A DNA stretch of 64,000 nt from positions 62,001 to 126,000 of the forward strand of contig NZ_FZNP01000010.1 in the NCBI RefSeq assembly GCF_900188105.1, in the 5' to 3' direction. Below are positions 1 to 64,000 of this stretch, in pieces. Source of the DNA: Actinomadura mexicana (GTDB lineage: Bacteria > Actinomycetota > Actinomycetes > Streptosporangiales > Streptosporangiaceae). Position numbers and translations under genes: made by a program. Below the pieces are notes generated by a model, which was not told the DNA's origin, did no database searches, and saw nothing but the letters and a program-made list of their open reading frames with translations. Numbering within the stretch: position 1 is the first letter of the stretch; each line of letters opens with the position of its first letter.

Positions 1-267
1 GTCCTGAACGTCGGCGTCCGCACCCGCCGCCCCGGCCTGCTCCCTTCTCGACCAGCGGGCCTCCCGCGCGCCGCCGCCCATCCGCTCCCCGATGCGCGGA
101 TGCGCCGCGAGCGCCTCCTCGACGTCCGCCCAGGACAGCTCGTCCAGCGCCCGCCTCGACGCGGCGCGCAGCGCGGCGGGATCGGCGTAGACCCGCCCGG
201 CGACCGCGGCGATCCACCGGCGGGACGCGCAGCACGCCGCCAGTTCCTCGGTGCTCGGTTCCACCAC
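1..267 (-). CDS. uraD: OHCU decarboxylase (UraD), N-terminal part, cut by window edge
   Basis: This is the first 89 codons of a minus-strand gene that runs off the left edge. The translation contains HPRIGER, the signature of 2-oxo-4-hydroxy-4-carboxy-5-ureidoimidazoline decarboxylase, followed by a Ser-Arg-Arg-Glu-Gln-Ala-Gly segment that also fits the family. The enzyme performs the last step from urate to S-allantoin in the cytosol. Two GTG codons (267 and 264) can start it and neither has a strong Shine-Dalgarno sequence. It is divergent from a PucR-type regulator, which fits purine catabolism. The C-terminal half is outside the window. Confidence 0.85.
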   Translation of the reverse strand, partial: MVEPSTEELAACCASRRWIAAVAGRVYADPAALRAASRRALDELSWADVEEALAAHPRIGERMGGGAREARWSRREQAGAAGADADVQD

Positions 268-347
268 GCCTGCAGTACACAAGGCCGTCCCGCTACGCGT
301 CGAGGGACAGGACGTCCGAACTGTGGCGCCGGTCAGGGGACGTGTTT

Positions 348-361
348 TGTAGGTTGCTACA
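348..361. promoter_or_regulatory. Inverted repeat TGTAG-gttg-CTACA before pucR
   Basis: A perfect 5-bp inverted repeat with a 4-bp spacer ends one base before the chosen pucR ATG, in the uraD/pucR divergent region. It is well placed for autoregulation. That it is a PucR site is inference. Confidence 0.35.
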
Positions 362-362
362 T

Positions 363-1805
363 ATGAAGCTGCGTTCGCTGCTCGCCATGCCCGGACTGCG
401 GCTGGAGGTCGTCACCGGGGAGGACGAGCTGGACCGGCCGATCCGCTGGGTCGTCACCACCGACCTGATCGACCCGGGCCGCTACCTGCGCGGCGGCGAA
501 CTCGTGCTCACCGGCCTCGTCTGGCGGACGGGCCCCGCCGACTCCGAGGCGTTCGCCGCGGCCCTCGCCGCCGCGGGCGTGTCCGGCCTGGCCGCGTGGG
601 ACCTCACGCTCGGCGCCATCCCGGACGATCTCGTGGCGGCCTGCCGCCGACACCGGCTGCCGCTGTTCGAGGTCCCGGAGGACGTGGCGTTCGCGACCGT
701 GACCGAGGAGGTCGTCCGGCACCTGTCCGGCGCCCGCGCGGCCGACCTCACCGCCCTGCTGGACCGGCACCGCCGCCTGGTCGAGGGGACCGGGCTCGGC
801 GCCGTCCTCGACCTGGTCGGCCACTGCCACGTCCTCGCCCCGACCGGGCGCGTCGTGGCGGGCCCGCCGCCGGCCGACCCGGCCGCCCTGGCCGCCGCGT
901 TCCTCACCGCGCCCCGGCTGCCGCACCACGTCCCGGGCCAGGACATGTCGATCCTCCCGGTGTCCCCCGCCGACACGTCCCGGGTCGCCGACTGGTTCGT
1001 GGCGCTTGAGGGCGACTTCGCCGACTGGCCGCCCGAACGCCGCACGATGGCCGGCGAACTCGCCGCGATCGTCGACCTGGAACGGGCCCGGCTGCGCGCC
1101 GACGACCGCTCGTCGCAGGACATCGTGACCGCCGCCTTCGCCGGGGACGACCTCCCGGACCAGCGGGAGCCCGCCTCGCCCGTCGTGGCCGTCGCCGCGT
1201 CCGCGCAGGGCACGCTGCGCCCGGGCGAGCTGCGCACCGTCCTCTCCGAGGCCGTGCCCGCGCCGCGCCCGGTGGTCGGGCTGCTGGACGGGGAGGCCGT
1301 CGCGCTCGTCCCGTCCGGCGGGCGGGACGTCGCCGCCGCCGTCCAGGACGCTCTCGGCCTCCTCGCCCCCGGCCTGGCGGGCACCCGCGTGGCCGTCGGG
1401 GTGAGCGGCGCCGCCGTGCCCCCCGGCCTGCGCGGCGCCATCGAGGAGGCCCGCCACGCCCGCCGCCTCGCCGCGACCCGCCCCTCCCCGGTGTGCGTCG
1501 TCCGGCACGAGGAGCTCGCGACCCACGTGCTGCTGCTCGCCAGCGTGCCGGACGACGTCCGCCGGATGTTCCGGGTGCGCCTCCTGGACCCCCTGCACTC
1601 CTACGACGAGGCCCACGGCGCCGACCTCGTCCGGACGCTGGAGGCGTTCCTGCGCAACTCCGGCTCCTGGACGCGCTGCGCCGAGGAGCTCCACCTCCAC
1701 GTCAACTCGGTCCGCTACCGCATCCAGCGCATCCAGGACCTGACCGGCCGGGACCTGTCCCGGATGGAGGACCGCGTCGACTTCTTCCTCGCGCTTCTCG
1801 TCTGA
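363..1805 (+). CDS. PucR-family transcriptional regulator
   Basis: A 480-aa regulator. Residues about 5-125 match the PucR N-terminal domain (MKLRSLLAMPGL start, then a VRWVVTTDL-like segment). The C-terminal 55 residues form the PucR helix-turn-helix, with SGSWTRCAEELHLHVNSVRY and the usual LTGRDL ending. The middle is a divergent GGDEF-like region. Family members control purine and related nitrogen catabolism genes. The divergent neighbour is uraD, which supports that role. An in-frame ATG at 342 exists, but homologues begin at MKLRSLL, so 363 is chosen. The 14-bp inverted repeat lies directly upstream. Confidence 0.85.
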   Translation: MKLRSLLAMPGLRLEVVTGEDELDRPIRWVVTTDLIDPGRYLRGGELVLTGLVWRTGPADSEAFAAALAAAGVSGLAAWDLTLGAIPDDLVAACRRHRLPLFEVPEDVAFATVTEEVVRHLSGARAADLTALLDRHRRLVEGTGLGAVLDLVGHCHVLAPTGRVVAGPPPADPAALAAAFLTAPRLPHHVPGQDMSILPVSPADTSRVADWFVALEGDFADWPPERRTMAGELAAIVDLERARLRADDRSSQDIVTAAFAGDDLPDQREPASPVVAVAASAQGTLRPGELRTVLSEAVPAPRPVVGLLDGEAVALVPSGGRDVAAAVQDALGLLAPGLAGTRVAVGVSGAAVPPGLRGAIEEARHARRLAATRPSPVCVVRHEELATHVLLLASVPDDVRRMFRVRLLDPLHSYDEAHGADLVRTLEAFLRNSGSWTRCAEELHLHVNSVRYRIQRIQDLTGRDLSRMEDRVDFFLALLV

Positions 1806-1838
1806 GCCGCGTCGCCCCGGACACGCGTCAGGCCCCTG

Positions 1839-2705
1839 TCAGGCCGTGGTGTGCCGCAGGAGCGCGGGCACGACCGTGTCCCAGGTCCGGCGCGGGAGCT
1901 CGCTTCCCGTGCCGGGCAGGACGAGGAGCTCGGCGGACGGGATCTCGGCGGCCAGCGCCCGGCCGTTGCCCAGCGGGAAGAAGGGGTCGTCCTCCCCGTG
2001 GACGACGAGGGTCGGGGCGGTGATCTCGGGGAGGCGCTCGCGCCAGCGGTCGCCGGAGTCCAGGGACGCGAAGACGGTCCCCATCTGGTTCGCCCGGTGC
2101 GCCTTGCCGGGGTCGGCCCCCTTGGTCACCGTGCGGTCCCAGATCCGCTCGACGCCCGCGCGGGCCTCGGCCTCGTCGAAGGACGGGCCCGACATGCGGC
2201 GGGCGTTCTCGACCTGGAAGGCGACCACCGACTCCCGGTCCGTCCAGTCGACCCGCGGCGGCTTCATGAAGCCCGCCATCAGCTCCGGGGCGTGCTCGGG
2301 CAGGTCGGCGTCGGCCGGTCCCGGGGCGGTGGGCCTGGTGGCGATGAGGGTGAGGGTGGTGACGCGGGCCGGGTGGTCCAGGGCGAGGAGCTGGGCGATC
2401 CAGCCGCCGACGCCGAACCCGGCGACGTGCGCGGACGGCAGCCCGAAGGCGTCGAGGACGCCGGCGGCGTCGGCGACGAGGTCGCGCAGCGTGTATCGGG
2501 GGGCCTCGGGATCGGCGGACTCGGACCGCCCCGTGTCGCGCTGGTCGTAGCGGACGGCGAACCTGCGGAGCGCGGCGAGGCGCTCGCACAGGTCGTCCGG
2601 CCACGTGAGCATCGTGGTGCCGATCAGCAGGATCGGCGGGGCGGACGGATCACCGAACGTCTCCGCGCACAGGTCCACCCCGTTGGCCTTGATGATTCTC
2701 TCCAT
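1839..2705 (-). CDS. Alpha/beta-hydrolase-fold protein lacking catalytic Ser and His
   Basis: A 288-aa protein with a clear alpha/beta-hydrolase fold: LLIGTTM oxyanion region, RYDQRDTGRS segment, and Asp in VHGEDDPFF. The nucleophile elbow, normally G-x-S-x-G, reads GFGVG (residues 96-100), with Gly at the Ser position (codon GGC). The usual catalytic His before ELPRRTW is Ser268 (codon AGC), in GTGSELPRRTW. Two of three triad residues are therefore absent while the fold and flanking residues are intact, which suggests a binding or regulatory pseudoenzyme. It lies 38 bp downstream of the Clp-N/HTH regulator in the same direction and may be co-transcribed. No strong Shine-Dalgarno sequence precedes the ATG. 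Confidence 0.85.
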   Translation of the reverse strand: MERIIKANGVDLCAETFGDPSAPPILLIGTTMLTWPDDLCERLAALRRFAVRYDQRDTGRSESADPEAPRYTLRDLVADAAGVLDAFGLPSAHVAGFGVGGWIAQLLALDHPARVTTLTLIATRPTAPGPADADLPEHAPELMAGFMKPPRVDWTDRESVVAFQVENARRMSGPSFDEAEARAGVERIWDRTVTKGADPGKAHRANQMGTVFASLDSGDRWRERLPEITAPTLVVHGEDDPFFPLGNGRALAAEIPSAELLVLPGTGSELPRRTWDTVVPALLRHTTA

Positions 2706-2743
2706 GACGGGGTGGACCGCGCGCGGACCCGGAACTCATCGCT

Positions 2744-3481
2744 TCAGGGCGTGTCCGTCCGGGCGGCGATGGCCTCCAGCACCGCGGTGATGTTGGCCTC
2801 GGCCGCCGCCTTGTCGACGCCCGCGCCGGAGAGGATCCCCGTGCCGTCCTCGAATTCGAGCAGGGCGAGGAGGATGTGCTCGGTGCCGACGTAGTTGTGG
2901 CCGAGGCGCAGGGCCTCGCGGAACGTCAGTTCGAGGGCCTTCTTGGCGTCCTGGTCGAAGGGGATGAGCTCGGGGATCTCCTCCCCCGCCTCCGGGGGCA
3001 GCGCCGCCGTGGCGGCCTGCCGGACGGTGTCCAGCAGGACGTCCTGGGCGAGGATCGCCCTGGCGGCGAGCGCCTCGGGCTCGGTGAGCAGGGCGAGGAC
3101 GAGGTGGGCCGGGGTGATCTCGGTGTTGCCGGCGGCGCGGGCCTCGCGCATCGAGGCCACGACGACGCTGCGAGCGCGCTCGGTGTAGCGGGAGAAGCCC
3201 TGCGAGGGGTCGAGGTCGGGCTTCTCCCCCTTGGGGACGAAGCGCTTCTGCGCCGCCTGCTTGCTGACGCCCATGCTCTTGCCGATCTCCGTCCAGGACG
3301 CGCCGGAGCGGCGGGCCTGGTCGACGAAGTGGCCGATGAGATGGTCGGCGACCTCGCCGAGGTGCTCGGCCGCGAGGACCGCGCTGGTCAGCTGTTCGAG
3401 GGTGTCGGTGTGGACCTTCTTGATGCTGTTGATCAGGTCGTCGAGGCGGACCTGGACGGCCGGCCGCTGGGGTTCGGTCAT
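2744..3481 (-). CDS. HTH regulator with C-terminal Clp-N (R-N) repeats
   Basis: A 245-aa protein. Residues about 58-82 form a helix-turn-helix (SWTEIGKSMGVSKQAAQKRF). Residues about 96-150 and 170-235 are two copies of the Clp N-terminal motif (ARSVVVASMREARAAGNTEITPAH..., then LELTFREALRLGHNYVGTEHILLALL). There is no AAA+ ATPase, so this is a DNA-binding protein with a peptide-binding Clp-N sensor rather than a Clp chaperone. The start ATG sits 2 bp from an operator array of four GTTGAC half-sites, which argues for autoregulation. The hydrolase-like gene follows in the same direction, and the OleD-like gene ends 50 bp upstream. Confidence 0.8.
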   Translation of the reverse strand: MTEPQRPAVQVRLDDLINSIKKVHTDTLEQLTSAVLAAEHLGEVADHLIGHFVDQARRSGASWTEIGKSMGVSKQAAQKRFVPKGEKPDLDPSQGFSRYTERARSVVVASMREARAAGNTEITPAHLVLALLTEPEALAARAILAQDVLLDTVRQAATAALPPEAGEEIPELIPFDQDAKKALELTFREALRLGHNYVGTEHILLALLEFEDGTGILSGAGVDKAAAEANITAVLEAIAARTDTP

Positions 3482-3482
3482 G

Positions 3483-3532
3483 CGTCAACCATAGGTTGAC
3501 GATCCTCGATCGTCAACCTCAAGTTGACGATC
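3483..3532. promoter_or_regulatory. Operator array: four alternating GTTGAC/GTCAAC half-sites
   Basis: CGTCAACC-ATA-GGTTGACG (3483-3501) is a perfect palindrome. GATCGTCAAC-N5-GTTGACGATC (3508-3532) is a second perfect palindrome with 10-bp arms. The inner half-sites also pair with each other around CTC (3495-3517). The array fills the gap between the OleD-like stop codon and the Clp-N/HTH start. Regulator identity is inferred from position. Confidence 0.7.
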
Positions 3533-4457
3533 ACCAGGCGGCGGCCCCGGCGAAGGACGTCGGGGCGGGGTCGTAGCCGAGGGACTCCCTCGCGGCGGTG
3601 GTGTCGAGGGTGCGTTCCAGGGCGAGATGGCTGATCGCGTAGCGGGTGAGGCGCGGCGGTTCGGGACGGCGGGCCAGCAGGAACGCACCCTCGGCCACGG
3701 CGGCGAGCGGGCGGGCGGCACGGGCGGGGACGTACACCGGCCGCGCCCGGACCCCGCGCTCGCGCAGGATCGCGCGGAACGCGTCGTCGATCGCGACCGG
3801 TGCGGCGTCCGCGACGTTGAAGACGCCGGAGGACACGGGGCCCGTCGCGGCCAGGACGCAGGCCTGGACGAGGTTCCCGACCGACGTCAGGCTGACGCGC
3901 TGGCGGCCCGTCCCGACGGCGGGCAGGACGGGGCCCCGCACGGCCGACAGGACGCGCGGCAGGAGCGTGGTGTCCCCGGGCCCGTAGACCGCGTGGGGGC
4001 GCAGGATGATCGCGCCGGCGCCGGCGGCGGCCCGTTCGGCGGCGGCCTTCGAGGCGCCGTAGGCGTTCAGGTAGCGGCGCACCGGGGCCTCGTCCTCGCG
4101 CGCCATGACGCTCGGCGCGAACGGGTCGTACACGCTGGCCGTGCTGACGTGCACGAACCGGGCTCCCGGGAAGCTCGCCAGGGCGTTGCGGGTCCCGGTG
4201 AGGTTGGCGGCGAAGAGGGCGGCGGCGGGTCCCCAGTCGGTGACGCCGCCCGCGCAGTGGACGACCGCGTCCACGGCGGGGACGTCCGGGAGCGGGCCCC
4301 GCGTCAGATCCCAGGACCGGTAGGGCGCGCCGCCCGCATGGCCGGGGGCCACCGCCGGGCGGCGGCCGAACGCGAGCACGGAGGTCCCCTCGGACGCGAG
4401 CGCGCGGCACACCGCGCCGCCGACGAAACCCGAGGCCCCCGTCACCGCGATCCTCAT
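3531..4457 (-). CDS. NAD-dependent epimerase/dehydratase (OleD-like 3-oxoacyl reductase)
   Basis: A 308-aa extended SDR. It has the N-terminal Rossmann motif GASGFVGGAV, an STASVYD catalytic Ser segment, and YGASK as the Tyr-Lys pair. The order of motifs (VTDWG, LRPHAVYGPGD, LLPRVL, LTRYAISHL, ESLGYDP) resembles OleD, the reductase of 2-alkyl-3-ketoacids in olefin/beta-lactone lipid pathways. The start ATG (4457) overlaps the ligase stop (ATGA), so it is translationally coupled as the last gene of the P450-ligase-reductase run. OleD assignment rests on motif order and context; another sugar or steroid SDR is possible. Confidence 0.65.
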   Translation of the reverse strand: MRIAVTGASGFVGGAVCRALASEGTSVLAFGRRPAVAPGHAGGAPYRSWDLTRGPLPDVPAVDAVVHCAGGVTDWGPAAALFAANLTGTRNALASFPGARFVHVSTASVYDPFAPSVMAREDEAPVRRYLNAYGASKAAAERAAAGAGAIILRPHAVYGPGDTTLLPRVLSAVRGPVLPAVGTGRQRVSLTSVGNLVQACVLAATGPVSSGVFNVADAAPVAIDDAFRAILRERGVRARPVYVPARAARPLAAVAEGAFLLARRPEPPRLTRYAISHLALERTLDTTAARESLGYDPAPTSFAGAAAW

Positions 4458-5983
4458 GGCGTCACCGTTCCGCGGTCCCCATGGGTCACCAGCTCGCGGA
4501 GCCGGTCCCGGTCGAGCTTGCGGGTGCGCCCGGAGCGGGGCAGCTCGTCCAGGACGACGATGCGGTCCGGGAGGGCGTCGTGGTCGATGACGTCCGGGAG
4601 GGCGCGGCGCAGCCGGTCGGGCAGGTCGCCGGGGCCGACCACCGCCAGGACGACCTCCTCGTCCCCGGTCCGCGGGTCCGGCACCCCCACGATGGCGGCC
4701 TCGGCCACGCCGGGCAGCGCGGCGATCGACGGTTCGTACAGGCCGGGGTAGAGGTTGAACTTGCCGCGGATCAGCATGTCCTTCTTGCGTCCCGTCAGGA
4801 CGAGGCGGCCGCCGTCCAGGCGCGCGAGGTCGCCGGTCGGCAGCTCGGCGACGGGGTCCGCGCCGAGGTAGCCGCGGCAGAGGTTGGGGCCGGACAGCAG
4901 CAGCTCCCCGTCGCCGTCCAGGCGGGCGCCGACGCCGGGCAGCGGCGCGCCGAGCAGGTCGCCGGGCCCGGCGTGCGCGAGCTTCTCCCTCGCCGAGGCG
5001 ATCGCCACCGGAAGGATCTCCGTCATCGCGTACACCGACAGGACCTCCGCGCGGGGGGCGGCCTCGACCGCCCGCCGCAGCACGGCCGCGGGCGCGGGCG
5101 CCGCGCCGAGCAGCACGTACCGGACGGACGGCGGCAGCTCGCGGCACGCGTCCAGGATCTCGGCCAGGTGGACCGGTACGCAGAACGTGTGCGTGGCCCG
5201 CCGCTCGCGCATCAGCCGTGCGAAGTCGGCCGGGGCGCAGAGCAGCGGCGGCATCGACCAGCGGGCGCCCGCGATCAGCGTCGGCAGGCCGAGCATGAGC
5301 TGGTCGGTGTGGACGACGTCCCCCGGCCCGAGCGGCAGCCGGGACCGGAACAGGTCGAGCGCCGCCGCCAGCGACGCCTGCGTGTGGACGACCGCACGGG
5401 GGTCCGCCGTCGTCCCCGACGTGAAGATCACGGCGGCGGGCGCGTCCGGATCGGCCTCCCGGTCGGGCTCGGGGGCCTCGCCCCGGGCCAGGCGCGCGAA
5501 GGACAGCGCGCCCCGGGGCACGCCCGGCAGCCGGCGGCCGACGTGGACGTGCCGCATCCGGCCTTCGCCCGGGATCCGCAGGTCGGCGAGGTTCGGCAGG
5601 AGCAGCCCGCGCCGCCGCGCGTACGCCCGGACGGGCCGGAGCCTGCTCCCCGCGTACAGCACCGACTCGGCCGCCGACCAGCGGGGCCGAGCCAGCCGCA
5701 GCCGCGCGGTGAACATCTCCGGCCCGGCCCCCGGGTCGGCGAACACGACCACTCCCCCGGCCGCGACCACGCCCAGCGCGAGGACGAGCGACTCCGGCGA
5801 GGGGCGCACCGAGAACAGCACGCCGTCGCCCGGGGCGAGCCCGCCGGACAGCAGCCCGTGCCGGACGGCGAGCACCTGCCGCCGCAGGTCGCCGTAGGTC
5901 AGCTCCGTCCCGTCCCCGGAGATCAGGGCGACGGCGGCGGGCGTTCGCGCCGCCTGGTCGAGCAGCCGCCGGACGAGCGTCAT
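4454..5983 (-). CDS. AMP-dependent synthetase/ligase (OleC-like)
   Basis: A 509-aa ANL-superfamily enzyme. The P-loop reads TSGTTADPRAVVHT (residues 188-201), departing from the usual TSG[ST]TGxPKG because the glycine and lysine are replaced. YAMTEILPVAIAS corresponds to the YGxTE motif and resembles the TExLPVA form of OleC, the beta-lactone synthetase. A GDLARLDGGRLVLTGRKKDM hinge and a C-terminal PRSGRTRK lysine region are present. It adenylates a carboxylate or 3-hydroxyacid. It overlaps its neighbours at both ends (ATGA at 5980-5983 and 4454-4457), forming a coupled cassette with the P450 and OleD-like reductase. An ordinary acyl-CoA or acyl-AMP ligase cannot be excluded. Confidence 0.7.
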   Translation of the reverse strand: MTLVRRLLDQAARTPAAVALISGDGTELTYGDLRRQVLAVRHGLLSGGLAPGDGVLFSVRPSPESLVLALGVVAAGGVVVFADPGAGPEMFTARLRLARPRWSAAESVLYAGSRLRPVRAYARRRGLLLPNLADLRIPGEGRMRHVHVGRRLPGVPRGALSFARLARGEAPEPDREADPDAPAAVIFTSGTTADPRAVVHTQASLAAALDLFRSRLPLGPGDVVHTDQLMLGLPTLIAGARWSMPPLLCAPADFARLMRERRATHTFCVPVHLAEILDACRELPPSVRYVLLGAAPAPAAVLRRAVEAAPRAEVLSVYAMTEILPVAIASAREKLAHAGPGDLLGAPLPGVGARLDGDGELLLSGPNLCRGYLGADPVAELPTGDLARLDGGRLVLTGRKKDMLIRGKFNLYPGLYEPSIAALPGVAEAAIVGVPDPRTGDEEVVLAVVGPGDLPDRLRRALPDVIDHDALPDRIVVLDELPRSGRTRKLDRDRLRELVTHGDRGTVTP

Positions 5984-7149
5984 GCCGCCCTCCCTTCCGG
6001 GGATCGTGCGGACCGGACGACCAGCCGGCGGTACGTCGGGATCAGCACGTTCCGGGCGGCGGCGCGGCGCGTGACCGTGAGCGGCGCGGCGGCGAGCAGC
6101 GTCCGGGCGACCAGGCGGATCTGCGCCACCGCCAGCGGGTACCCGATGCAGAAGTGGGGCCCGGCGCCGAACCACAGGCGGCGCAGCTCGGGCGGGTGCG
6201 GGCGGTCCAGGTCGAACGGGCCGTGGGCGCGGCAGCAGTTGTGCGTGGCGATCAGCACCCGGTCGCCGGGGCGGATCGCCGCGCCCCCGACCACGGCCGG
6301 GCGGTGCACGCTGCGCAGCATGACCGGCGTCGGCGTCGCGACCCGCATCGCCTCCTCGACGGCCCGGTCGAGGAGCGCCGGGTCCCCCGCGACGCGGCCG
6401 AGCTGCCCGTGGTCGGCGAGCAGGGCGATCAGGCGCGGCAGCAGCGTGGCGACGGTCTCGGTGCCGGTCAGGAAGAACGCGCCGGCGGCGCCGCGCGCCT
6501 CCTCCCGCGACAGGCCGAGGGCCCGCATCCGTCCCATGACCGTGGACTCGTCCCCCGCCAGGTAGGACTTCGCCGCGATGTCGCCGAGCGGGTCGAGCAC
6601 GGCGCGGGCGCGCCGGACCTGGGACGGGGAGAGCCGCCGCGTGCGCAGCGACACCATCGAGACGATCCTCTCGCCCCGCTCGAACAGGTCCCGGTAGGCG
6701 TCCTCGGTGCCGCCTTCGAGCCCGATGACCTCGCCGATCACGGCCCCGGCCATGACCCGCGCCGCGTCCACCAGGTCGACGGCCGCGCCGCGTCCGAGCC
6801 GGTCCGACAGCGCGGCCAGCGGCTCGGCCAGCACGCGGGCGCACAGCGCCTCGGTGTAGGACGGGGCGAACAGGTCGGTCAGGCGGCGGCGGAGGGCGCG
6901 GTGGGCGTCGCCCTCCATGTTGAGCAGCACGGACGGCCCGAGCACGGGCGTCCACAGCTCGCCGGGCGAGCCGGGGCCGTCCTTGCGGAAGGTCTCGCCG
7001 TCCATGAGGATCCCGCGGGCCAGGGCGGCGTCGTTCACGACCACCCCCACCCCGGGCACGCGCACGATCGGCCCGCGCCGCGCGACGCCGCGCAGGAGCG
7101 GGTAGGCGAGCGGGTGCGCGGTCAGGTAGAGCCGCTTCTCCCAGTTCAT
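5980..7149 (-). CDS. Cytochrome P450, cluster member 1
   Basis: A 389-aa P450. The heme-binding loop is FGAGPHFCIGYPLA near the C-terminus, the K-helix ExxR is EEAMR, and the I-helix reads TGTETV in place of the common AGxET. There is no membrane anchor, as in soluble bacterial class I enzymes. It is related to the divergent P450 at 9149-10333: both are short, begin similarly, and end in a VL(I/V)P(T/S)Y segment. It precedes the ligase with an ATGA overlap and follows the GT2 gene by 16 bp. It probably oxidises the lipid made by the adjacent KASIII/ligase/reductase set; the substrate is unknown. Confidence 0.85.
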   Translation of the reverse strand: MNWEKRLYLTAHPLAYPLLRGVARRGPIVRVPGVGVVVNDAALARGILMDGETFRKDGPGSPGELWTPVLGPSVLLNMEGDAHRALRRRLTDLFAPSYTEALCARVLAEPLAALSDRLGRGAAVDLVDAARVMAGAVIGEVIGLEGGTEDAYRDLFERGERIVSMVSLRTRRLSPSQVRRARAVLDPLGDIAAKSYLAGDESTVMGRMRALGLSREEARGAAGAFFLTGTETVATLLPRLIALLADHGQLGRVAGDPALLDRAVEEAMRVATPTPVMLRSVHRPAVVGGAAIRPGDRVLIATHNCCRAHGPFDLDRPHPPELRRLWFGAGPHFCIGYPLAVAQIRLVARTLLAAAPLTVTRRAAARNVLIPTYRRLVVRSARSPEGRAA

Positions 7150-7165
7150 CGGGTGTCCCGCGCTT

Positions 7166-7954
7166 TCATCGGATGTCCACGACGTCGGGCCGGTAGCGGT
7201 GGTCGGCGTACCAGCCGAGCGTCCTGACCAGGCCGAACGCGCGGAGCCTGCGCACGGACCCGTACACGGCGACGTCCTTGCGCAGCCCGTAGGCGTCGGT
7301 CACGTAGCGGACGCGGTTGACCAGCGCGCGGTCCTCGTGGACGTCCTCGATGCGGGTGCGGGGGAAGCCGCCCGCCCGCTCGTACAGGTCGGCGGTGATC
7401 GCGAGGTTGCAGCCCGGCATCATCACGTACGGGCCGAGGTAGAAAGGGTCCTGGTTGCCGGGGCGGAACCGCCCGAACAGGGCGGCGAGGTCGATGACGG
7501 CGGGCAGCAGGCGGCGCTCCCAGAACTTCAGGGGGAACTCGTCGGTGCGCGGCAGCAGCGGCCCCGACACCATCTCCAGCCCCTCGCCGAACGCCCGCCT
7601 CACCGCCGCGACCCAGCCGCGATGGGGCAGGCAGTCGGCGTCGGTGCGGGCGACGTGCGTGGCCCCCGCGCTGATCGCGTGCCGGACGCCGGTGTCGGCG
7701 GCGGCGCCCGTCCCCTTCTGCGGCTCGTGGACGATCCGGACGTCGAACGCCGCGGCGCCCGCGGCGAACTCCTTGACGGCGGTGGCGGTCGCGTCCGTGC
7801 TGCCGTTGTCGACCACGACGAGCGTGAAGCCGGTGTCGGTCTGCGCGGCGAGGCGGCGCAGCGTCGCGCCGATCGAGCGCTCCTCGTTGTAGGCGGGAAC
7901 GACGATCCAGAGGTTCATCGGGTCCGCCGGGTCCATCGGGTCCGCCTGGTCCAT
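7166..7954 (-). CDS. Glycosyltransferase family 2
   Basis: A 262-aa GT-A fold enzyme with VVPAYNEERSIG at the N-terminus, DNGSTD, and a metal-binding ARTDADC segment. It has no obvious membrane helices. Three in-frame ATGs (7954, 7936, 7918) fall in a short duplicated stretch encoding MDxADP. The first is chosen because a GGAG lies 8-9 bp upstream, 2 bp after the KASIII stop; the later ATGs have none. A sugar-transfer role on the lipid product is plausible from context. Donor and acceptor are unknown. Confidence 0.8.
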   Translation of the reverse strand: MDQADPMDPADPMNLWIVVPAYNEERSIGATLRRLAAQTDTGFTLVVVDNGSTDATATAVKEFAAGAAAFDVRIVHEPQKGTGAAADTGVRHAISAGATHVARTDADCLPHRGWVAAVRRAFGEGLEMVSGPLLPRTDEFPLKFWERRLLPAVIDLAALFGRFRPGNQDPFYLGPYVMMPGCNLAITADLYERAGGFPRTRIEDVHEDRALVNRVRYVTDAYGLRKDVAVYGSVRRLRAFGLVRTLGWYADHRYRPDVVDIR

Positions 7955-7956
7955 CG

Positions 7957-8958
7957 TCAGAGCTCCGCGAACATGACGCCGAGGCTGACGCCGCCGGCGA
8001 GCCCGATCAGCGCGATCCTGTCGCCGGGCCCGCAGCGCCCCTCGGCGAGCGCGGTGGCGATCTGCAGCGGGAGGCTCGCGGACGCGACGTTGCCGTGGTC
8101 GGGCAGCGTGACGACGAGCCGGTCGGGCGGGACGCCGAGGATCGCGCGCAGCGTCTCCAGGTACGGCAGCGTGACCTGGTGGACGCCGACGACCGCGAAG
8201 TCGTCCCAGGTCAGCCCGGTCTTGGCGAGCGCGGTGGTGAAGATCTCCGGGCCGGTCGCCAGGAAGGCGTCCTTCAGCCGCCGCCCGTCCCCGCTGAAGT
8301 AGGTGAACTCGGGGTCGCGGGGGTGCATCGAGCCGCCGCCCGGGAGCGTCCCGACCCGCCAGGCGCTGGAGACGGCGGCGAAGTCGCGGTAGAAGATCCC
8401 GCCGTCCGGGGCGGCCTCCACGAGCATCGCGGCACCGCCGTCGGAGAGGGTGTAGCCGGCGAACGCGTCCACGAACTGGGCGCGGTCGCGCACGTTCCAG
8501 CGGATCGCGCGGGACGGGCTCTCGCCCGTGCAGACCAGGACGCGCTCGTGCTGCCCGGTGCGGATCAGCGCGTCCGCCATCTGGAGCCCGTTGAGGAAGC
8601 TGTTGCAGGCGTTCTTGACGTCGAAGACCGGGCAGGTCGCGCCGAGCTTGGCGGCGACGATGTGCGCGGTCGCGGGCTCCACGAGGTCCTGCGACGCCGA
8701 CCCGAACACCAGCAGGTCCAGGCCGGCCGGCTCGACCGCGCGGTCGGCGAGGGCGCGGCGGGCCGCGGCGACGGCGAGGTCGGACGCCTGCTCGTCGTCG
8801 CGCATGACGTGCCGGGCGCGGATGCCGGTCATCCGCTCCACGATCGTGGGATGCGGCCGGTACCCGGCGCTCTGCGCCGCGACGCGGGCCTCGACCTCGG
8901 CGCTGCTGACCGTCCGGTCCGGCAGGTGCGCGGCGGCGGCGGTGATGCGGGCTCTCAT
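7957..8958 (-). CDS. KASIII-family thiolase-fold synthase (OleA-like)
   Basis: A 333-aa thiolase-superfamily enzyme with the KASIII Cys-His-Asn triad visible: Cys118 in NACNSF, His260 in GVHQV, Asn290 in DHGN. Glu94 in LVEPATA is placed like the Glu that OleA uses as base for its head-to-head Claisen condensation. Together with an OleC-like ligase and OleD-like reductase downstream, this favours OleA-type condensation of two acyl-CoAs over FabH-type initiation, but a starter-unit KASIII remains possible. It is first gene of the minus-strand cluster and shares a 190-bp divergent promoter region with the second P450. Confidence 0.75.
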   Translation of the reverse strand: MRARITAAAAHLPDRTVSSAEVEARVAAQSAGYRPHPTIVERMTGIRARHVMRDDEQASDLAVAAARRALADRAVEPAGLDLLVFGSASQDLVEPATAHIVAAKLGATCPVFDVKNACNSFLNGLQMADALIRTGQHERVLVCTGESPSRAIRWNVRDRAQFVDAFAGYTLSDGGAAMLVEAAPDGGIFYRDFAAVSSAWRVGTLPGGGSMHPRDPEFTYFSGDGRRLKDAFLATGPEIFTTALAKTGLTWDDFAVVGVHQVTLPYLETLRAILGVPPDRLVVTLPDHGNVASASLPLQIATALAEGRCGPGDRIALIGLAGGVSLGVMFAEL

Positions 8959-9087
8959 GGGCTCGGGTCCCCCGGTTCCTCGTGCTCGGTGTCCGGCCAG
9001 CCTCGCCGGCCGCGGGCGCTCCCGGTCAGAGGCACCCTACGCATCCCGGGCCGGGCGTTGTACCCGGTTCGGCATGAGTACTGCCGC

Positions 9088-9106
9088 TTAGCCCGATTTA
9101 GGGCAT
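9088..9106. promoter_or_regulatory. Weak inverted repeat GCCC-gattta-GGGC in divergent KASIII/P450 region
   Basis: A short inverted repeat sits about 45-60 bp upstream of the P450 start, in an AT-richer stretch of the 190-bp region between the two divergent transcription units. It could serve either promoter. The arms are only 4 bp, so support is limited. Confidence 0.25.
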
Positions 9107-9148
9107 ACCACCTTTCCGTCCGGAGTCCCGGACCGCCAGAATCGGCGG

Positions 9149-10333
9149 GTGACCAGCATGAAGACCGAACGAGCGGCGCGGCACGAGGCCCGGCTGCTGT
9201 GGACGGCGAACCCCGGCCTGTTCGCCCTCCTGGAGGCGGCGCGCCACACCGGCCCCATCGCCCGCGTGCCGAGGCTCGGGTGGGTGGTGACCGACCCCGT
9301 CCTCGCGCGGCAGGTCCTCAACGACCACGCCGCCTTCGGCATGAACGGCGAGGGCGGCGTCGGCCACCTCTGGACGCAGCTGTTCGGGGACGAGATGGGG
9401 CGGTTCTTCGACGGGGCGACGCATACCGAGGTCCGCACCCGCGCCCGGGACCTCTTCACCGAGGACGCAGCGCAGACGTTGGTGGAGCGTTCCCAGGGAC
9501 GGACCCACGCCGCGCTCGCCGCCCGCCTCGCCGCCGGGGCGGGCATCGACGTCGCCGACGCGGCCCGCGTCCTGGCCGGACGCATGGTCGCCGACCTGCT
9601 CGGCCTGCCCGCGGACCGGGCCGACACCGCCTACCGCGCGCTCTTCGCCGCCGGGGAGCGGCTCGCCCGGCTGGCGCTCGGCACGACCGCGTCCACCGGT
9701 CTCGACCCGGCGGTCGTCGCGCGGGCCCGCGCCGTCGTGGACGAGATCACCGCCGGCGTCCCGCACGCCTACCGGACGGCCGGGCCGGACACCCTCCTCG
9801 GCCGCTGCCGGGAGATGGGCCTCGGCCTGCCGCTCGCCCGCGGCCTGGCGACCCTGCTGGTGATCGCCGGGACGGAGACCGGGGCGTCCGGGACCGTCCG
9901 CACCGCGGCCCTGCTGCACGACACCGGAGGGCAGCGGGCGCTGCTGGACGACCCGTCCCTCATGGGCAACGCGGTGCGCGAGGGGCTGCGCGTCGCCGCC
10001 CCGGCGCCGGTGATCGGGCGGCACGTCTCCCGGGACGCGGCGGTCGGCGGGCGGCGGCTCCGCGCCGGCGACCGGGTCCTGCTGCTGACCTACCGGGCGA
10101 CGGGCGCCACCGGGCCGTTCGACGTCCGCCGCGCGTACGTGCCCGAGACCCGGCAGCTGTGGTTCGGCGGCGGGCGCCACCTGTGCCTCGGCGCCGCCGT
10201 CGCGCGCGTCCAGGTGGCCCGGATGCTGGAGACGCTGCTGTCCTCCGGCCGCCCGTACCGGGTCGTCTCCCGCCGCCCGGCCCGCCGCGTCCTCGTCCCG
10301 TCGTACGCCGAACTGCGCGTGCGGCCCGCCTAG
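9149..10333 (+). CDS. Cytochrome P450, cluster member 2 (divergent paralogue)
   Basis: A 394-aa P450 with heme loop FGGGRHLCLGAAVA, K-helix REGLR, and I-helix AGTETGAS. It is paralogous to the P450 at 5980-7149, sharing overall length, the N-terminal GPIxRVP segment and a C-terminal VLVPSY segment. The start is GTG 9149; an in-frame ATG at 9158 is an alternative. It is transcribed away from the KASIII gene, so the two units probably share control. It may catalyse a second oxidation in the same pathway. No dedicated ferredoxin is adjacent; the nearest is at 20163. Confidence 0.85.
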   Translation: MTSMKTERAARHEARLLWTANPGLFALLEAARHTGPIARVPRLGWVVTDPVLARQVLNDHAAFGMNGEGGVGHLWTQLFGDEMGRFFDGATHTEVRTRARDLFTEDAAQTLVERSQGRTHAALAARLAAGAGIDVADAARVLAGRMVADLLGLPADRADTAYRALFAAGERLARLALGTTASTGLDPAVVARARAVVDEITAGVPHAYRTAGPDTLLGRCREMGLGLPLARGLATLLVIAGTETGASGTVRTAALLHDTGGQRALLDDPSLMGNAVREGLRVAAPAPVIGRHVSRDAAVGGRRLRAGDRVLLLTYRATGATGPFDVRRAYVPETRQLWFGGGRHLCLGAAVARVQVARMLETLLSSGRPYRVVSRRPARRVLVPSYAELRVRPA

Positions 10334-10357
10334 GGCCGGCGCCGGCGGCCAGCGCCG

Positions 10358-10762
10358 CTAGACCTCGGGGATCTCGGTCGGCGGGGCGTCCTTCCCCGGA
10401 GCCCCCTTCTCGGGTGCCGTCGGGGTCGGGGCGGGCGGCGGGGAGTGCGTGATCGTCGGGCCGACCGGCCGCGCCGGCCGCTCGTCGCGGGGCGCGGAGT
10501 TCCACCACCAGAGCGCGAAGGAGATCGCGAGCAGCACCAGCACGCCGCCGACCACCTGGAGCACCGCCGTCCGGTGGCTCGGCTCGCGGTCGCGGCGCCG
10601 CAGCGCGAAGCGCCCGCCCGCGGCCCGCCGCGCGGCGCGGCGCGACCGCCGCCGCTCGCGCCGGGAGGGGGGACGGGCGCGCTCGCGCGCGGACGGCTCG
10701 GTGAAGACGGCGCTCCTGACGAAGTTTTCGTCGAACACGGGCTCGTCGAAATCTGCGGCCAT
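10358..10762 (-). CDS. Small single-pass membrane protein, unknown function
   Basis: A 134-aa protein starting MAADFDEPVFDENFVR, then a very Arg-rich cytoplasmic stretch, one transmembrane helix (VLQVVGGVLVLLAISFALWW) and a Pro-rich exported tail. The upstream in-frame extension to 10906 is not favoured: ATG 10762 has a GGAGAG ribosome site and the conserved-looking acidic FDENFVR start. Its function is not recognised. It is convergent with the P450 gene. Confidence 0.65.
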   Translation of the reverse strand: MAADFDEPVFDENFVRSAVFTEPSARERARPPSRRERRRSRRAARRAAGGRFALRRRDREPSHRTAVLQVVGGVLVLLAISFALWWWNSAPRDERPARPVGPTITHSPPPAPTPTAPEKGAPGKDAPPTEIPEV

Positions 10763-10931
10763 GGGACTCTCCGGCGCGGGGGGATCGTCGTGCGCCCAGG
10801 CTAGTAGACGCGGCCGACGCTCCCCGGCGCCCGGTTCCGGGCCCGGCGGGACGCGAGCCCGGCACCGCATCGGAGCCAGCCCGGCCCGGTGCCCGGTCCC
10901 TCTCACCGGGACCGGCCTACCCCCACAAAGT

Positions 10932-12140
<1,209 letters not shown>

Positions 12141-12179
12141 CCGGCGGGCATCCTGGAAGTGCAGGACTCACAGGGCCCC

Positions 12180-12204
12180 GGCCCCGGCCCCAGCGGCCGG
12201 GGCC
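12180..12204. terminator. GC-rich hairpin after thiolase
   Basis: Perfect 10-bp arms (GGCCCCGGCC / GGCCGGGGCC) around a 5-nt loop, 39 bp after the thiolase stop and 33 bp before the MBL start. There is no T-tract, so it may terminate only partly. Confidence 0.6.
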
Positions 12205-12237
12205 TTCGGACCATGACAGGCGCGAAAGGCGGTCTCG

Positions 12238-13227
12238 GTGCAGCCGGAACCTGAGGACCTCGGCGGCGGGCTGTGGAGCGTCCCCGTCCCCATCCCGAAC
12301 AACCCCCTGTCGTACACGCTGGTGTACGCGGTGGAGAGCCCCCGGGGCCCCGTCCTGGTCGACGCGGGCTGGCAGCACGAGGACGCCTGGACTGCTCTGC
12401 GCGACGGGCTCGGCACGTTCGGGATCGACGTCGCCGACGTGTACGGCGTGGTCGTCACCCACTTCCACCCCGACCACGCGGGCCTCGCCGGGCGCGTCCG
12501 CGAGACGTCCGGCGCCTGGATCGCCATGCACCACTCCGACGCCGGGATCGTCCGGCTGTTCCACGAGGTCGGCCAGGGCGGCCGCCGCTCGTTCGAGCTC
12601 ACCGCACTGCGCCGCGCGGGCGCGGCCGAGTCGGACCTGACCGGGCCGACCCAGCAGACCCGGGTCTCGCCGCCCGCCGTCCCGGACCGCGAACTGTCCG
12701 ACGGCGACCTGGTCGACGTCCCCGGCCGCCGGCTCCAGGCCGTCTGGACCCCCGGGCACACGCCCGGCCACATCTGCCTGCACCTGGAGGACGGCGACCG
12801 CATCTTCACCGGCGACCACGTGCTGCCGCGCATCACCCCGCACATCGGCCTCTACCCCTACGACACCCCGGACGTGGACCCGCTCAGCGACTTCCTCGGC
12901 TCGCTCGACAAGGTGTCCGCCATGACCGTGGGCGAGGTCCTGCCCGCCCACCAGCACCGCTTCCGCGGCCTCGGGGACCGCGCCCGCGAGATCATCGCCC
13001 ACCACGAGGAGCGCCTCGCGGAGGTGGCGGCGCTGCTGTCCTCCAGCCCCGTCACGCTGTGGGACCTCACCGCCGGCCTCACCTGGCGGCACCCGTGGGA
13101 CGAGATGGCCCAGCAGGCCCGCCGCATGGCCGCCGCCGAGGCCGCCGCGCACCTGCGCACCCTGGAGACCCGCGGCGCCGCCCGCCGCGTCGGCGCCGAC
13201 GACCCCCTCCGCTACGCCCTGCGCTGA
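12238..13227 (+). CDS. MBL-fold metallo-hydrolase
   Basis: A 329-aa metallo-beta-lactamase-fold hydrolase. Metal ligands are visible: THFHPDHAG (HxHxDH), GHTPGH for the third His and GDHVLP for the bridging Asp, then AHQHRF late in the protein. The C-terminal 80 residues are helical, as in hydrolases that act on CoA or other thioesters. The start is GTG 12238. Its position between a FadA5-like thiolase and CYP125-like genes suggests a thioesterase or lactonase role in steroid breakdown, but no substrate can be read from the sequence. Confidence 0.75.
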   Translation: MQPEPEDLGGGLWSVPVPIPNNPLSYTLVYAVESPRGPVLVDAGWQHEDAWTALRDGLGTFGIDVADVYGVVVTHFHPDHAGLAGRVRETSGAWIAMHHSDAGIVRLFHEVGQGGRRSFELTALRRAGAAESDLTGPTQQTRVSPPAVPDRELSDGDLVDVPGRRLQAVWTPGHTPGHICLHLEDGDRIFTGDHVLPRITPHIGLYPYDTPDVDPLSDFLGSLDKVSAMTVGEVLPAHQHRFRGLGDRAREIIAHHEERLAEVAALLSSSPVTLWDLTAGLTWRHPWDEMAQQARRMAAAEAAAHLRTLETRGAARRVGADDPLRYALR

Positions 13228-13350
13228 CCGTCCCGTCCCGCCGCCCGGAGCCGGCCGGGGGCGTCGGCCTGCCCGCCGACGACCCTCGGGGAGGGCCGCG
13301 ACCTCCCGATCGGGGTGCGACGCAGATCACTCTCACCGGCGGGACTCTTG

Positions 13351-13368
13351 ATGAGACTGGAGTCTCAT
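13351..13368. promoter_or_regulatory. Palindrome TGAGAC-tgga-GTCTCA beside KstR site 2
   Basis: ATGAGACT-GG-AGTCTCAT is a perfect 8-bp inverted repeat. The core TGAGAC-N4-GTCTCA recurs at 20035-20050 before the ferredoxin gene, again next to a KstR-type site. It looks like the operator of a second, unidentified regulator. Confidence 0.55.
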
Positions 13369-13370
13369 GT

Positions 13371-13384
13371 TAGAACCTGTTCTA
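13371..13384. promoter_or_regulatory. KstR-type operator 2 (CYP125-like operon promoter)
   Basis: TAGAAC-CT-GTTCTA is a perfect palindrome and an exact TnnAACnnGTTnnA match. It starts 2 bp after the ATGAGACT palindrome and lies 77-90 bp upstream of the first CYP125-like ATG. Confidence 0.75.
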
Positions 13385-13460
13385 GGTGAGTGCACCAAGC
13401 AAGCGTTCACTGTGGCCTGCTCGCCTCGTGTGGTCTCCACCCCGGCACGAAGGATCTTCC

Positions 13461-14732
13461 ATGGCACTCGCGACGTCCCCGCTCTCCGCCGCCCGGGCCT
13501 TCCGGGCCCCCGAGATCGACATCATCGATCCGGGCGTCTACGAGCGCGGGGGGATCCCGCACCGCCAGTTCCAGTGGCTGCGCGACAACGACCCCGTCCA
13601 CTGGCACCAGGACCCGAACGACGGGGTGCCGGGGTTCTGGGCCATCACGCGCCACGAGGACGTGGTGTCGGTGTCGCGGCGCGCCGACCCGTACTCCTCG
13701 CACGAGCGGACGTCGATGTTCGAGGAGTTCTCCAGCGACGACATCGCCATGTACGGGCAGATGATGCTCTTCCAGGACCCGCCGAGCCACACCCGGCTGC
13801 GCTCCATGGTCAACAAGGGCTTCACCCCGCGGATGATCGGGCGGCTGGAGGAGCACATCCGCAAGATCTGCAACGAGCTGATCGACGAGGCGGCGCCGCT
13901 CGGCGAGTGCGACTTCGTCGAGCGGTTCGCCGCGCCGCTGCCGCTGTACACGATCTGCGAGCTGCTCGGCGCCCCGATGGCGGACCGGGAGAAGATCTTC
14001 CACTGGTCCAACAAGCTCGTCGCGTTCAACGACCCCGAGTTCATCGGGGGACGCGAGGAGTCGACCCTGTGCGCCGCCGAGTTCGCCGAGTGGGGCGGGC
14101 AGCTCGCCGCCGCGCGCGAGTCCACGCCGCGCGACGACATCGTGACCAAGCTGCTGACGCCCGACGCCGACGGCGGCAGGATCAGCCTGGAGGAGTTCCA
14201 GCTCTTCGTGATCATGCTGTCGATCGCCGGGAACGAGACCACCCGGACCGCCACCGCGGGCGGCATGATCGCGTTCTTCGAGCGGCCGGACCAGTGGGCC
14301 CGGCTGCAGGAGGACCGGAGCCTGCTGCCGACGGCGGTCGAGGAGATCGTCCGCTGGGTCAGCCCGATCAACCAGTTCCGCCGGACGGCCCTGGTCGACA
14401 CCGAGATCGGCGGCAAGCAGATCAAGGCCGGCGACAAGGTCGTGATGTTCTACGGCTCCGCGAACCGCGACGAGCGCGCCTTCGACAACCCGTTCGCCTT
14501 CGACGTGGCGCGCGACCCGAACCCGCACATCGGCTTCGGCGGCGGGGGCCCGCACTACTGCCTCGGCACGCACCTCGCCCGCATGAACCTGCGGATCATC
14601 TTCGAGACGATCCTGGATCGCATGCCCGACATCCGGCTCGCCGGGGAGCCGCGCCGGTTGCGGTCCAACTTCGTCAACGGCTACAAGGAGATTCCGGTGC
14701 GTTTCACGCCCTCGGCCCCGCTCGGAGGTTGA
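13461..14732 (+). CDS. Cytochrome P450, CYP125-like (first of tandem pair)
   Basis: A 423-aa P450 with I-helix AGNETTR, K-helix EEIVR and heme loop FGGGGPHYCLGTHLA. The DPP-HTRLR and KGFTPR segments resemble CYP125/CYP124/CYP142, which oxidise the terminal carbon of the sterol side chain. ATG 13461 is chosen for its AAGGAT ribosome site; the in-frame extension to 13386 would overlap the operator region. It is followed after 36 bp by a close paralogue. Electrons probably come from the 3Fe-4S ferredoxin at 20163, which has the same operator type. Exact CYP family needs a sequence comparison. Confidence 0.85.
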   Translation: MALATSPLSAARAFRAPEIDIIDPGVYERGGIPHRQFQWLRDNDPVHWHQDPNDGVPGFWAITRHEDVVSVSRRADPYSSHERTSMFEEFSSDDIAMYGQMMLFQDPPSHTRLRSMVNKGFTPRMIGRLEEHIRKICNELIDEAAPLGECDFVERFAAPLPLYTICELLGAPMADREKIFHWSNKLVAFNDPEFIGGREESTLCAAEFAEWGGQLAAARESTPRDDIVTKLLTPDADGGRISLEEFQLFVIMLSIAGNETTRTATAGGMIAFFERPDQWARLQEDRSLLPTAVEEIVRWVSPINQFRRTALVDTEIGGKQIKAGDKVVMFYGSANRDERAFDNPFAFDVARDPNPHIGFGGGGPHYCLGTHLARMNLRIIFETILDRMPDIRLAGEPRRLRSNFVNGYKEIPVRFTPSAPLGG

Positions 14733-14768
14733 CGGCGCCCATCACTCCGGACGAGGAGGTTCGAGGCG

Positions 14769-16004
14769 ATGACCACCACCCCCGACATCGAACTGGTCGA
14801 CCCGGGGCCGTACGAGCACAGCGGCGTCCCGCACGGGCAGCTGGCATGGCTGCGCGAGCACGAGCCGGTGTTCCGCCACCACGGCGACCCGGAGCTGGAC
14901 CACCCGCCGTTCTGGGCGGTCACCCGGCACGAGGACGTCGTGCACGTCTCGCGGCACCCGGAGATCTTCTCGTCCTGGCAGCGGCTGGCGCTGTTCCACG
15001 AGTCGCCGGAGGACCAGATCGTCCTGCAGCGGATGATGATGCTCAACCAGGACCCGCCGGAGCACTCGCGCAAGCGGAGCATCGTCAACCGGGGCTTCAC
15101 CCCGCGCGCGATCGGCGCGCTGGAGCAGCACATCCGGGACATCTGCCGGCGCCTGGTGACCGAGACCGCCGAGCGCGGGCAGGAGGCCGACTTCGTCCGC
15201 GACCTGGCGGCCCCGCTGCCGCTGTATGTGATCTGCGAGCTGCTCGGCGCCCCGCCCGAGGACCGGGAGAAGATCTTCCACTGGTCGAACACGCTGATCG
15301 GCGGGGACGACCCGGACTTCCAGCGGACGCCGGAGGAGGGCCAGCAGGCGGCGACGGAGCTGTACGCCTACGCCAACGAGCTCGCCGCCGACCGGAGGGA
15401 GAACCCGCGCGAGGACATCGTCACCCGGCTGCTCCAGCCGGACGCCGGCGGCGAGGTGCTGACCGGGGACGAGTTCGAGCTGTTCGTGATGCTGCTGTCG
15501 GTCGCCGGGAACGAGACGACCCGCAACGCGGCGTCCGGCGGCATGCTCGCGCTCCTGGAGCATCCGGAGCAGTGGGAGCGGATGAAGGCCGACCCGTCCC
15601 TTGCCCGGACGGCGGCGGACGAGATCGTCCGCTGGGTCACCCCGGTCAACATGTTCCGGCGCACGGCCGTCCGGGACACCGAGATCGGCGGCCGGGCGAT
15701 CGCCGAGGGCGACAAGGTCGTGGTGTTCTACTCCTCGGCCAACCGCGACGAGGCGGTGTTCTCCGACCCGTACCGCTTCGACGTGGGCCGGGACCCGAAC
15801 CCCCACCTGGGCTTCGGCGGCGGCGGTCCGCACTTCTGCCTGGGCTCCCATCTTGCCCGGCTTGAGCTGAGTGTGCTTTTCGAGACACTCTTGGACACCA
15901 TGCCCAATATTGAACTCAACGGTAACGTTCGCAGGCTAAGGTCTAGTTTCATCAACGGTGTAAAGGAGATGCCGGTACGGGTGTGTCCGGCGTCCCTCGA
16001 CTGA
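14769..16004 (+). CDS. Cytochrome P450, CYP125-like (second of tandem pair)
   Basis: A 411-aa paralogue of the preceding P450: same AGNETTR, DEIVRWV and FGGGGPHFCLGSHLA motifs, same NGxKEMPVR C-terminus. A GAGGAGGTTCGAGG ribosome region precedes its ATG. Tandem duplicates in sterol loci may accept different side-chain lengths or oxidation states. Its last 120 bp (15851-15970) are about 48% GC against more than 70% around them, although the protein stays conserved with its paralogue. This suggests an embedded regulatory element. Confidence 0.85.
   Translation: MTTTPDIELVDPGPYEHSGVPHGQLAWLREHEPVFRHHGDPELDHPPFWAVTRHEDVVHVSRHPEIFSSWQRLALFHESPEDQIVLQRMMMLNQDPPEHSRKRSIVNRGFTPRAIGALEQHIRDICRRLVTETAERGQEADFVRDLAAPLPLYVICELLGAPPEDREKIFHWSNTLIGGDDPDFQRTPEEGQQAATELYAYANELAADRRENPREDIVTRLLQPDAGGEVLTGDEFELFVMLLSVAGNETTRNAASGGMLALLEHPEQWERMKADPSLARTAADEIVRWVTPVNMFRRTAVRDTEIGGRAIAEGDKVVVFYSSANRDEAVFSDPYRFDVGRDPNPHLGFGGGGPHFCLGSHLARLELSVLFETLLDTMPNIELNGNVRRLRSSFINGVKEMPVRVCPASLD
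15851..15970. other. AT-rich, codon-atypical patch at 3' end of second CYP125-like gene
   Basis: By direct count 58 of 120 bases are G or C. Codons rare here, such as ATT, GAA, CTA, AGG, TCT, AGT and GTA, are used where the tandem paralogue uses GC-ending codons for a similar peptide. It could hold an internal promoter for the GT4 operon starting at 16033. TAAGGT at 15937 is a possible -10, but no well-spaced -35 was found. Confidence 0.5.
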
Positions 16005-16032
16005 CGGGAGTGGTGCGTGGGCAGGGGATGGC

Positions 16033-17316
16033 GTGGGTGAGGCAGGCGAGGCCGGCGGTCCGTTGCGGGTGGCCCTGCTCTCGTACCGCAGCAAGCCGCA
16101 CTGCGGCGGCCAGGGCGTCTACCTCCGGCACCTGACCAGGGAGCTGGTCGACCTCGGGCACACCGTGGAGGTCGTCTCCGGCCAGCCGTACCCGGATCTC
16201 GACCGCGAGGAGATCACCCTCACCAAGCTGCCGAGCCTGGACCTGTACCGGGACGACGACCCGTTCCGCACCCCGGCCCTCGGCGAGTTCCGCGACTGGC
16301 TGGACGTCCTGGAGTTCGCGCACATGAAGACCGGCGGCTTTCCCGAGCCGCTGACCTTCAGCCTGCGCGCCCTGCGGCTGCTGCGGGAGCGCCGCCGCGA
16401 CTTCGACGTCGTGCACGACAACCAGGTCCTCGGCGTCGGCAACCTCGGCATCCCCCGGCTGGGGCTGCCGCTGGTGACGAGCATCCACCACCCGATCAGC
16501 GTCGACCGGCGGATCGAGATCGAGGCCGCCCGCGGCCTCAAGCAGAAGCTCGGCAAGCGCCGCTGGTACGGGTTCGTCGGGATGCAGTCGCAGGTCTCGC
16601 GGCGCATCGGGCCGGTGCTGACGGTGTCGGAGTCCTCCAAGGTCGACATCGTCAAGGACTTCAAGGTCGACCCGCGCGACATCGAGATCCTGCCGCTCGG
16701 CGTCGACACCCGGATCTTCCATCCGCGCGGCGAGCGCGTCCCCGGCCGGATCGTGGCGATGGCCAGCGCGGACGCGCCGATCAAGGGCGTGGACGTGCTG
16801 CTGCGCGCGGTCGCCAAGGTCGCCACCGAGCGCGACGTCCACGTGATCGTGGTCAGCCGGCCGCAGAAGGACGGCCCGACCCAGCGGCTCGTGCGCGAGC
16901 TCGCGCTCGGCGAGCGGGTCCGGTTCGTCAGCGGCATCAGCGACGGGGAGCTGGGCGAGCTGCTGGCGTCCGCCGAGACCGCCGTCGTGCCGTCGCGCTA
17001 CGAGGGGTTCTCGCTGCCGGCCGTGGAGCACATGGCGTCCGGGACGCCGCTGGTGGCGAGCCGAGCCGGCGCCCTGCCCGAGGTCGTGGGCGACGCCGGG
17101 ATCCTGGTCGCGCCGGGCGACGTGGAGGAACTGGCCGCGACTCTGCACCGCCTGCACGACTCCGCCGAGGAGCGTGCGCGGGTGGGAGCCGCCGGCCTCG
17201 CGCGCGTCCAGGAGCGGTTCGCCTGGCCCGCCGTGGCGCAGGCCACCGTGGAGCACTACCGGGCCGCCGTCACCCAGCAGAACTACCGGCGCCTGGCCGC
17301 ACGCAAGGGCAAGTGA
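16033..17316 (+). CDS. Glycosyltransferase family 4 (GT-B)
   Basis: A 427-aa retaining GT-B enzyme. It has a glycine-rich N-terminal loop (SKPHCGGQGVYLRHLTREL), a PLGVDTRIFHP hinge, and a C-terminal nucleotide-sugar site with EGFSLPAVEHMASGTPLV (E-x7-E). The start is GTG 16033, 28 bp after the second P450. It is first of a same-strand set with a methyltransferase and an alpha-toroid protein, separated by 42 bp and then overlapping. The set suggests assembly of a methylated glycoconjugate. Any link to steroid metabolism is only by neighbourhood. Confidence 0.8.
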   Translation: MGEAGEAGGPLRVALLSYRSKPHCGGQGVYLRHLTRELVDLGHTVEVVSGQPYPDLDREEITLTKLPSLDLYRDDDPFRTPALGEFRDWLDVLEFAHMKTGGFPEPLTFSLRALRLLRERRRDFDVVHDNQVLGVGNLGIPRLGLPLVTSIHHPISVDRRIEIEAARGLKQKLGKRRWYGFVGMQSQVSRRIGPVLTVSESSKVDIVKDFKVDPRDIEILPLGVDTRIFHPRGERVPGRIVAMASADAPIKGVDVLLRAVAKVATERDVHVIVVSRPQKDGPTQRLVRELALGERVRFVSGISDGELGELLASAETAVVPSRYEGFSLPAVEHMASGTPLVASRAGALPEVVGDAGILVAPGDVEELAATLHRLHDSAEERARVGAAGLARVQERFAWPAVAQATVEHYRAAVTQQNYRRLAARKGK

Positions 17317-17320
17317 GGGA

Positions 17321-17334
17321 GCGTCCGCGGACGC
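17321..17334. other. Small hairpin between GT4 and methyltransferase
   Basis: The 14-bp palindrome GCGTCCGCGGACGC, extended by AGGG/CCCT flanks, starts 4 bp after the GT4 stop and ends just before the methyltransferase ribosome site. It could be a weak attenuator or processing site. Confidence 0.35.
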
Positions 17335-17358
17335 CCTCTGATCGGAAGGAGCACGACC

Positions 17359-18120
17359 CTGCTGACCGTGGATTTCCAGCGGTTCCGCGTCTCCCCTGGA
17401 GACCGCGTCCTCGACATGGGGTGCGGCGCCGGACGGCACGCCTTCGAGCTGTACCGACGGGGTGCGCACGTCGTGGCCTTCGACCAGGACGCCGGGGAGC
17501 TGTCCGGCGTGGACAAGATGTTCGGGGCGATGCGCCTCGAAGGCCAGGTGCCCGAGAACGCGACCGCCGAGACCGTGCGGGGCGACGCGCTGGACCTGCC
17601 GTTCCCGGACGACCACTTCGACGCGATCGTCGCGTCGGAGGTGCTGGAGCACATCCCCGACGACATGCGGGCGATGCGCGAGCTGCTGCGCGTCCTCAGG
17701 CCCGGCGGGAAGCTCGCGGTGACGGTGCCGAGCTGGCTGCCCGAGCGGGTCTGCTGGGCCCTGTCCGAGGACTACCACACCGCCCCCGGCGGGCACGTGC
17801 GGATCTACACCCGCGCCGAGCTCGAGGCCAAGCTGAAGTCGGTCGGCTTCCGGGTCGGCGGCCACCACCACGCGCACGGCCTGCACGCCCCCTACTGGTG
17901 GATCAAGTGCGCGGTGGGGGTGGACAACGACGGCAACCCGCTCGCCAAGGCCTACCACCAGATCCTCGTCTGGGACATCATGAAGCGGCCGCTCGCCACC
18001 CGGCTGGCCGAGCGCGTCATGAACCCGCTGATCGGCAAGAGCGTCGTCGTCTACTTCGCCAAGCCCGCCGCGCCGGACGCGCCGGCGGCCCCGGCCAGGG
18101 AGACGGCGGATGCGGTCTGA
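17359..18120 (+). CDS. Class I SAM-dependent methyltransferase (probable CTG start)
   Basis: A 253-aa methyltransferase: motif I is VLDMGCGAGRH, then FDQDAG for the acidic ribose contact and LPFPDDHFDAIVASEVLEHI for motifs II/III. GTG 17368 would truncate the N-terminus and sit 16 bp from the Shine-Dalgarno GGAAGGAG (17344-17351). CTG 17359 has 7-bp spacing and yields MLTVDF, a typical family start, so CTG is preferred. It overlaps the toroid gene by 11 bp. The substrate is unknown, probably a glycan or lipid made with the adjacent GT4. Confidence 0.75.
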   Translation: MLTVDFQRFRVSPGDRVLDMGCGAGRHAFELYRRGAHVVAFDQDAGELSGVDKMFGAMRLEGQVPENATAETVRGDALDLPFPDDHFDAIVASEVLEHIPDDMRAMRELLRVLRPGGKLAVTVPSWLPERVCWALSEDYHTAPGGHVRIYTRAELEAKLKSVGFRVGGHHHAHGLHAPYWWIKCAVGVDNDGNPLAKAYHQILVWDIMKRPLATRLAERVMNPLIGKSVVVYFAKPAAPDAPAAPARETADAV

Positions 18121-19225
18121 GACCGCCCCGCCCTCGGTTCCCGGAGTCCTGACCGCCGGCGACGTCGCCGCCACGGCACGGAGCATCGCGGCGCAGCAGG
18201 AGGCCTCCGGCGCGATCCCGTGGTTCTCGCCCACGCACGGCGTCCCCGGCCACGTGGACGCCTGGAACCATGTCGAGGCGGCCATGGCGCTGTCGGTCGC
18301 CGGGCTCGGCGCCGAGGCCAGGCGGGCCTACGAGTGGCTGCGCGGCGTCCAGCGCCCGGACGGGTCGTGGCCCGCGAAGTGGGTGCTGGGCGAGGTCACC
18401 GAGCCGGGCGGGGAGTCCAACCACGCCGCCTACGTCGCGGTCGGCGTCTGGCACGAGCTGCTGACGACCGGGGACGAGGACTTCGCCCGGTACATGTGGC
18501 CGGCGGTCCGGCGGGCGATCGACTTCACGCTCGGGCTGCAGACCCGGCGCGGCGAGATCATCTGGATCCGGCACGACAGCGGCGAGGCGTCCGACCACGC
18601 GCTGCTGACCGGCTGCTCGTCGATCTACCAGTCGCTGCGCTGCGCGGTCGCGCTGGCCGAGCGGCTCGGCGAGCACCAGCCGGACTGGGAGCTCGCCGCC
18701 GACCAGCTCGGGCACGTGGTGGCCGCGCATCCTGAGGCGTTCGCCGACAAGAGCCGCTGGTCGATGGACTGGTACTACCCGGTGCTCGGCGGCCCCGTGC
18801 GGGGTGCGGACGCGGCGCGCCGCTTCGACGAGGCATGGGACACCTTCGTGGTGCCCGGCCTCGGCTGCCGCTGCGTCTCGGACCAGCCGTGGGTGACGGC
18901 GGCGGAGAGCTGCGAGCTGGTGCTGGCACTGGACGCCGCGGGCGACCGCGACCGCGCGCTGGAGCTGTTCACCACCATCCAGCACCTCCGGCACGAGGAC
19001 GGCTCGTACTGGACGGGCTGGCAGTTCGAGAACGAGCGGCACTTCCCGGGGGACCGTTCCACCTACACGGCGGCCGCGGTGGTCCTGGCGGCGGACGCGC
19101 TGGCGGACGCCTCCCCCGGCTCCCGGCTCTTCAAGGAGATCGCGGGACGGCCGCTCGGGCCGTCCGAGGCGTCCGACCCGCTGGCGTGCGGTTGCGCGCT
19201 CGTGGCGGCCGCCAACCGCGCCTGA
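18110..19225 (+). CDS. Prenyltransferase/squalene-cyclase-like alpha-toroid protein
   Basis: A 371-aa all-alpha protein with (alpha/alpha)6-barrel repeats: RPDGSWPAKW and HEDGSYWTGW match the DGSW turns of terpene cyclase and prenyltransferase-type toroids. The DxDD motif of squalene-hopene cyclases is not seen, so cyclase activity is not claimed. A catalytic or carbohydrate-active role (glycoside-hydrolase-like toroid) is possible. It is translationally coupled to the methyltransferase through an 11-bp overlap and ends in a strong bidirectional terminator. Confidence 0.6.
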   Translation: MRSETAPPSVPGVLTAGDVAATARSIAAQQEASGAIPWFSPTHGVPGHVDAWNHVEAAMALSVAGLGAEARRAYEWLRGVQRPDGSWPAKWVLGEVTEPGGESNHAAYVAVGVWHELLTTGDEDFARYMWPAVRRAIDFTLGLQTRRGEIIWIRHDSGEASDHALLTGCSSIYQSLRCAVALAERLGEHQPDWELAADQLGHVVAAHPEAFADKSRWSMDWYYPVLGGPVRGADAARRFDEAWDTFVVPGLGCRCVSDQPWVTAAESCELVLALDAAGDRDRALELFTTIQHLRHEDGSYWTGWQFENERHFPGDRSTYTAAAVVLAADALADASPGSRLFKEIAGRPLGPSEASDPLACGCALVAAANRA

Positions 19226-19248
19226 CCGGGCTCCCCCGGTCAGGCGCG
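19217..19248. terminator. Bidirectional terminator hairpin between convergent genes
   Basis: Perfect 14-bp arms (CGCGCCTGACCGGG / CCCGGTCAGGCGCG) around a CTCC loop. It contains the toroid gene stop codon and lies 19 bp from the end of the convergent methyltransferase gene. Confidence 0.75.
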
Positions 19249-19267
19249 CCCGCGCAGGCCGGGCGGG

Positions 19268-20050
<783 letters not shown>

Positions 20051-20073
20051 CGCGGAGTCTTGCCGAGCCAGAC

Positions 20074-20087
20074 TGGAACGTGTTCTA
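20074..20087. promoter_or_regulatory. KstR-type operator 3 (ferredoxin-ADH promoter)
   Basis: T-GG-AAC-GT-GTT-CT-A is an exact TnnAACnnGTTnnA match, 76-89 bp upstream of the ferredoxin ATG. It links electron supply to the P450 operon that carries operator 2. Confidence 0.75.
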
Positions 20088-20162
20088 CTTTCGGGGTGAG
20101 CCACCCGTTTCCGAACGATATTCGGTAGGTTGACGGGTGAGTCCCCCGAACGGAGCAGAGCG

Positions 20163-20354
20163 ATGAGAGTACGAGTCGACCCTCTGGTGTGCGAGGCGAA
20201 CGCCGTGTGCGTCGGGCTCGCACCCGAGGTCTTCGACCTCACCGACGACGACGAGCTGCAGGTCCTGCGGCCGGCCGTCCCGCCCGAGGAGCAGGACCGC
20301 GTCCGCCACGCGGTGCGGTCGTGCCCGAAGGCCGCGCTCGCGCTGGAGGAGTAG
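20163..20354 (+). CDS. 3Fe-4S ferredoxin for P450s
   Basis: A 63-aa ferredoxin with three cluster cysteines in the P450-redox-partner arrangement: CEANAVC, then APEVF, and a final SCPKAAL. Three cysteines rather than four indicate a 3Fe-4S cluster. It carries electrons to cytochromes P450, most probably the CYP125-like pair, since both transcription units have KstR-type operators. ATG 20163 has a GGAG upstream. The Zn alcohol dehydrogenase follows by 74 bp. Confidence 0.9.
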   Translation: MRVRVDPLVCEANAVCVGLAPEVFDLTDDDELQVLRPAVPPEEQDRVRHAVRSCPKAALALEE

Positions 20355-20428
20355 CCGGAGGGCTGCCCCCGGTCCCCGTTCACCACCCCAGACCCCCCGG
20401 CAACACCTCAGGCACAGTGGAGGCAGCC

Positions 20429-21517
20429 ATGGCACGCGCCGCGGTACTGCATGCGGTCGGCGACAAGGATCTCGACCTGCGCGACGACGTCTCGACGATC
20501 GATCCGGGTCCCGACCAGGTGAAGGTCAAGATCAAGGCGACCGGGGTCTGCCACTCGGACCTGTCCACCATGACCGGCGTGCTGCCGTCCGCGATGCCGA
20601 CGGTCGTCGGCCACGAGGGCGCCGGGGTCGTGGCGGAGGTCGGCGACCGGGTGACCGGCGTCCGGCCGGGCGACCACGTCGTCGTCAACTGGACGCCCGA
20701 CTGCGGCGAGTGCGGCGAGTGCCTGCGCGGCGAGCCGTACCTGTGCATGACCTACCTCGCGCAGTCGTTCTCCGAGCCCGGGTTCAAGCTCGGCGACGGC
20801 AGCCCCGCGTTCGGCATGGCGGGCACCGGCACCTGGGCGGAGGAGATCGTGCTCCCCGGGCGGGGCGTGATCAAGATCGCGGAGGACATCCCGTTCGAGT
20901 ACGCGGCCCTGCTCGGCTGCGGCATCCCCACCGGGGTCGGCGCCGTGATCAACACGGCGAGGGTCACACCGGGCTCCAGGGTCGCGGTGGTCGGCGCGGG
21001 CGGCGTCGGGCTCTCCGTCATCCAGGGCGCCAAGATCGCGGGCGCGTCGACCATCCTGGCGATCGACCCGAACGAGGCCAAGCACCCCATCGCCAAGCAG
21101 TTCGGCGCGACCCACACCGCGACGCTGGACGACCTCGAGGCCACCAAGGGGCTGCTCACCGGCGGCGCGGGCTTCGACTACACCTTCGAGGTCGTCGGCA
21201 AGTCCGCGGCGATCACCACGGCGTGGAACGCCACCCGGCGCGGCGGTGACGTCATCGTCGTGGGCGCCGGCGCCGCCGACGACGACTGGAGCCAGACCGC
21301 GTTCGCGCTGCTGTTCGACGGCAAGAGCCTGAAGCCGTCCCTGTACGGCGGCTGCGACCTCAAGCGCGACATCCCGCTGTTCGTCGACCTGTGGCGGGCC
21401 GGGAAGCTCGACATCGACAGCCTCATCACCCGCCGGATCGGCTTCGAGGACCTGAACGACGCCGTCCGCGCCCTCACCAACGGCGAAGTCATCCGCCAGG
21501 TGGTTCTGTTCGACTAG
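20429..21517 (+). CDS. Zinc-dependent alcohol dehydrogenase (class III-like)
   Basis: A 362-aa MDR enzyme. Catalytic zinc ligands lie in GVCHSDLS and GHEGAG; the structural zinc lobe has four cysteines in CGECGECLRGEPYLC; the NAD site is GAGGVGLSV. It is downstream of the ferredoxin in a KstR-type unit, so it may oxidise the side-chain alcohol made by the P450s to an aldehyde; that role is inferred. Its TAG stop is the first part of a dispersed repeat also found after two other genes in this window. Confidence 0.85.
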   Translation: MARAAVLHAVGDKDLDLRDDVSTIDPGPDQVKVKIKATGVCHSDLSTMTGVLPSAMPTVVGHEGAGVVAEVGDRVTGVRPGDHVVVNWTPDCGECGECLRGEPYLCMTYLAQSFSEPGFKLGDGSPAFGMAGTGTWAEEIVLPGRGVIKIAEDIPFEYAALLGCGIPTGVGAVINTARVTPGSRVAVVGAGGVGLSVIQGAKIAGASTILAIDPNEAKHPIAKQFGATHTATLDDLEATKGLLTGGAGFDYTFEVVGKSAAITTAWNATRRGGDVIVVGAGAADDDWSQTAFALLFDGKSLKPSLYGGCDLKRDIPLFVDLWRAGKLDIDSLITRRIGFEDLNDAVRALTNGEVIRQVVLFD

Positions 21518-21575
21518 CCTTCCTCTCCTCCTTCGGGCCTGGCAGCCGATCGCCGGCATCGCTTCGGCTCGCGCT
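21515..21575 (-). repeat. TAG-anchored dispersed repeat, copy 1
   Basis: It starts at the ADH stop codon: TAG, a pyrimidine tract (TCCTCTCCTCCTTC), GGGCCTGGC, then a GATCGCCGGCATCGCTTCGG segment. Read in the direction of the upstream gene, it matches the sequences beginning at the TAG stops at 30908 and 38712. This copy lacks the long tail present at the others. Confidence 0.65.
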
Positions 21576-21688
21576 CTCGGGTTGCCGCGTGGTCGGGGCG
21601 GGGGTGTGTTCCGGGCGCGTATGATCCTTGTCTGTTCGGGTCGGGGTCTGTTCGGGTCGGGCGGACGAGTCGTCATGGAGCGCGATTG

Positions 21689-23554
21689 GTGCACGGTCTG
21701 CGGTGGCTCCCGGCCGCGGCGGCGATCTCGGTGGTGCTCACGGGATCTGTCACGGTCGCCCTCTTCCCGGCTCCCGCGGCGCACGCCGCGCCCCGGGTCG
21801 TCAGGATTCATGACGTCCAGGGCGCGGCGCACATCTCGCCCCTGAACGGGGCCGCGGTCGCCCGGGTGCCGGGCGTCGTGACGGCGGTGACCGCCAACGG
21901 CTTCTGGATGCAGGACCCGCGGCCCGACCGGAGCGCCGCGACGTCGGAGGGCGTCTTCGTCTTCAGCCGGAACCGGCCGCGGGCGGCGGTCGGCGACGCG
22001 GTCCGGGTGGACGGCAGGGTCAGCGAGTTCCGGCCGGACGGCGGCGCGTCCGGCGGGCTGACCCGGACGGAGATCGACGCCACCGCCACCACGGTCGACG
22101 CGCACGGGACGCCGCCGCGGGCCCTCGTGCTCGGCGCGGGCGGGCTCAGGCCGCCGGGCGTGGTCGACCACGGGCTGGGGAACGTGGAGCGCGGCGGCGC
22201 GTTCGACACCCGCCGCGACGCCCTGGACTTCTACGAGGCCCTCGAAGGCATGCGGATCGAACTCCGCGACGCCGTCGCCGCCGGCCCGTCCCGCTACGGC
22301 GAGGTGCCCGTGCTGCCCTCCGGGGGCGCCGGCGCCCGGCCCCGGACGGCACGCGGCGGCATCCTGCTGCGCGACGGCGACGCCAACCCCGAGCGGGTCA
22401 TCCTCGACGACGCGCTCGCCCCGCTGCCCGGCATGGACGTCGGCGACCGGCTGCCCGGCGCGAACGCCGGGGTCCTCGACTACTCCTACGGCGACTACAA
22501 GCTGCTGCTCACCGCGACGCCGCGGCGCGCCCCCGGCGGGCTCGCCCGCGAGGCGACCCGGGCGCAGCGCCCCGGCGAGCTCGCCGTCGCCACCGCCGGG
22601 CTGGACGGGCTCGGCCCCGACGCCCCGGCCGCGCGGTTCGACGCCGCGGCGCGCGACATCGTGGACGGCCTGCGCTCCCCCGACCTCGTCGCGGTGAGCG
22701 GCCTCGGCGACAACAGCGGCGCCGACGACGACGGCACCGTCGCCGACGACCAGAGCGTCGCGCAGCTGATCACGGCGATCAGCGCGGCGGGCGGCCCCGC
22801 CTACGACTGGCGCTCGGTCGACCCCCGTGACAACGCCGACGGCGGGCGCAAGGGCGCGAACGACCGGGTGGGGTTCCTGTTCCGCACCGACCGCGGGCTC
22901 TCGTTCGTCGACCGCCCGTCGCTGGCCGACCCCGTCCCCGACGCCCCGCCCGAGCGGCCCGACCCGGCCGTCACGCCGGTCAGGGCCGTCCCGCGCGGCG
23001 GCGCTGCGGGGCTCACGCTGAGCCCCGGCCGGATCGCGCCGGGCGACGCCGCGTGGGCCGGCGCCCGCAAGCCCATCGCCGGGGAGCTGACCTGGCGGGG
23101 CCGCCGCATCATCGTCGTCGCGAACCAGTGGTTCCCCCGCACCGGGGACGACCAGCCGCTGTTCGGGCGCCGCCAGCCGCCGGCGCAGCCCACCCAGTGG
23201 CGCCGGGACGCGCAGGCCCGCGTGGTCGCGGGCTTCGTGAACTCCGTCCGGAAGGTGGACGCGCGGGCCCGCGTGATCGTGGCGGGCGACCTCGGCGACC
23301 GCGGGACCTCCGCCCCGGTCCGCACCCTCGCCGAGGGGGCGGGGCTCGCCGACCTGCCCGCCGAACTGCCCGCGGGCGACCGCTACACGGCGGTGACCGG
23401 CGGCAACGCCGAGGACCTCGACCACATCCTGCTGAGTCCGGCGCTGCGCCGGAACCGGCACGAGTTCGACGTGGTGCACCGCCGCGCGGAGTTCGCCGAC
23501 CGCGCCGGCGCCCGCGATCCCACGGTCGTCCGCATCGCGGTGACCGGCCGATAG
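21689..23554 (+). CDS. Secreted endonuclease/exonuclease/phosphatase-family protein
   Basis: A 621-aa exported protein. The N-terminus is a Sec signal peptide (AAAAISVVLTGSVTVALF, cleavage near AHAAP). Next comes an OB-like region (VPGVVTAVTANGFWMQDP) typical of ExeM/NucH-type extracellular nucleases. The C-terminal half has the EEP fold: NSGADDD, VANQWFP, VAGDLGDRG and AEDLDHILLSP. The usual GD(F/L)N reads GDLGD, so one metal-site residue is altered. GTG 21689, 8 bp after GGAG, is preferred to TTG 21686. It probably degrades extracellular nucleic acid or phosphoester, with activity uncertain. Confidence 0.7.
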   Translation: MHGLRWLPAAAAISVVLTGSVTVALFPAPAAHAAPRVVRIHDVQGAAHISPLNGAAVARVPGVVTAVTANGFWMQDPRPDRSAATSEGVFVFSRNRPRAAVGDAVRVDGRVSEFRPDGGASGGLTRTEIDATATTVDAHGTPPRALVLGAGGLRPPGVVDHGLGNVERGGAFDTRRDALDFYEALEGMRIELRDAVAAGPSRYGEVPVLPSGGAGARPRTARGGILLRDGDANPERVILDDALAPLPGMDVGDRLPGANAGVLDYSYGDYKLLLTATPRRAPGGLAREATRAQRPGELAVATAGLDGLGPDAPAARFDAAARDIVDGLRSPDLVAVSGLGDNSGADDDGTVADDQSVAQLITAISAAGGPAYDWRSVDPRDNADGGRKGANDRVGFLFRTDRGLSFVDRPSLADPVPDAPPERPDPAVTPVRAVPRGGAAGLTLSPGRIAPGDAAWAGARKPIAGELTWRGRRIIVVANQWFPRTGDDQPLFGRRQPPAQPTQWRRDAQARVVAGFVNSVRKVDARARVIVAGDLGDRGTSAPVRTLAEGAGLADLPAELPAGDRYTAVTGGNAEDLDHILLSPALRRNRHEFDVVHRRAEFADRAGARDPTVVRIAVTGR

Positions 23555-23682
23555 CGTTCCCGAATTTGGGAGATGCCGAAAGTAGCGTCGCGGTTAGGTC
23601 CGGAATACCTCCGGGGTTTTTCCCCTCACCGGTGGGGCAGCGTCCGATCGGCACAACCCCCCACCGGGAGGAGACGCCTTCC

Positions 23683-23868
23683 ATGGCGACCCGATATCGG
23701 CCGCACATCAGCCTGCTCGGCCTCATCTACCTGATCATCGGCGTGTTCATCGCCTGGGACCGCGGCTACATCAACGAGGGCCTGGTCGAGAAGCTCGTCA
23801 GCGCGGTGCTGGCGATCTTCCTCTGGATCCTCGTCCTGCTCGGCGTGGACTTCCACATCAACTTCTGA
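23683..23868 (+). CDS. Small two-helix membrane protein
   Basis: A 61-aa protein with two hydrophobic helices (ISLLGLIYLIIGVFIAW and LVSAVLAIFLWILVLLGV) separated by an acidic loop. A strong GGGAGGAG ribosome site precedes ATG 23683. The short length, hydrophobicity and strong translation signals support a real gene; its function is unknown. A 15-bp hairpin terminator follows. Confidence 0.7.
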   Translation: MATRYRPHISLLGLIYLIIGVFIAWDRGYINEGLVEKLVSAVLAIFLWILVLLGVDFHINF

Positions 23869-23892
23869 GCCCTCGCGTCCCCCGAACCGGGC

Positions 23893-23929
23893 ACGGGCCG
23901 TCCCTCTCCCCCGCAGAGGGACGGCCCGT
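23893..23929. terminator. 15-bp hairpin after small membrane protein
   Basis: Perfect arms ACGGGCCGTCCCTCT / AGAGGGACGGCCCGT around a 7-nt loop, 24 bp after the stop. It is strong, though without a T-run. Confidence 0.75.
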
Positions 23930-24015
23930 CCGCCCCGCGGCCCGTGTCCTCGCCGACAGGTGCACGTCGCCGCCCAGTCATAGACCGCAAGTGCCGCAAA
24001 GGTTACTTTCCGCTC

Positions 24016-24096
24016 ATGACCAAAAAGGACTGCAGTTGCGGACATGGCGGCGGATGCTCGTGCGCGAAGGGCTGCTCCTGCGGCTGCAACGGCTGA
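24016..24096 (+). CDS. 26-residue Cys-rich metallothionein-like peptide
   Basis: The ORF starts ATG ACC AAA AAG GAC TGC and encodes 26 residues, seven of them Cys, arranged as three CSC motifs plus a final Cys (CSC-GHGGG-CSC-AKG-CSC-G-C-NG). It has one His and no aromatic residues, which fits a Cu(I) or Zn cluster peptide in the cytosol. There is no good Shine-Dalgarno sequence, but TAGACC (23981) and TTACTT (24003), 16 bp apart, could form a promoter starting at about the ATG, giving a leaderless mRNA. A small hairpin follows. It is too short for standard ORF calls; being real is inferred from the Cys periodicity. Confidence 0.6.
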   Translation: MTKKDCSCGHGGGCSCAKGCSCGCNG

Positions 24097-24101
24097 CCGC
24101 C

Positions 24102-24116
24102 GAGCACCCCGTGCTC
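24102..24116. terminator. Small hairpin between Cys-rich peptide and beta-propeller gene
   Basis: GAGCAC-CCC-GTGCTC, perfect 6-bp arms, lies between the two convergent stop codons and overlaps the propeller stop. Confidence 0.45.
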
Positions 24117-26619
24117 ACCTGAGGGCGGGGGCGCGCCAGAGAATCGGGGCGTCGGCGTCGGTGCCGGTCGCCACGATCGTGGAGCCCATGGCGGTGAGGG
24201 CCGTGAGGCGCTGGTCGCCGGGTCCGGTGAGGCCGGGGACGGTGACGCGCCGCCAGCCCACACCGTCGGGTGACGTCAGCACGGCCGCGTCGTCCTTCGC
24301 GGAGGCCGCCGCGACGAAGCCGCCGGGCGTCGCCGCGATGGCGGTGGCGGTCAGGGCGGGGCCGAGGTCGCGCCGCGTCCACGTCGCGCCGGCGTCGGTG
24401 GACACCAGCGCGGCCGCGCCGCCGGCGATCGCGACCAGGGTTTCGCCCCTGGCGGCGACCTGGGTGAGCGGAGCGGTGAGGCCGGGCGGAAGCCTGGCGG
24501 CGGTCCATGTGAGGCCGTCCGGGGACGTCCAGGCCGCGGGCTCCTTGCCGCGTCCGCCGACCGCCGCGTAGGCCCTGCTCGTGACGGTCACGTCGGCCGG
24601 GGCGCCGTCGAGGCCCGCGCGGCTCCAGGTGCGGAGGTCGGCCGAGCGCCAGGCCACGCCGGTCCCGACCGCGACGTAGCCGGACGGGCCGGCGGCGGCG
24701 GCCACGGGCGGCGGGCCCGCCGGGAACTCGGGCTTCTGCCAGGTGAGACCGTCCTGCGAGGTCAGCGCGAGGGGGCCGGGGGACGCGCCCGACACGCGGC
24801 CGACGGCCAGCCAGCCGCGCCCGCCGCGGACGGCGTCGGACAGCAGGCCGGCCGTGGCGGGGAGCCCGGCGCGCCTCCACGCGCGGCCGTCGGGGGCCGT
24901 CCAGATCGCGGCGTTGCCGTTGGTGCTGCCCACCGCGACGGAGACGCCCGGCCCCGCGGCCAGCGACCTGACCGAGCGCTCCGGGTGGACGGCGCCCGGG
25001 ACGGTGCGCAGGTCCACGCCGAACAGGTAGCCGTCGTCGCCCTGCCGCCCGGAGACGGCGATCTTCCCGTTGGCCACCGTCAGGCCGCTGCTGCGCACCG
25101 GCGCGGGGATGGAGCCTCCCGGCTGCCAGGTGCGGCCGTCCGCGCTGCGCAGCACGGTGCGCGCGCCCTTCGCGCCCTGGACGATGACGGCCAGGCCCGA
25201 GGGTGTGCCGTCGAAGCGCTCGATGCCGGCGCCGCCGAACCGGCCCGCGGCCTGCCACCTGCCGCCGTCCGCCGAGGTGAACAGGACACCGAACCGCGCC
25301 GTCCTGCGATGCTTCTTGCGGCCGGTCGTCCGCCTGCCCTCGCGGACGGTCGCGAACCCGCCGGGGCCGACCGCGAGGCCCTTGGCGGGCCCGTACGAGC
25401 CCTGTGCCTGCGGGACGCCGACGAGCGCCCACGTCCGGCCGCCGTCGGTGGACCGCCAGAGGCCGTCGGTCCGCACGGTCCGCGTGACCTTCTTCTTGCC
25501 CCGCTTCTGGGTGACCCTCTTGCCGTACGTCCCGTGGACCACGACCGCGTTCCCGGACGCCGCCACCTGGTCGAGGGCGATGACCCCCGGGATGCCCTCG
25601 ACGCGCTGCCACGCGCGCCCGTCCGCCGAGCTCCAGGCCACCGCCCGGCCGCCGGACGCGCCCACGGCGACGAAGCCCTGGCCGGTGCGGGCCAGGTCGT
25701 TCACCTGGTCGGACGGCGTGAAGCCCGCGGCGGGCGGGCGGCGCGTCCAGGTCGCGGCGTCCTCGCTCGTCCACGCGGTCACGACGCCGGCGGAGGAGCG
25801 GCCGAGCGCCGCCCAGCGGCCCGCGCCGCCGTCGACGAGGTGCGGGGTGTCGCCGGGAGGGACGGCGGAGCCGTCCGCCGTGCGCACCGCCGCGAGCGAC
25901 CAGGCGTGCCCCGCGTCCGCGGAGACCAGGAAGCGGGCCCGCTCCCGGCCGGGGACGCCGTCGCCCTCGGTGCCCGCCGCGACGACGGTCCCGCCCGCGG
26001 CGGCGATGGTCGTGAGGTCCTGGACGAGGCCGTCGCTCGTGGCGGCCGGATCGGGGGCGAACAGCCGGTCCGCCGCGACCGGCCCGGGAACGCCCTGCCC
26101 GGCCGGTCCGTCGTCGCCCCGCGACACCGCGAAGATCGCGCCGCCGGCGACCGCGGCGAGCCCGGCCGCGACCGCGGCACGCGCGCGCAGCCGCCGTGTC
26201 GGCCCGGACCGCATCGCCGGCCGGGGCCGGGGCTTGGGCCTGGGCGGACCGGCGACCAGGACGTCATGCGGATCGGGCTTCGCCGGGGGCCGCGGCGGCT
26301 TCGGCCGCGGGGGCGCGGTGTTCGCCGCCGCAACGGGCGGCTTCGGCCGCGCGGGCGGCTTCACCGGGGACTTCGCGCGGACGGTGTCGCGGCTCGCGGG
26401 CCGCGGCGCGGCCTCCCCGGACGGGGCGCCGTGGCCCCAGTCCAGCCCGGCGGACCGCCACGCCTCGTAGGCGCGCTGCCAGGGCGACCGCGCGGCCGGC
26501 ATGTCCGCGAGGTCGCCCGCGACACCGAAGGTGAGGCGCCGCCGCACGTGGCGGGAGTCCGCCGGGCCCTCCTCGGCCGTCCGCCGGGCCTCGTGCTGCT
26601 CCGGGGTCCTCGCCGTCAC
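24115..26619 (-). CDS. Membrane-anchored Asp-box beta-propeller protein
   Basis: An 834-aa protein. About residues 1-145 are cytoplasmic and rich in Pro, Arg and Lys. A single transmembrane helix follows (ARAAVAAGLAAVAGGAIFAV), and the rest is extracellular. The exported part has about twelve Asp-box-like turns (S/T-x-D-G-x-x-W, for example STDGGRTW, SADGRTW, TSPDGLTW), indicating one or two beta-propellers of the BNR/sialidase fold. No sialidase catalytic Arg triad or Tyr could be assigned, so an enzymatic role is not claimed. The start is GTG 26619 with GGAG upstream. It may bind wall glycans or act as a surface scaffold. Confidence 0.7.
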   Translation of the reverse strand: MTARTPEQHEARRTAEEGPADSRHVRRRLTFGVAGDLADMPAARSPWQRAYEAWRSAGLDWGHGAPSGEAAPRPASRDTVRAKSPVKPPARPKPPVAAANTAPPRPKPPRPPAKPDPHDVLVAGPPRPKPRPRPAMRSGPTRRLRARAAVAAGLAAVAGGAIFAVSRGDDGPAGQGVPGPVAADRLFAPDPAATSDGLVQDLTTIAAAGGTVVAAGTEGDGVPGRERARFLVSADAGHAWSLAAVRTADGSAVPPGDTPHLVDGGAGRWAALGRSSAGVVTAWTSEDAATWTRRPPAAGFTPSDQVNDLARTGQGFVAVGASGGRAVAWSSADGRAWQRVEGIPGVIALDQVAASGNAVVVHGTYGKRVTQKRGKKKVTRTVRTDGLWRSTDGGRTWALVGVPQAQGSYGPAKGLAVGPGGFATVREGRRTTGRKKHRRTARFGVLFTSADGGRWQAAGRFGGAGIERFDGTPSGLAVIVQGAKGARTVLRSADGRTWQPGGSIPAPVRSSGLTVANGKIAVSGRQGDDGYLFGVDLRTVPGAVHPERSVRSLAAGPGVSVAVGSTNGNAAIWTAPDGRAWRRAGLPATAGLLSDAVRGGRGWLAVGRVSGASPGPLALTSQDGLTWQKPEFPAGPPPVAAAAGPSGYVAVGTGVAWRSADLRTWSRAGLDGAPADVTVTSRAYAAVGGRGKEPAAWTSPDGLTWTAARLPPGLTAPLTQVAARGETLVAIAGGAAALVSTDAGATWTRRDLGPALTATAIAATPGGFVAAASAKDDAAVLTSPDGVGWRRVTVPGLTGPGDQRLTALTAMGSTIVATGTDADAPILWRAPALR

Positions 26620-26731
26620 ACGCGCTCCTTCACGGTCCCTGTCGAGTCACCATCAAATCGCGCCACGGGGCCCCTTGTACTGACATCCACGTGAACGGCG
26701 GCCGATGGGGCCGCGGGAGCGTTCTATCACC

Positions 26732-27295
26732 TCACGCCCGAGATATCCGATCTTTCGCTTCGATCGCCCCCTTGTAGGCGCAGCCCCTGACGCGCAGGAC
26801 CGGAGCCCCGGTCGGAGCGGCGCCGTAGACCTCGGCGGACACGCCCACGCCGTCCGCCTCCACGCGCACTCCCGGCGGAACGACGATCTGCACGGTGGAC
26901 TTGTAGGCGAGCACCCACAGGGTCGTGACCTCCCCGTCCAGGTCGGCCTCGCGGAGGTCGAGCAGGCCCGTCCCCTTGTAGACGACGGTCGTGAAGCGTT
27001 CGGGCAGCCGCCAGCGCCCGGCCTTCGTCACCGACCCCTTGTAGGCGACCTGGAACCGGCCGGCGGGCGCCTTGCCTGTCTCGTCGCGGGCGGCCCTCCC
27101 GGACGGCAGGTCGGCGACCAGCACGCCCAGGTCGTCGTAGGTGCGCGCGGCCAGCGCCAGGTTGATGCGCTCGTCCAGTTCGGCTTCGCTCAGCCGCCCC
27201 TCGGCGAAGGCCGTGTGGAGCCGGACGAGCAGCTCCTCGCGGTCGCGGTCCGAGGCGCGCACGGCGGGCGCGCCCCGGTCTTGCTCGACGCTCAT
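26732..27295 (-). CDS. DUF1707 / LiaF-like C-terminal domain protein
   Basis: A 187-aa protein. Residues about 12-70 are DUF1707 (VRASDRDREELLVRLHTAFAEG, then RLSEAELDERINLALAARTYDDL). The C-terminal half is a LiaF-like beta-solenoid in which the strand motif (V/A)YKG recurs four times (VAYKGS, VVYKGT, LAYKST, CAYKGA). No transmembrane helix is present, unlike many DUF1707 proteins. The family is tied to cell-envelope stress sensing. ATG 27295 has GGAGAG upstream; the longer frame to 27412 would run through the promoter. A MerR-type 19-bp-spaced promoter lies upstream. Confidence 0.7.
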   Translation of the reverse strand: MSVEQDRGAPAVRASDRDREELLVRLHTAFAEGRLSEAELDERINLALAARTYDDLGVLVADLPSGRAARDETGKAPAGRFQVAYKGSVTKAGRWRLPERFTTVVYKGTGLLDLREADLDGEVTTLWVLAYKSTVQIVVPPGVRVEADGVGVSAEVYGAAPTGAPVLRVRGCAYKGAIEAKDRISRA

Positions 27296-27333
27296 CGCAT
27301 CTCTCCTTCGGGCGTCTTCGCCTCGGCAGCCTG

Positions 27334-27358
27334 GCCCCTCCAGCGGCTGGAGGGTCAA
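27334..27358 (-). promoter_or_regulatory. MerR-type promoter for DUF1707 gene
   Basis: The palindrome CCCTCCAG-CGG-CTGGAGGG lies at 27336-27354. Read toward the DUF1707 gene, TTGACC (-35, 27358-27353) is followed after exactly 19 bp by CAGGCT (-10). A dyad inside an over-long 19-bp spacer is the hallmark of MerR-family promoters. No merR gene is in the window. Confidence 0.45.
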
Positions 27359-27501
27359 GACGCGATGTATCTTAACTCGCCGCCGCTCGGCTTTCGAGAC
27401 ATTCGTCCGCATCCCGACGCGCGATCATGGCTGCGCTCTTTCCGGACGGCCGTCCACTACATTCGGATCAGCCCGTTCATCGAGGTCAGGGGGGACGGTC
27501 C

Positions 27502-28086
27502 ATGGGCGGGACGGTCGGCCGCGCGCACGGTCCGTACACGCTGTACGACCTGGACGCGCTCCCCGAGGAGGGCCGCCGCTACGAGCTCGCCGACGGCTGG
27601 CTCAACGAGCTGCCCGGCGACGTGTGGCACGACCACGCGGCCGAGCAGCTCAAGACGGCCCTGAAGGAGGCGGCCCGGCAGGCGGACGCCGACGTGCACG
27701 TCGCCGGCGCGCCGCAGGACGTCACGACCCCGGCGGGAGTGCGCAAGCCCGACGTCTTCGTCGTCGCCCGCGACGTGGCCCGCGCGGCGCTCGAACGCCA
27801 GACCCGTACCTACTACGGCCCCGACCTCATCCTGGTCGCCGAGGTCGTCACGCCGCGCACGGTCAACGAGCAGATCGACCGCGTCCGCAAGGTGGAGGAG
27901 TACGCCGCGACCGGCATCCCGCACTACTGGCTCGTCGACCTGGAGCCGCGTCCCGCCGTCACCTTCCTGGAGCTCCGGGACGGCCGCTACGAGGTGGCCG
28001 GCAGGGCACGCTCCGGCGAGACCGTCACCCTGGACCGCCCCTACCCGATCGCCTTCGACCCGGCGCGCCTCTCCGAGATGGACTAG
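27502..28086 (+). CDS. Uma2-family PD-(D/E)xK endonuclease-like protein
   Basis: A 194-aa DUF820/Uma2 protein. It has YELADGWLNELPG at the N-terminus, RKPDVFVV with the core Asp, then LVAEVVTPRT supplying the E-x-x motif and KVEEYAATGIPHYWLVD at the C-terminal end. ATG 27502 is preferred over 27427 because a G-rich ribosome site (AGGGGGGAC) lies just upstream. Uma2 proteins are abundant in actinomycetes and cyanobacteria; their biological role is unsettled. It is divergent from the DUF1707 gene and 47 bp upstream of the cupin gene. Confidence 0.8.
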   Translation: MGGTVGRAHGPYTLYDLDALPEEGRRYELADGWLNELPGDVWHDHAAEQLKTALKEAARQADADVHVAGAPQDVTTPAGVRKPDVFVVARDVARAALERQTRTYYGPDLILVAEVVTPRTVNEQIDRVRKVEEYAATGIPHYWLVDLEPRPAVTFLELRDGRYEVAGRARSGETVTLDRPYPIAFDPARLSEMD

Positions 28087-28133
28087 CCGGACGGGTCCCC
28101 GGCAAGATCGTCCTGACGGTCTAGGCTCGGAGC

Positions 28134-28832
28134 GTGCTGCTGCTCACGACGCTCGACGCCTGGCGGGCCCGGCCCGGACCCCGTTTCGCCCTCCGGGAGG
28201 CGGGGGCCGTGTGGGCGCCGGACGACGAGCCCGCGCTGCTGGCCGTCGCCGACCGGGAGTTCACCGGCGGCCAACTCGTCGCCGTCACCCTGGATCCGGC
28301 CCCCGGCGCGGTGCCGGCGCGCGGCGTGATCGACCGCACGACCGCGTCCCGCGTCCGCTACCTGCGGCGCGGCCCCGACGGCCGGCACGTCGCGGTCCTC
28401 GACCGGCCGGCGACCGCCGAGGCGCTGGACCTGCTGCCGCATCCCGAGGGCGGCTGGTACCGCGAGACGTGGCGGGCGGACGCGGCCTTCATCCCGGACG
28501 GCTACCCGGGCGAGCGGGCCGCCGCCACCGCCATCTACTTCCTGCTGCCGCCCGGCGAGGAGTCGATCTGGCACGCCGTCCGGTCGGCGGAGCTGTGGCT
28601 GTGGCACTCCGGGGGCCCGCTGACGCTGCTGCTCGGCGGGGACGGCGACCGGCCGTCGCCGGCGCCCGAGCCCGTCACGCTGGGCGCGGACGTGGCGGGC
28701 GGGCAGGTGCCGCAGGCCCTCGTCCCGCCCGGCGCCTGGCAGGCCGCCCGCCCGGCCGGGGACGAGGAGGTCCTGGTCAGCTGCGTCGTCTCCCCCGGCT
28801 TCGACTTCGCCGACTTCCGCGCCCTCCCCTGA
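28134..28832 (+). CDS. DUF985 cupin with N-terminal extension
   Basis: A 232-aa protein. Residues about 96-232 match DUF985 cupins: LLPHPEGGWYRETWR, ATAIYFLLPPGEESIWH, ELWLWHSGGPL, then PQALVPPGAWQAAR and SPGFDFADF. The first 90 residues form an additional domain, not recognised, that may be a second small fold. The start is GTG 28134. It lies close behind Uma2 and may be co-transcribed. The enzymatic activity of DUF985 proteins is not established. Confidence 0.75.
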   Translation: MLLLTTLDAWRARPGPRFALREAGAVWAPDDEPALLAVADREFTGGQLVAVTLDPAPGAVPARGVIDRTTASRVRYLRRGPDGRHVAVLDRPATAEALDLLPHPEGGWYRETWRADAAFIPDGYPGERAAATAIYFLLPPGEESIWHAVRSAELWLWHSGGPLTLLLGGDGDRPSPAPEPVTLGADVAGGQVPQALVPPGAWQAARPAGDEEVLVSCVVSPGFDFADFRALP

Positions 28833-28853
28833 TCGCGGGGCCGCGCGGGAGCC

Positions 28854-29366
28854 TCACCGCTTGCGGCGCGGACGCACCGCCTGCTCGGCCCAGAACGGCT
28901 CCATGACCCGGCCGATCGCCCGGACCACGATGCTCAACTCGCCGTCCGACAGCGGGCCGAAGACGTCCGCGCCGACCGCGTCGGCCAGGGCGCGGGCCCT
29001 CCGGTGCAGGGCGCGGCCGTCCTCGGTGATGCGGACGCGGTACCGGCGCCGGTCGCGGGGGTCGCGGGCGCGCTCGCAGAGGCCGCGCGCCTCCAGGTCG
29101 TCCACGAGCCCGACCATCAGCGTCGGATCGAGCAGCAGGTAGTCGGCCATCTCCTGCTGCGACAGCGTCTCGGACGTGCTGAGCATCGCCAGCACCAGGA
29201 AGTGCCGCACCCGGATCCCGAGCGGTTCCAGCTCCTCCTCCAGCCGCTGCTCCAGCCACCACCCGCACTTGGACAGCTGGAAGCCCGCCAGGGCCGCGAG
29301 CCCCTCCGGCAGCCCGTCGCGCATGGAACCCTCCGCCATGGCAGCAGGGTATATCCGTTCGACCAT
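28854..29366 (-). CDS. MarR-family transcriptional regulator
   Basis: A 170-aa winged-helix protein. The HTH is LSQQEMADYLLLDPTLMVGLVDDLEARGLCER, the wing is DPRDRRRYRVRITEDGRAL, and dimerisation helices flank both sides. ATG 29366 is used; ATG 29339 is an alternative. It is divergent from an F420-type oxidoreductase gene 38 bp away. An ATCGA-N5-TCGAT dyad overlaps its own start and the -35 of the neighbour, so it probably represses both. The inducing ligand is unknown. Confidence 0.85.
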   Translation of the reverse strand: MVERIYPAAMAEGSMRDGLPEGLAALAGFQLSKCGWWLEQRLEEELEPLGIRVRHFLVLAMLSTSETLSQQEMADYLLLDPTLMVGLVDDLEARGLCERARDPRDRRRYRVRITEDGRALHRRARALADAVGADVFGPLSDGELSIVVRAIGRVMEPFWAEQAVRPRRKR

Positions 29367-29400
29367 CGATTGACTCGATCATAGAAAAGTTCGATTATCT
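29365..29400. promoter_or_regulatory. MarR operator and leaderless promoter of the F420 oxidoreductase gene
   Basis: ATCGA-ttgac-TCGAT (29365-29379) is a dyad, with a third TCGAT at 29391. TTGACT (29370-29375) and ATTATC (29394-29399), 18 bp apart, form a promoter whose start point falls at about the ATG at 29405, so the mRNA is probably leaderless. The dyad covers the -35. Confidence 0.5.
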
Positions 29401-29404
29401 ACGG

Positions 29405-30256
29405 ATGGCACCTACTCTCGGGCTCTTCGCCGTCAACCTGCACGCCTGCGCCGATCCGCACGTCGCCGCCCGGATCGCCGCCCTGGCCGAGGACCTCGGT
29501 TACGACTCGGTCTGGGCCGGCGACCACGTCGTGCTGCCGCGCCCGCGCGTCGCGCCGTCCCCCGCCGAGCCGGACGCGCCGTTCCTGGACCCGCTCGTCG
29601 CCCTCGCCCACCTCGCCGGCCGCACCGGGCGGATCGCGCTCGGCACCGGGGTCGTCGTCCTGCCGCAGCGCAACCCGCTGGTCCTCGCCAAGCAGCTCGC
29701 CAGCCTCGACGTGCTCAGCCGGGGCAGGCTCGTCTTCGGCATGGCCGCCGGATACCTGGAACCGGAGATGCGCGCGGTCGGCCTCCCGCCGGAGGGGCGC
29801 GGAGCCCGCGCCGACGAGTACCTCGCGGCGATGCGGTCCCTCTGGTACGACGACGAGCCGGCCTTCCACGGCCGCCACGTCGACTTCGCGGGGGTGGACG
29901 CCCACCCCCGGCCCGTGCAGCGGCCGATCCCCGTCGTGGCGGGCGGCCACGGCCCCGCGGCGCTGCGCCGGGCCGCCCGGCACGCGGACGGCTGGTACGG
30001 GTGGATGCTCGGACGCCGGGCCGCCGCGGAGACGATCGCACGGCTGCGGACCCTCACCGCCGAGGCGGGCCGCGATCCCCTGCACGTCTCGATCAGCCCG
30101 CCCCGCCCCCCGGACGCCGGTTTCGTCCGGGACTACGCCGAACTGGGCGTGGACCGGCTCATCATCGTCCCGCCCATGGGCGCCACAGCGTCCGAACTGG
30201 AAAGCTTCGTGACCGACCACGCCCCACGCAAACTGGGCGCCCGCCCAGCCCCCTGA
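29405..30256 (+). CDS. LLM-class F420-dependent oxidoreductase
   Basis: A 283-aa TIM-barrel enzyme of the luciferase-like superfamily. GYDSVWAGDHVVLP near residue 33, a GTGVVVLPQRNPLVLAKQ strand and PIPVVAGGHGPAALRRAARHADGW match the F420-dependent subgroup. It transfers hydride to or from F420 on an unknown substrate. It has no Shine-Dalgarno sequence and starts 5-6 bp after a -10-like hexamer, implying a leaderless transcript. The divergent MarR gene probably controls it. Confidence 0.8.
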   Translation: MAPTLGLFAVNLHACADPHVAARIAALAEDLGYDSVWAGDHVVLPRPRVAPSPAEPDAPFLDPLVALAHLAGRTGRIALGTGVVVLPQRNPLVLAKQLASLDVLSRGRLVFGMAAGYLEPEMRAVGLPPEGRGARADEYLAAMRSLWYDDEPAFHGRHVDFAGVDAHPRPVQRPIPVVAGGHGPAALRRAARHADGWYGWMLGRRAAAETIARLRTLTAEAGRDPLHVSISPPRPPDAGFVRDYAELGVDRLIIVPPMGATASELESFVTDHAPRKLGARPAP

Positions 30257-30905
30257 CAACCCGACACGAGCCCCCGCCCCAACGACAAACCGCAGCCTCA
30301 GCAACCCCCCACCACGACCACGCAACAACCTGAGGGCCGCGATCGCGTCCGAAGGCAGATTCGAGCGAAGCAAGAATCTGATCGCGCAGCGAGCCGCCAG
30401 GCGAGACGAAGCGATGCCAGCGATCGCCCCCACCCCCACGAAGAAACCGGTGCGCCGCCCCGACGCAAACCCCGCCAGGACGACACACCACAGCAACCCC
30501 CACCACAACCACGCAACAACCTGAGGGCCGCGATCGCGTCCGAAGGCAGATTCGAGCGAAGCAAGAATCTGATCGCGCAGCGAGCCGCCAGGCGAGACGA
30601 AGCGATGCCAGCGATCGCCCCCACCCCCACGAAGAAACCGGTGCGCCGCCCCGACGCAAACCCCGCCAGGACGACACACCACAGCAACCCCCACCACAAC
30701 CACGCAACAACCTGAGGGCCGCGATCGCGTCCGAAGGCAGATTCGAGCGAAGCAAGAATCTGATCGCGCAGCGAGCCGCCAGGCGAGCCGGAGCGATGCC
30801 AGCGATCGCCAGCAGTGCCCGACGATGGAGGGCCCCCGGGCCCGAAGGAGGAGGGCACTGCAATAGACACAGCAGGGCCGCCAGGCCCGAAGGAGGAGAG
30901 AAAAG
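30257..30905. repeat. Non-coding repeat block with a 191-bp perfect tandem duplication
   Basis: Units start at 30330, 30521 and 30712. The first two are identical over 191 bp as far as I can read; the third stops after about 100 bp. A diverged partial unit precedes them. Each unit holds a hairpin CAGATTC...GAATCTG (30356-30380, 30547-30571, 30738-30762) flanked by GCGATCGC-like sequence. Because 191 is not a multiple of three, long ORFs through the block change frame and are not coding. The block ends at the TIM-barrel gene stop codon. Confidence 0.85.
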
Positions 30906-30908
30906 CTA
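30874..30908 (-). repeat. TAG-anchored dispersed repeat, copy 2
   Basis: Read from the TIM-barrel gene stop: TAG, then pyrimidine tract CTTTTCTCTCCTCCTTC, hairpin GGGCC-TGGC-GGCCC and CT. All 35 bp are identical to 38678-38712. A diverged tandem copy lies at about 30826-30866. Confidence 0.8.
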
Positions 30909-31904
30909 TGTGAACGCAGCGTCGAAGGCGGTGGTCGGGGGTTCCATGGTGTTGAGGGCGCGGACGAACTCCAGGGCTTCGGGGGCGCCTTGGAGGCGGT
31001 CCATTCCGGCGTCCTCCCACTCGACCGAGATCGGGCCGGCGTAGCCGATCGTGTTGAGGGCGCGGAAGACGTCCTCCCACGGGACGTCGCCGCGGCCGGT
31101 GGAGATGAAGTCCCAGCCGCGCCGCAGGTCCGCCCACGGCAGGTGGGACGACAGGCGCCCGCGGCGGCCGTCGCCCGTGCGGACCTTGGTGTCCTTGCAG
31201 TCGACGTGGTAGATCCGGTCGCGGAAGTCGAGCAGGAAGCCGACCGGGTCGAGTTCCTGCCACACGAAGTGGGACGGGTCGAAGTTCAGCCCGAAGGCGG
31301 GGCGGTGCCCGATGGCCTCCAGCGTCCGGACGGTCGTCCAGTAGTCGTAGGCGATCTCGCTCGGGTGCACCTCGTGCGCGAACCGCACGCCGACCTCGTC
31401 GAACACGTCCAGGATCGGGTTCCAGCGCTCGGCGAAGTCGGCGTAGCCGCGCTCCACCATCGCCTCGGGGGTGGGCGGGAACATCGCGACCGTGTGCCAG
31501 ATCGAGGAGCCGGTGAACCCGACCACCGTGTCGACGCCGAGCCGCGCGGCGGCGCGGGCGGTGTCCATGATCTCGGCGGCGGCGCGCCGGCGGACGCCCT
31601 CGGGCTCCCCGTCGCCCCAGATCCGCTCGGGCAGGATCGCCTGGTGCCGCTCGTCGGGGTGGTCGCAGACGGCCTGCCCGACGAGGTGGTTGGAGATCGC
31701 CCACACCTTGAGGCCGTGCTCGGCGAGCGTCTCCAGCTTGCGCGGGACGTAGCCGTCGTCCGCGAGGGCCTTGTCGACCTCGAAGTGGTCGCCCCAGCAG
31801 GCGATCTCCAGGCCCTCGTAGCCCCAGCCGGACGCCAGCCGGCAGACCTCCTCGAACGGCAGGTCCGCCCACTGGCCGGTGAACAGCGTGACCGGTCGTG
31901 TCAT
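30906..31904 (-). CDS. Sugar phosphate isomerase/epimerase (TIM barrel)
   Basis: A 332-aa AP-endonuclease-2-like TIM barrel. Metal ligands are visible in HEVHPSE, NFDPSHF and HVDCKD, with VEWED near the end. The family isomerises or dehydrates sugars and inositols. ATG 31904 overlaps the Gfo/Idh stop (ATGA), so the two genes are translationally coupled. With the upstream ABC importer and ROK regulator they form a sugar- or cyclitol-use locus; the substrate cannot be read from sequence. Its TAG stop starts a dispersed repeat. Confidence 0.8.
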
Positions 31905-33043
31905 GATTCGCTCCCTTCGACGTCGACCCAGCATCGGGACTCCGCGCTCCCGGCGACCGCGGCGAGGACGCGCTGCACCTGCAGGCCGTCGGCGAACGAC
32001 GGGCGCGGGTCGGCGCCGTCCGCGATCGCGGTGAGCAGGTCGGCGGCCTGGTGGGTGAACGTGTGCTCGTAGCCCAGCATGTGACCGGGCGGCCACCACC
32101 GGTCGGTGTACGGGTGGACGGGCTCGGTGACGACGATCCTGCGGAAACCGGCGGTCGCGTCGTCCTCGTCGCGGTCGTAGAACCACAGCTCGTTCAGCGA
32201 CTCCAGGTCGAACGCCAGGGCGCCGGAGGAGCCGCTGACCTCGATCCGCAGCGCGTTCTTGCGGCCGGTGGCGAACCGGGTGGCCTCGAACGAGGCGAGC
32301 GCGCCGCCGTCGGTGCGCCCGACGAACAGGGCCGCGTCGTCCACCGTGACCCGCGCCGTCCCGCCGCCCGGGACCGGGCGTTCCGGGACGAAGGTGTCCA
32401 GCAGCGCCGACACCCCGACGAGGTTCTGCCCGGTGATGAACTGCGCGGTGTCGATGATGTGCGCGCCGATGTCGCCGAGCGCGCCCGTCCCGGCCCGGTC
32501 GCGGTCCATCCGCCAGGTGAACGGCGCCCGCGGGTCGGCCAGCCAGTCCTGCAGGTACTGGGCCCGGACGTGCCGGACGGCGCCGATGCGCCCCTCGTCC
32601 ACCAGCCTGCGGGCCAGGGTGACGGCGGGGACGCGCCGGTAGTTGAACCCGACCATCGAACGGACGCCGCGCTCGCGTGCCCGCTCCGCGGCGGCGGCCA
32701 TCGCCTCGGCCTCCGCGACGGAGTTGGCGAGGGGCTTCTCGCACAGCACGTGCTTGCCCGCGTCGAGCGCGGCGACCGCGATCTCGGCGTGGCTGTCGCC
32801 CGGCGTGCAGATGTCGACGAGCTGGACGTCGTCGCGGCGGAGCAGCTCCTTCCAGTCGGTCTCCACCGACGCCCAGCCGAGCGCGTCGGCGGCGGCGCGG
32901 GCGCGCTCGGCGGAACGTCCTGCCAGGGCGGTCATGACGGGCGTCAGCGGCGGACCGAAGAACGGCCCCACGCTGCGCCACGCCTGGGAGTGGGCGCGTC
33001 CCATGAACGCGTGCCCGACCATCCCGACTCCGACGGTCGTCAT
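31901..33043 (-). CDS. Gfo/Idh/MocA-family oxidoreductase
   Basis: A 380-aa NAD(P)-dependent dehydrogenase. [12 protein letters not shown] is the Rossmann loop, HVLCEKPLA holds the conserved Lys of EKP, and [13 protein letters not shown] carries the catalytic Asp and His. It oxidises a sugar or inositol hydroxyl, probably feeding the TIM-barrel isomerase with which it overlaps. It lies 98 bp after the solute-binding protein, separated by a strong hairpin, so its expression may be lower than that of the transporter genes. Confidence 0.85.
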
Positions 33044-33093
33044 TTCAGCTCACCTCTCTGTGTCGTGTTCCGGGGCGGGCCCCGGCCCCCGGG

Positions 33094-33129
33094 CCGGCGC
33101 ACCCGCCCGCCGGGGGGCGGGTGCGCCGG
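33094..33129. terminator. 15-bp hairpin between solute-binding protein and Gfo/Idh genes
   Basis: Arms CCGGCGCACCCGCCC / GGGCGGGTGCGCCGG around a 6-nt loop, directly after the binding-protein stop. As an intra-operon hairpin it may also protect the abundant binding-protein mRNA. Confidence 0.65.
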
Positions 33130-33141
33130 CGCCCCCGCCGC

Positions 33142-34206
33142 TCAGGACTCGAAGCCGAGCGGCATGTACGTGTCGACGTTGTCCTTGGCGACCGTCTCGG
33201 AGGCCAGCGTGATCGACTGGGGCACCTGGAGCTCGACCAGGTCGGCCATGCCCTTGCCCTGCGCGATGAGCCGGCCCAGCTTGATCGCGGACGCGGCCAT
33301 CGTCGGCGGGTAGGTGACGGTGGCCTCCAGCACGCCGCCGCCGGACTTGATCTCGCGCATCGCGTTGGCCGAGCCCGCGCCGCCGACCATGAAGAACTCC
33401 TTGCGGCCGGACTGCTTGATCGCGGCGAGCACGCCGACGCCCTGGTCGTCGTCGTGGTTCCACAACGCGTCGATCTTCTTGTGCGCCTGCAGCAGGTTGG
33501 AGGCGACCTGGTTGCCGGACTCCACGGTGAACTTGGCGTCCTGCTTCGCGGTGACGGTGTAGCCGTAGGACTTCAGCGCGTCCGCGAAGCCCTTGCTGCG
33601 GTCCTGCGTCAGCGGCAGCGTCGCGATGCCCTGGATCTCCACGATCACGGGTTTCGAGACGCCCTTGCCCTTCAGCTTCTTGCCGATGTAGTGGCCGGCG
33701 GAGACGCCCATGCCGTAGTTGTCGCCGCCGACCCACGTCCGGTACGACAGCTTGTCGGGGAAGACGCGGTCGAGGTTGACGACCGGGATGCCGGCGTCCA
33801 TCGCCTTGCGGGCGACCTGGTTCAGTTGCTCCCCGTCGTTGGGCAGGATCACCAGCACGTCGACCTTCGCGCGGATCAGCGACTCGACGGCGGAGATCTG
33901 CTGGTTGATGTCGTTGGTCGGCTCGACCGGCTTGAACGTCACGTCCTTGTACTTCTTGGCCTGGCCCTCGGCGTTCTTGGCGATCGCCGCGATCCAGCCG
34001 TGGTCCGCGGCGGGCGCGGAGAACCCGATGGTGACCTGCTTGCCCGGCTTGTCGTTGTCGCCGGCGAGCGACCCGGCCTGCGCCGCCGGGCTCGGGTCGC
34101 CCTTCTCGCTGTTGCTCGTGCAGGCCGCGGCGAGGCTGCCCGCCGCGACGACGGCGCCGCCGAACAGGACGCCTCTGCGGGTGGGACGGGGGCTCTGATC
34201 ACGCAT
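33142..34206 (-). CDS. Sugar ABC transporter substrate-binding lipoprotein (RbsB-like)
   Basis: A 354-aa periplasmic-binding-protein-I lipoprotein. The N-terminus has twin Arg (PTRRGVLFGG) and lipobox GSLAAAC, indicating Tat export and lipidation. TNDINQQISAVESLI and ILPNDGEQLNQVARKAMDAGIPVVNLDR are typical of the ribose/galactose group. It delivers sugar to the permease and ATPase encoded upstream. The gap to the permease is 100 bp. Confidence 0.85.
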   Translation of the reverse strand: MRDQSPRPTRRGVLFGGAVVAAGSLAAACTSNSEKGDPSPAAQAGSLAGDNDKPGKQVTIGFSAPAADHGWIAAIAKNAEGQAKKYKDVTFKPVEPTNDINQQISAVESLIRAKVDVLVILPNDGEQLNQVARKAMDAGIPVVNLDRVFPDKLSYRTWVGGDNYGMGVSAGHYIGKKLKGKGVSKPVIVEIQGIATLPLTQDRSKGFADALKSYGYTVTAKQDAKFTVESGNQVASNLLQAHKKIDALWNHDDDQGVGVLAAIKQSGRKEFFMVGGAGSANAMREIKSGGGVLEATVTYPPTMAASAIKLGRLIAQGKGMADLVELQVPQSITLASETVAKDNVDTYMPLGFES

Positions 34207-34306
34207 GACGTGCTCCTGATCAAGGGATGGGGCGTCCCCCGCCGCGCGTTCCCCGGGACGCGCGGCGCCGGACTGGGGTGGGTGTCGGGCGGTGACGAGA
34301 GGGAGG

Positions 34307-35382
34307 TCAGGTGGGCGAGCGGAGCCCGCGGCGCTGCAGCAGCACGGCGATCACGATGATCGCGCCCTTGGCGATCAGCTGGTCGCTGGTCTGCAGGCCG
34401 TTCAGGATGAACAGGTTGGTGATGAGGGTGAACACCAGCACGCCGAGGATCGACCCGGCGACGGTGCCGCGCCCGCCGGTGAGCAGCGTCCCGCCGATGA
34501 TGACGGCGGCGATCGCGTCCAGCTCGTACAGGTCGCCGTGGGTGCTGGAGCCGGTGGTGGTGCGGGCCATGATGATGAGCGCGGCGATGCCGCAGCAGAA
34601 CCCGGACAGCGCGTACAGCATCAGGGTGTGCCGGCGGACGTCGATGCCGGCCAGGCGCGCCGCCTCGGGGTTGCCGCCGACCGCGAACGTCCGGCGGCCG
34701 AACGTGGTGCGGTTGAGCAGCAGCCACCCGGCGGCGGCGACCGCGGCGAAGATGTACACGACGAGCGGCAGCCCGAGCACCTTGGTGGTGGACAGCGCCT
34801 CGATCGCGTCGTTCTCCGGCCGGACGAGCTGGGTCCTGCGGTCCGACATCCGCTGCGCCAGCCCCCGCGCCGCGACGAGCATCGCGAGGGTGGCGATGAA
34901 CGGGACCAGCCGCCCGTAGGAGATCAGCAGCCCGGTGACGACGCCCGCGCCGGTGCCGACGATGACCGCGCACAGCGCCATCACCACCGGGCCGTAGGAC
35001 TGCGTCGCCACGGTCGTCGCCCACACCGACGCCAGCGCCATCACCGACCCGACGGACAGGTCGATCCCGCCACCGATGATCACGAATGTCTGGCCGACGG
35101 TGATCACGCCGATGGTGGCGGCGAGCGCGAGGATGCCGACGACGTTGCCCGACGTCGCGAAGTTGCCGGGCTCGGTCACCAGGCCGACGACCGCCAGCAG
35201 CACCAGCGCGGCGACGAGCCCGAGGTGGTGGATCTCGCGGCTCCCCGCGGCGCCGCCCCGCGCGAACGGCCGCCACGGCCCCCCGCCCCCGCTCTTGCCG
35301 GTCGGGCGGGCGGGCACCCCGCCGCGCTCGCCCGCGTTCTCCTCGGTCCGGGGGGCCGACCCTCCGGAGTGAAAGGTGCCGG

Positions 35383-35386
<4 letters not shown>
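34307..35386 (-). CDS. Sugar ABC transporter permease (RbsC-like)
   Basis: A 359-aa membrane protein with eight to ten hydrophobic segments after a 50-residue polar N-terminus. GGGIDLSVGSVMAL and AVGGNPEAARLAGI are characteristic RbsC/XylH motifs; the latter is the cytoplasmic loop contacting the ATPase. The ATG overlaps the ATPase stop (ATGA). It imports an unidentified monosaccharide or cyclitol. Confidence 0.85.
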
Positions 35387-36906
<1,520 letters not shown>

Positions 36907-36934
36907 CGGGCCTCCTCGGGGGCCGGAGAGGGGG

Positions 36935-38122
36935 TCAGGACGCGGAGAAGACGTGGTCGCTGATGAGCCGGGCGCCGCCGACCACGCCGGCGGCGCCGGC
37001 GAGCTCGGACAGCACGATCGGGAGGTTGCCGGTCGCGAGCGGCGCTGACCGCCGGTACACGACGCTGCGGATCTCGGCGAGCAGCGCGTGGCCGAGGCCC
37101 GCGACGCCCCCCGCGATGATGACGAGGCCGGGGTTGAAGAAGCTGACCAGCCCGGCGAGGACCTGGCCGACGTGCCGGCCGCCCTCTCGGATGATCTGTA
37201 CCGCGGACGGGTCGCCGGCCGCGGCGGCCTCGCCGACGTGCTCGGCCGCCAGCTCCCCGTGGGTCTCCAGCAGGGCCGCGAGCGCGGGCGAGCGGCCGGA
37301 CCGCGCCGCCGCCTCGGCGTCCCGCGCGAGCGCCGCGCCGCCGAAGAACGCCTCCAGGCACCCGGCGTTGCCGCAGGCGCAGGTCGGGCCGTCGTCGTCG
37401 ACCCGGATGTGGCCGATGTCCCCGGCGCTGCCGGACACGCCGCGGTAGATGGCGCCGTCCACCACGATGCCGCAGCCGATCCCGGTGCCGATCTTCACGA
37501 GCAGGAAGTCGTCCACCGACCGGGCGAGCCCGGCGTGCAGCTCGCCGAGGGCCATCAGGTTCACGTCGTTGTCGACGAGCACCGGGCAGCCGAGCTCCTG
37601 GCCGATCGCGTCCCGCACCGGGAACCGGTCCCAGCCCGGCATGATCGGCGGGACGACCGGCATGCCGTCGCGGAAGCTGACCGGCCCGGGCACCCCGATG
37701 CCCGTCCCGTGCACCTGCGGGATCAGGCCCTCGTCGCGCAGCTTGCCGAGCAGGTCCAGCGCCCGCTCCAGCACCACGGTCGCGCCCTGCCGGACGTCGC
37801 ACCGCTCGCTGACGTGCCCGAGGACCTCCAGCGCGCCGTCGGTCACCGCCACGTCGATCGAGGTCGCCCCGATGTCGAAGGCGACGAACCGCAGCCGCGG
37901 CGACAGCCGGACGATCCCCGACCGCCGCCCGCCCCGCGAGGCCGCCAGCCCCGCCCCCTCCACCAGGCCGAGCTCGACGAGCCGGTCCAGCTCGACGGCC
38001 AGTTTGGACCGCGACAGCCGGACGACGTCGCCCAGCTCGGCGCGCGAGCGCGGCCCCTCGTCACGCAGCAGCCGCAGCAGGCGTGCCTGGTGCACGTTCT
38101 GCGGGCGAGCCGACATGCGCAT
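36935..38122 (-). CDS. ROK-family transcriptional regulator with HTH
   Basis: A roughly 395-aa ROK protein. Residues about 8-65 are a winged HTH (SRAELGDVVRLSRSKLAVELDRLVELGLV). The ROK sugar-kinase-like domain has DIGATSIDVAV, a zinc motif CACGNAGCLEAF and GIGCGIVVDG. It probably represses the following ABC, Gfo/Idh and isomerase genes. ATG 38122 is favoured over GTG 38125 by the spacing to GAGAGGA. A CGGTCTC-N6-GAGACCG inverted repeat lies 42 bp upstream. Confidence 0.85.
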   Translation of the reverse strand: MRMSARPQNVHQARLLRLLRDEGPRSRAELGDVVRLSRSKLAVELDRLVELGLVEGAGLAASRGGRRSGIVRLSPRLRFVAFDIGATSIDVAVTDGALEVLGHVSERCDVRQGATVVLERALDLLGKLRDEGLIPQVHGTGIGVPGPVSFRDGMPVVPPIMPGWDRFPVRDAIGQELGCPVLVDNDVNLMALGELHAGLARSVDDFLLVKIGTGIGCGIVVDGAIYRGVSGSAGDIGHIRVDDDGPTCACGNAGCLEAFFGGAALARDAEAAARSGRSPALAALLETHGELAAEHVGEAAAAGDPSAVQIIREGGRHVGQVLAGLVSFFNPGLVIIAGGVAGLGHALLAEIRSVVYRRSAPLATGNLPIVLSELAGAAGVVGGARLISDHVFSAS

Positions 38123-38709
38123 CACGCCGTCCTCTCGGGATCGCGCCCGGCGCCGTGTGACGCCGGTCTCATGGCCGAGACCGTAACCCGCTTTCGCCGC
38201 CTTGAGAAGACCTTTCCCCTAAATAACCCCAACTTTCTCCACTCACAGGACAAAGTCACAGAAACGCAACGCCCCCGCCCAGCGCACACAGCACCCCGAG
38301 CGAGCCCGCCCCCCACCTACACGCCCACCTCAACCCCCACCGCACCCTCGCGGCAACCCCAACCCCCGCGATCGCCTCAGACGCACAACGGCCCCGCCCA
38401 GCGCGCACACACGCACCGAGCGGGGCCGCACCCCGCCTACACGCCTACCTCAACCCCCGCCCACCGCGATCGCGCCCGAGGGCAGGTTCAAGCGAAGCGA
38501 GAACCACCGCCGAAGCCAGGCCGCACACCACCGACACGCCGACCCCAGCCCCCACCGCAACCCCAACCCCCGCGATCGCGTCCGAGGCAGGTTCGAGCTT
38601 GCGAGAACCTGATCGCGCAGCGAGCCGCCAGGCGAGCCGGAGCGATGACGGCGATCGCCCGCTTTTATCGACGATGGAGGGCCGCCAGGCCCGAAGGAGG
38701 AGAGAAAAG
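38123..38709. repeat. Non-coding repeat-rich spacer between ROK gene and conservon 1
   Basis: Besides the ROK promoter, this 587-bp stretch contains a degenerate tandem repeat of about 119-bp period (units from about 38265 and 38384, sharing CGCCCAGCGC and CCTCAACCCCC). It also has two copies of the hairpin element seen at 30 kb: GGTTC...GAACC at 38485-38505 and CAGGTTC...GAACCTG at 38588-38611. It ends in the 35-bp TAG-anchored repeat. No gene is supported here. Confidence 0.75.
38164..38183. promoter_or_regulatory. Inverted repeat CGGTCTC-N6-GAGACCG upstream of ROK gene
   Basis: A perfect 7-bp dyad in the ROK promoter region, suited to binding a dimeric repressor such as ROK itself. The assignment is positional. 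Confidence 0.4.
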
Positions 38710-38712
38710 CTA
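38678..38712 (-). repeat. TAG-anchored dispersed repeat, copy 3
   Basis: Starting at the TAG stop of the conservon-1 GTPase gene, this is identical over 35 bp to the copy at 30874-30908: stop, CTTTTCTCTCCTCCTTC, then GGGCC-TGGC-GGCCC and CT. Confidence 0.8.
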
Positions 38713-39318
38713 ATAGGAAACAGTCTGTCGGCCGGTGCTCATGGTTCGCATGATGTGTTCGACGAGGCTGATGAGGACGCGCTTGGCGTCCTCGCGGTCG
38801 CGGACGTCGCAGGAGATCACGGGAATGTCCGGGGACAGGTCGAGGGCGTCGCGGACCTGGTCGGCCGAGTGCTGCCCGGCGCCGTCGAAGCGGTTGACCC
38901 CGATGATGAAGGGGACGCCGCGGCGTTCGAAGTAGTCGACCGAGGCGAAGCAGTCGGCGAGGCGGCGGGTGTCGACGAGGACGACCGCCCCGAGCGCGCC
39001 CTTGGCCAGTTCGTCCCACATGAACCAGAACCGGTCCTGGCCGGGGGTGCCGAACACGAACAGCACCAGGCCGTTGGGCAGCGTGATGCGCCCGAAGTCC
39101 ATCGCCACGGTCGTGGTGGTCTTGGACGCGACGGCGGTGGTGTCGTCGACCCCGATGCTCTTCTCGGTCAGCGCCTCCTCGGTCCGCAGCGGGCGGATCT
39201 CACTGACCGCGCTGACCAGGGTGGTCTTGCCGACGCCGAAACCGCCGGCGACGAGGATCTTTACCGTCAGCGCCGAGTCGCCCTGCTGGGCGCCCGCGTC
39301 AGAGCGCACGGATTCCAT
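38710..39318 (-). CDS. Conservon 1 Ras-like GTPase (CvnD type)
   Basis: A 202-aa MglA/Ras-like GTPase. The P-loop is GGFGVGKTTL. The switch II region is FGTPGQDRFWF, with TPGQ in place of DxxGQ. The base-recognition motif is NRFDG in place of NKxD, as is usual in conservon GTPases. It cycles GTP/GDP at the membrane with the Roadblock protein and sensor kinase encoded upstream. Its start overlaps the end of the DUF742 gene by 20 bp. It is last gene of the conservon, and its stop codon starts a dispersed repeat. Confidence 0.9.
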   Translation of the reverse strand: MESVRSDAGAQQGDSALTVKILVAGGFGVGKTTLVSAVSEIRPLRTEEALTEKSIGVDDTTAVASKTTTTVAMDFGRITLPNGLVLFVFGTPGQDRFWFMWDELAKGALGAVVLVDTRRLADCFASVDYFERRGVPFIIGVNRFDGAGQHSADQVRDALDLSPDIPVISCDVRDREDAKRVLISLVEHIMRTMSTGRQTVSY

Positions 39319-39694
39319 CGATCACTTCCTTGAGTACGCGCTCGCTGGGGAACTGCGCCACCGGCGCGGGGCGCCGGACCTGTATCAGCGAGTGGTCGAG
39401 CAGGTCGCCGAGCAGGACACGGACCACCCCGAGGGGAAGTTCCAGATCCGACGCTATCTCGGCGACCGACAACGGGGTGCGGCAAAGCTCCAGGATCATG
39501 TCATGTTCCGGCTCCGGCGCCCATGGGGTCGCCGGGAGTGCGTGGGCGTCCTCCGCGGGTTCGGGCGGGTCGGCCGCGACGATCAGCGCGACCAGGTCGA
39601 ACTCGACGCCGTCGTAGTGCGTCCGGCCCCGGGTGAGCGCGTACGGGCGCACGACGGGGCCCGCCTCGTCGTCGTACCAGGCCGTGCCGCCCAC
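39299..39694 (-). CDS. Conservon 1 DUF742 protein (CvnC type)
   Basis: A 131-aa DUF742 protein with the family start GPVVRPYALTRGRT and a winged-helix-like centre (LSVAEIASDLELPLGVVRVLLGDLLDHSLI). GTG 39694 is chosen: it lies 1 bp after the Roadblock stop, with GGAG upstream. A GTGA overlapping that stop is out of frame. It is a small adaptor in the conservon complex, possibly DNA-binding. Confidence 0.85.
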   Translation of the reverse strand: MGGTAWYDDEAGPVVRPYALTRGRTHYDGVEFDLVALIVAADPPEPAEDAHALPATPWAPEPEHDMILELCRTPLSVAEIASDLELPLGVVRVLLGDLLDHSLIQVRRPAPVAQFPSERVLKEVIDGIRAL

Positions 39695-39695
39695 C

Positions 39696-40142
39696 TCACA
39701 CTCCGCCGGACTCGGCCGCGGCGACGCGCGGGTTGGCCGAAAGGTGCTGGCCGACCCGGGTGACCAGCATCGCCATCTCGTAGGCGATGATCCCGAGGTC
39801 GGCCTCGGCGTCGGCGAGGACGGCGAGGCAGGCCCCCCGGCCGGCGGCGGTGACGAACAGGAACGACGACTCCATCTCCACGATGGTCTGCCGGACGGGC
39901 CCGCCGCCGAAGGACTCCCCGGCCCCGCGCGCGAGGCTCTGGAAGCTGGCGGCGACGGCGGCCAGGTGGTCGGACTCCTCGCGGGCCAGCCCGCTGGACG
40001 CGGCGATCCGCAGCCCGTCGCTGGACAGCACCACGGCATTCTGCACCGGGGCGACCCGCTGGACGAGGCTGTCCAGGAGCCAGTTGAGCTCACCTCCGGC
40101 TCCGCCCGGGACCTCCGCGCCGGAGTGCTGGGGCTGTGTCAT
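39696..40142 (-). CDS. Conservon 1 Roadblock/LC7 protein (CvnB type)
   Basis: A 148-aa Roadblock/LC7-domain protein: GELNWLLDSLVQRVAPVQNAVVLSSDGLRIAASS, then GACLAVLADAEADLGIIAYEMAMLV. By analogy with MglB it regulates the GTPase of the same operon, perhaps as GAP or GEF. Its ATG overlaps the sensor-kinase stop (ATGA). Confidence 0.9.
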   Translation of the reverse strand: MTQPQHSGAEVPGGAGGELNWLLDSLVQRVAPVQNAVVLSSDGLRIAASSGLAREESDHLAAVAASFQSLARGAGESFGGGPVRQTIVEMESSFLFVTAAGRGACLAVLADAEADLGIIAYEMAMLVTRVGQHLSANPRVAAAESGGV

Positions 40143-42871
40143 GGGCTGTCGTCCTCCTGGTCACCTTCGTTGCCCGCGGCCTCCGCGTCGGCCGCGTCCT
40201 GTCTGCCACGCTGCCAGCCGCGCTGCATGGCCGACATCATCGATCGCATCGACTCGGGCGAGCGTGCGCCGCCGTCGTCCGGGTCCTCGCCCGCGGGAAC
40301 GGTCCCGGCCGCGTCGCGGCCGGTCCCGCCCGCGGGAGCGTCCATGGGGACGGGCGCGGAGAGCGGCGTCCCGGCCGGTTCCGGGGCGGGCGGCGCCGGA
40401 GGCGCGGCCGGTTCCGGGGCGGGCGGCGGAGCCTGGCCCTGCGCGGCGAGGTGCGCGTCCACCCGTTCCTTGAGCTGGGGCGCCAGGTGCTGCTGCCGCC
40501 TGCGCTTGGGCAGCTCACCGTCCCGCAGGGGCGGGGCGGGCTCCGGCGGCGCCTCGGCCGGAGCGGGCGCGGGCGGCGGCGCCTCGGCCGGAGCGGGCGC
40601 GGGCGGCGACGCCGCCCGCACGGGCGCCGCGGGCGCCGGCACTTGGGCCGGGCGTACCGCCTCGGGCCGGAAGGGCTCGGCCTCGGCGACGAGCCGGACG
40701 ACCCCGCCGGAATCGCCGCGTCCGGAGTGGGCCGCCGGGCGGGCGGCCGCGGGGAGCGCCGCGGCCGGGCTCGGCAGTTTCTGCATGGGCCCGGTGGCGC
40801 GGCGCACGCCGGCGGGTTCCGGTTCGGCGCTCTCCACGATGAGCGAGCTCGGGATCAGCGCGATCGCCGTCGTCCCCCCGTACGGGGACGGGCGGAGCGT
40901 GACGGTGATGTCCTGCCGCTCGGCCAGCCGGGCGACGACGAACAGCCCGAGCTGGGCACTGTCGGACGGGTCGAACTCGGGCGGATGGGCGAGCCGCTCG
41001 TTGGCCCGGCGCAGCGCCTCCTCGGTCATCCCGAGGCCGCGGTCCTCGACCTCGATCGCGAACCCGCTGGCGACCGCGTGGCCGCTGACCCGCACCGGCG
41101 ACTGCGGCGGCGAGAACGTGGTGGCGTTCTCCACCACCTCGGCGAGCAGGTGGATGACGTCGGCGACGGCGGAGCCGAGCAGCGAGACGCGCGGCAGCGG
41201 CTGCACCCGCACGCGCGGGTAGTCCTCGACCTCGGCGACGGCGCCGCGCACCACGTCCACCAGCGGGACGGGACGGCGCCAGCTGCGCCCGGCGGTCTTG
41301 CCGGCCAGGATGACCAGGCCCTCGGCGTGCCGGCGCATGCGGGTCGCGAGGTGGTCGAGGCGGAACAGGTCCGACAGCTCCGAGGGGTCCTCGGTGCGGC
41401 GCTCCATGGTGTCGAGCAGGCTGAGCTGCCGGTGCAGCAGCGCCTGGTTGCGGCGCGCGAGGTTGACGAACACCTCGCTGATGCCGCGGCGGGCCGCGAC
41501 CTCGCCCTCGGCGGCGAGGAGCACGGCCTCGCGGGCGCGGTCGAACGAGTCGGCGATCTGCCGGATCTCGGTGATGCGGTAGTCGCGCTCTGGCGCGGCC
41601 TCGGGTTCGACGGGGGCGCCGGCGCGGACCTGCTCGGCCAGCAGCGGCAGCCGCGTGCGGGTGAAGTCCACGACGCCGGAGGCGAGCGTGCGGCACTCCT
41701 CCAGCAGCCGCCGCGACACCCGGACCGCGAGCAGCGCCGACAGCACGATCGCGAGCAGGCCGACGCCGCCGGCGAGGCCGAGGCGGGTGAAGGCGCCGAT
41801 CGCGATGTGCTGCCCGTGGGCGGCGAGGTCGTCGAGGACCTTGTTCTCCAGCTCGAACAGCCGGCCGTTGGTGGTGTCGGCGAGGGACCGCCAGATGGCG
41901 GGCTCGATGACCGGTGTGCGGGGTGCGCGCGCGGCGGCCTGCCCGGTGCGGGAGCCCGAGGCGGGCTGTGCGCCGGACTCGCGGGTCTTGCGCACGGTGG
42001 CGCGGGGCGGTTCGGCGCCGCGGATGACCTGGTCCTCCAGCGCCCGTAGCTGGACGAACGGCGGGGACTCGGCGAGGCGCTCGTAGCGTTCGTGGTCTCC
42101 GTGCGGCAGGTTGGGCGCGTTGTCGGCGTACAGCATCCGCTGGGCGCCGACGAGCTGCGCGAACTGGCCGCGCTCGGCGGTCGTGATGTGCCCTGCGGCC
42201 AGGGCGCCGGTCAGCAGGGCGTCCTCGCGCGACATGAACTCGCGGGCGCGGCCGAACGAGGCGAGCGTGCGGGCGTGCGCGGTGATGGACCCGTCCCCCG
42301 CCACGGTCGCGTTGTAGACGGCGAAGCCCGCGTCGATGACGTCGCTGTACTCGCGCAGCACGCGCTCGCGCTCGGCGACGCGCTGGTCCACGCTCTGGCG
42401 GACGGCGCGCAGCGTCCCGATCCGCTCCACGAAGGCGTCCAGCCGGTCGACCACCGCGGGCTGGATCGCGCCCCGCAGCCCCCCGTCGCGGGCGCCCTCG
42501 CGGACCTTCTCGCCCGCCTCGTCGGTGGCCTGCCGCTGCGTCCGCATCACGCCGGCGTCGGGGCGGGCGCCGCCGAGCTCGGCCATCGTCAGCCGCCGCT
42601 CCTTCTGCAGCGCGTCGATGAGGTGCTGCGCGGGCAGCACGGTCTTCTCCTGGAAGTCGCGGCTCTGCAGCAACTGGTGCGCGTCGCCGTAGGTGAAGCC
42701 CGTGAGGAACACCCACAGCGAGGCGAGCGCCAGCAGCGGCACGAGGACCAGCAGACTGATCCTCGCCCGGATGGAGGAGAAACGGGGGCCCATCACGGCT
42801 GGCGGACCCTGCTCACGTGTGTCGCGGTCGGCTTTGGGGGGCGGAACATGCGGGGGAACCTCCCGATGCAT
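40139..42871 (-). CDS. Conservon 1 sensor histidine-kinase-like protein (CvnA type)
   Basis: A 910-aa protein. A first transmembrane helix (ISLLVLVPLLALASLWVFL) and a second near residue 370 enclose a large extracellular nitrate/NIT-like sensing domain. HAMP and HATPase regions follow (HLLAEVVENATTFSPP N-box, EDRGLGMTEE, GLFVVARLAER). LLHRQLSLLD may be the H-box, but conservon kinases are atypical. The C-terminal 250 residues are Pro/Ala-rich, with repeats of PAPAEAPP. Start 42871 lacks a clear ribosome site; ATG 42793 (MGPRFSSIR) is an alternative. Confidence 0.85.
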   Translation of the reverse strand: MHREVPPHVPPPKADRDTREQGPPAVMGPRFSSIRARISLLVLVPLLALASLWVFLTGFTYGDAHQLLQSRDFQEKTVLPAQHLIDALQKERRLTMAELGGARPDAGVMRTQRQATDEAGEKVREGARDGGLRGAIQPAVVDRLDAFVERIGTLRAVRQSVDQRVAERERVLREYSDVIDAGFAVYNATVAGDGSITAHARTLASFGRAREFMSREDALLTGALAAGHITTAERGQFAQLVGAQRMLYADNAPNLPHGDHERYERLAESPPFVQLRALEDQVIRGAEPPRATVRKTRESGAQPASGSRTGQAAARAPRTPVIEPAIWRSLADTTNGRLFELENKVLDDLAAHGQHIAIGAFTRLGLAGGVGLLAIVLSALLAVRVSRRLLEECRTLASGVVDFTRTRLPLLAEQVRAGAPVEPEAAPERDYRITEIRQIADSFDRAREAVLLAAEGEVAARRGISEVFVNLARRNQALLHRQLSLLDTMERRTEDPSELSDLFRLDHLATRMRRHAEGLVILAGKTAGRSWRRPVPLVDVVRGAVAEVEDYPRVRVQPLPRVSLLGSAVADVIHLLAEVVENATTFSPPQSPVRVSGHAVASGFAIEVEDRGLGMTEEALRRANERLAHPPEFDPSDSAQLGLFVVARLAERQDITVTLRPSPYGGTTAIALIPSSLIVESAEPEPAGVRRATGPMQKLPSPAAALPAAARPAAHSGRGDSGGVVRLVAEAEPFRPEAVRPAQVPAPAAPVRAASPPAPAPAEAPPPAPAPAEAPPEPAPPLRDGELPKRRRQQHLAPQLKERVDAHLAAQGQAPPPAPEPAAPPAPPAPEPAGTPLSAPVPMDAPAGGTGRDAAGTVPAGEDPDDGGARSPESMRSMMSAMQRGWQRGRQDAADAEAAGNEGDQEDDSP

Positions 42872-42897
42872 GGAGTACGGGGGTGTGCGGGAGCCTA

Positions 42898-43548
42898 CTA
42901 CGTCGCGGGTTCACGATGATCGGACTTGCGGCCGCCGGACGCCTCCTCCTCTTCGTCCGGCCAGCTCAGCACGTGCTCCATCAGAGCCACGAGCACCTCC
43001 TTGGACGACTCGCGGCGGCGCGCGTCGCACAGCACCACCGGGACGCCGGGGTCCAGGTCGAGCGCGATGGCGATGTCGCGCGGCCGGTGCGTCCGCTCGC
43101 CGTCGAAGCAGTTCACTGCCACCACGAACGGGACACCGCGGCGCTCGAAGTAGTCGATCGCGGGGAAGCTGCCGGTCAGCCGGCGCGTGTCGGCGAGCAC
43201 GACGGCGCCGATCGCGCCCGCCGCCAGCTCGTCCCACATGAACCAGAACCGCTCCTGGCCGGGGGTGCCGAACAGGTAGAGCAGCAGCTGGTCCGACAGG
43301 GTGATCCGGCCGAAGTCCATGGCGACGGTCGTGGTCGCCTTCGCGCCGACGCCGGCCACGTCGTCGACCCCGGAGCCGCGGTCGGTCAGGGGCTCCTCGG
43401 TGTGCAGCGGCCGGATCTCGCTGACCGAGCCGACCAGGGTGGTCTTGCCCGCGCCGAACCCGCCCGCGATCAGGATCTTGGTGGTGACGAGCGGCCGGGC
43501 CGCGGAGCCCTGCCCGCCCGGCGCCCGGTCATAGCGCGCGGAGTCCAT
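42898..43548 (-). CDS. Conservon 2 Ras-like GTPase (CvnD type)
   Basis: A 216-aa paralogue of the conservon-1 GTPase: P-loop GGFGAGKTTL, FGTPGQERFWFMWDEL, and NCFDG at the base-recognition site. Its C-terminus is acidic and polar, unlike that of the first copy. It overlaps the DUF742 gene by 20 bp. Conservon 1 begins 26 bp further on, so both conservons could form one long transcript. Confidence 0.9.
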   Translation of the reverse strand: MDSARYDRAPGGQGSAARPLVTTKILIAGGFGAGKTTLVGSVSEIRPLHTEEPLTDRGSGVDDVAGVGAKATTTVAMDFGRITLSDQLLLYLFGTPGQERFWFMWDELAAGAIGAVVLADTRRLTGSFPAIDYFERRGVPFVVAVNCFDGERTHRPRDIAIALDLDPGVPVVLCDARRRESSKEVLVALMEHVLSWPDEEEEASGGRKSDHREPAT

Positions 43549-43909
43549 TGAGCACCTCTCTCAGCACCCCGGACGGGGGCCGCCGCCCCTCGGCCGGGCG
43601 CGCCTCGTCCACCACCGCGATCAGGCCCTCGTCCCGCAGGTCGCCGAGCAGCACCCGCACGACGCCGAGGGGCAGGCCGAGGTCGGCCGCGAGGTCGACC
43701 ACCGTCACCGGCCGCGCGCAGCCGCGCAGCACCCGCGCGTGGTCGGGGCTGTAGCGCAGCCGGTCGCCCGGGGGGACGCCGGTGGCCGCGACCACCGTGA
43801 TCAGCTCGAAGCCCGCGCCCTCGGGACGGGTCCGTCCCCGGGTCATCGCGTAGGGGCGCACGAGCGGCCCGGCGTCGCGGTCCAGCCAGCGCTCTCCCGG
43901 CGGAGTCAT
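43529..43909 (-). CDS. Conservon 2 DUF742 protein (CvnC type)
   Basis: A 126-aa DUF742 protein: GPLVRPYAMTRGRT followed by VTVVDLAADLGLPLGVVRVLLGDLRDEGLI. It begins 3 bp after the Roadblock stop and overlaps the GTPase start. It is paralogous to the protein at 39299-39694. Confidence 0.9.
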   Translation of the reverse strand: MTPPGERWLDRDAGPLVRPYAMTRGRTRPEGAGFELITVVAATGVPPGDRLRYSPDHARVLRGCARPVTVVDLAADLGLPLGVVRVLLGDLRDEGLIAVVDEARPAEGRRPPSGVLREVLNGLRAL

Positions 43910-43912
43910 CGC

Positions 43913-44368
43913 TCAGAAGCCCCGCGGCGCGGACCCCCCGGCGCCTCCGAAGCCCTGGCCGCCGGCCTCCGCCCCGAACCTCGGGCTCGCCTGCAGGTGC
44001 TGGCCGACCCGCTTGACCAGCACCGCCATCTCGTAGGCGACCAGTCCGGCGTCGGCCTCGGCCTCGGCCAGCACCGCCAGGCAGGTGCCGTCGCCCGCCG
44101 CCGTCACGAACAGCAGCAGCGCGTCCATCTCGATGATGGTCTGCCGGACGTTGCCGCCCGCGAAGTGCCGCCCGGCGCCGCGGGCGAGGCTCTGCACGCC
44201 GGACGCCAGCGCCGACAGGTGCTCGGCGTCCTCGCGGGCGAGCTCGTTGGAGGCGGCCACGGCCAGCCCGTCGCGCGACAGGATCACCGCCTGCCGCACC
44301 GTCGTGACCCGCTGGGCGAAGTCGTTGAGCAGCCAGTTCAGCTCACCGGTCACGGTGTTGTGCATCAT
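43913..44368 (-). CDS. Conservon 2 Roadblock/LC7 protein (CvnB type)
   Basis: A 151-aa Roadblock/LC7 protein, paralogous to the conservon-1 copy: GELNWLLNDFAQRVTTVRQAVILSRDGL, and GTCLAVLAEAEADAGLVAYEMAVLV. The C-terminus is a Gly-rich tail. Its ATG overlaps the kinase stop (ATGA). Confidence 0.9.
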   Translation of the reverse strand: MMHNTVTGELNWLLNDFAQRVTTVRQAVILSRDGLAVAASNELAREDAEHLSALASGVQSLARGAGRHFAGGNVRQTIIEMDALLLFVTAAGDGTCLAVLAEAEADAGLVAYEMAVLVKRVGQHLQASPRFGAEAGGQGFGGAGGSAPRGF

Positions 44369-46983
44369 CGGGTCCCCTCATCCCGGGCGTCGGACGCGCG
44401 TCCGCGCCGCCATCCCTGCTGTATCGACGCCATCAGCGAGCGTGCCTCCTCGGGCGAGCGTGCAACGGCCCCGGTCGCGGTTCCGCCGGCCGGCGGAGGC
44501 GACGGGGGCCTCTTGCGCAGTTGCGGGGCCAGGTTCCTCTGCCTGACGCGGCGAGGCAAACCGGCGTGGGTCCCCGCGGGCTGCCAGTCCTCACCGGCGT
44601 CCTCGGGGGTGTCCTCGTGGGTGTCCTCGTGGGTGTCCTCGTGGGCGGCGCCGGGACCCTCGGCCGCCGGCGCGTGGGCGTCGTCCGACCAGGGGTTCGG
44701 GGCGGGACTCTGCGGCGCGGCGGGCGCCGGCTGGTCCGGGACGCCCCACGGCCCCGCGGGCGCGGCGGGCACCGGATTCGCGGGAGGCGCCGCGGGTCCG
44801 GTGAGCGCGGGCAGCGCGGGCGGCGCCTCCAGGCGCCCGCCGGCGCCCTCCAGGTGCCCTGGAGCGTTCCGCCGCCACTCGTGCGGGTCGTCCACGGGAG
44901 GGGCGGCGAGCTCTCCGGGTGCGGCGGAGTCGCGGAGCGGAACGACCCCGTCGGAAACCGGCGCGGCCAAGAACGCCGGCTCCCGCTCCGGGGCGCCCTC
45001 GACGGGGGTCCCCGCCAGGGCGGCGGCCTCGTCGTGCGGCCCGTCCGCGGGCGGCGACACTCCGGCGGCCATCTCCTCGGCCGGCACCACCAGCTCGTGC
45101 GGGAAGAGGACGATCGCGGTGACACCGCCGTACGGGGACCGCTGGAGCGTCACGGTGACGTCGTGGCGGGCGGCCAGCCGCGCGACGACGAACAGCCCGA
45201 GCTGGTCGGTGTCGACCAGGTCGTACTCGGGCGGCTCGGCGAGCCGCCGGTTGGCCTCGGCGAGCTGCTCCGGCCGCACGCCGAGGCCGCGGTCCTCGAC
45301 CTCGACCGCGAACCCGGTGCCGACCCGCTCGGCCATCACCCGCACCTCGGTGTTGGGCGGGGAGAACGCCGCCGCGTTCTCGATCAGCTCGGCCAGCAGG
45401 TGCACCACGTCGGCGACGGCCGCGCCGACCAGGCCGTCCTCGGAGTCGGTCAGCACGGTCGCGCGGGTGTAGTCCTCGATCTCCGAGACGGCGGCGCGCA
45501 GCACGTCGGCGAAGCGCACCGGCCGCCGCCAGCCGCGCCCCGGCGTCGCGCCGGACAGGATGATCAGGCTCTCGGCGTGCCGCCGCATGCGGGTGGTGAG
45601 GTGGTCGATGCGGAACAGGTCTTCCAGGTCGTCGGCCTCGGCGCGGCTCTCCAGGCCGTCCAGCAGCGTCAGCTGGCGGTGCAGGAGCGACTGGTTGCGG
45701 CGGGCGATGTTGAGGAAGATGCGGCTGACGCCCGCGCGCAGCTCGGCCTGGCCGACGGCGGCGTCGACGGCGGTCCGCTGCACCTTGGCGAACGCCTCGG
45801 CGAGCCGGGCGACCTCGGCGGTGCGGCCGGCGTCCAGGGGCGGGGCCTCCGCGGCGACGTCCACGCTCTCGTTGCGGCCGAGCCGCTCGACGATGCCGGG
45901 CAGCCGCTGCTCGGCCAGTTCCTCGGCCGACCCGCGCAGCCCGACCAGCTCGCGGACGAACCCGCGCGCGAACCGCAGCGACAGCAGCACCGACAGCAGG
46001 ATGGACAGCAGGCCGAGGCCGCCGACGGCGGCGAGCCTGAGGTAGGCCTCGCGGCCGAGGTCGTCGGCGTGCTCCCCGGCGCGCCTGGAGTTGCCGAGCA
46101 CCATCGTGTTGACCGACAGCACGAGCGGCTGCGCCGTCCGCTGCCACTCCACGGGCTGGACGGGGATCGGCCGGCGCGGGTCGGCGTCGGCGATCCGGTC
46201 CTCCATCGCCTTGAACGCCTGGTACTGCGGGGACGCGAAGACCTGCGCGGTGCCGGTCCGGTAGACCACCGGGTCGAGCAGCGAGCGCTGCTTGGTCCAT
46301 TGCCAGCGCTGCTCGCCGACCATTTCCACGAACAGCCGGTGCTCGGCCGCCGTCATCCGGCCCTTGGTGATGAACGCGCCTGCGACCAGCGCGTTCTCGC
46401 GCTGGAGCAGCTCCATGCCGCGGCCGGCGTGCCGGGTGGACTGCGTCCAGTCGTAGAGCGCGGAGTCGTCGATGGCCACGAGGCTGTCGTAGAGCCGGTG
46501 CATGTTGTCGACCATCGTGCCGTATCCGTTGACCGCGGCCAACCGGTCGACGGACCGGGCGTCGACCGCCGCGCGCAGCCCGCCCAGCCCGCCGAGCGCC
46601 CGCAGGACCTCGGCGACGCGGGACTCCATCTCGGCGTTGGTCGCGCTGCGTGCGGCGGCGGAGGTGGCCTTGCGGCGGAAGTTCTCGACGGCCGCGTCGG
46701 CGCGCGAGCGCTGCGACAGCAGGGCGGCGGAGGTTCCGCCCGCGCTCTTGCGCGGGGTGCTGAGGAACACCGCCGAGGCCAGCCGCTCCTTGCCCAGCTC
46801 CACCAGGACGCCCTGGCCGCTCGGCGCGAACTCGCGGTCGAGCGTGTGGTACCGGCGCTGGGCGAGCGCGTCGCGGCCGGTGAAGATCGCGGCGTATCCC
46901 CAGAGCGCGCCGAGCGAGAGCAGCGGCACGAGCAGCAGCGCGGTGACCTTCGAGCGGATCGACCGCCTACGGGGGGATTTCAT
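44365..46983 (-). CDS. Conservon 2 sensor histidine-kinase-like protein (CvnA type)
   Basis: An 872-aa protein. Transmembrane helices near residues 13-33 and about 315-335 enclose a NIT-like sensing domain. The HAMP-like and HATPase region has LLHRQLTLLD, HLLAELIENAAAFSPP, EDRGLGVRPE and GLFVVARLAAR. The C-terminal 200 residues are disordered and include four HED(T) units coded by a 12-bp DNA repeat. GAGG precedes the ATG. It senses an unknown envelope or extracellular cue and signals through the Roadblock/GTPase pair. Confidence 0.88.
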   Translation of the reverse strand: MKSPRRRSIRSKVTALLLVPLLSLGALWGYAAIFTGRDALAQRRYHTLDREFAPSGQGVLVELGKERLASAVFLSTPRKSAGGTSAALLSQRSRADAAVENFRRKATSAAARSATNAEMESRVAEVLRALGGLGGLRAAVDARSVDRLAAVNGYGTMVDNMHRLYDSLVAIDDSALYDWTQSTRHAGRGMELLQRENALVAGAFITKGRMTAAEHRLFVEMVGEQRWQWTKQRSLLDPVVYRTGTAQVFASPQYQAFKAMEDRIADADPRRPIPVQPVEWQRTAQPLVLSVNTMVLGNSRRAGEHADDLGREAYLRLAAVGGLGLLSILLSVLLSLRFARGFVRELVGLRGSAEELAEQRLPGIVERLGRNESVDVAAEAPPLDAGRTAEVARLAEAFAKVQRTAVDAAVGQAELRAGVSRIFLNIARRNQSLLHRQLTLLDGLESRAEADDLEDLFRIDHLTTRMRRHAESLIILSGATPGRGWRRPVRFADVLRAAVSEIEDYTRATVLTDSEDGLVGAAVADVVHLLAELIENAAAFSPPNTEVRVMAERVGTGFAVEVEDRGLGVRPEQLAEANRRLAEPPEYDLVDTDQLGLFVVARLAARHDVTVTLQRSPYGGVTAIVLFPHELVVPAEEMAAGVSPPADGPHDEAAALAGTPVEGAPEREPAFLAAPVSDGVVPLRDSAAPGELAAPPVDDPHEWRRNAPGHLEGAGGRLEAPPALPALTGPAAPPANPVPAAPAGPWGVPDQPAPAAPQSPAPNPWSDDAHAPAAEGPGAAHEDTHEDTHEDTPEDAGEDWQPAGTHAGLPRRVRQRNLAPQLRKRPPSPPPAGGTATGAVARSPEEARSLMASIQQGWRRGRASDARDEGTR
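44609..44644 (-). repeat. 12-bp microsatellite in conservon-2 kinase
   Basis: Three perfect tandem copies of GTGTCCTCGTGG plus a diverged fourth. They code for repeated His-Glu-Asp-Thr in the disordered tail, keep frame, and could vary in number. Confidence 0.75.
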
Positions 46984-47323
46984 GTGACCTCGAACGTTCC
47001 GGCACGGAGGGCCCCTGGATCATAAAGGCCGCCCGCGACGCTCCCGCAACCCCTTTGACGGCATTCGGCCGCATTGCCGCAATTCCTTGCCACCTGCGGC
47101 GATGTGCGAAGGCAAGACGATCTTGTTGAACCCGACGCAAGCGGATAGCGGCAAATCCGGACAATTTGCTTCATTTCCCCCTGTCGCTCCGCGACAATGC
47201 GCCATACTCTGCTTCTTCACCACCGCTCGCGCCGCGACCGGTCCGGGAAGGAGATCCACGATTCCTACAGGCAACGACGACGGCCGGGCCGGGAGGACGG
47301 CTCCCGGGCCGGAGGGCGTTACG
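46984..47323. other. Divergent regulatory region between conservon 2 and CbiX-like gene
   Basis: A 340-bp stretch, AT-richer than its surroundings in 47060-47200. It contains the palindrome TGTCGC-TCC-GCGACA (47182-47196) and must hold the promoters of both units. No clear -35/-10 pair or gene could be assigned. Confidence 0.4.
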
Positions 47324-48175
47324 ATGCCCGCCGTGAGTCCCGAAAGCCAGGCATCCGAGGCATTGCCGTCGCGACGGCGCCGCACACCCCGCGGCGGCCG
47401 CCACCGTGGCGACGAGTCCTTCCTGCTGCCCCCCGGATCCCCCACGCTCGTCCTCGCCGTCCCCGGACCCGCCCGGCGGGCCGGCACCGACCTCGCCACC
47501 GAGCTCGCCCGGCTCGTCGAGCTCGAGCACACCGGGCAGCCCGCCCACGTCGGGCACCTGGAGGGCGACGAGGCGAGCCTGCACGCCGTGCTCGCCGGGA
47601 TCCGGCAGCAGGGCGACGAGCTCGCGGCCGTGGTGGTGCCGCTGTCCACCGGGCCCGACCCGGCGCTTGACGCCGCCGTGCGCGCCGCCGTGGCGGCCTC
47701 GCCCGTGCGCACCGTCGCCGCCGAGCCGCTCGGCCCGCACCCGCTCATCGCCGAGGCGCTGCACGACCGGCTCGCCGACGCGGGGCTCGCCCGCGCCGAC
47801 CGGATCAGGCTGATGACGATGGTGACGGCCGCGTCCGGTGTGATCGTCGCCACTCCGGGCGACGCGGCGGCCGTCCGGCAGGCCGAGGTCACCGGCGTGC
47901 TCCTGGCCTCGCGGCTCGCGGCCCCCGTCTTCACCGCCTCGCTGAACGACGAGGCGTCGGTGAAGGCCGCCTACGAGCAACTGCGCGCCGCCGGCGCGGC
48001 GTCCATCGCCGTCGCCCCGCACGTGATCGGGCCCGAGCCGGAGGCGGCGCTGATCTCCGCGGCCGCCGCCACCGTGGGCTCCGCCCACTCCGCGCCCCTG
48101 GGCGCCCACCCGGCCCTGGCCCGCCTGACCGCCCTCCGCTACGTCGAGGCCCTCTCCACCGCACTCGCCGACTAG
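47324..48175 (+). CDS. Sirohydrochlorin chelatase/CbiX-like protein
   Basis: A 283-aa protein resembling the CbiX/SirB chelatase fold: PTLVLAVPGPARRAG at the first strand, VVVPLSTGPDPALDAAVRAAV, EPLGPHPLIAEALHDRL, and VAPHVIGPE in the second half. The usual N-terminal metal-site His in AHGSR is replaced (VPGPA), so chelatase activity is doubtful. ATG 47324 with GGAGGG upstream is preferred; an extension to 47087 runs through the promoter. A strong hairpin follows the stop. Confidence 0.65.
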   Translation: MPAVSPESQASEALPSRRRRTPRGGRHRGDESFLLPPGSPTLVLAVPGPARRAGTDLATELARLVELEHTGQPAHVGHLEGDEASLHAVLAGIRQQGDELAAVVVPLSTGPDPALDAAVRAAVAASPVRTVAAEPLGPHPLIAEALHDRLADAGLARADRIRLMTMVTAASGVIVATPGDAAAVRQAEVTGVLLASRLAAPVFTASLNDEASVKAAYEQLRAAGAASIAVAPHVIGPEPEAALISAAAATVGSAHSAPLGAHPALARLTALRYVEALSTALAD

Positions 48176-48198
48176 CCCAAGGGGGACACCCCCTTGGG
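48176..48198. terminator. Hairpin after CbiX-like gene
   Basis: CCCAAGGGGG-ACA-CCCCCTTGGG, perfect 10-bp arms, starting 1 bp after the stop codon. Confidence 0.75.
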
Positions 48199-48249
48199 CC
48201 GGTCCCGGCGTCTCGTTCGCTTGGGGGCGCCCCTCCGGCAAGGGCGGCC

Positions 48250-48371
48250 GACCGTCGTCCTCCGCTTCGCTCCGGACGCCGGTCAGCACCCCTTTGGGGG
48301 GGCGACCCCCCAAACCCCCCGGCAAGAGCCGCAGACCGTCGTCCTCCGCTTCGCTCCGGACGCCGGTCAGC
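48250..48371 (-). repeat. 38-bp direct repeat pair ending at the echA stop codon, with intervening hairpin
   Basis: Copies at 48250-48287 and 48334-48371 are identical. Read toward decreasing coordinates the repeat is GC-TGA-CCGGCGTCC-GGAGCGAAGC and onward; in the second copy the TGA is the stop codon of the enoyl-CoA hydratase. A similar TGA-led sequence follows the stop at 58015. Between the copies lies a TTTGGGGGG/CCCCCCAAA hairpin (48293-48314). Confidence 0.7.
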
Positions 48372-49164
48372 GATTCTTGAATTCGGGGCGGCGCTTCTCC
48401 AGCGTGGCCGCCATTCCCTCGGCGAGGTCCTCGCTGAAGAAGGCCAGGGTCTGCACGGCCGTCTCCGCCATGAGCTGCCGGCGCAGGCCGGGGACGTCCA
48501 GGGAGGCGTTGAGCAGTTCCTTCGTGCGGCTCAGGCCGTAGGGGGACCTGCCGAGCAGCTCGTCGGCGAGGGCCTGCGCGGCGGCCAGGTCCCCGCCCTC
48601 GGGGGCGGTCTCGGTGACCAGGCCGAGAGCGTCGGCGCGCGCCGCGTCCAGGCGCTGCGCCCGGTAGCAGATCTCCGCGGCCTTCGCCGGCCCGACCAGG
48701 CGCGGCAGCAGCCAGGACAGGCCGCAGTCGCCGGCCGACAGCCCGAGGTCGACGAACGGCACGACGAAGCGGGTCGTCGGGTCGGCGACCCGCAGGTCGC
48801 AGGCCAGCGCCCAGGACACGCCCATGCCCGCGACCGGGCCGTGCAGCGCCGCGATCACCGGCTGCGGGATCTCCCGCAGCCGCGCGGTGACCTCGCCGCC
48901 CCGCGCGATGCCCCGGTAGAGCCGCTGGACGCGGCCCTCGCCGTCCGCGCCGCCCGGGTCGCCGCCCTGCAGGTCCATGCCCGAGCAGAAGCCGCGGCCC
49001 GCGCCGGTCAGCACGACCACCCGGATGGACGGGTCGCGCATCAGCCCGTTGAGGACGTCCAGCATCTCCTCGGTCAGCGCGCCGTCGACCGCGTTCAGGC
49101 GCTCCGGGCGGGACAGGGTGATCGTGAGCACCCCGTCCCGCCGGTCGAGCTCGATCCCGGTCAA
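48367..49164 (-). CDS. Enoyl-CoA hydratase/isomerase
   Basis: A 265-aa crotonase-fold enzyme. It has ITLSRPERLNAV at the N-terminus, GRGFCSGMDLQGG for the first oxyanion segment, and GPVAGMGVSWALACDLRVA for the second. VDLGLSAGDCGLSWLLPRLVG shows the usual glutamates replaced, so the exact reaction (hydratase or isomerase) is uncertain. The start is TTG 49164, 4 bp after the SDR stop, implying coupling. With the SDR it forms a two-gene beta-oxidation-like operon. Confidence 0.8.
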   Translation of the reverse strand: MTGIELDRRDGVLTITLSRPERLNAVDGALTEEMLDVLNGLMRDPSIRVVVLTGAGRGFCSGMDLQGGDPGGADGEGRVQRLYRGIARGGEVTARLREIPQPVIAALHGPVAGMGVSWALACDLRVADPTTRFVVPFVDLGLSAGDCGLSWLLPRLVGPAKAAEICYRAQRLDAARADALGLVTETAPEGGDLAAAQALADELLGRSPYGLSRTKELLNASLDVPGLRRQLMAETAVQTLAFFSEDLAEGMAATLEKRRPEFKNR

Positions 49165-49168
49165 CGGC

Positions 49169-50071
49169 TCAGGACGTGAGCTGCTGGATCAACGGGCCCA
49201 TCTGCTCGCCCACGTTGCCGAACACGGTCAGCGGCTCGGCCGCCCCGATCGCCGCCCAGTTGTCCCGGACGTCCTCGACCGACAGCGTCTCCTTCTGCCC
49301 GTAGCCGGGGCCCTCCGCCACGAAGATCTTCGCGATCCGGCCGCCGCCGACCGTGTAGACCTGGCCGGAGTCCTCGTTGGAGTCGTGCACGAGGTAGGCC
49401 ACGAGCGGGGTGACCTGCTCGACGCCGAGCTTGTCGGCGAAGTCGGCGGGCAGCAGGTCCTCGGTCATCCGGGTCCAGGCGACCGGGGCGATCGCGTTGG
49501 CCTTGATGTTGTACTTGGCGCCCTCCTGGGCGAGGGTCTTGGTGAACCCGACGAGGCCCATCTTGGCCGTGGAGTAGTTGGCCTGGCCGAAGTTGCCGAA
49601 CAGGCCCGCGGGCGAGGACGTGTTCACGATCCGGCCGTAGCCCTGCTCGCGCAGGTGCGGCCAGGCGGCGCTGGAGACCAGGAACGAGCCGCGCAGGTGG
49701 ACGGCGATGACCGAGTCGAACTCCTCGACCGACATGTTCTTGAACGACCTGTCGCGCAGGATGCCCGCGTTGTTGACGACGATGTCGACCTTGCCGAACG
49801 CGTCCAGCGCGGTCTTCACGATCGCCTGCGCGCCCTCGGGGGTGGCGACGTTGTCGGGGTTCGCGACGGCCTCGCCGCCGTTCTTCTTGATCTCGTCCAC
49901 GACCTCCTGGGCGGGGCCGGCGGAGGCGCCGGCACCGGACCGGTCACCGCCGAGGTCGTTGACGACGACCTTGGCGCCGCGCGCGGCGAGCTCCAGCGCG
50001 TGCTGCCGGCCGAGGCCGTGGCCAGCCCCGGTCACGACCGCCACGCGGCCGTCGTAGCGCAGTTCCGACAT
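49169..50071 (-). CDS. SDR, HSD17B4-like 3-hydroxyacyl-CoA dehydrogenase
   Basis: A 300-aa SDR. The cofactor loop is TGAGHGLGRQHAL, then NNAGILRDRSFKNM, and the active site is NTSSPAGLFGNFGQANYSTAK. The sequence resembles the dehydrogenase domain of peroxisomal multifunctional enzyme type 2 (17-beta-HSD type 4), which oxidises 3-hydroxyacyl-CoA and steroid substrates. ATG 50071 is chosen over GTG 50116 because it lies at the conserved SDR start. It is coupled to the hydratase downstream. A dyad and a 10-bp palindrome lie in its promoter. Confidence 0.85.
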   Translation of the reverse strand: MSELRYDGRVAVVTGAGHGLGRQHALELAARGAKVVVNDLGGDRSGAGASAGPAQEVVDEIKKNGGEAVANPDNVATPEGAQAIVKTALDAFGKVDIVVNNAGILRDRSFKNMSVEEFDSVIAVHLRGSFLVSSAAWPHLREQGYGRIVNTSSPAGLFGNFGQANYSTAKMGLVGFTKTLAQEGAKYNIKANAIAPVAWTRMTEDLLPADFADKLGVEQVTPLVAYLVHDSNEDSGQVYTVGGGRIAKIFVAEGPGYGQKETLSVEDVRDNWAAIGAAEPLTVFGNVGEQMGPLIQQLTS

Positions 50072-50107
50072 CTCGTGTCTCCTCACATCGCACCGACTAC
50101 GCCCCCA

Positions 50108-50140
50108 GGTAACCATCTAGGGGTTACCCAGTGGTACCAC
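50108..50140. promoter_or_regulatory. Inverted repeat and palindrome upstream of SDR-echA operon
   Basis: GGTAACC-N7-GGTTACC (50108-50128) is followed by the perfect palindrome GTGGTACCAC (50131-50140). Both lie in the 246-bp gap before the divergent oxidoreductase gene. They do not match the KstR consensus, so another regulator is likely. Confidence 0.4.
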
Positions 50141-50317
50141 TAAACCGAATCCCGCTCGGCCGCGACCCCCGGGGTTCCTTCCCGGCTGGACGCCGGGGCA
50201 GTCCTGCGTACGATGGGACGCGGGGGGAAGTTGCGCCGATCACCGCAATTCACCCCGCCCCCGCCGCGTAGTCTCCTCACCCGTCGACGTCCCGACGAGC
50301 AACGGAGGTCCCGTGCG

Positions 50318-51382
50318 ATGAGCCTCGACACCGGGCCCGCGTCCGGCCGCCGCTACCGCGTGGTGCAGTGGGCGACGGGCGCGCTCGGGCGCAGCGCGAT
50401 CCGCGGCGTCCTGGACCGCGACGACATGGAACTCGCCGGCGCGTGGGTGCACACCCCGGCCAAGGTCGGCGCCGACGCCGGCACGCTCGCGGGACGCGAC
50501 CCGGTCGGCGTCCTCGCGACCGGCGACCTCGGCGAGATCCTCGATCTGGAGGCCGACTGCGTCCTCTACGCCCCGAGCCCCAGGCACGACCGGTTCGCCG
50601 AGCTGGACACGATCTGCGCGCTGCTGGCGTCCGGCAAGAACCTGGTCTCCCTCACCGGGATGGTCTACCCGCAGGCGCACGGCCCGCTCTTCGTGAACGA
50701 GCTGGAGCAGGCGTGCAAGCGGGGCGGTGTGTCGGTGCACGGCAGCGGCGTCAGCCACGGCTTCATGGCCGACGTGATGCCGCTGGTGCTGTCGCGGCTC
50801 TCGCGCCGGATCACCCACGTCTACGCCCGTGAGTGCTCCGACTTCGCCCGGCACCCGTCCTGGCGGATGGTCCACGACATGCTCGGCTTCGGCAAGGACG
50901 AGGAGGCGTACCTGCGCGCGCTGCGCCCCAGCCGCGCCGCGATGCGGACGCTGTTCTCCGAGAGCCTGCACCTGGTCGCCGCCGGGCTCGGCGTCGACCT
51001 CGACGAGATCGACGTGGACGTCGACCACCGGCTGGCCCGCGCCGACCTCGCCACCGCCGCCGGGCCGGTCCCGCGCGGCACGGTCGCCGCGGCCCGCTGG
51101 ACGTTCAGCGGCCTCGCCGCGGGCCGGCCCGTGATCACCATCGAGATCGTGCACAAGGCCGACGCCGCGCGGATGCCCGACGAGTGGGGGCGGCCCGGGT
51201 ACTCGCTGCGCGTGGACGGCCGGCCGGCGCTCACGCTGTCGGCCGGCGAGGAGTGGGTCTCCGACGCGATCTCCGCCGCGTCCGCGCACGCGCTGAACTC
51301 CGTCCCGGCCGTGTGCGGCGCCGACCCCGGCATCCGCACCTACCTGGACCTGCCGATGATCAGCGGCCGGATGCACCTCTAG
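50318..51382 (+). CDS. DapB-like NAD(P)H-dependent oxidoreductase
   Basis: A 354-aa protein with an N-terminal Rossmann fold (VVQWATGALGRSAIRGVL) and a dihydrodipicolinate-reductase-like C-terminal domain. It groups by motif with 2,4-diaminopentanoate dehydrogenase-type and related NAD(P)H-dependent amine dehydrogenase families rather than true DapB. ATG 50318 has ACGGAGG upstream. It is divergent from the SDR/hydratase operon. The substrate is unknown. Confidence 0.7.
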   Translation: MSLDTGPASGRRYRVVQWATGALGRSAIRGVLDRDDMELAGAWVHTPAKVGADAGTLAGRDPVGVLATGDLGEILDLEADCVLYAPSPRHDRFAELDTICALLASGKNLVSLTGMVYPQAHGPLFVNELEQACKRGGVSVHGSGVSHGFMADVMPLVLSRLSRRITHVYARECSDFARHPSWRMVHDMLGFGKDEEAYLRALRPSRAAMRTLFSESLHLVAAGLGVDLDEIDVDVDHRLARADLATAAGPVPRGTVAAARWTFSGLAAGRPVITIEIVHKADAARMPDEWGRPGYSLRVDGRPALTLSAGEEWVSDAISAASAHALNSVPAVCGADPGIRTYLDLPMISGRMHL

Positions 51383-51394
51383 GGACCGCCGCCG

Positions 51395-52078
51395 TCAGGA
51401 CGGCAGCGTCGGCGCCGACTCGCCCTCCTGCGCGGAGACGTGGTCGGCGGCCTGGGCCTCGGCCTCCTCGCGGCCCTCGCGGCGGTGCTTGCGGACGCTC
51501 CACACCACCAGCGCGACGACGGCCGCGACCGCGAGGCCGATCGCCAGGCCCCGGCCCGCGAGCTTGGCCGCGTGCTCGAACGCCGTGCCCGCGAAGAAGC
51601 CGCCGAGCGTGAACGTCACCACCCAGGTGACGCCGCCGATGACGTTGAAGAGCAGGAACTTCGGATACGGCAGCCGCGAACTGCCCGCGAGCGCCGGCAT
51701 GAGCGCCCGCAGCAGCGCCGTGAACCGTCCGATGAACACCGCGAACGCGCCCCGGCGGCGGATCAGGTCCTGCGCGGCCGCGACCTTCCCCCGGTGTCTT
51801 CGCATCATGTTGACGTCCAGCAGCCGCGGTCCGTACCTGCGGCCGATCTCATAACCGACCGAGTCGCCGGCGACGGCGGCGACCACCGCGACGACCAGCA
51901 GCAGCGGCAGCGACAGCACGTGCTGGCTGGCGAGGACGCCGCCGACCACGATCGCGGTCTCGCCCGGGAACACGAAGCCGACGAACAGCGCGGCCTCCGC
52001 GAACACCAGCGCCGCGATGATCAGATAGATCATCGCCGGTGGCAGGCCGTCCACCAGGGCGTTGAATTGCTCGAGCAT
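51395..52078 (-). CDS. DedA-family membrane protein
   Basis: A 227-aa protein with about five transmembrane segments. The DedA/VTT motifs are visible: FVFPGETAIVVGG, GDSVGYEIGRRYG, and IGRFTALLRALMPALAG containing the conserved Arg. The C-terminal 40 residues are polar and acidic. The family transports or scrambles undecaprenyl phosphate or other lipids and affects membrane potential and drug resistance. It is convergent with the DapB-like gene, only 12 bp apart. Confidence 0.85.
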   Translation of the reverse strand: MLEQFNALVDGLPPAMIYLIIAALVFAEAALFVGFVFPGETAIVVGGVLASQHVLSLPLLLVVAVVAAVAGDSVGYEIGRRYGPRLLDVNMMRRHRGKVAAAQDLIRRRGAFAVFIGRFTALLRALMPALAGSSRLPYPKFLLFNVIGGVTWVVTFTLGGFFAGTAFEHAAKLAGRGLAIGLAVAAVVALVVWSVRKHRREGREEAEAQAADHVSAQEGESAPTLPS

Positions 52079-52230
52079 GGACCCCCGCCGCCTCGTCGAT
52101 CCGCCGGTCGGCCGTCACGGCCGTTTCACACTGGATACCGACGGTTATGGTAGCCGCGAGGTTCCCGTACCCGGATCGGTCGCAAGGGCCAACCTCCGGT
52201 CGGCCTCACCTACTTCAGAGGGAGACGGGC

Positions 52231-53139
52231 ATGAGCGTGCAGGAGGTCGAGGGAGGCCGGTTCGTCCGGCAGGCGAACCGGTTCACCGAGCGGATCACGG
52301 CGGACGGGTCGAGCGGCCTCGCCGCCGAGCCCGGGCGGTACCGGCTCTTCGTCTCCTACGCGTGCCCGTGGGCGCACCGCACCCTGATCGTGCGCCGGCT
52401 CCTCGGCTTGGAGGACGCGATCGGCGTCGGGGTCGTCGACCCCATCCGGGACGAGCGGGGCTGGCGGTTCCCCGACCGCGACCCGGTGACCGGCGCCGTC
52501 TTCCTCTCCGAGCTGTACCTGTCCACCGACCCGGCGTTCCAGGGCCGCTACACCGTGCCCTGCGTCTGGGACACCGAGACCGAGCGCCTGGTCACCAACG
52601 ACTTCCCGACCATCACCACGATGTTCGAGACGGAGTTCACCGCCCACCACCGCCCCGGCGCGCCCGACCTGTACCCCGAGGCGCTGCGGCCCGAGATCGA
52701 CGAGCTGAACGAGCTCGTCTACCAGACCGTCAACAACGGCGTGTACAAGGCCGGCTTCGCCACCTCGCAGGGCGCCTACGAGGAGGCCTTCGACGCCCTC
52801 TTCGACACCCTCGGCCGGCTGGAGGAGCGGCTGTCCACCCGGCGCTACCTGTTCGGCGACGAGATCACCGAGGCGGACGTCCGGCTGTACCCGACGCTCG
52901 CCCGCTTCGACGCCGTCTACCACGGCCACTTCAAGTGCAACCTGCGGCGCCTCGCCGACTTCGAGAACCTGTGGGGCTACGCCCGCGACCTGTACTCGAT
53001 CCCGGCGTTCGGCGAGACCACGGACTTCGACCACATCAAGCGGCACTACTACGTGACCCAGCGGAACATCAACCCGTCCGGCGTCGTCGCCAAGGGCCCG
53101 CTCGTGGACTGGACCCTGCCGCACGACCGGGGACGTTGA
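52231..53139 (+). CDS. S-glutathionyl-hydroquinone-reductase-like thiol transferase
   Basis: A 302-aa GST-superfamily protein with YACPWAHRT, the catalytic Cys motif of Xi-class glutathionyl-hydroquinone reductases, then NDFPTITTMFETEF and a helical C-terminal domain ending near HIKRHYY. Actinomycetes make mycothiol instead of glutathione, so the physiological thiol adduct is probably mycothiol (inference). ATG 52231 with GAGGGAGA upstream is preferred over 52147. Confidence 0.85.
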   Translation: MSVQEVEGGRFVRQANRFTERITADGSSGLAAEPGRYRLFVSYACPWAHRTLIVRRLLGLEDAIGVGVVDPIRDERGWRFPDRDPVTGAVFLSELYLSTDPAFQGRYTVPCVWDTETERLVTNDFPTITTMFETEFTAHHRPGAPDLYPEALRPEIDELNELVYQTVNNGVYKAGFATSQGAYEEAFDALFDTLGRLEERLSTRRYLFGDEITEADVRLYPTLARFDAVYHGHFKCNLRRLADFENLWGYARDLYSIPAFGETTDFDHIKRHYYVTQRNINPSGVVAKGPLVDWTLPHDRGR

Positions 53140-53199
53140 CCGCGTCTCCCTCGTTATGCTGGCGCACCTCCAGTAATCCGCACGAGAGGCACGACCCCC

Positions 53200-53871
53200 A
53201 TGCGCAGCCAGTTCTTCGGCAACCTCGAACAGGGACAGCAGCTCCCCGGCCACTTCGCCCTCCAGAACTCCAAGATGCTCCGGGTCCACCTGAACGGCGA
53301 CGTCCTCGCCCGGCAGGGCTCCATGGTCGCCTTCCAGGGGCAGATGGAGTTCGACTACGAAGGCGCGGGCGGCATCGGCAAGTTCATGAAGAAGGCCCTG
53401 ACCGGCGAGGGCGTCCCCCTCATGCGCGTCAAGGGCCAGGGCCTGCTCTTCGTCGCCAACGACGCCGACGACATCCACCTGTTCTACCTGGAGAACGAGG
53501 GCATCACCGTCAACGGCAAGAACATCCTCGCCTACGACTCGCACCTGCAGGCCGACATCCAGCGCGTCCAGGGCGCCGGAATCGCCGCGGGCGGCCTGTT
53601 CAACACCACCCTCCAGGGCACCGGCTGGGTGGCGCTCACCACACACGGCACCCCCGTGATGCTCGACTGCGGCCGCGCCCCCACGTTCGCCGACGGCCAG
53701 TCCGCCGTCGCGTGGAGCACCAGCCTCCAGGTCGGCGTCAACCGCACCTTCAAGGCGAGCGCCCTCATCGGCCGCGGCAGCGGCGAAGCGATGCAGCTCG
53801 CCTACCAGGGCCAAGGCTTCGTCCTCATCCAGGCCAGCGAGGGCCCGACGGTCGCACCGCACACGCACTGA
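53200..53871 (+). CDS. AIM24-family protein
   Basis: A 223-aa beta-rich protein of the AIM24/DUF124 family: FALQNSKMLRVHL, GEGVPLMRVKGQGLLFVAN, and GTGWVALTTHGTPV. Bacterial members are often found near stress or secretion genes; their function is not established. A 9-bp hairpin follows. It is separate from the thiol transferase by 60 bp and may be co-transcribed with it. Confidence 0.75.
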   Translation: MRSQFFGNLEQGQQLPGHFALQNSKMLRVHLNGDVLARQGSMVAFQGQMEFDYEGAGGIGKFMKKALTGEGVPLMRVKGQGLLFVANDADDIHLFYLENEGITVNGKNILAYDSHLQADIQRVQGAGIAAGGLFNTTLQGTGWVALTTHGTPVMLDCGRAPTFADGQSAVAWSTSLQVGVNRTFKASALIGRGSGEAMQLAYQGQGFVLIQASEGPTVAPHTH

Positions 53872-53901
53872 GCCCCAGCCGGACGACCCCTGGCAGATCC
53901 T

Positions 53902-53927
53902 GCCGAAGGCGCGGCCCTGCCTTCGGC
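53902..53927. terminator. Hairpin after AIM24 gene
   Basis: GCCGAAGGC-N8-GCCTTCGGC, perfect 9-bp arms, 31 bp after the stop and before the kgd promoter region. Confidence 0.65.
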
Positions 53928-54055
53928 CGGTTCAGCCAATGGCGGGGCGGTGTGGGCGGGGTTACGACACGCTGGCGTGGTGCGGGGGCAAGTGCGAGTA
54001 GCCTTGTTGCGTCTCAGAACTTACCTGCGAGCTGCGGAAGAGGGCGATCTCCGCC

Positions 54056-57000
54056 GTGTCGACAGAGTCGTCGCAAACGAGTGCCGACCCGATGCTGACC
54101 GATTTCGGCGCCAACGAGTGGCTGGTCGACGAGCTGTACCAGAAGTACCTCGACGACCCCAACTCCGTTGACGAAGCCTGGTGGAACTTCTTCGCGGACT
54201 ACCGGCCCGACAGCCGGCCCGTGTCCGCCACCCCCCAGGCCCCGGCCGACGGCGCGGCCCCGAAGGCCGCCAACGGCACGGCGGCCGCTCCGCCGACACC
54301 GCAGCCACCGCCCGCGCCGCCGAAGGCCCCGGCCGCGCCGGCGGCCAAGCCCGCGGCCCCGAAGGCGGACAGGCCGGCGCCCCCGCCGGTGCCGGCGGGG
54401 GCCGAGGAGGTCCGGCTGCGCGGCGTCGCCGCCCGGACGGCCACCAACATGGAGGCCAGCCTCGCCGTGCCGACGGCGACGAGCGTGCGCGCCGTCCCGG
54501 CCAAGCTGCTGATCGACAACCGCATCGTCATCAACAACCACCTCAAGCGCGGGCGCGGCGGGAAGGTCTCCTTCACGCACCTGATCGGGTACGCGATCGT
54601 CCGGGCGCTGGCCGCGATGCCCGAGATGAACGCCGCGTTCACCGAGGTGGACGGCAAGCCGGTGCTGATCAGGCCGGAGCACGTCAACTTCGGGCTGGCC
54701 ATCGACCTGCAGAAGGGCGACGGCTCGCGCCAGCTGGTGGTGCCGAGCATCAAGGCCGCCGAGACGCTGGACTTCCGCCAGTTCTGGGCCTCCTACGAGG
54801 AGATCGTCCGCAAGGCCCGCGGCGGCAAGCTCACCCTGGAGGACTTCCAGGGCACCACGATCAGCCTGACCAACCCGGGCACGATCGGCACGGTCCACTC
54901 GGTGCCGCGGCTGATGCCCGGCCAGGGCACGATCATCGGCGTCGGCGCCATGGAGTACCCGGCCGAGTTCGCGGGCGCGTCCAGCGACACCCTGGCCCGC
55001 ATGGGGATCAGCAAGGTGATGACGCTGACCTCCACCTACGACCACCGGATCATCCAGGGCGCGCAGTCCGGCGACTTCCTGCGCCGCATCAACCAGCTGC
55101 TGCTCGGCGAGGACGGCTTCTACGACGAGATCTTCGAGGCGCTGCGCATCCCGTACGAGCCGGTGCGCTGGGTCAAGGACATCTCCGCCACCCACGAGGA
55201 CGACGTCGCCAAGGTCGCCCGCGTGCACGAGCTGATCCACGCCTACCGGGTCCGGGGCCATCTGATGGCCGACACCGACCCGCTGGAGTACAAGCAGCGC
55301 CGCCACCCCGATCTCGACATCCTCAAGCACGGCCTCACCCTGTGGGACCTGGAGCGCGAGTTCGCGACCGGCGGGTTCGGCGGCAAGCCGACGATGAAGC
55401 TGCGCGACATCCTCGGCGTGCTGCGGATGGCGTACTGCCGGACGGTCGGCATCGAGTACATGCACATCCAGGACCCGGAGGAGCGCGCCTGGATCCAGGA
55501 GCGCGTCGAGGTCCCGCACGAGAAGCCCTCGCGCGAGGAGCAGCTGCACGTGCTGCGGCGGCTGAACAGCGCCGAGGCGTTCGAGACGTTCCTGCAGACG
55601 AAGTTCGTCGGGCAGAAGCGGTTCTCCCTGGAGGGCGGCGAGTCGGTCATCCCGCTGCTCGACTCGGTGATCTCGGCGGCGGCCAAGGCCAGCCTGGACG
55701 AGGTCGTGATCGGCATGGCGCACCGCGGCCGGCTGAACGTCCTCGCCAACATCGTCGGCAAGTCCTACGGGCAGATCTTCGGCGAGTTCGAGGGCAACCT
55801 CGACCCGCGCAGCGCCCAGGGCTCGGGCGACGTGAAGTACCACCTCGGGGCGTCCGGCGACTTCGTCGGCAGCGACGGCTCCAAGATCCACACCGAGCTG
55901 GTCGCGAACCCCTCCCATCTGGAGACGGTCGACCCGGTGCTGGAGGGCGTCGTCCGCGCCAAGCAGGACCTGCTGGACGTCGGCGAGGCCGGCTTCACCG
56001 TGCTGCCGATCCTGATCCACGGCGACGCCGCGTTCGCCGGGCAGGGCGTGGTGGCCGAGACGCTGAACCTGTCGCAGCTGCGCGGCTACCGCACCGGCGG
56101 CAGCGTGCACGTGATCATCAACAACCAGGTGGGCTTCACCACCGCGCCGGAGTACTCGCGCTCCAGCGTCTACGCCACCGACGTCGCGCGGATGATCCAG
56201 GCGCCGATCTTCCACGTGAACGGCGACGACCCCGAGATGTGCGCGCGGGTGGCGCGGCTGGCGTTCGAGTACCGGCAGACGTTCAAGAAGGACGTCGTCA
56301 TCGACATGGTCTGCTACCGGCGGCGCGGCCACAACGAGGGCGAGAACCCCTCGTTCACGCAGCCGCTCATGTACGACCTGATCGACGCCAAGCGGTCCGT
56401 GCGCAAGCTCTACACCGAGGCGCTGATCGGCCGCGGCGACATCACGGTGGAGGAGGCCGAGCAGGCCCTCCGCGACTACCAGGAGCAGCTGGAGCGCGCC
56501 TTCACCGAGACCCGGGAGGCCGTGAAGAAGCCCCTCGAACCGGGCTCGGTCGTGAAGCCCGACGTCGAGGAGCGCATTCCGATCGACCACGGCAAGGCCG
56601 GCTCGGCGATCCCGCGGGAGACCGTGAAGCGGCTCATCGAGTCCCAGGTCAGCCTGCCGGAGGGCTTCACCCCGCACCCGCGGCTCCAGCCGATCCTGCA
56701 GCGCCGCGCCCAGATGATCGAGGACGACGCGATCGACTGGGCGACCGGCGAACTGCTGGCGATGGGCTCGCTGCTGATCGACGGCCACCCGGTGCGGCTC
56801 GTCGGGCAGGACACCCGGCGCGGCACCTTCGGCCAGCGGCACGCGGTGCTCGTCGACCGCAGGACGGGCGAGGAGTACACGCCGCTCAAGCAGTTCGGGC
56901 AGGGCGTGTCGAAGTTCTACGCCCACGACTCGCTGCTCAGCGAGTACGCGGCGATGGGCTTCGAGTACGGCTACTCGATGACCCGTCCCGACGCGCTCGT

Positions 57001-57766
57001 GTGCTGGGAGGCCCAGTTCGGCGACTTCGCCAACGGCGCCCAGTCGATCGTGGACGAGTACATCTCCTCCGGCGAGCAGAAGTGGGGCCAGCACTCCGGC
57101 GTCGTGCTGCTGCTGCCGCACGGCTACGAGGGCCAGGGGCCCGACCACTCGTCCGCGCGGATCGAGCGGTACCTGCAGCTGTGCGCGCAGGACAACATGA
57201 CCGTCGTCTACCCGACCACTCCGGCGAACTACTTCCACCTGCTGCGCTGGCAGGTGCTGTCGGCGCGGCACAAGCCGCTGGTCGTGTTCACGCCGAAGTC
57301 GCTGCTGCGCCTGAAGGCGGCCACGTCCCCGGTCGAGGAGATCACCGGCGGCGCGTTCCAGCCGGTCATCCCGGAGAGCGACCCGGCGGTCGACCCGGCG
57401 GGCGTGCGGCGGGTGCTGCTCACCACCGGCAAGATCTACTACGACGTGGTGAAGGCCCGGCAGGCGGCGGGCGCGAACGACACCGCGGTCGTGCGGGTCG
57501 AGCGGCTCTACCCGCCGCCGGTCGACGAGATCAAGGCGGAGCTGGCCAGGTACCCGGCCGACGTCGAGATCGTCTGGGTGCAGGACGAGCCCGCCAACAT
57601 GGGCGCCTGGCCGTTCATGGCGCTGAAGCTGCCGCGCCACATCGAGGGGCTGAAGATGTCGCGGGTGTCGCGCCCGGCGTCCTCGTCCCCGGCGGTGGGC
57701 TCGGCGAAGCTGCACCAGGCGGAGCAGGAGGCGCTGCTCGCGCGCCTGTTCGGCGAGCAGAATTAG
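54056..57766 (+). CDS. kgd: Multifunctional 2-oxoglutarate metabolism enzyme (Kgd)
   Basis: A 1236-aa one-chain enzyme, the usual length for actinobacterial Kgd. Order: E1-like N-terminal peptide ([17 protein letters not shown]), Pro/Ala linker (about 60-120), succinyltransferase-type domain (about 120-350, ending [10 protein letters not shown]), and thiamine-diphosphate E1 domain (about 370 onward, with [18 protein letters not shown] and INNQVGFTT). There is no lipoyl domain. It converts 2-oxoglutarate to succinyl-CoA in the TCA cycle with Lpd and AceF, or decarboxylates or carboligates it. The start is GTG 54056 with AGAGGG upstream. Confidence 0.95.
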
Positions 57767-57781
57767 AGCGGTACTGATCGA

Positions 57782-57816
57782 CCCGAGGGCTCCGGTGCAC
57801 CGCGCCGGGGCCCTCG
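57782..57816. terminator. Hairpin after kgd
   Basis: CCGAGGGC...GCCCTCGG outer arms continue into a TCCGG/CCGGG inner stem (one G-T pair), about 13 bp in total, 15 bp after the kgd stop. Confidence 0.65.
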
Positions 57817-57837
57817 GCGTCCATGGGGAGGGACGCG

Positions 57838-58017
57838 ATGTACTTCACCGACCGCGGCATCGAGGAGCTGGCGGAGCGGCGCGGCGCCGAGGAGGTCAGC
57901 CTGGAGTGGCTGGCGGGCCGGCTGCGCGAGTTCGTCGACCTGAACCCCGAGTTCGAGACCCCCGTCGACCGCCTCGCCACCTGGCTCGCGCGCCTTGACG
58001 AGGAAGACGAGGACTGA
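57838..58017 (+). CDS. Small conserved protein (DUF6104 type)
   Basis: A 59-aa acidic helical protein: MYFTDRGIEELAERRG, then EEVSLEWLAGRLREFVDLNPEFETPVDRLATWLARLD. This gene commonly lies directly after kgd in actinomycetes, as here. GGGGAGGG precedes ATG 57838. Function is unknown. Its TGA stop starts a sequence related to the repeat at the echA stop codon. Confidence 0.8.
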   Translation: MYFTDRGIEELAERRGAEEVSLEWLAGRLREFVDLNPEFETPVDRLATWLARLDEEDED

Positions 58018-58063
58018 CCGGTGACCGGAGCGGAGCGCCGGCGGAGTGCAGGGCGCCGGTCAG
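58015..58063 (+). repeat. TGA-anchored repeat-like hairpin after the DUF6104 gene
   Basis: TGACCGG-TGACC-GGAGCGGAGCG begins with the stop codon and matches the echA-stop repeat at about 20 of the first 23 positions. It also folds, since TGACCGG pairs with CCGGTCA near the end. Confidence 0.5.
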
Positions 58064-58103
58064 CCCCTCGGAGGACCAGGGGTGCCTCTCCCGAAGGTGA
58101 ACG

Positions 58104-58140
58104 CGATATGTCTTGACTTCCAGGAGACGCGACATATCGT
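58104..58140 (+). promoter_or_regulatory. PadR-type operator and promoter of the DUF4097-PadR operon
   Basis: CGATATGTC (58104-58112) and GACATATCG (58131-58139) are perfect inverted arms 18 bp apart. Between and over them lie TTGACT (-35, 58113-58118) and TATCGT (-10, 58135-58140), 16 bp apart. A repressor bound to both arms would cover the promoter. The PadR gene downstream is the obvious candidate. Confidence 0.65.
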
Positions 58141-58181
58141 GTTTACTGACGGCAGGCCTCTCGGACGAAGGGCACATCGTG

Positions 58182-59003
58182 ATGTCGCGCTGGACGATCG
58201 ACGAACCGACCACCCTCGACTTCGACGGCGTGGTCGCGCTGCGGGTCACACTGATCGCGGGCAGCGTGTCGGTGCTCGCCTCCGACGAGCGTCCCTCCAT
58301 CATGGTCGGTGACGTCGAGGGGCCGCCGCTCGTGGTCACGCACGAGGCGGGAATGCTCACCGTCACCCACGAGAAGCTCTGGGAGGGCGTGCTCGGCTGG
58401 CTGCGCAACCAGAGGGTCCGCGCGGCGGTCACCGTGACCGTCCCGCACGACTGCCCGGTCAGCCTCAACCTGGTGTCGGCGGACGCGGTGGTGACCGGCA
58501 CGACGGCCCGCACGTCCATCAAGAGCGCCTCGGGCGAGGTGACGCTCGACGGCGTGTCGGGCGCGATCGACGCCAACACGGTCTCCGGCGCGGTCGAGGC
58601 GCAGGGCCTGGACGGGACGGTGTCGTTCACGTCCGTGTCCGGCGACCTGACCCTGGCCGGCGCGTCGGTCGAGCGGCTGGCGGCCCGGACGGTCAGCGGC
58701 CGCATCGCCGCCGACGTCGACCTGTCCGGCAGCGGCGGCGTCGAGGTGAACACGGTCTCGGGCGAGGTGGCGCTGCGCGTCCCGGCGTCCACGGGCGCGC
58801 GGGTGACGCTGAACTCGGCCGCCGGGCGCATCGAGACGTCCTTCCCGTTCGACCGGCAGGAACGCGCCGTCTCCCGCTCCGTCACCGGCAGGATGGGCGA
58901 CGGCTCGGGGCGGGTCGCGGTCAACACGGTGTCCGGCACGATCGCCCTCCTCGGCCGCGACGACGACGCCCCGGAGATCACCACACCCCGAATGGAGAAG
59001 TGA
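58182..59003 (+). CDS. DUF4097-family beta-solenoid protein
   Basis: A 273-aa protein of regular beta-strand repeats. SVSGDLTL, TVSGRIAA, NTVSGEVAL and NTVSGTIAL recur about every 20-25 residues, the pattern of DUF4097 adhesin-like solenoids. There is no signal peptide or membrane helix, so it is probably cytosolic. GTG 58179 and ATG 58182 are both possible. It is paired with a PadR regulator 4 bp downstream, a common actinobacterial arrangement. Its role is unknown, possibly envelope stress. Confidence 0.75.
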   Translation: MSRWTIDEPTTLDFDGVVALRVTLIAGSVSVLASDERPSIMVGDVEGPPLVVTHEAGMLTVTHEKLWEGVLGWLRNQRVRAAVTVTVPHDCPVSLNLVSADAVVTGTTARTSIKSASGEVTLDGVSGAIDANTVSGAVEAQGLDGTVSFTSVSGDLTLAGASVERLAARTVSGRIAADVDLSGSGGVEVNTVSGEVALRVPASTGARVTLNSAAGRIETSFPFDRQERAVSRSVTGRMGDGSGRVAVNTVSGTIALLGRDDDAPEITTPRMEK

Positions 59004-59007
59004 CGAC

Positions 59008-59730
59008 GTGAGCCCCGTCTTCGGCCACGGTCGCCTGCGGCTGTACCTGCTCAAGCTGCTGGAGGAGAGCCCGCGGCACGGCTACGAGGTGATCCGGCTC
59101 CTGCAGGACCGGTTCCTCGGGGTGTACTCGCCCTCCCCCGGCACGATCTACCCGCGGCTGGCCCGGCTGGAGGCCGAGGGCCTGGTCACCCATGAGGTGA
59201 TCAAGGGAAAGAAGGTGTACTCGCTGACCGACAAGGGACGCGAGGAGCTGGAGCGCCGGATGGACGAGCTGGCCGAGCTGGAGGAGGAGATCGCCGCCTC
59301 GGCGCAGGAGTTCGCGCGCGGGGTGCAGGAGGACGTCCGCCAGACCGTCCGGACGCTGCGCGAGGAGCTGACGCAGGCCGCCCGGACGATGCGCGACCAG
59401 GGCAAGGCCACGTCCAAGGACGCGTGGAAGGAGACCACCGAGCGCCAGAAGGACGAGTGGCGCCGGCAGAAGGAGCACTGGCGGGAGCAGAAGCAGGCGT
59501 GGAAGGAGGAGTGGCGGCAGAACTGGGACGACGCCTGGAAGACGGCGACCGGGACCCGCGAGGACGTCGCCCGCCTCAAGCTGGAGCGCCTGCTGCGCGG
59601 GTTCGTCGAGGACGTCCGCAAGGCCGCGAAGACGGCCCGCCTGGACGACGACGACCTCGCCGCCGCGCAGGCCCTCCTCGACGAGACCCGCGAGCGGCTG
59701 CGGGACGAGGTCTTCCGCCGGAGGCCGTGA
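59008..59730 (+). CDS. PadR-family regulator with long Trp-rich coiled coil
   Basis: A 240-aa protein. Residues 1-85 are the PadR winged HTH (LYLLKLLEESPRHGYEVIRLLQ, SPGTIYPRLARLEAEGLV). The rest is a long charged helix in which Trp recurs at 7- and then 4-residue spacing (DEW, EHW, QAW, EEW, QNW, DAW). Usual PadR C-terminal domains are much shorter. It probably autorepresses through the ATATGTC dyad; the Trp face may sense membrane or a hydrophobic ligand. The start is GTG 59008. Confidence 0.85.
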   Translation: MSPVFGHGRLRLYLLKLLEESPRHGYEVIRLLQDRFLGVYSPSPGTIYPRLARLEAEGLVTHEVIKGKKVYSLTDKGREELERRMDELAELEEEIAASAQEFARGVQEDVRQTVRTLREELTQAARTMRDQGKATSKDAWKETTERQKDEWRRQKEHWREQKQAWKEEWRQNWDDAWKTATGTREDVARLKLERLLRGFVEDVRKAAKTARLDDDDLAAAQALLDETRERLRDEVFRRRP

Positions 59731-59778
59731 CCGGGCGTCCCGGCCGCGGTCCCCTCACGGTGTCACGGCATCAGGGCG

Positions 59779-60747
59779 TCACGGGGTGAAGACGATCTTG
59801 CCGAAGAGGTCGCCCTCCGCCATCGCGGCGAAGCCCTCCTCCGCCCGGCCGAGCGGCAGCGTCCGGTCGATCCGCGGCCGCACGCCGGTCTTGACCAGGA
59901 ACCTCGCGAGGCGCTCCAGCTGGTCGCGGGTCCCCATGGTGGAGCCGACGATCTGGAGCTGGAGGAAGAACACGCGGTTCAGCTCGGCGGGCGGCACCTG
60001 GCCGCTGGTCGCGCCCGACACCACGACGCGCCCGCCGGGGCGCAGCGACTTCAGCGAGTGCGACCAGGTCGCCTGCCCGACGGTCTCGATCACGGCGTCG
60101 ACCCGCTCGGGCAGCCGCGCGCCCGTCTCGAAGGCGGCGTCCGCCCCGATCTCCTCGGCGCGCCTGCGCTTGGCCTCGCTGCGGCTCGTCGCGTAGACGC
60201 GGTAGCCGGCGGCGGCCGCCAGCGCGATCGCCGCGGTCGCGACGCCCCCGCCCGCGCCCTGCACCAGCACGGACCCGCCGGGCTGGAGCCCGGACTTGCC
60301 GAACAGCATCCGGTACGCGGTGAGCCACGCCGTCGGCAGGCAGGCCGCCTCCTCGAAGGACAGCTCGGCGGGCTTGGGGACGAGGTTGCGGCGCGGCACC
60401 GCGACCTTCTCCGCGAGCGTCCCGGGGTGGACCTCCGAAAGCAGCGAGCGCTCGGGGTCGAGGGTCTCGTCGCCGCCGCCCCGGTCCGGGTCGCCGATCA
60501 CCGAGTGGACGATGACCTCGTTGCCGTCCTCGTCCACCCCGGCCGCGTCGCCGCCGAGGATCATGGGGAGCCGGTCGGCGGGCAGGGCGACGCCCTTCAG
60601 CGACCACAGGTCGTGGTGGTTGAGCGCGGCGGCCTTCACCGTGACGGTCGTCCAGCCGTCCGGTACCTCGGGATCGGGCCGCTCCCCCAGCGTGAGGCCG
60701 GTCAGCGGATGGTCTGCGTCGATCTGTGTGGCCGTGACAGCGAACAT
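59779..60747 (-). CDS. MDR-family quinone-oxidoreductase/zinc-type dehydrogenase
   Basis: A 322-aa MDR protein with ALNHHDLWSLKG, GGDAAGVDEDG, LPTAWLTAYRML and NADPH loop GAGGGVATAAIALAAAAG. The structural-zinc cysteine cluster is absent and GGDAAG replaces the zinc-binding GHE, so it is probably a zinc-free quinone oxidoreductase-type enzyme. Substrate is unknown. It is a single gene, convergent with padR. Confidence 0.8.
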   Translation of the reverse strand: MFAVTATQIDADHPLTGLTLGERPDPEVPDGWTTVTVKAAALNHHDLWSLKGVALPADRLPMILGGDAAGVDEDGNEVIVHSVIGDPDRGGGDETLDPERSLLSEVHPGTLAEKVAVPRRNLVPKPAELSFEEAACLPTAWLTAYRMLFGKSGLQPGGSVLVQGAGGGVATAAIALAAAAGYRVYATSRSEAKRRRAEEIGADAAFETGARLPERVDAVIETVGQATWSHSLKSLRPGGRVVVSGATSGQVPPAELNRVFFLQLQIVGSTMGTRDQLERLARFLVKTGVRPRIDRTLPLGRAEEGFAAMAEGDLFGKIVFTP

Positions 60748-60824
60748 GAACGCACACTAACCGCCGGCCGCCGAGCGGAGCGGCCCGCCCCCGGCGTGTC
60801 GGGGACGGGCCGCGCGCCCGGGCG

Positions 60825-61640
60825 TCAGAGCACCTTGGACAGGAAGTCCTGCGTCCGGGGGTGCTTCGGGTTGGCCAGGACCTCCCTGGGGGTGCCCTCC
60901 TCGACCACGACGCCGCCGTCCATGAAGACCAGCGAGTCGCCGACCTCGCGGGCGAAGCCCATCTCGTGGGTGACCACGACCATGGTCATGCCGTCGAGGG
61001 CGAGCTGCTTCATGACCTCCAGGACCTCGCCGACGAGCTCGGGGTCGAGTGCGGAGGTCGGCTCGTCGAACAGCATCAGCGCGGGCTCCATGGCGAGGGC
61101 CCGCGCGATCGCGACCCGCTGCTGCTGCCCGCCGGACAGCTGCGCCGGGTAGCTGTTCACCTTGTCCCCGAGCCCGACCCGCGTGAGCAGGGCGACGGCC
61201 CGCTCCCTGACCTGCGCCTTCGGCTGCCTCTTCACCCGGCAGGGCGCCTCCATGACGTTCTCCAGCGCCGTCATGTGCGGGAAGAGGTTGAACCGCTGGA
61301 ACACCATGCCGATCTCGCGGCGCTGGGCGGCGACCTCCCGGTCGCGCAGCTCGTAGAGCTTGCCGCCCGACTCCCGGTAGCCGACGAGGTGGCCGTTCAC
61401 CCACAGCCGCCCCGCGTTGATCTTCTCCAGGTGGTTGATGCAGCGCAGGAACGTCGACTTGCCCGACCCGGACGGGCCGACGACGCACATCACCTCGCCG
61501 GGCCTGACCTCCAGGTCGATGCCCTTCAGCACCTCCAGCCGCCCGAACGACTTGTGCACGGCCTCGGCCTTGACCATCAGCCCGCCGCTCGCGGCCGCGG
61601 GCTCCGGGGCGTCGCCCACGATGTCCTCGCCTCCGCTCAC
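60825..61640 (-). CDS. Polar amino-acid ABC transporter ATP-binding protein
   Basis: A 271-aa ATPase: Walker [10 protein letters not shown], signature LSGGQQQRV, Walker [14 protein letters not shown], and the switch His in [12 protein letters not shown]. It belongs to the GlnQ/HisP group. GTG 61640 overlaps the permease stop (GTGA) and has GGAGGAGG upstream, so it is chosen over ATG 61577. It powers uptake with the membrane and binding components encoded upstream. Confidence 0.9.
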
Positions 61641-62548
61641 TGGCCGCCTCCTCCGCCGCGGAAGCGGAGCCGCTGCCTGGCCTCCGCCCCCTTGCTGGTG
61701 CCGCGGCTGTAGTGCCGCTCCAGGTAGTACTGCCCGATCATCATGACCGAGGAGATGAGCAGGTACCACAGGCAGGCCATCACCAGCATCGGAATGATCT
61801 TGTACGTGGTGGCGTAGATGGTCTGCGCGGTGAAGGTCAGCTCCGAGTACGGGATGGCCGCGACGAGCGAGGTGTTCTTCAGCATCGAGATCGCCTCGTT
61901 GCCCGTCGGCGGGACGATGACGCGCATCGACTGGGGCAGCACGATCCGCCGCATCGTCTGCATCCGGGACATGCCGAGCGCGCTCGCGGCCTCCTGCTGG
62001 CCCTCGTCCACCGACAGGATGCCGGCCCGGACGATCTCGGCCATGTAGGCGGCCTCGTTGAGGATCAGCCCCAGCGAGGCCGCGAGCGCGGCGTTGACCA
62101 GCTCCTGCGTCTTCCACGTCTCGAACTCGGGGCCGAACGGGATGCCGATCCCGACCGTCGGGAACAGCGTGCCGATCGCGCCCCAGATGAGCAGCTGCGT
62201 GTAGAGCGGCGTGCCGCGGAAGAACCACAGGTACACCCAGGCGGCGCCGCTCAGCAGCGGGTTGGCCGACAGCCGCATCAGCGCGAGCGCGATGCCGAGC
62301 ACGACGCCGCCGACCATGGCGGCCAGGGTGAGCCAGACGGTGTTCCGGACGCCCTTGAGCACCGGATCCGAGTACAGGTACTTCCACTGCTCCGACCAGT
62401 CGAGCGCCTTGCTGGTCAGCAGGAAGTGGATGAACATGGCGACCAGCACGAGGACGACGGCCGCCCCGAGCCAGCGCCCCGGATGCCGGACGGGAACGGC
62501 CTTGATCGCCTCGGGCCGCCCCTTGCCGGCGTCGTTGTCGACCGTCAT
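61637..62548 (-). CDS. Polar amino-acid ABC transporter permease
   Basis: A 303-aa membrane protein of the HisMQ type. It has five or so helices, [18 protein letters not shown], and the cytoplasmic [21 protein letters not shown] loop that docks the ATPase. It is 4 bp downstream of the binding-protein stop and overlaps the ATPase start. Substrate is probably a polar amino acid, identity unknown. Confidence 0.9.
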
Positions 62549-62552
62549 GCGA

Positions 62553-63464
62553 TCAGCTCTGCGCCCCGTTGATCTTCGGATCGGTGAGCGCGCCGCTCTC
62601 CACGCCGGCGTCGGTGAGGATCTTCTTGTAGGTGCCGTCGGCGATCAGGGCCTTCAGCGCGCCCTGGATGGCGTCCTTGAGCTGGCCGGAGTTCTTGCCG
62701 ACCGCGAAGCCGTAGGGCGCGGTGTCGTAGACCTGGCCGATGATCTCCAGCTTGCCGCCGGTCTTCTTCACCGCGTCGCCGACGATGGGCGAGTCGGCGG
62801 CCATGCCGTCGACCTTGCCCGCGACCAGGTCGTTGTTGACCTCGGTCTGCTGCTTGCGGACGACGCTCTTGATGGCCGGCTTGCCCGCGTCGGTGCACTT
62901 CTTGCTGCGCGCGGTGAGGTCGTCGACCTGCACGGTGCCCTGCTGGACGCCGATGGACTTGCCGCAGGCGTCGTCGGGGTTGACGCCCTTCGGGTTGCCC
63001 TTGAGCACGGCCCAGGACGTCCCGGCCGAGTAGTAGGTGATGAAGTCGACGGCCTGCTCGCGCTCCTTGGTGTCGGTGAAGGAGGAGACGCCCGCCTCGT
63101 ACTTGCCGGACTGGACGCCCGGGATGATCGTGTCGAAGCCCGCATTGCTGTACTGCGTCTTCAGGCCGAGCTTGGCCGCGACGGCGCTGAACAGGTCGAC
63201 GTCCCACCCGACGATCTTCTGTGAGGCGGGGTCGACGGACTCGTTGGGCGGGTACGAGGCGTCCGTGCCGATCGCGATCTTCCCATCGCTCTTGATCGCG
63301 GCCGGGACCATCGCCGCGAGTTTGCTGTCCACGCTCGTGTTCGAGGCCGCGGAGCCCGAGTCGCCCGAGTCGTTGCTGTCGCCGCATGCGGACAGCGCGA
63401 GCGCGCCCGTCAGTACGAGCGCGCTCGCCGCGACGGCGCGGCGGCGCAGAGAACCGGTGATCAC
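62553..63464 (-). CDS. Polar amino-acid ABC transporter substrate-binding lipoprotein
   Basis: A 303-aa lipoprotein with signal peptide and lipobox LALSAC. The mature part is a type-II binding fold: IAIGTDASYPPNESVD, IVGWDVDLFSAVAAKLGL, SSFTDTKEREQAVDFITYYSAG. GTG 63464 with GGAGGGGG upstream is chosen; the longer frame to 63566 runs into the promoter. Promoter hexamers TTGCGT and TATCCA, 17 bp apart, lie at 63574-63546 on this strand. Confidence 0.88.
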   Translation of the reverse strand: MITGSLRRRAVAASALVLTGALALSACGDSNDSGDSGSAASNTSVDSKLAAMVPAAIKSDGKIAIGTDASYPPNESVDPASQKIVGWDVDLFSAVAAKLGLKTQYSNAGFDTIIPGVQSGKYEAGVSSFTDTKEREQAVDFITYYSAGTSWAVLKGNPKGVNPDDACGKSIGVQQGTVQVDDLTARSKKCTDAGKPAIKSVVRKQQTEVNNDLVAGKVDGMAADSPIVGDAVKKTGGKLEIIGQVYDTAPYGFAVGKNSGQLKDAIQGALKALIADGTYKKILTDAGVESGALTDPKINGAQS

Positions 63465-63822
63465 TGGTCCCCCTCCAGGTGGTTTCGTCGGATCCGCGTA
63501 GATCCGAAGGTCAGGTGCACAGTTTGGCGTACAACGTCCCTGATCTGGATAAAGGGTGCGAAACAATCACGCAACGAGGCGAACCCGGATCAGCCAGCGC
63601 TCAGGGTGTATGCCCTACGGAACGCGACCGACCCACCACCGCGCGGACGCGTCGGGTGACGCTCACCACCCACCCCGGCCTCCGGGCGGGTCCGGCCCCC
63701 TGTGGCACAATCAGACAACGGGTGACCCCCGTGCGTCGCGAGATCCACCGGGTGACCGGCCACACCAGACCACCACCGCGGCGGCATCTCAAGAAAGCCA
63801 ACTTTCACAGACAGGGGTCGCT
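63465..63822. promoter_or_regulatory. Divergent promoter region, amino-acid ABC operon and malic enzyme
   Basis: The 358-bp gap holds the minus-strand promoter TTGCGT-N17-TATCCA (63574-63546). On the malic-enzyme side GGGTGAC occurs three times (63654, 63720, 63750), the last two as GGGTGACC exactly 30 bp apart. No -10/-35 could be fixed for malic enzyme, and no gene is supported. Confidence 0.45.
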
Positions 63823-64000
63823 GTGGCTGCCGAGCCCATTCCCACCGAACCGCCCTCACTGGACGACGATCCGGCCTTTCCGCTGCACCGCGGCGGGAAG
63901 CTCGAGATGCGCTCGACCATTCCCGTCCGCAACAAGGACGACCTCTCGCTGGCCTACACGCCGGGCGTCGCCCGCGTGTGCACCGCGATCGCCGACAACC
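63823..64000 (+). CDS. NAD-dependent malic enzyme, N-terminal part, cut by window edge
   Basis: The first 59 codons of a plus-strand gene, starting at GTG 63823 after an AGGGG site. LHRGGKLEMRSTIPV and SLAYTPGVARVCTAIA match the N-terminal domain of short bacterial malic enzymes, which convert malate to pyruvate and CO2. The catalytic domain lies outside the window. Confidence 0.85.
   Translation, partial: MAAEPIPTEPPSLDDDPAFPLHRGGKLEMRSTIPVRNKDDLSLAYTPGVARVCTAIADN

Follow-up and report, generated by a model that had tools for sequence, protein, structure and literature searches.

The closest described gene set is that of Actinoplanes atraurantiacus, for which Smith et al. 2020 reported the architecture analysed here in one species and suggested a glycosylated, hydroxylated beta-lactone as the product (PMC7064751). 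According to that paper, actinobacterial OleA proteins form two clades, one of them showing only weak activity, in one member. The purified Actinoplanes OleA, of which little protein was at hand, gave no reaction with any acyl-CoA tested; it was active on p-nitrophenyl hexanoate, with no condensation seen (PMC7064751). Both this set of genes and a very similar product proposal have already been published for A. atraurantiacus and are not new. Among the matches listed in our literature search (titles and starts of abstracts), no publication besides PMC7064751 looked relevant, and in one of the listings no paper contained the name NltC.

We analysed a 64,000-nt stretch of Actinomadura DNA, hereafter the window. 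The six-gene set reported in the initial annotation is real, and all of its genes were located (Table 1). The coordinates confirmed the reported compact layout: P450 a and the ligase overlap by ATGA at 5980-5983, the ligase and the SDR at 4454-4457, and the KASIII and GT2 genes lie close upstream, with gaps of 2 nt (KAS/GT2) and 16 nt (GT2/P450 a). Sterol-like genes at 10980-21517 were set aside as possible members of the cassette on the basis of gene order alone; for genes of this stretch, the search of the related loci covered P450 matches.

Table 1 Features of the cassette in the window.
Feature	Position (nt)	Strand	Basis and remarks
Extended SDR P0001, OleD-related, proposed beta-keto reductase	3531..4457	-	OleD model, tree, ATGA overlap with ligase
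ANL ligase P0002 (adenylate-forming, class I), a lineage separate from OleC	4454..5983	-	Pfam AMP-binding, tree, OleC model
Cytochrome P450 a P0003	5980..7149	-	Heme Cys, ExxR, TGTET; ATGA overlap with ligase
GT2 glycosyltransferase P0004	7166..7954	-	Pfam Glycos_transf_2, predicted GT-A fold
OleA-type KASIII P0005	7957..8958	-	Catalytic residues, family-model scores; acyl-CoA:acyl-CoA Claisen condensation proposed
Spacer between divergent KASIII and P450 b genes	8959..9148	.	Gene layout only; both promoters presumed here
Cytochrome P450 b P0006, divergent	9158..10333, alternative GTG start 9149	+	Identity to P450 a, heme motifs

Compared by the paper's text, the oleA-GT-oleC-P450-oleD cluster of A. 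atraurantiacus and the window contain the same five gene kinds, with no OleB in the genome in either case (PMC7064751). In the published cluster the ligase is listed before the P450, as in our Streptomyces-type loci L055-L061, whereas in the window the P450 precedes the ligase and a second, divergent P450 is present (PMC7064751). With canonical OleABCD the window has in common the catalytic Glu and the Cys-His-Asn residues of OleA, an OleD-related SDR and an adenylate-forming enzyme. It differs in that no OleB was found, in that its KAS, ligase and SDR fall outside the OleA, OleC and OleD clades, and in the addition of GT2 and P450s. Four further loci (L184-L187), labelled by likeness only, we take to be beta-lactone clusters of the Nocardiolactone (Nlt) / lipstatin (Lst) type. 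Like the window, they hold KAS, ligase and SDR genes with no OleB found. In contrast to the window, they have OleC-clade ligases and a pair of KAS genes, of which the second lacks the Cys-His-Asn triad; the cassette has no such heterodimeric pair, its single KAS being complete with the full triad.

The KASIII had been described as OleA-type on the grounds of its Cys-His-Asn residues and Glu94, and its relatives bear this out. It carries Cys118 (in an Asn-Ala-Cys context), His260, Asn290 and Glu94-Pro95. Glu94 aligned to the Glu of an OleA reference, where the FabH reference has Phe, and corresponds to the essential Glu117 of OleA (PMC7064751). Glu94-Pro95, Asn116 and the Cys118-His260-Asn290 triad were identical in the window and all 19 relatives found through the ligase. 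Glu94 and Asn116 also occurred in all four KAS of loci L175-L178, in 8/8 OleA and in 10/10 Nlt/Lst-type KAS, and in none of the 13 FabH rows; the Pro after Glu94 is uninformative, being present in 13/13 FabH rows too. A further 80 named loci (out of 508 matches to a single KAS query, chosen as the best ones rather than at random) were retrieved with a pattern containing Glu94. All 80 match it, and they were not counted as evidence because the search pattern itself contains this residue. Sequence identity of the window KAS is 28% with X. campestris OleA and 31% with one FabH; for the A. atraurantiacus OleA, an identity of 29% with the X. campestris enzyme is given (PMC7064751).

Phylogeny, which the initial annotation had proposed as a check, placed the cassette KAS in a separate clade, outside the FabH clade (100/99) and equally outside the canonical OleA clade of X. 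campestris/Micrococcales type (100/100). The cassette clade was drawn beside FabH with weak support in three trees (89/81, 84/74, 82/32), and constraining it together with OleA was not rejected (AU p 0.116). It takes in the four KAS of L175-L178 (100/97), loci that also hold OleC-clade ligases, OleD (336-367 bits) and OleB. The first KAS tree included a badly placed row from the genome itself (OWN_L005, end branch 5.89). For the final tree the alignment was thinned by OWN_L004, OWN_L005, ten rows of the cassette and eight of FabH; three short and six out-of-frame FabH rows were also left off, and four FabH loci were too short to read.

The SDR had been called OleD-like, and it is indeed the top OleD match of the whole genome (117 bits; next, 68 bits). 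Its best NCBIfam match is the OleD model, at 118 bits against a curated cut-off of 580. It forms its own clade (100/99) outside the OleD clade (98/94), with a branching order that the tree does not fix. The SDR is not universal, being present in 14 of the 20 class loci. Three of eight genomes searched whole gave no SDR match at E 1e-25 (G361, G248 and G375), and two of these, G248 and G375, carry OleD at a separate ole locus.

The reported absence of OleB was confirmed both at the locus and in a genome search. OleB was found neither in the window nor in any of the 20 class loci or 80 named loci, and none was found in the genome itself, where the best match was partial and scored 49.9 bits. As a control, the same search gave at least 100 bits in 7/7 ole-positive genomes, one being the query's own genome. 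A hydrolase at 1839-2705 does have Gly at the nucleophile elbow (GFGVGG), as had been noted. The family model that fits it best is macrolide esterase (246 bits, cut-off 420), and the matches listed for the 20 related loci include none to this protein; it therefore looks unrelated to the cassette, and its reading as a dead OleB was rejected.

The ligase had been labelled OleC-like for a YxMTExLPVA motif. The motif is present as YAMTEILPVA, but the label is weak, as the ligase tree separates a cassette clade (100/100) from an OleC/NltC/LstC-like clade (99/97). Grouping the ligase with OleC was nevertheless not rejected (AU p 0.41). In a first, smaller tree it stood with three acyl-CoA ligases of its genome at 95/86, a support that fell to 80/75 with more rows. 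Eleven near-duplicate rows were omitted from the ligase tree, and the badly cut rows L007 and L008 from the genome itself were dropped or replaced. The protein scored 170 bits with Pfam AMP-binding, and with the OleC model (NCBIfam OlefBLtnSyn) 78 bits at rank 20, which is not a strong match. The same OleC models gave 541 bits for the L175 ligase, 255 for the L180 OleBC and 74 for the cassette ligase of L053; the 900 cut-off is not diagnostic because none of the four proteins tested reaches it. Amide-bond synthetases and an M. tuberculosis fatty acyl-CoA synthetase match the predicted structure (pLDDT 90.4) to a similar degree, so the reaction cannot be told from the fold.

The inclusion of GT2 in the unit is supported. 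The protein scored 80.6 bits with Pfam Glycos_transf_2, and its predicted GT-A fold (pLDDT 83.6) has PcManGT as best PDB match (E 4e-14). The DxD motif (TDADC or TDSDC) is present in 87 of 88 rows, the remaining row being a gap; going by most relatives, the true start lies about 10 codons downstream. Flanks sufficient for gene-presence counts were available in 71 of the 80 named loci, of which 60 have both GT2 and ligase and 11 have neither. P450 a is present in all 71 and P450 b in 30. The two P450s are paralogues, as first described (41% identity), with intact catalytic motifs: in P450 a the heme Cys is found in 97/97 rows, ExxR is nearly invariant and TGTET occurs in 89/97, and in P450 b the heme Cys and ExxR occur in 43/43 and AGTET in 42/43. 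In NCBIfam both fit best to the family of P450-derived activators, at 67 and 71 bits against a cut-off of 343. A role as heme-less glycosyltransferase activators was rejected, since both P450s retain the heme Cys and the catalytic motifs, and P450 a also occurs in loci lacking GT2.

The KAS-GT2-P450-ligase-SDR cassette, often with a second P450 added, recurs in conserved form in many actinobacteria, among them Actinomadura, Streptomyces, Microbacteriaceae, Cellulosimicrobium and Lentzea. The two locus sets have one genome in common, represented by L052 and L086. In two Thermomonospora genomes (L043 and L044) GT2 and ligase are fused (fusion proteins P0242, P0243 and P0246), and the SDR and P450s are kept at a second place. 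In L051 the cassette ligase and GT2 stand beside an NltA/NltB-type KAS pair instead of the cassette KAS, suggesting that the ligase and GT2 pair follows OleA-type condensation. Herbiconiux, Agromyces, Psychromicrobium and one member of the Microbacteriaceae have variant loci that share the cassette KAS and P450 a with the window, whereas GT2 and the ANL ligase were not found there. An F390-synthetase-like adenylating gene lies nearby in 10 of the 11 full-flank relatives without the pair, and TIGR02304 confirmed its type in both loci tested (L089 and L102; 352 and 374 bits, cut-off 252). The 11 loci are not independent, because those of this kind sampled in the KAS tree (L084, L089, L095, L102, L109, L119; L084 lies outside the 11) form one clade (99/96). 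No account of OleA together with F390 synthetase was found in the literature search.

Gene content, conservation, catalytic residues, the negative OleB searches and tree placements are observed, and from them we infer every reaction, the reaction order and the product. The OleA-type KASIII would condense two molecules of fatty acyl-CoA to a 2-alkyl-3-keto acid, which the OleD-related SDR would reduce to the 2-alkyl-3-hydroxy acid. The ANL ligase would then adenylate the carboxylate; most simply, attack by the 3-hydroxyl would give a beta-lactone, and alternatively an open activated or esterified acid may result. The two P450s may hydroxylate the alkyl chains, and GT2 may put a sugar on one hydroxyl. 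Since OleB is missing, the product would not be decarboxylated to an olefin. We therefore favour, with modest confidence, a lipid pathway operon with a divergent P450 that makes a modified 2-alkyl-3-hydroxy-acid lipid in the general sense. The proposal of the initial annotation, a beta-lactone or hydroxy-acid lipid, P450-oxidised and perhaps glycosylated, is partly supported; the KASIII, SDR, P450s, GT2 and lack of OleB agree with this, and the ligase lying outside the OleC clade speaks against it. With the ligase outside that clade and the OleC grouping not rejected, a beta-lactone in particular is possible, though we consider it somewhat doubtful.

Two observations favour reading the KASIII as an ordinary FabH-type starter for polyketide or fatty acid biosynthesis: its weakly supported place beside FabH in the trees, and its top PDB match, an entry named FabH (132.9 bits) that scores above 3fk5 (116 bits), which we take to be X. 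campestris OleA. However, the FabH model gave 141.5 bits against a cut-off of 292.1, while the other four KASIII of the genome reached 265-338 bits. The cassette KAS keeps only 2/26 FabH-specific columns (and 8/52 OleA-specific ones), Glu94 and Asn116 occur in none of the 13 FabH rows, and family-model and Pfam searches of the six genes gave neither a carrier protein nor a PKS. This reading was rejected as very improbable.

The ligase might be a loading enzyme that activates an unusual acid for the KASIII, as CoA thioester or adenylate, in which case no beta-lactone would form and the product would be a reduced, oxidised and glycosylated beta-hydroxy acid or ketone. Its position outside the OleC/NltC/LstC-like clade and its company in the smaller tree fit this, as do its best NCBIfam match, to a subfamily of long-chain fatty-acid-CoA ligases (153 bits against a cut-off of 476), and its Gly407 and Asn410, typical of the acyl-CoA ligases of its genome. 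It keeps 8/15 acyl-CoA-ligase-specific and 10/26 OleC-specific columns; however, Asp83, Gly85, Gly341 and an extra Arg486 are common to it and OleC, the AU test cannot place it, and in the 71 loci it is present only with GT2, which loading would not need. We regard this role as unlikely, if worth keeping in view. Less likely still is an open mycolate-like glycolipid, in which the ligase would activate the 2-alkyl-3-hydroxy acid for esterification to a sugar placed by GT2. The co-occurrence of the two genes and their fusion in Thermomonospora, as if serving one step, would suit such a product, but the cassette has no acyltransferase and the 11 loci lacking the pair count as related cases.

Returning to the modified 2-alkyl-3-hydroxy-acid lipid, we suggest as a speculative extension that the cassette makes oxygenated glycolipids of a class that is new and widespread in actinobacteria, assembled by head-to-head condensation of fatty acids. 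Carboxyl activation might then have evolved at least three times, as OleC, as the cassette ANL ligase (GT2-fused in Thermomonospora) and as the F390-synthetase-like enzyme in Herbiconiux and its kin. The survey extends the gene set from one species (Smith et al. 2020) to many genera, including Streptomyces, and in the trees the cassette ligase lies outside the OleC clade. Should the product be a beta-lactone, ring closure could have originated more than once. Otherwise, clusters that gene names alone would assign to beta-lactone pathways have a different product. In both cases a widespread pathway for lipids is now open to testing.

The KASIII, GT2, P450a, ligase and SDR genes of the window, with a divergent P450b, form a real and conserved cassette, for which the account of an OleA-type lipid pathway in the initial annotation holds in part. 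Both ATGA overlaps claimed there are genuine in the window sequence, the catalytic residues listed are correct, and the two P450s, described as paralogous, are 41% identical. In a protein comparison, the window ligase showed 97% identity to proteins named A. luteofluorescens and A. verrucosospora.

Genes of the cassette in the window and adenylating genes at two related loci lacking its ligase and GT2
Feature	Coordinates	Strand	Context
KASIII	7957-8958	minus	tight minus-strand run
GT2	7166-7954	minus	tight minus-strand run
P450 (P450a)	5980-7149	minus	tight minus-strand run
ANL ligase	4454-5983	minus	tight minus-strand run
SDR	3531-4457	minus	tight minus-strand run
Second P450 (P450b)	9149/9158-10333		divergent from minus-strand run
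F390-synthetase-related adenylating gene	L089:7582-8940		near cassette KAS and P450; ligase and GT2 absent
F390-synthetase-related adenylating gene	L102:6341-7681		near cassette KAS and P450; ligase and GT2 absent

Strong relatives of the ligase (E value of 1e-60 or better) were found in 21 of 394 class-level genomes, including the genome of the window itself. KAS, GT2 and ligase were each present in all 20 other class loci, P450 in 18 and SDR in 14; these counts include KAS matches of just 28-30% identity in locus L051 and weakly matching P450s in L055-L061. When named genomes were scanned once with a KAS alignment, 508 relatives emerged, the best 80 of which include Microbacteriaceae, Promicromonospora, Cellulosimicrobium, Lentzea, Saccharothrix, Saccharopolyspora, Actinomadura and others. 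Among the 71 of these 80 loci with full flanks, P450a was present in all, P450b in 30, and GT2 and ligase together in 60 and neither in 11; the SDR fell within the stretch that was counted in 63. The best 120 matches listed in a protein search with the L056 KAS were mostly from Streptomyces. In two genomes named Thermomonospora, the KAS adjoins a single GT2-ligase fusion gene. The cassette SDR (75%) and P450a (79-81%) are grouped at a separate site in each genome with a second P450 that is divergent (40%), and two of the four P450 matches contain one in-frame stop. Although the cassette is split there, its parts are retained, an argument for counting P450b among its members. The heme Cys is kept in all P450a (97/97) and P450b (43/43) rows, and the GT2 has a DxD motif, its predicted structure being an ordinary GT-A fold close to those of PcManGT and WrtF.

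All 100 cassette KAS share Glu94-Pro95, Asn116, Cys118, His260, Gln261, Val262 and Asn290. Of these KAS, 80 came from the named loci retrieved by a pattern containing Glu-Pro (69 also fit a second pattern, around Cys), so that the independent evidence comes only from the window and 19 ligase-found loci. Glu94 and Asn116 were present in 8/8 OleA, 4/4 KAS of the ole loci L175-L178 and 10/10 Nlt/Lst-type KAS, and in none of 13 FabH rows; according to Smith et al. (PMC7064751), all but two of their OleA proteins carry Glu117-Pro. In KAS trees, FabH, canonical OleA, NltA-type and NltB-type enzymes formed separate well supported clades, whose branching order was not resolved, the cassette clade being drawn beside FabH with unstarred support. 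Loci L175, L176, L177 and L178 carry OleC-clade ligase, OleD and OleB genes, and their KAS fell in the cassette clade (100/99), not in the canonical OleA clade. The nesting of these KAS among those of the cassette is the strongest argument from gene context for a role as OleA. The window SDR is the top OleD match in its own genome, and cassette SDRs form a separate clade beside OleD and NltD-like enzymes; no cassette SDR match at E 1e-25 was found in three of eight cassette genomes searched whole.

The claim that no OleB accompanies the pathway was borne out. An OleB query from L180 detected OleB in 12 of 20 loci chosen by their OleD (L180 included), and in none of the 20 cassette loci, the 80 named loci or the window; in the window's own genome (97.5% complete) the best match reached 49.9 bits and covered part of the query. 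Among 12 genomes tested, each of seven ole-positive ones (the query's own included) gave one match of at least 100 bits and the other five none. In the Agrococcus genome G375 the cassette occurs alongside a full ole locus at a separate site; the two systems therefore coexist. The nearby alpha/beta hydrolase (1839-2705), of a macrolide-esterase family, does have a Gly (GFGVGG) where the nucleophile Ser would be expected, as annotated; no match to it was among those listed near related cassettes.

Beyond P450b, a plus-strand run (10980-21517) resembles a gene neighbourhood for the oxidation of sterols or terpenoids. It encodes a steroid 3-ketoacyl-CoA thiolase (PRK07850; 646 bits against a cut-off of 515), an MBL-fold hydrolase, two tandem P450s, a GT4, a methyltransferase, an amylase-like protein and an NDMA-type alcohol dehydrogenase, and weak P450 matches also occur next to the cassette at several Actinomadura loci. 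L051:9138-14713 is a hybrid of an NltA/NltB-type KAS pair with cassette GT2, cassette ligase and a P450b-like gene, a stretch in which no cassette or OleD-type SDR was found; its genome has a second, Nlt-like locus.

The ligase is the weak point of the initial picture. The LP after YxMTE is shared by most but not all of the OleC rows listed in the site comparison. The ligase scored 78 bits (rank 20) against an OleC model that gave one L175 ligase 541 bits, and it lies outside the clade uniting OleC, NltC-like and LstC-like enzymes (99/97). Cassette ligases formed their own clade (100/100), outside 21 sampled ANL enzymes of the window's own genome, and an AU test did not reject grouping them with OleC (p 0.41); a smaller tree grouped them with three of that genome's acyl-CoA ligases (95/86). 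Site by site, the window ligase is a mosaic of 10/26 OleC-specific and 8/15 acyl-CoA-ligase-specific columns. Closure of a beta-lactone is therefore a possible step.

The full-flank named loci lacking both GT2 and ANL ligase belong to Herbiconiux, Agromyces, Psychromicrobium and one Microbacteriaceae, and these 11 do not represent 11 independent events. In 10 of them an F390-synthetase-related adenylating gene lies nearby (two of them checked against the family model), suggesting that adenylation is needed, that the family performing it is exchangeable and that GT2 goes with the ANL type. Immediately upstream of the Psychromicrobium KAS, L102:7681-9963 encodes a protein of 761 aa that combines ATP-grasp and GNAT domains.

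Smith et al. (2020; PMC7064751), assigning function from protein domains, described an A. atraurantiacus cluster of OleA, glycosyltransferase, OleC, P450 and OleD without OleB, and drew its product as a hydroxylated, glycosylated beta-lactone. That OleA, of which little protein was recovered, hydrolysed p-nitrophenyl hexanoate and gave no reaction with any acyl-CoA tried. By gene content the window cluster is of the same type, and its discovery is therefore not new. Beyond the available text of that study, the present analysis adds the distribution of the cassette, the second P450, the GT2-ligase fusion and the splitting of the cassette, the placement of its ligase outside OleC, and the apparent exchange for an F390-like enzyme.
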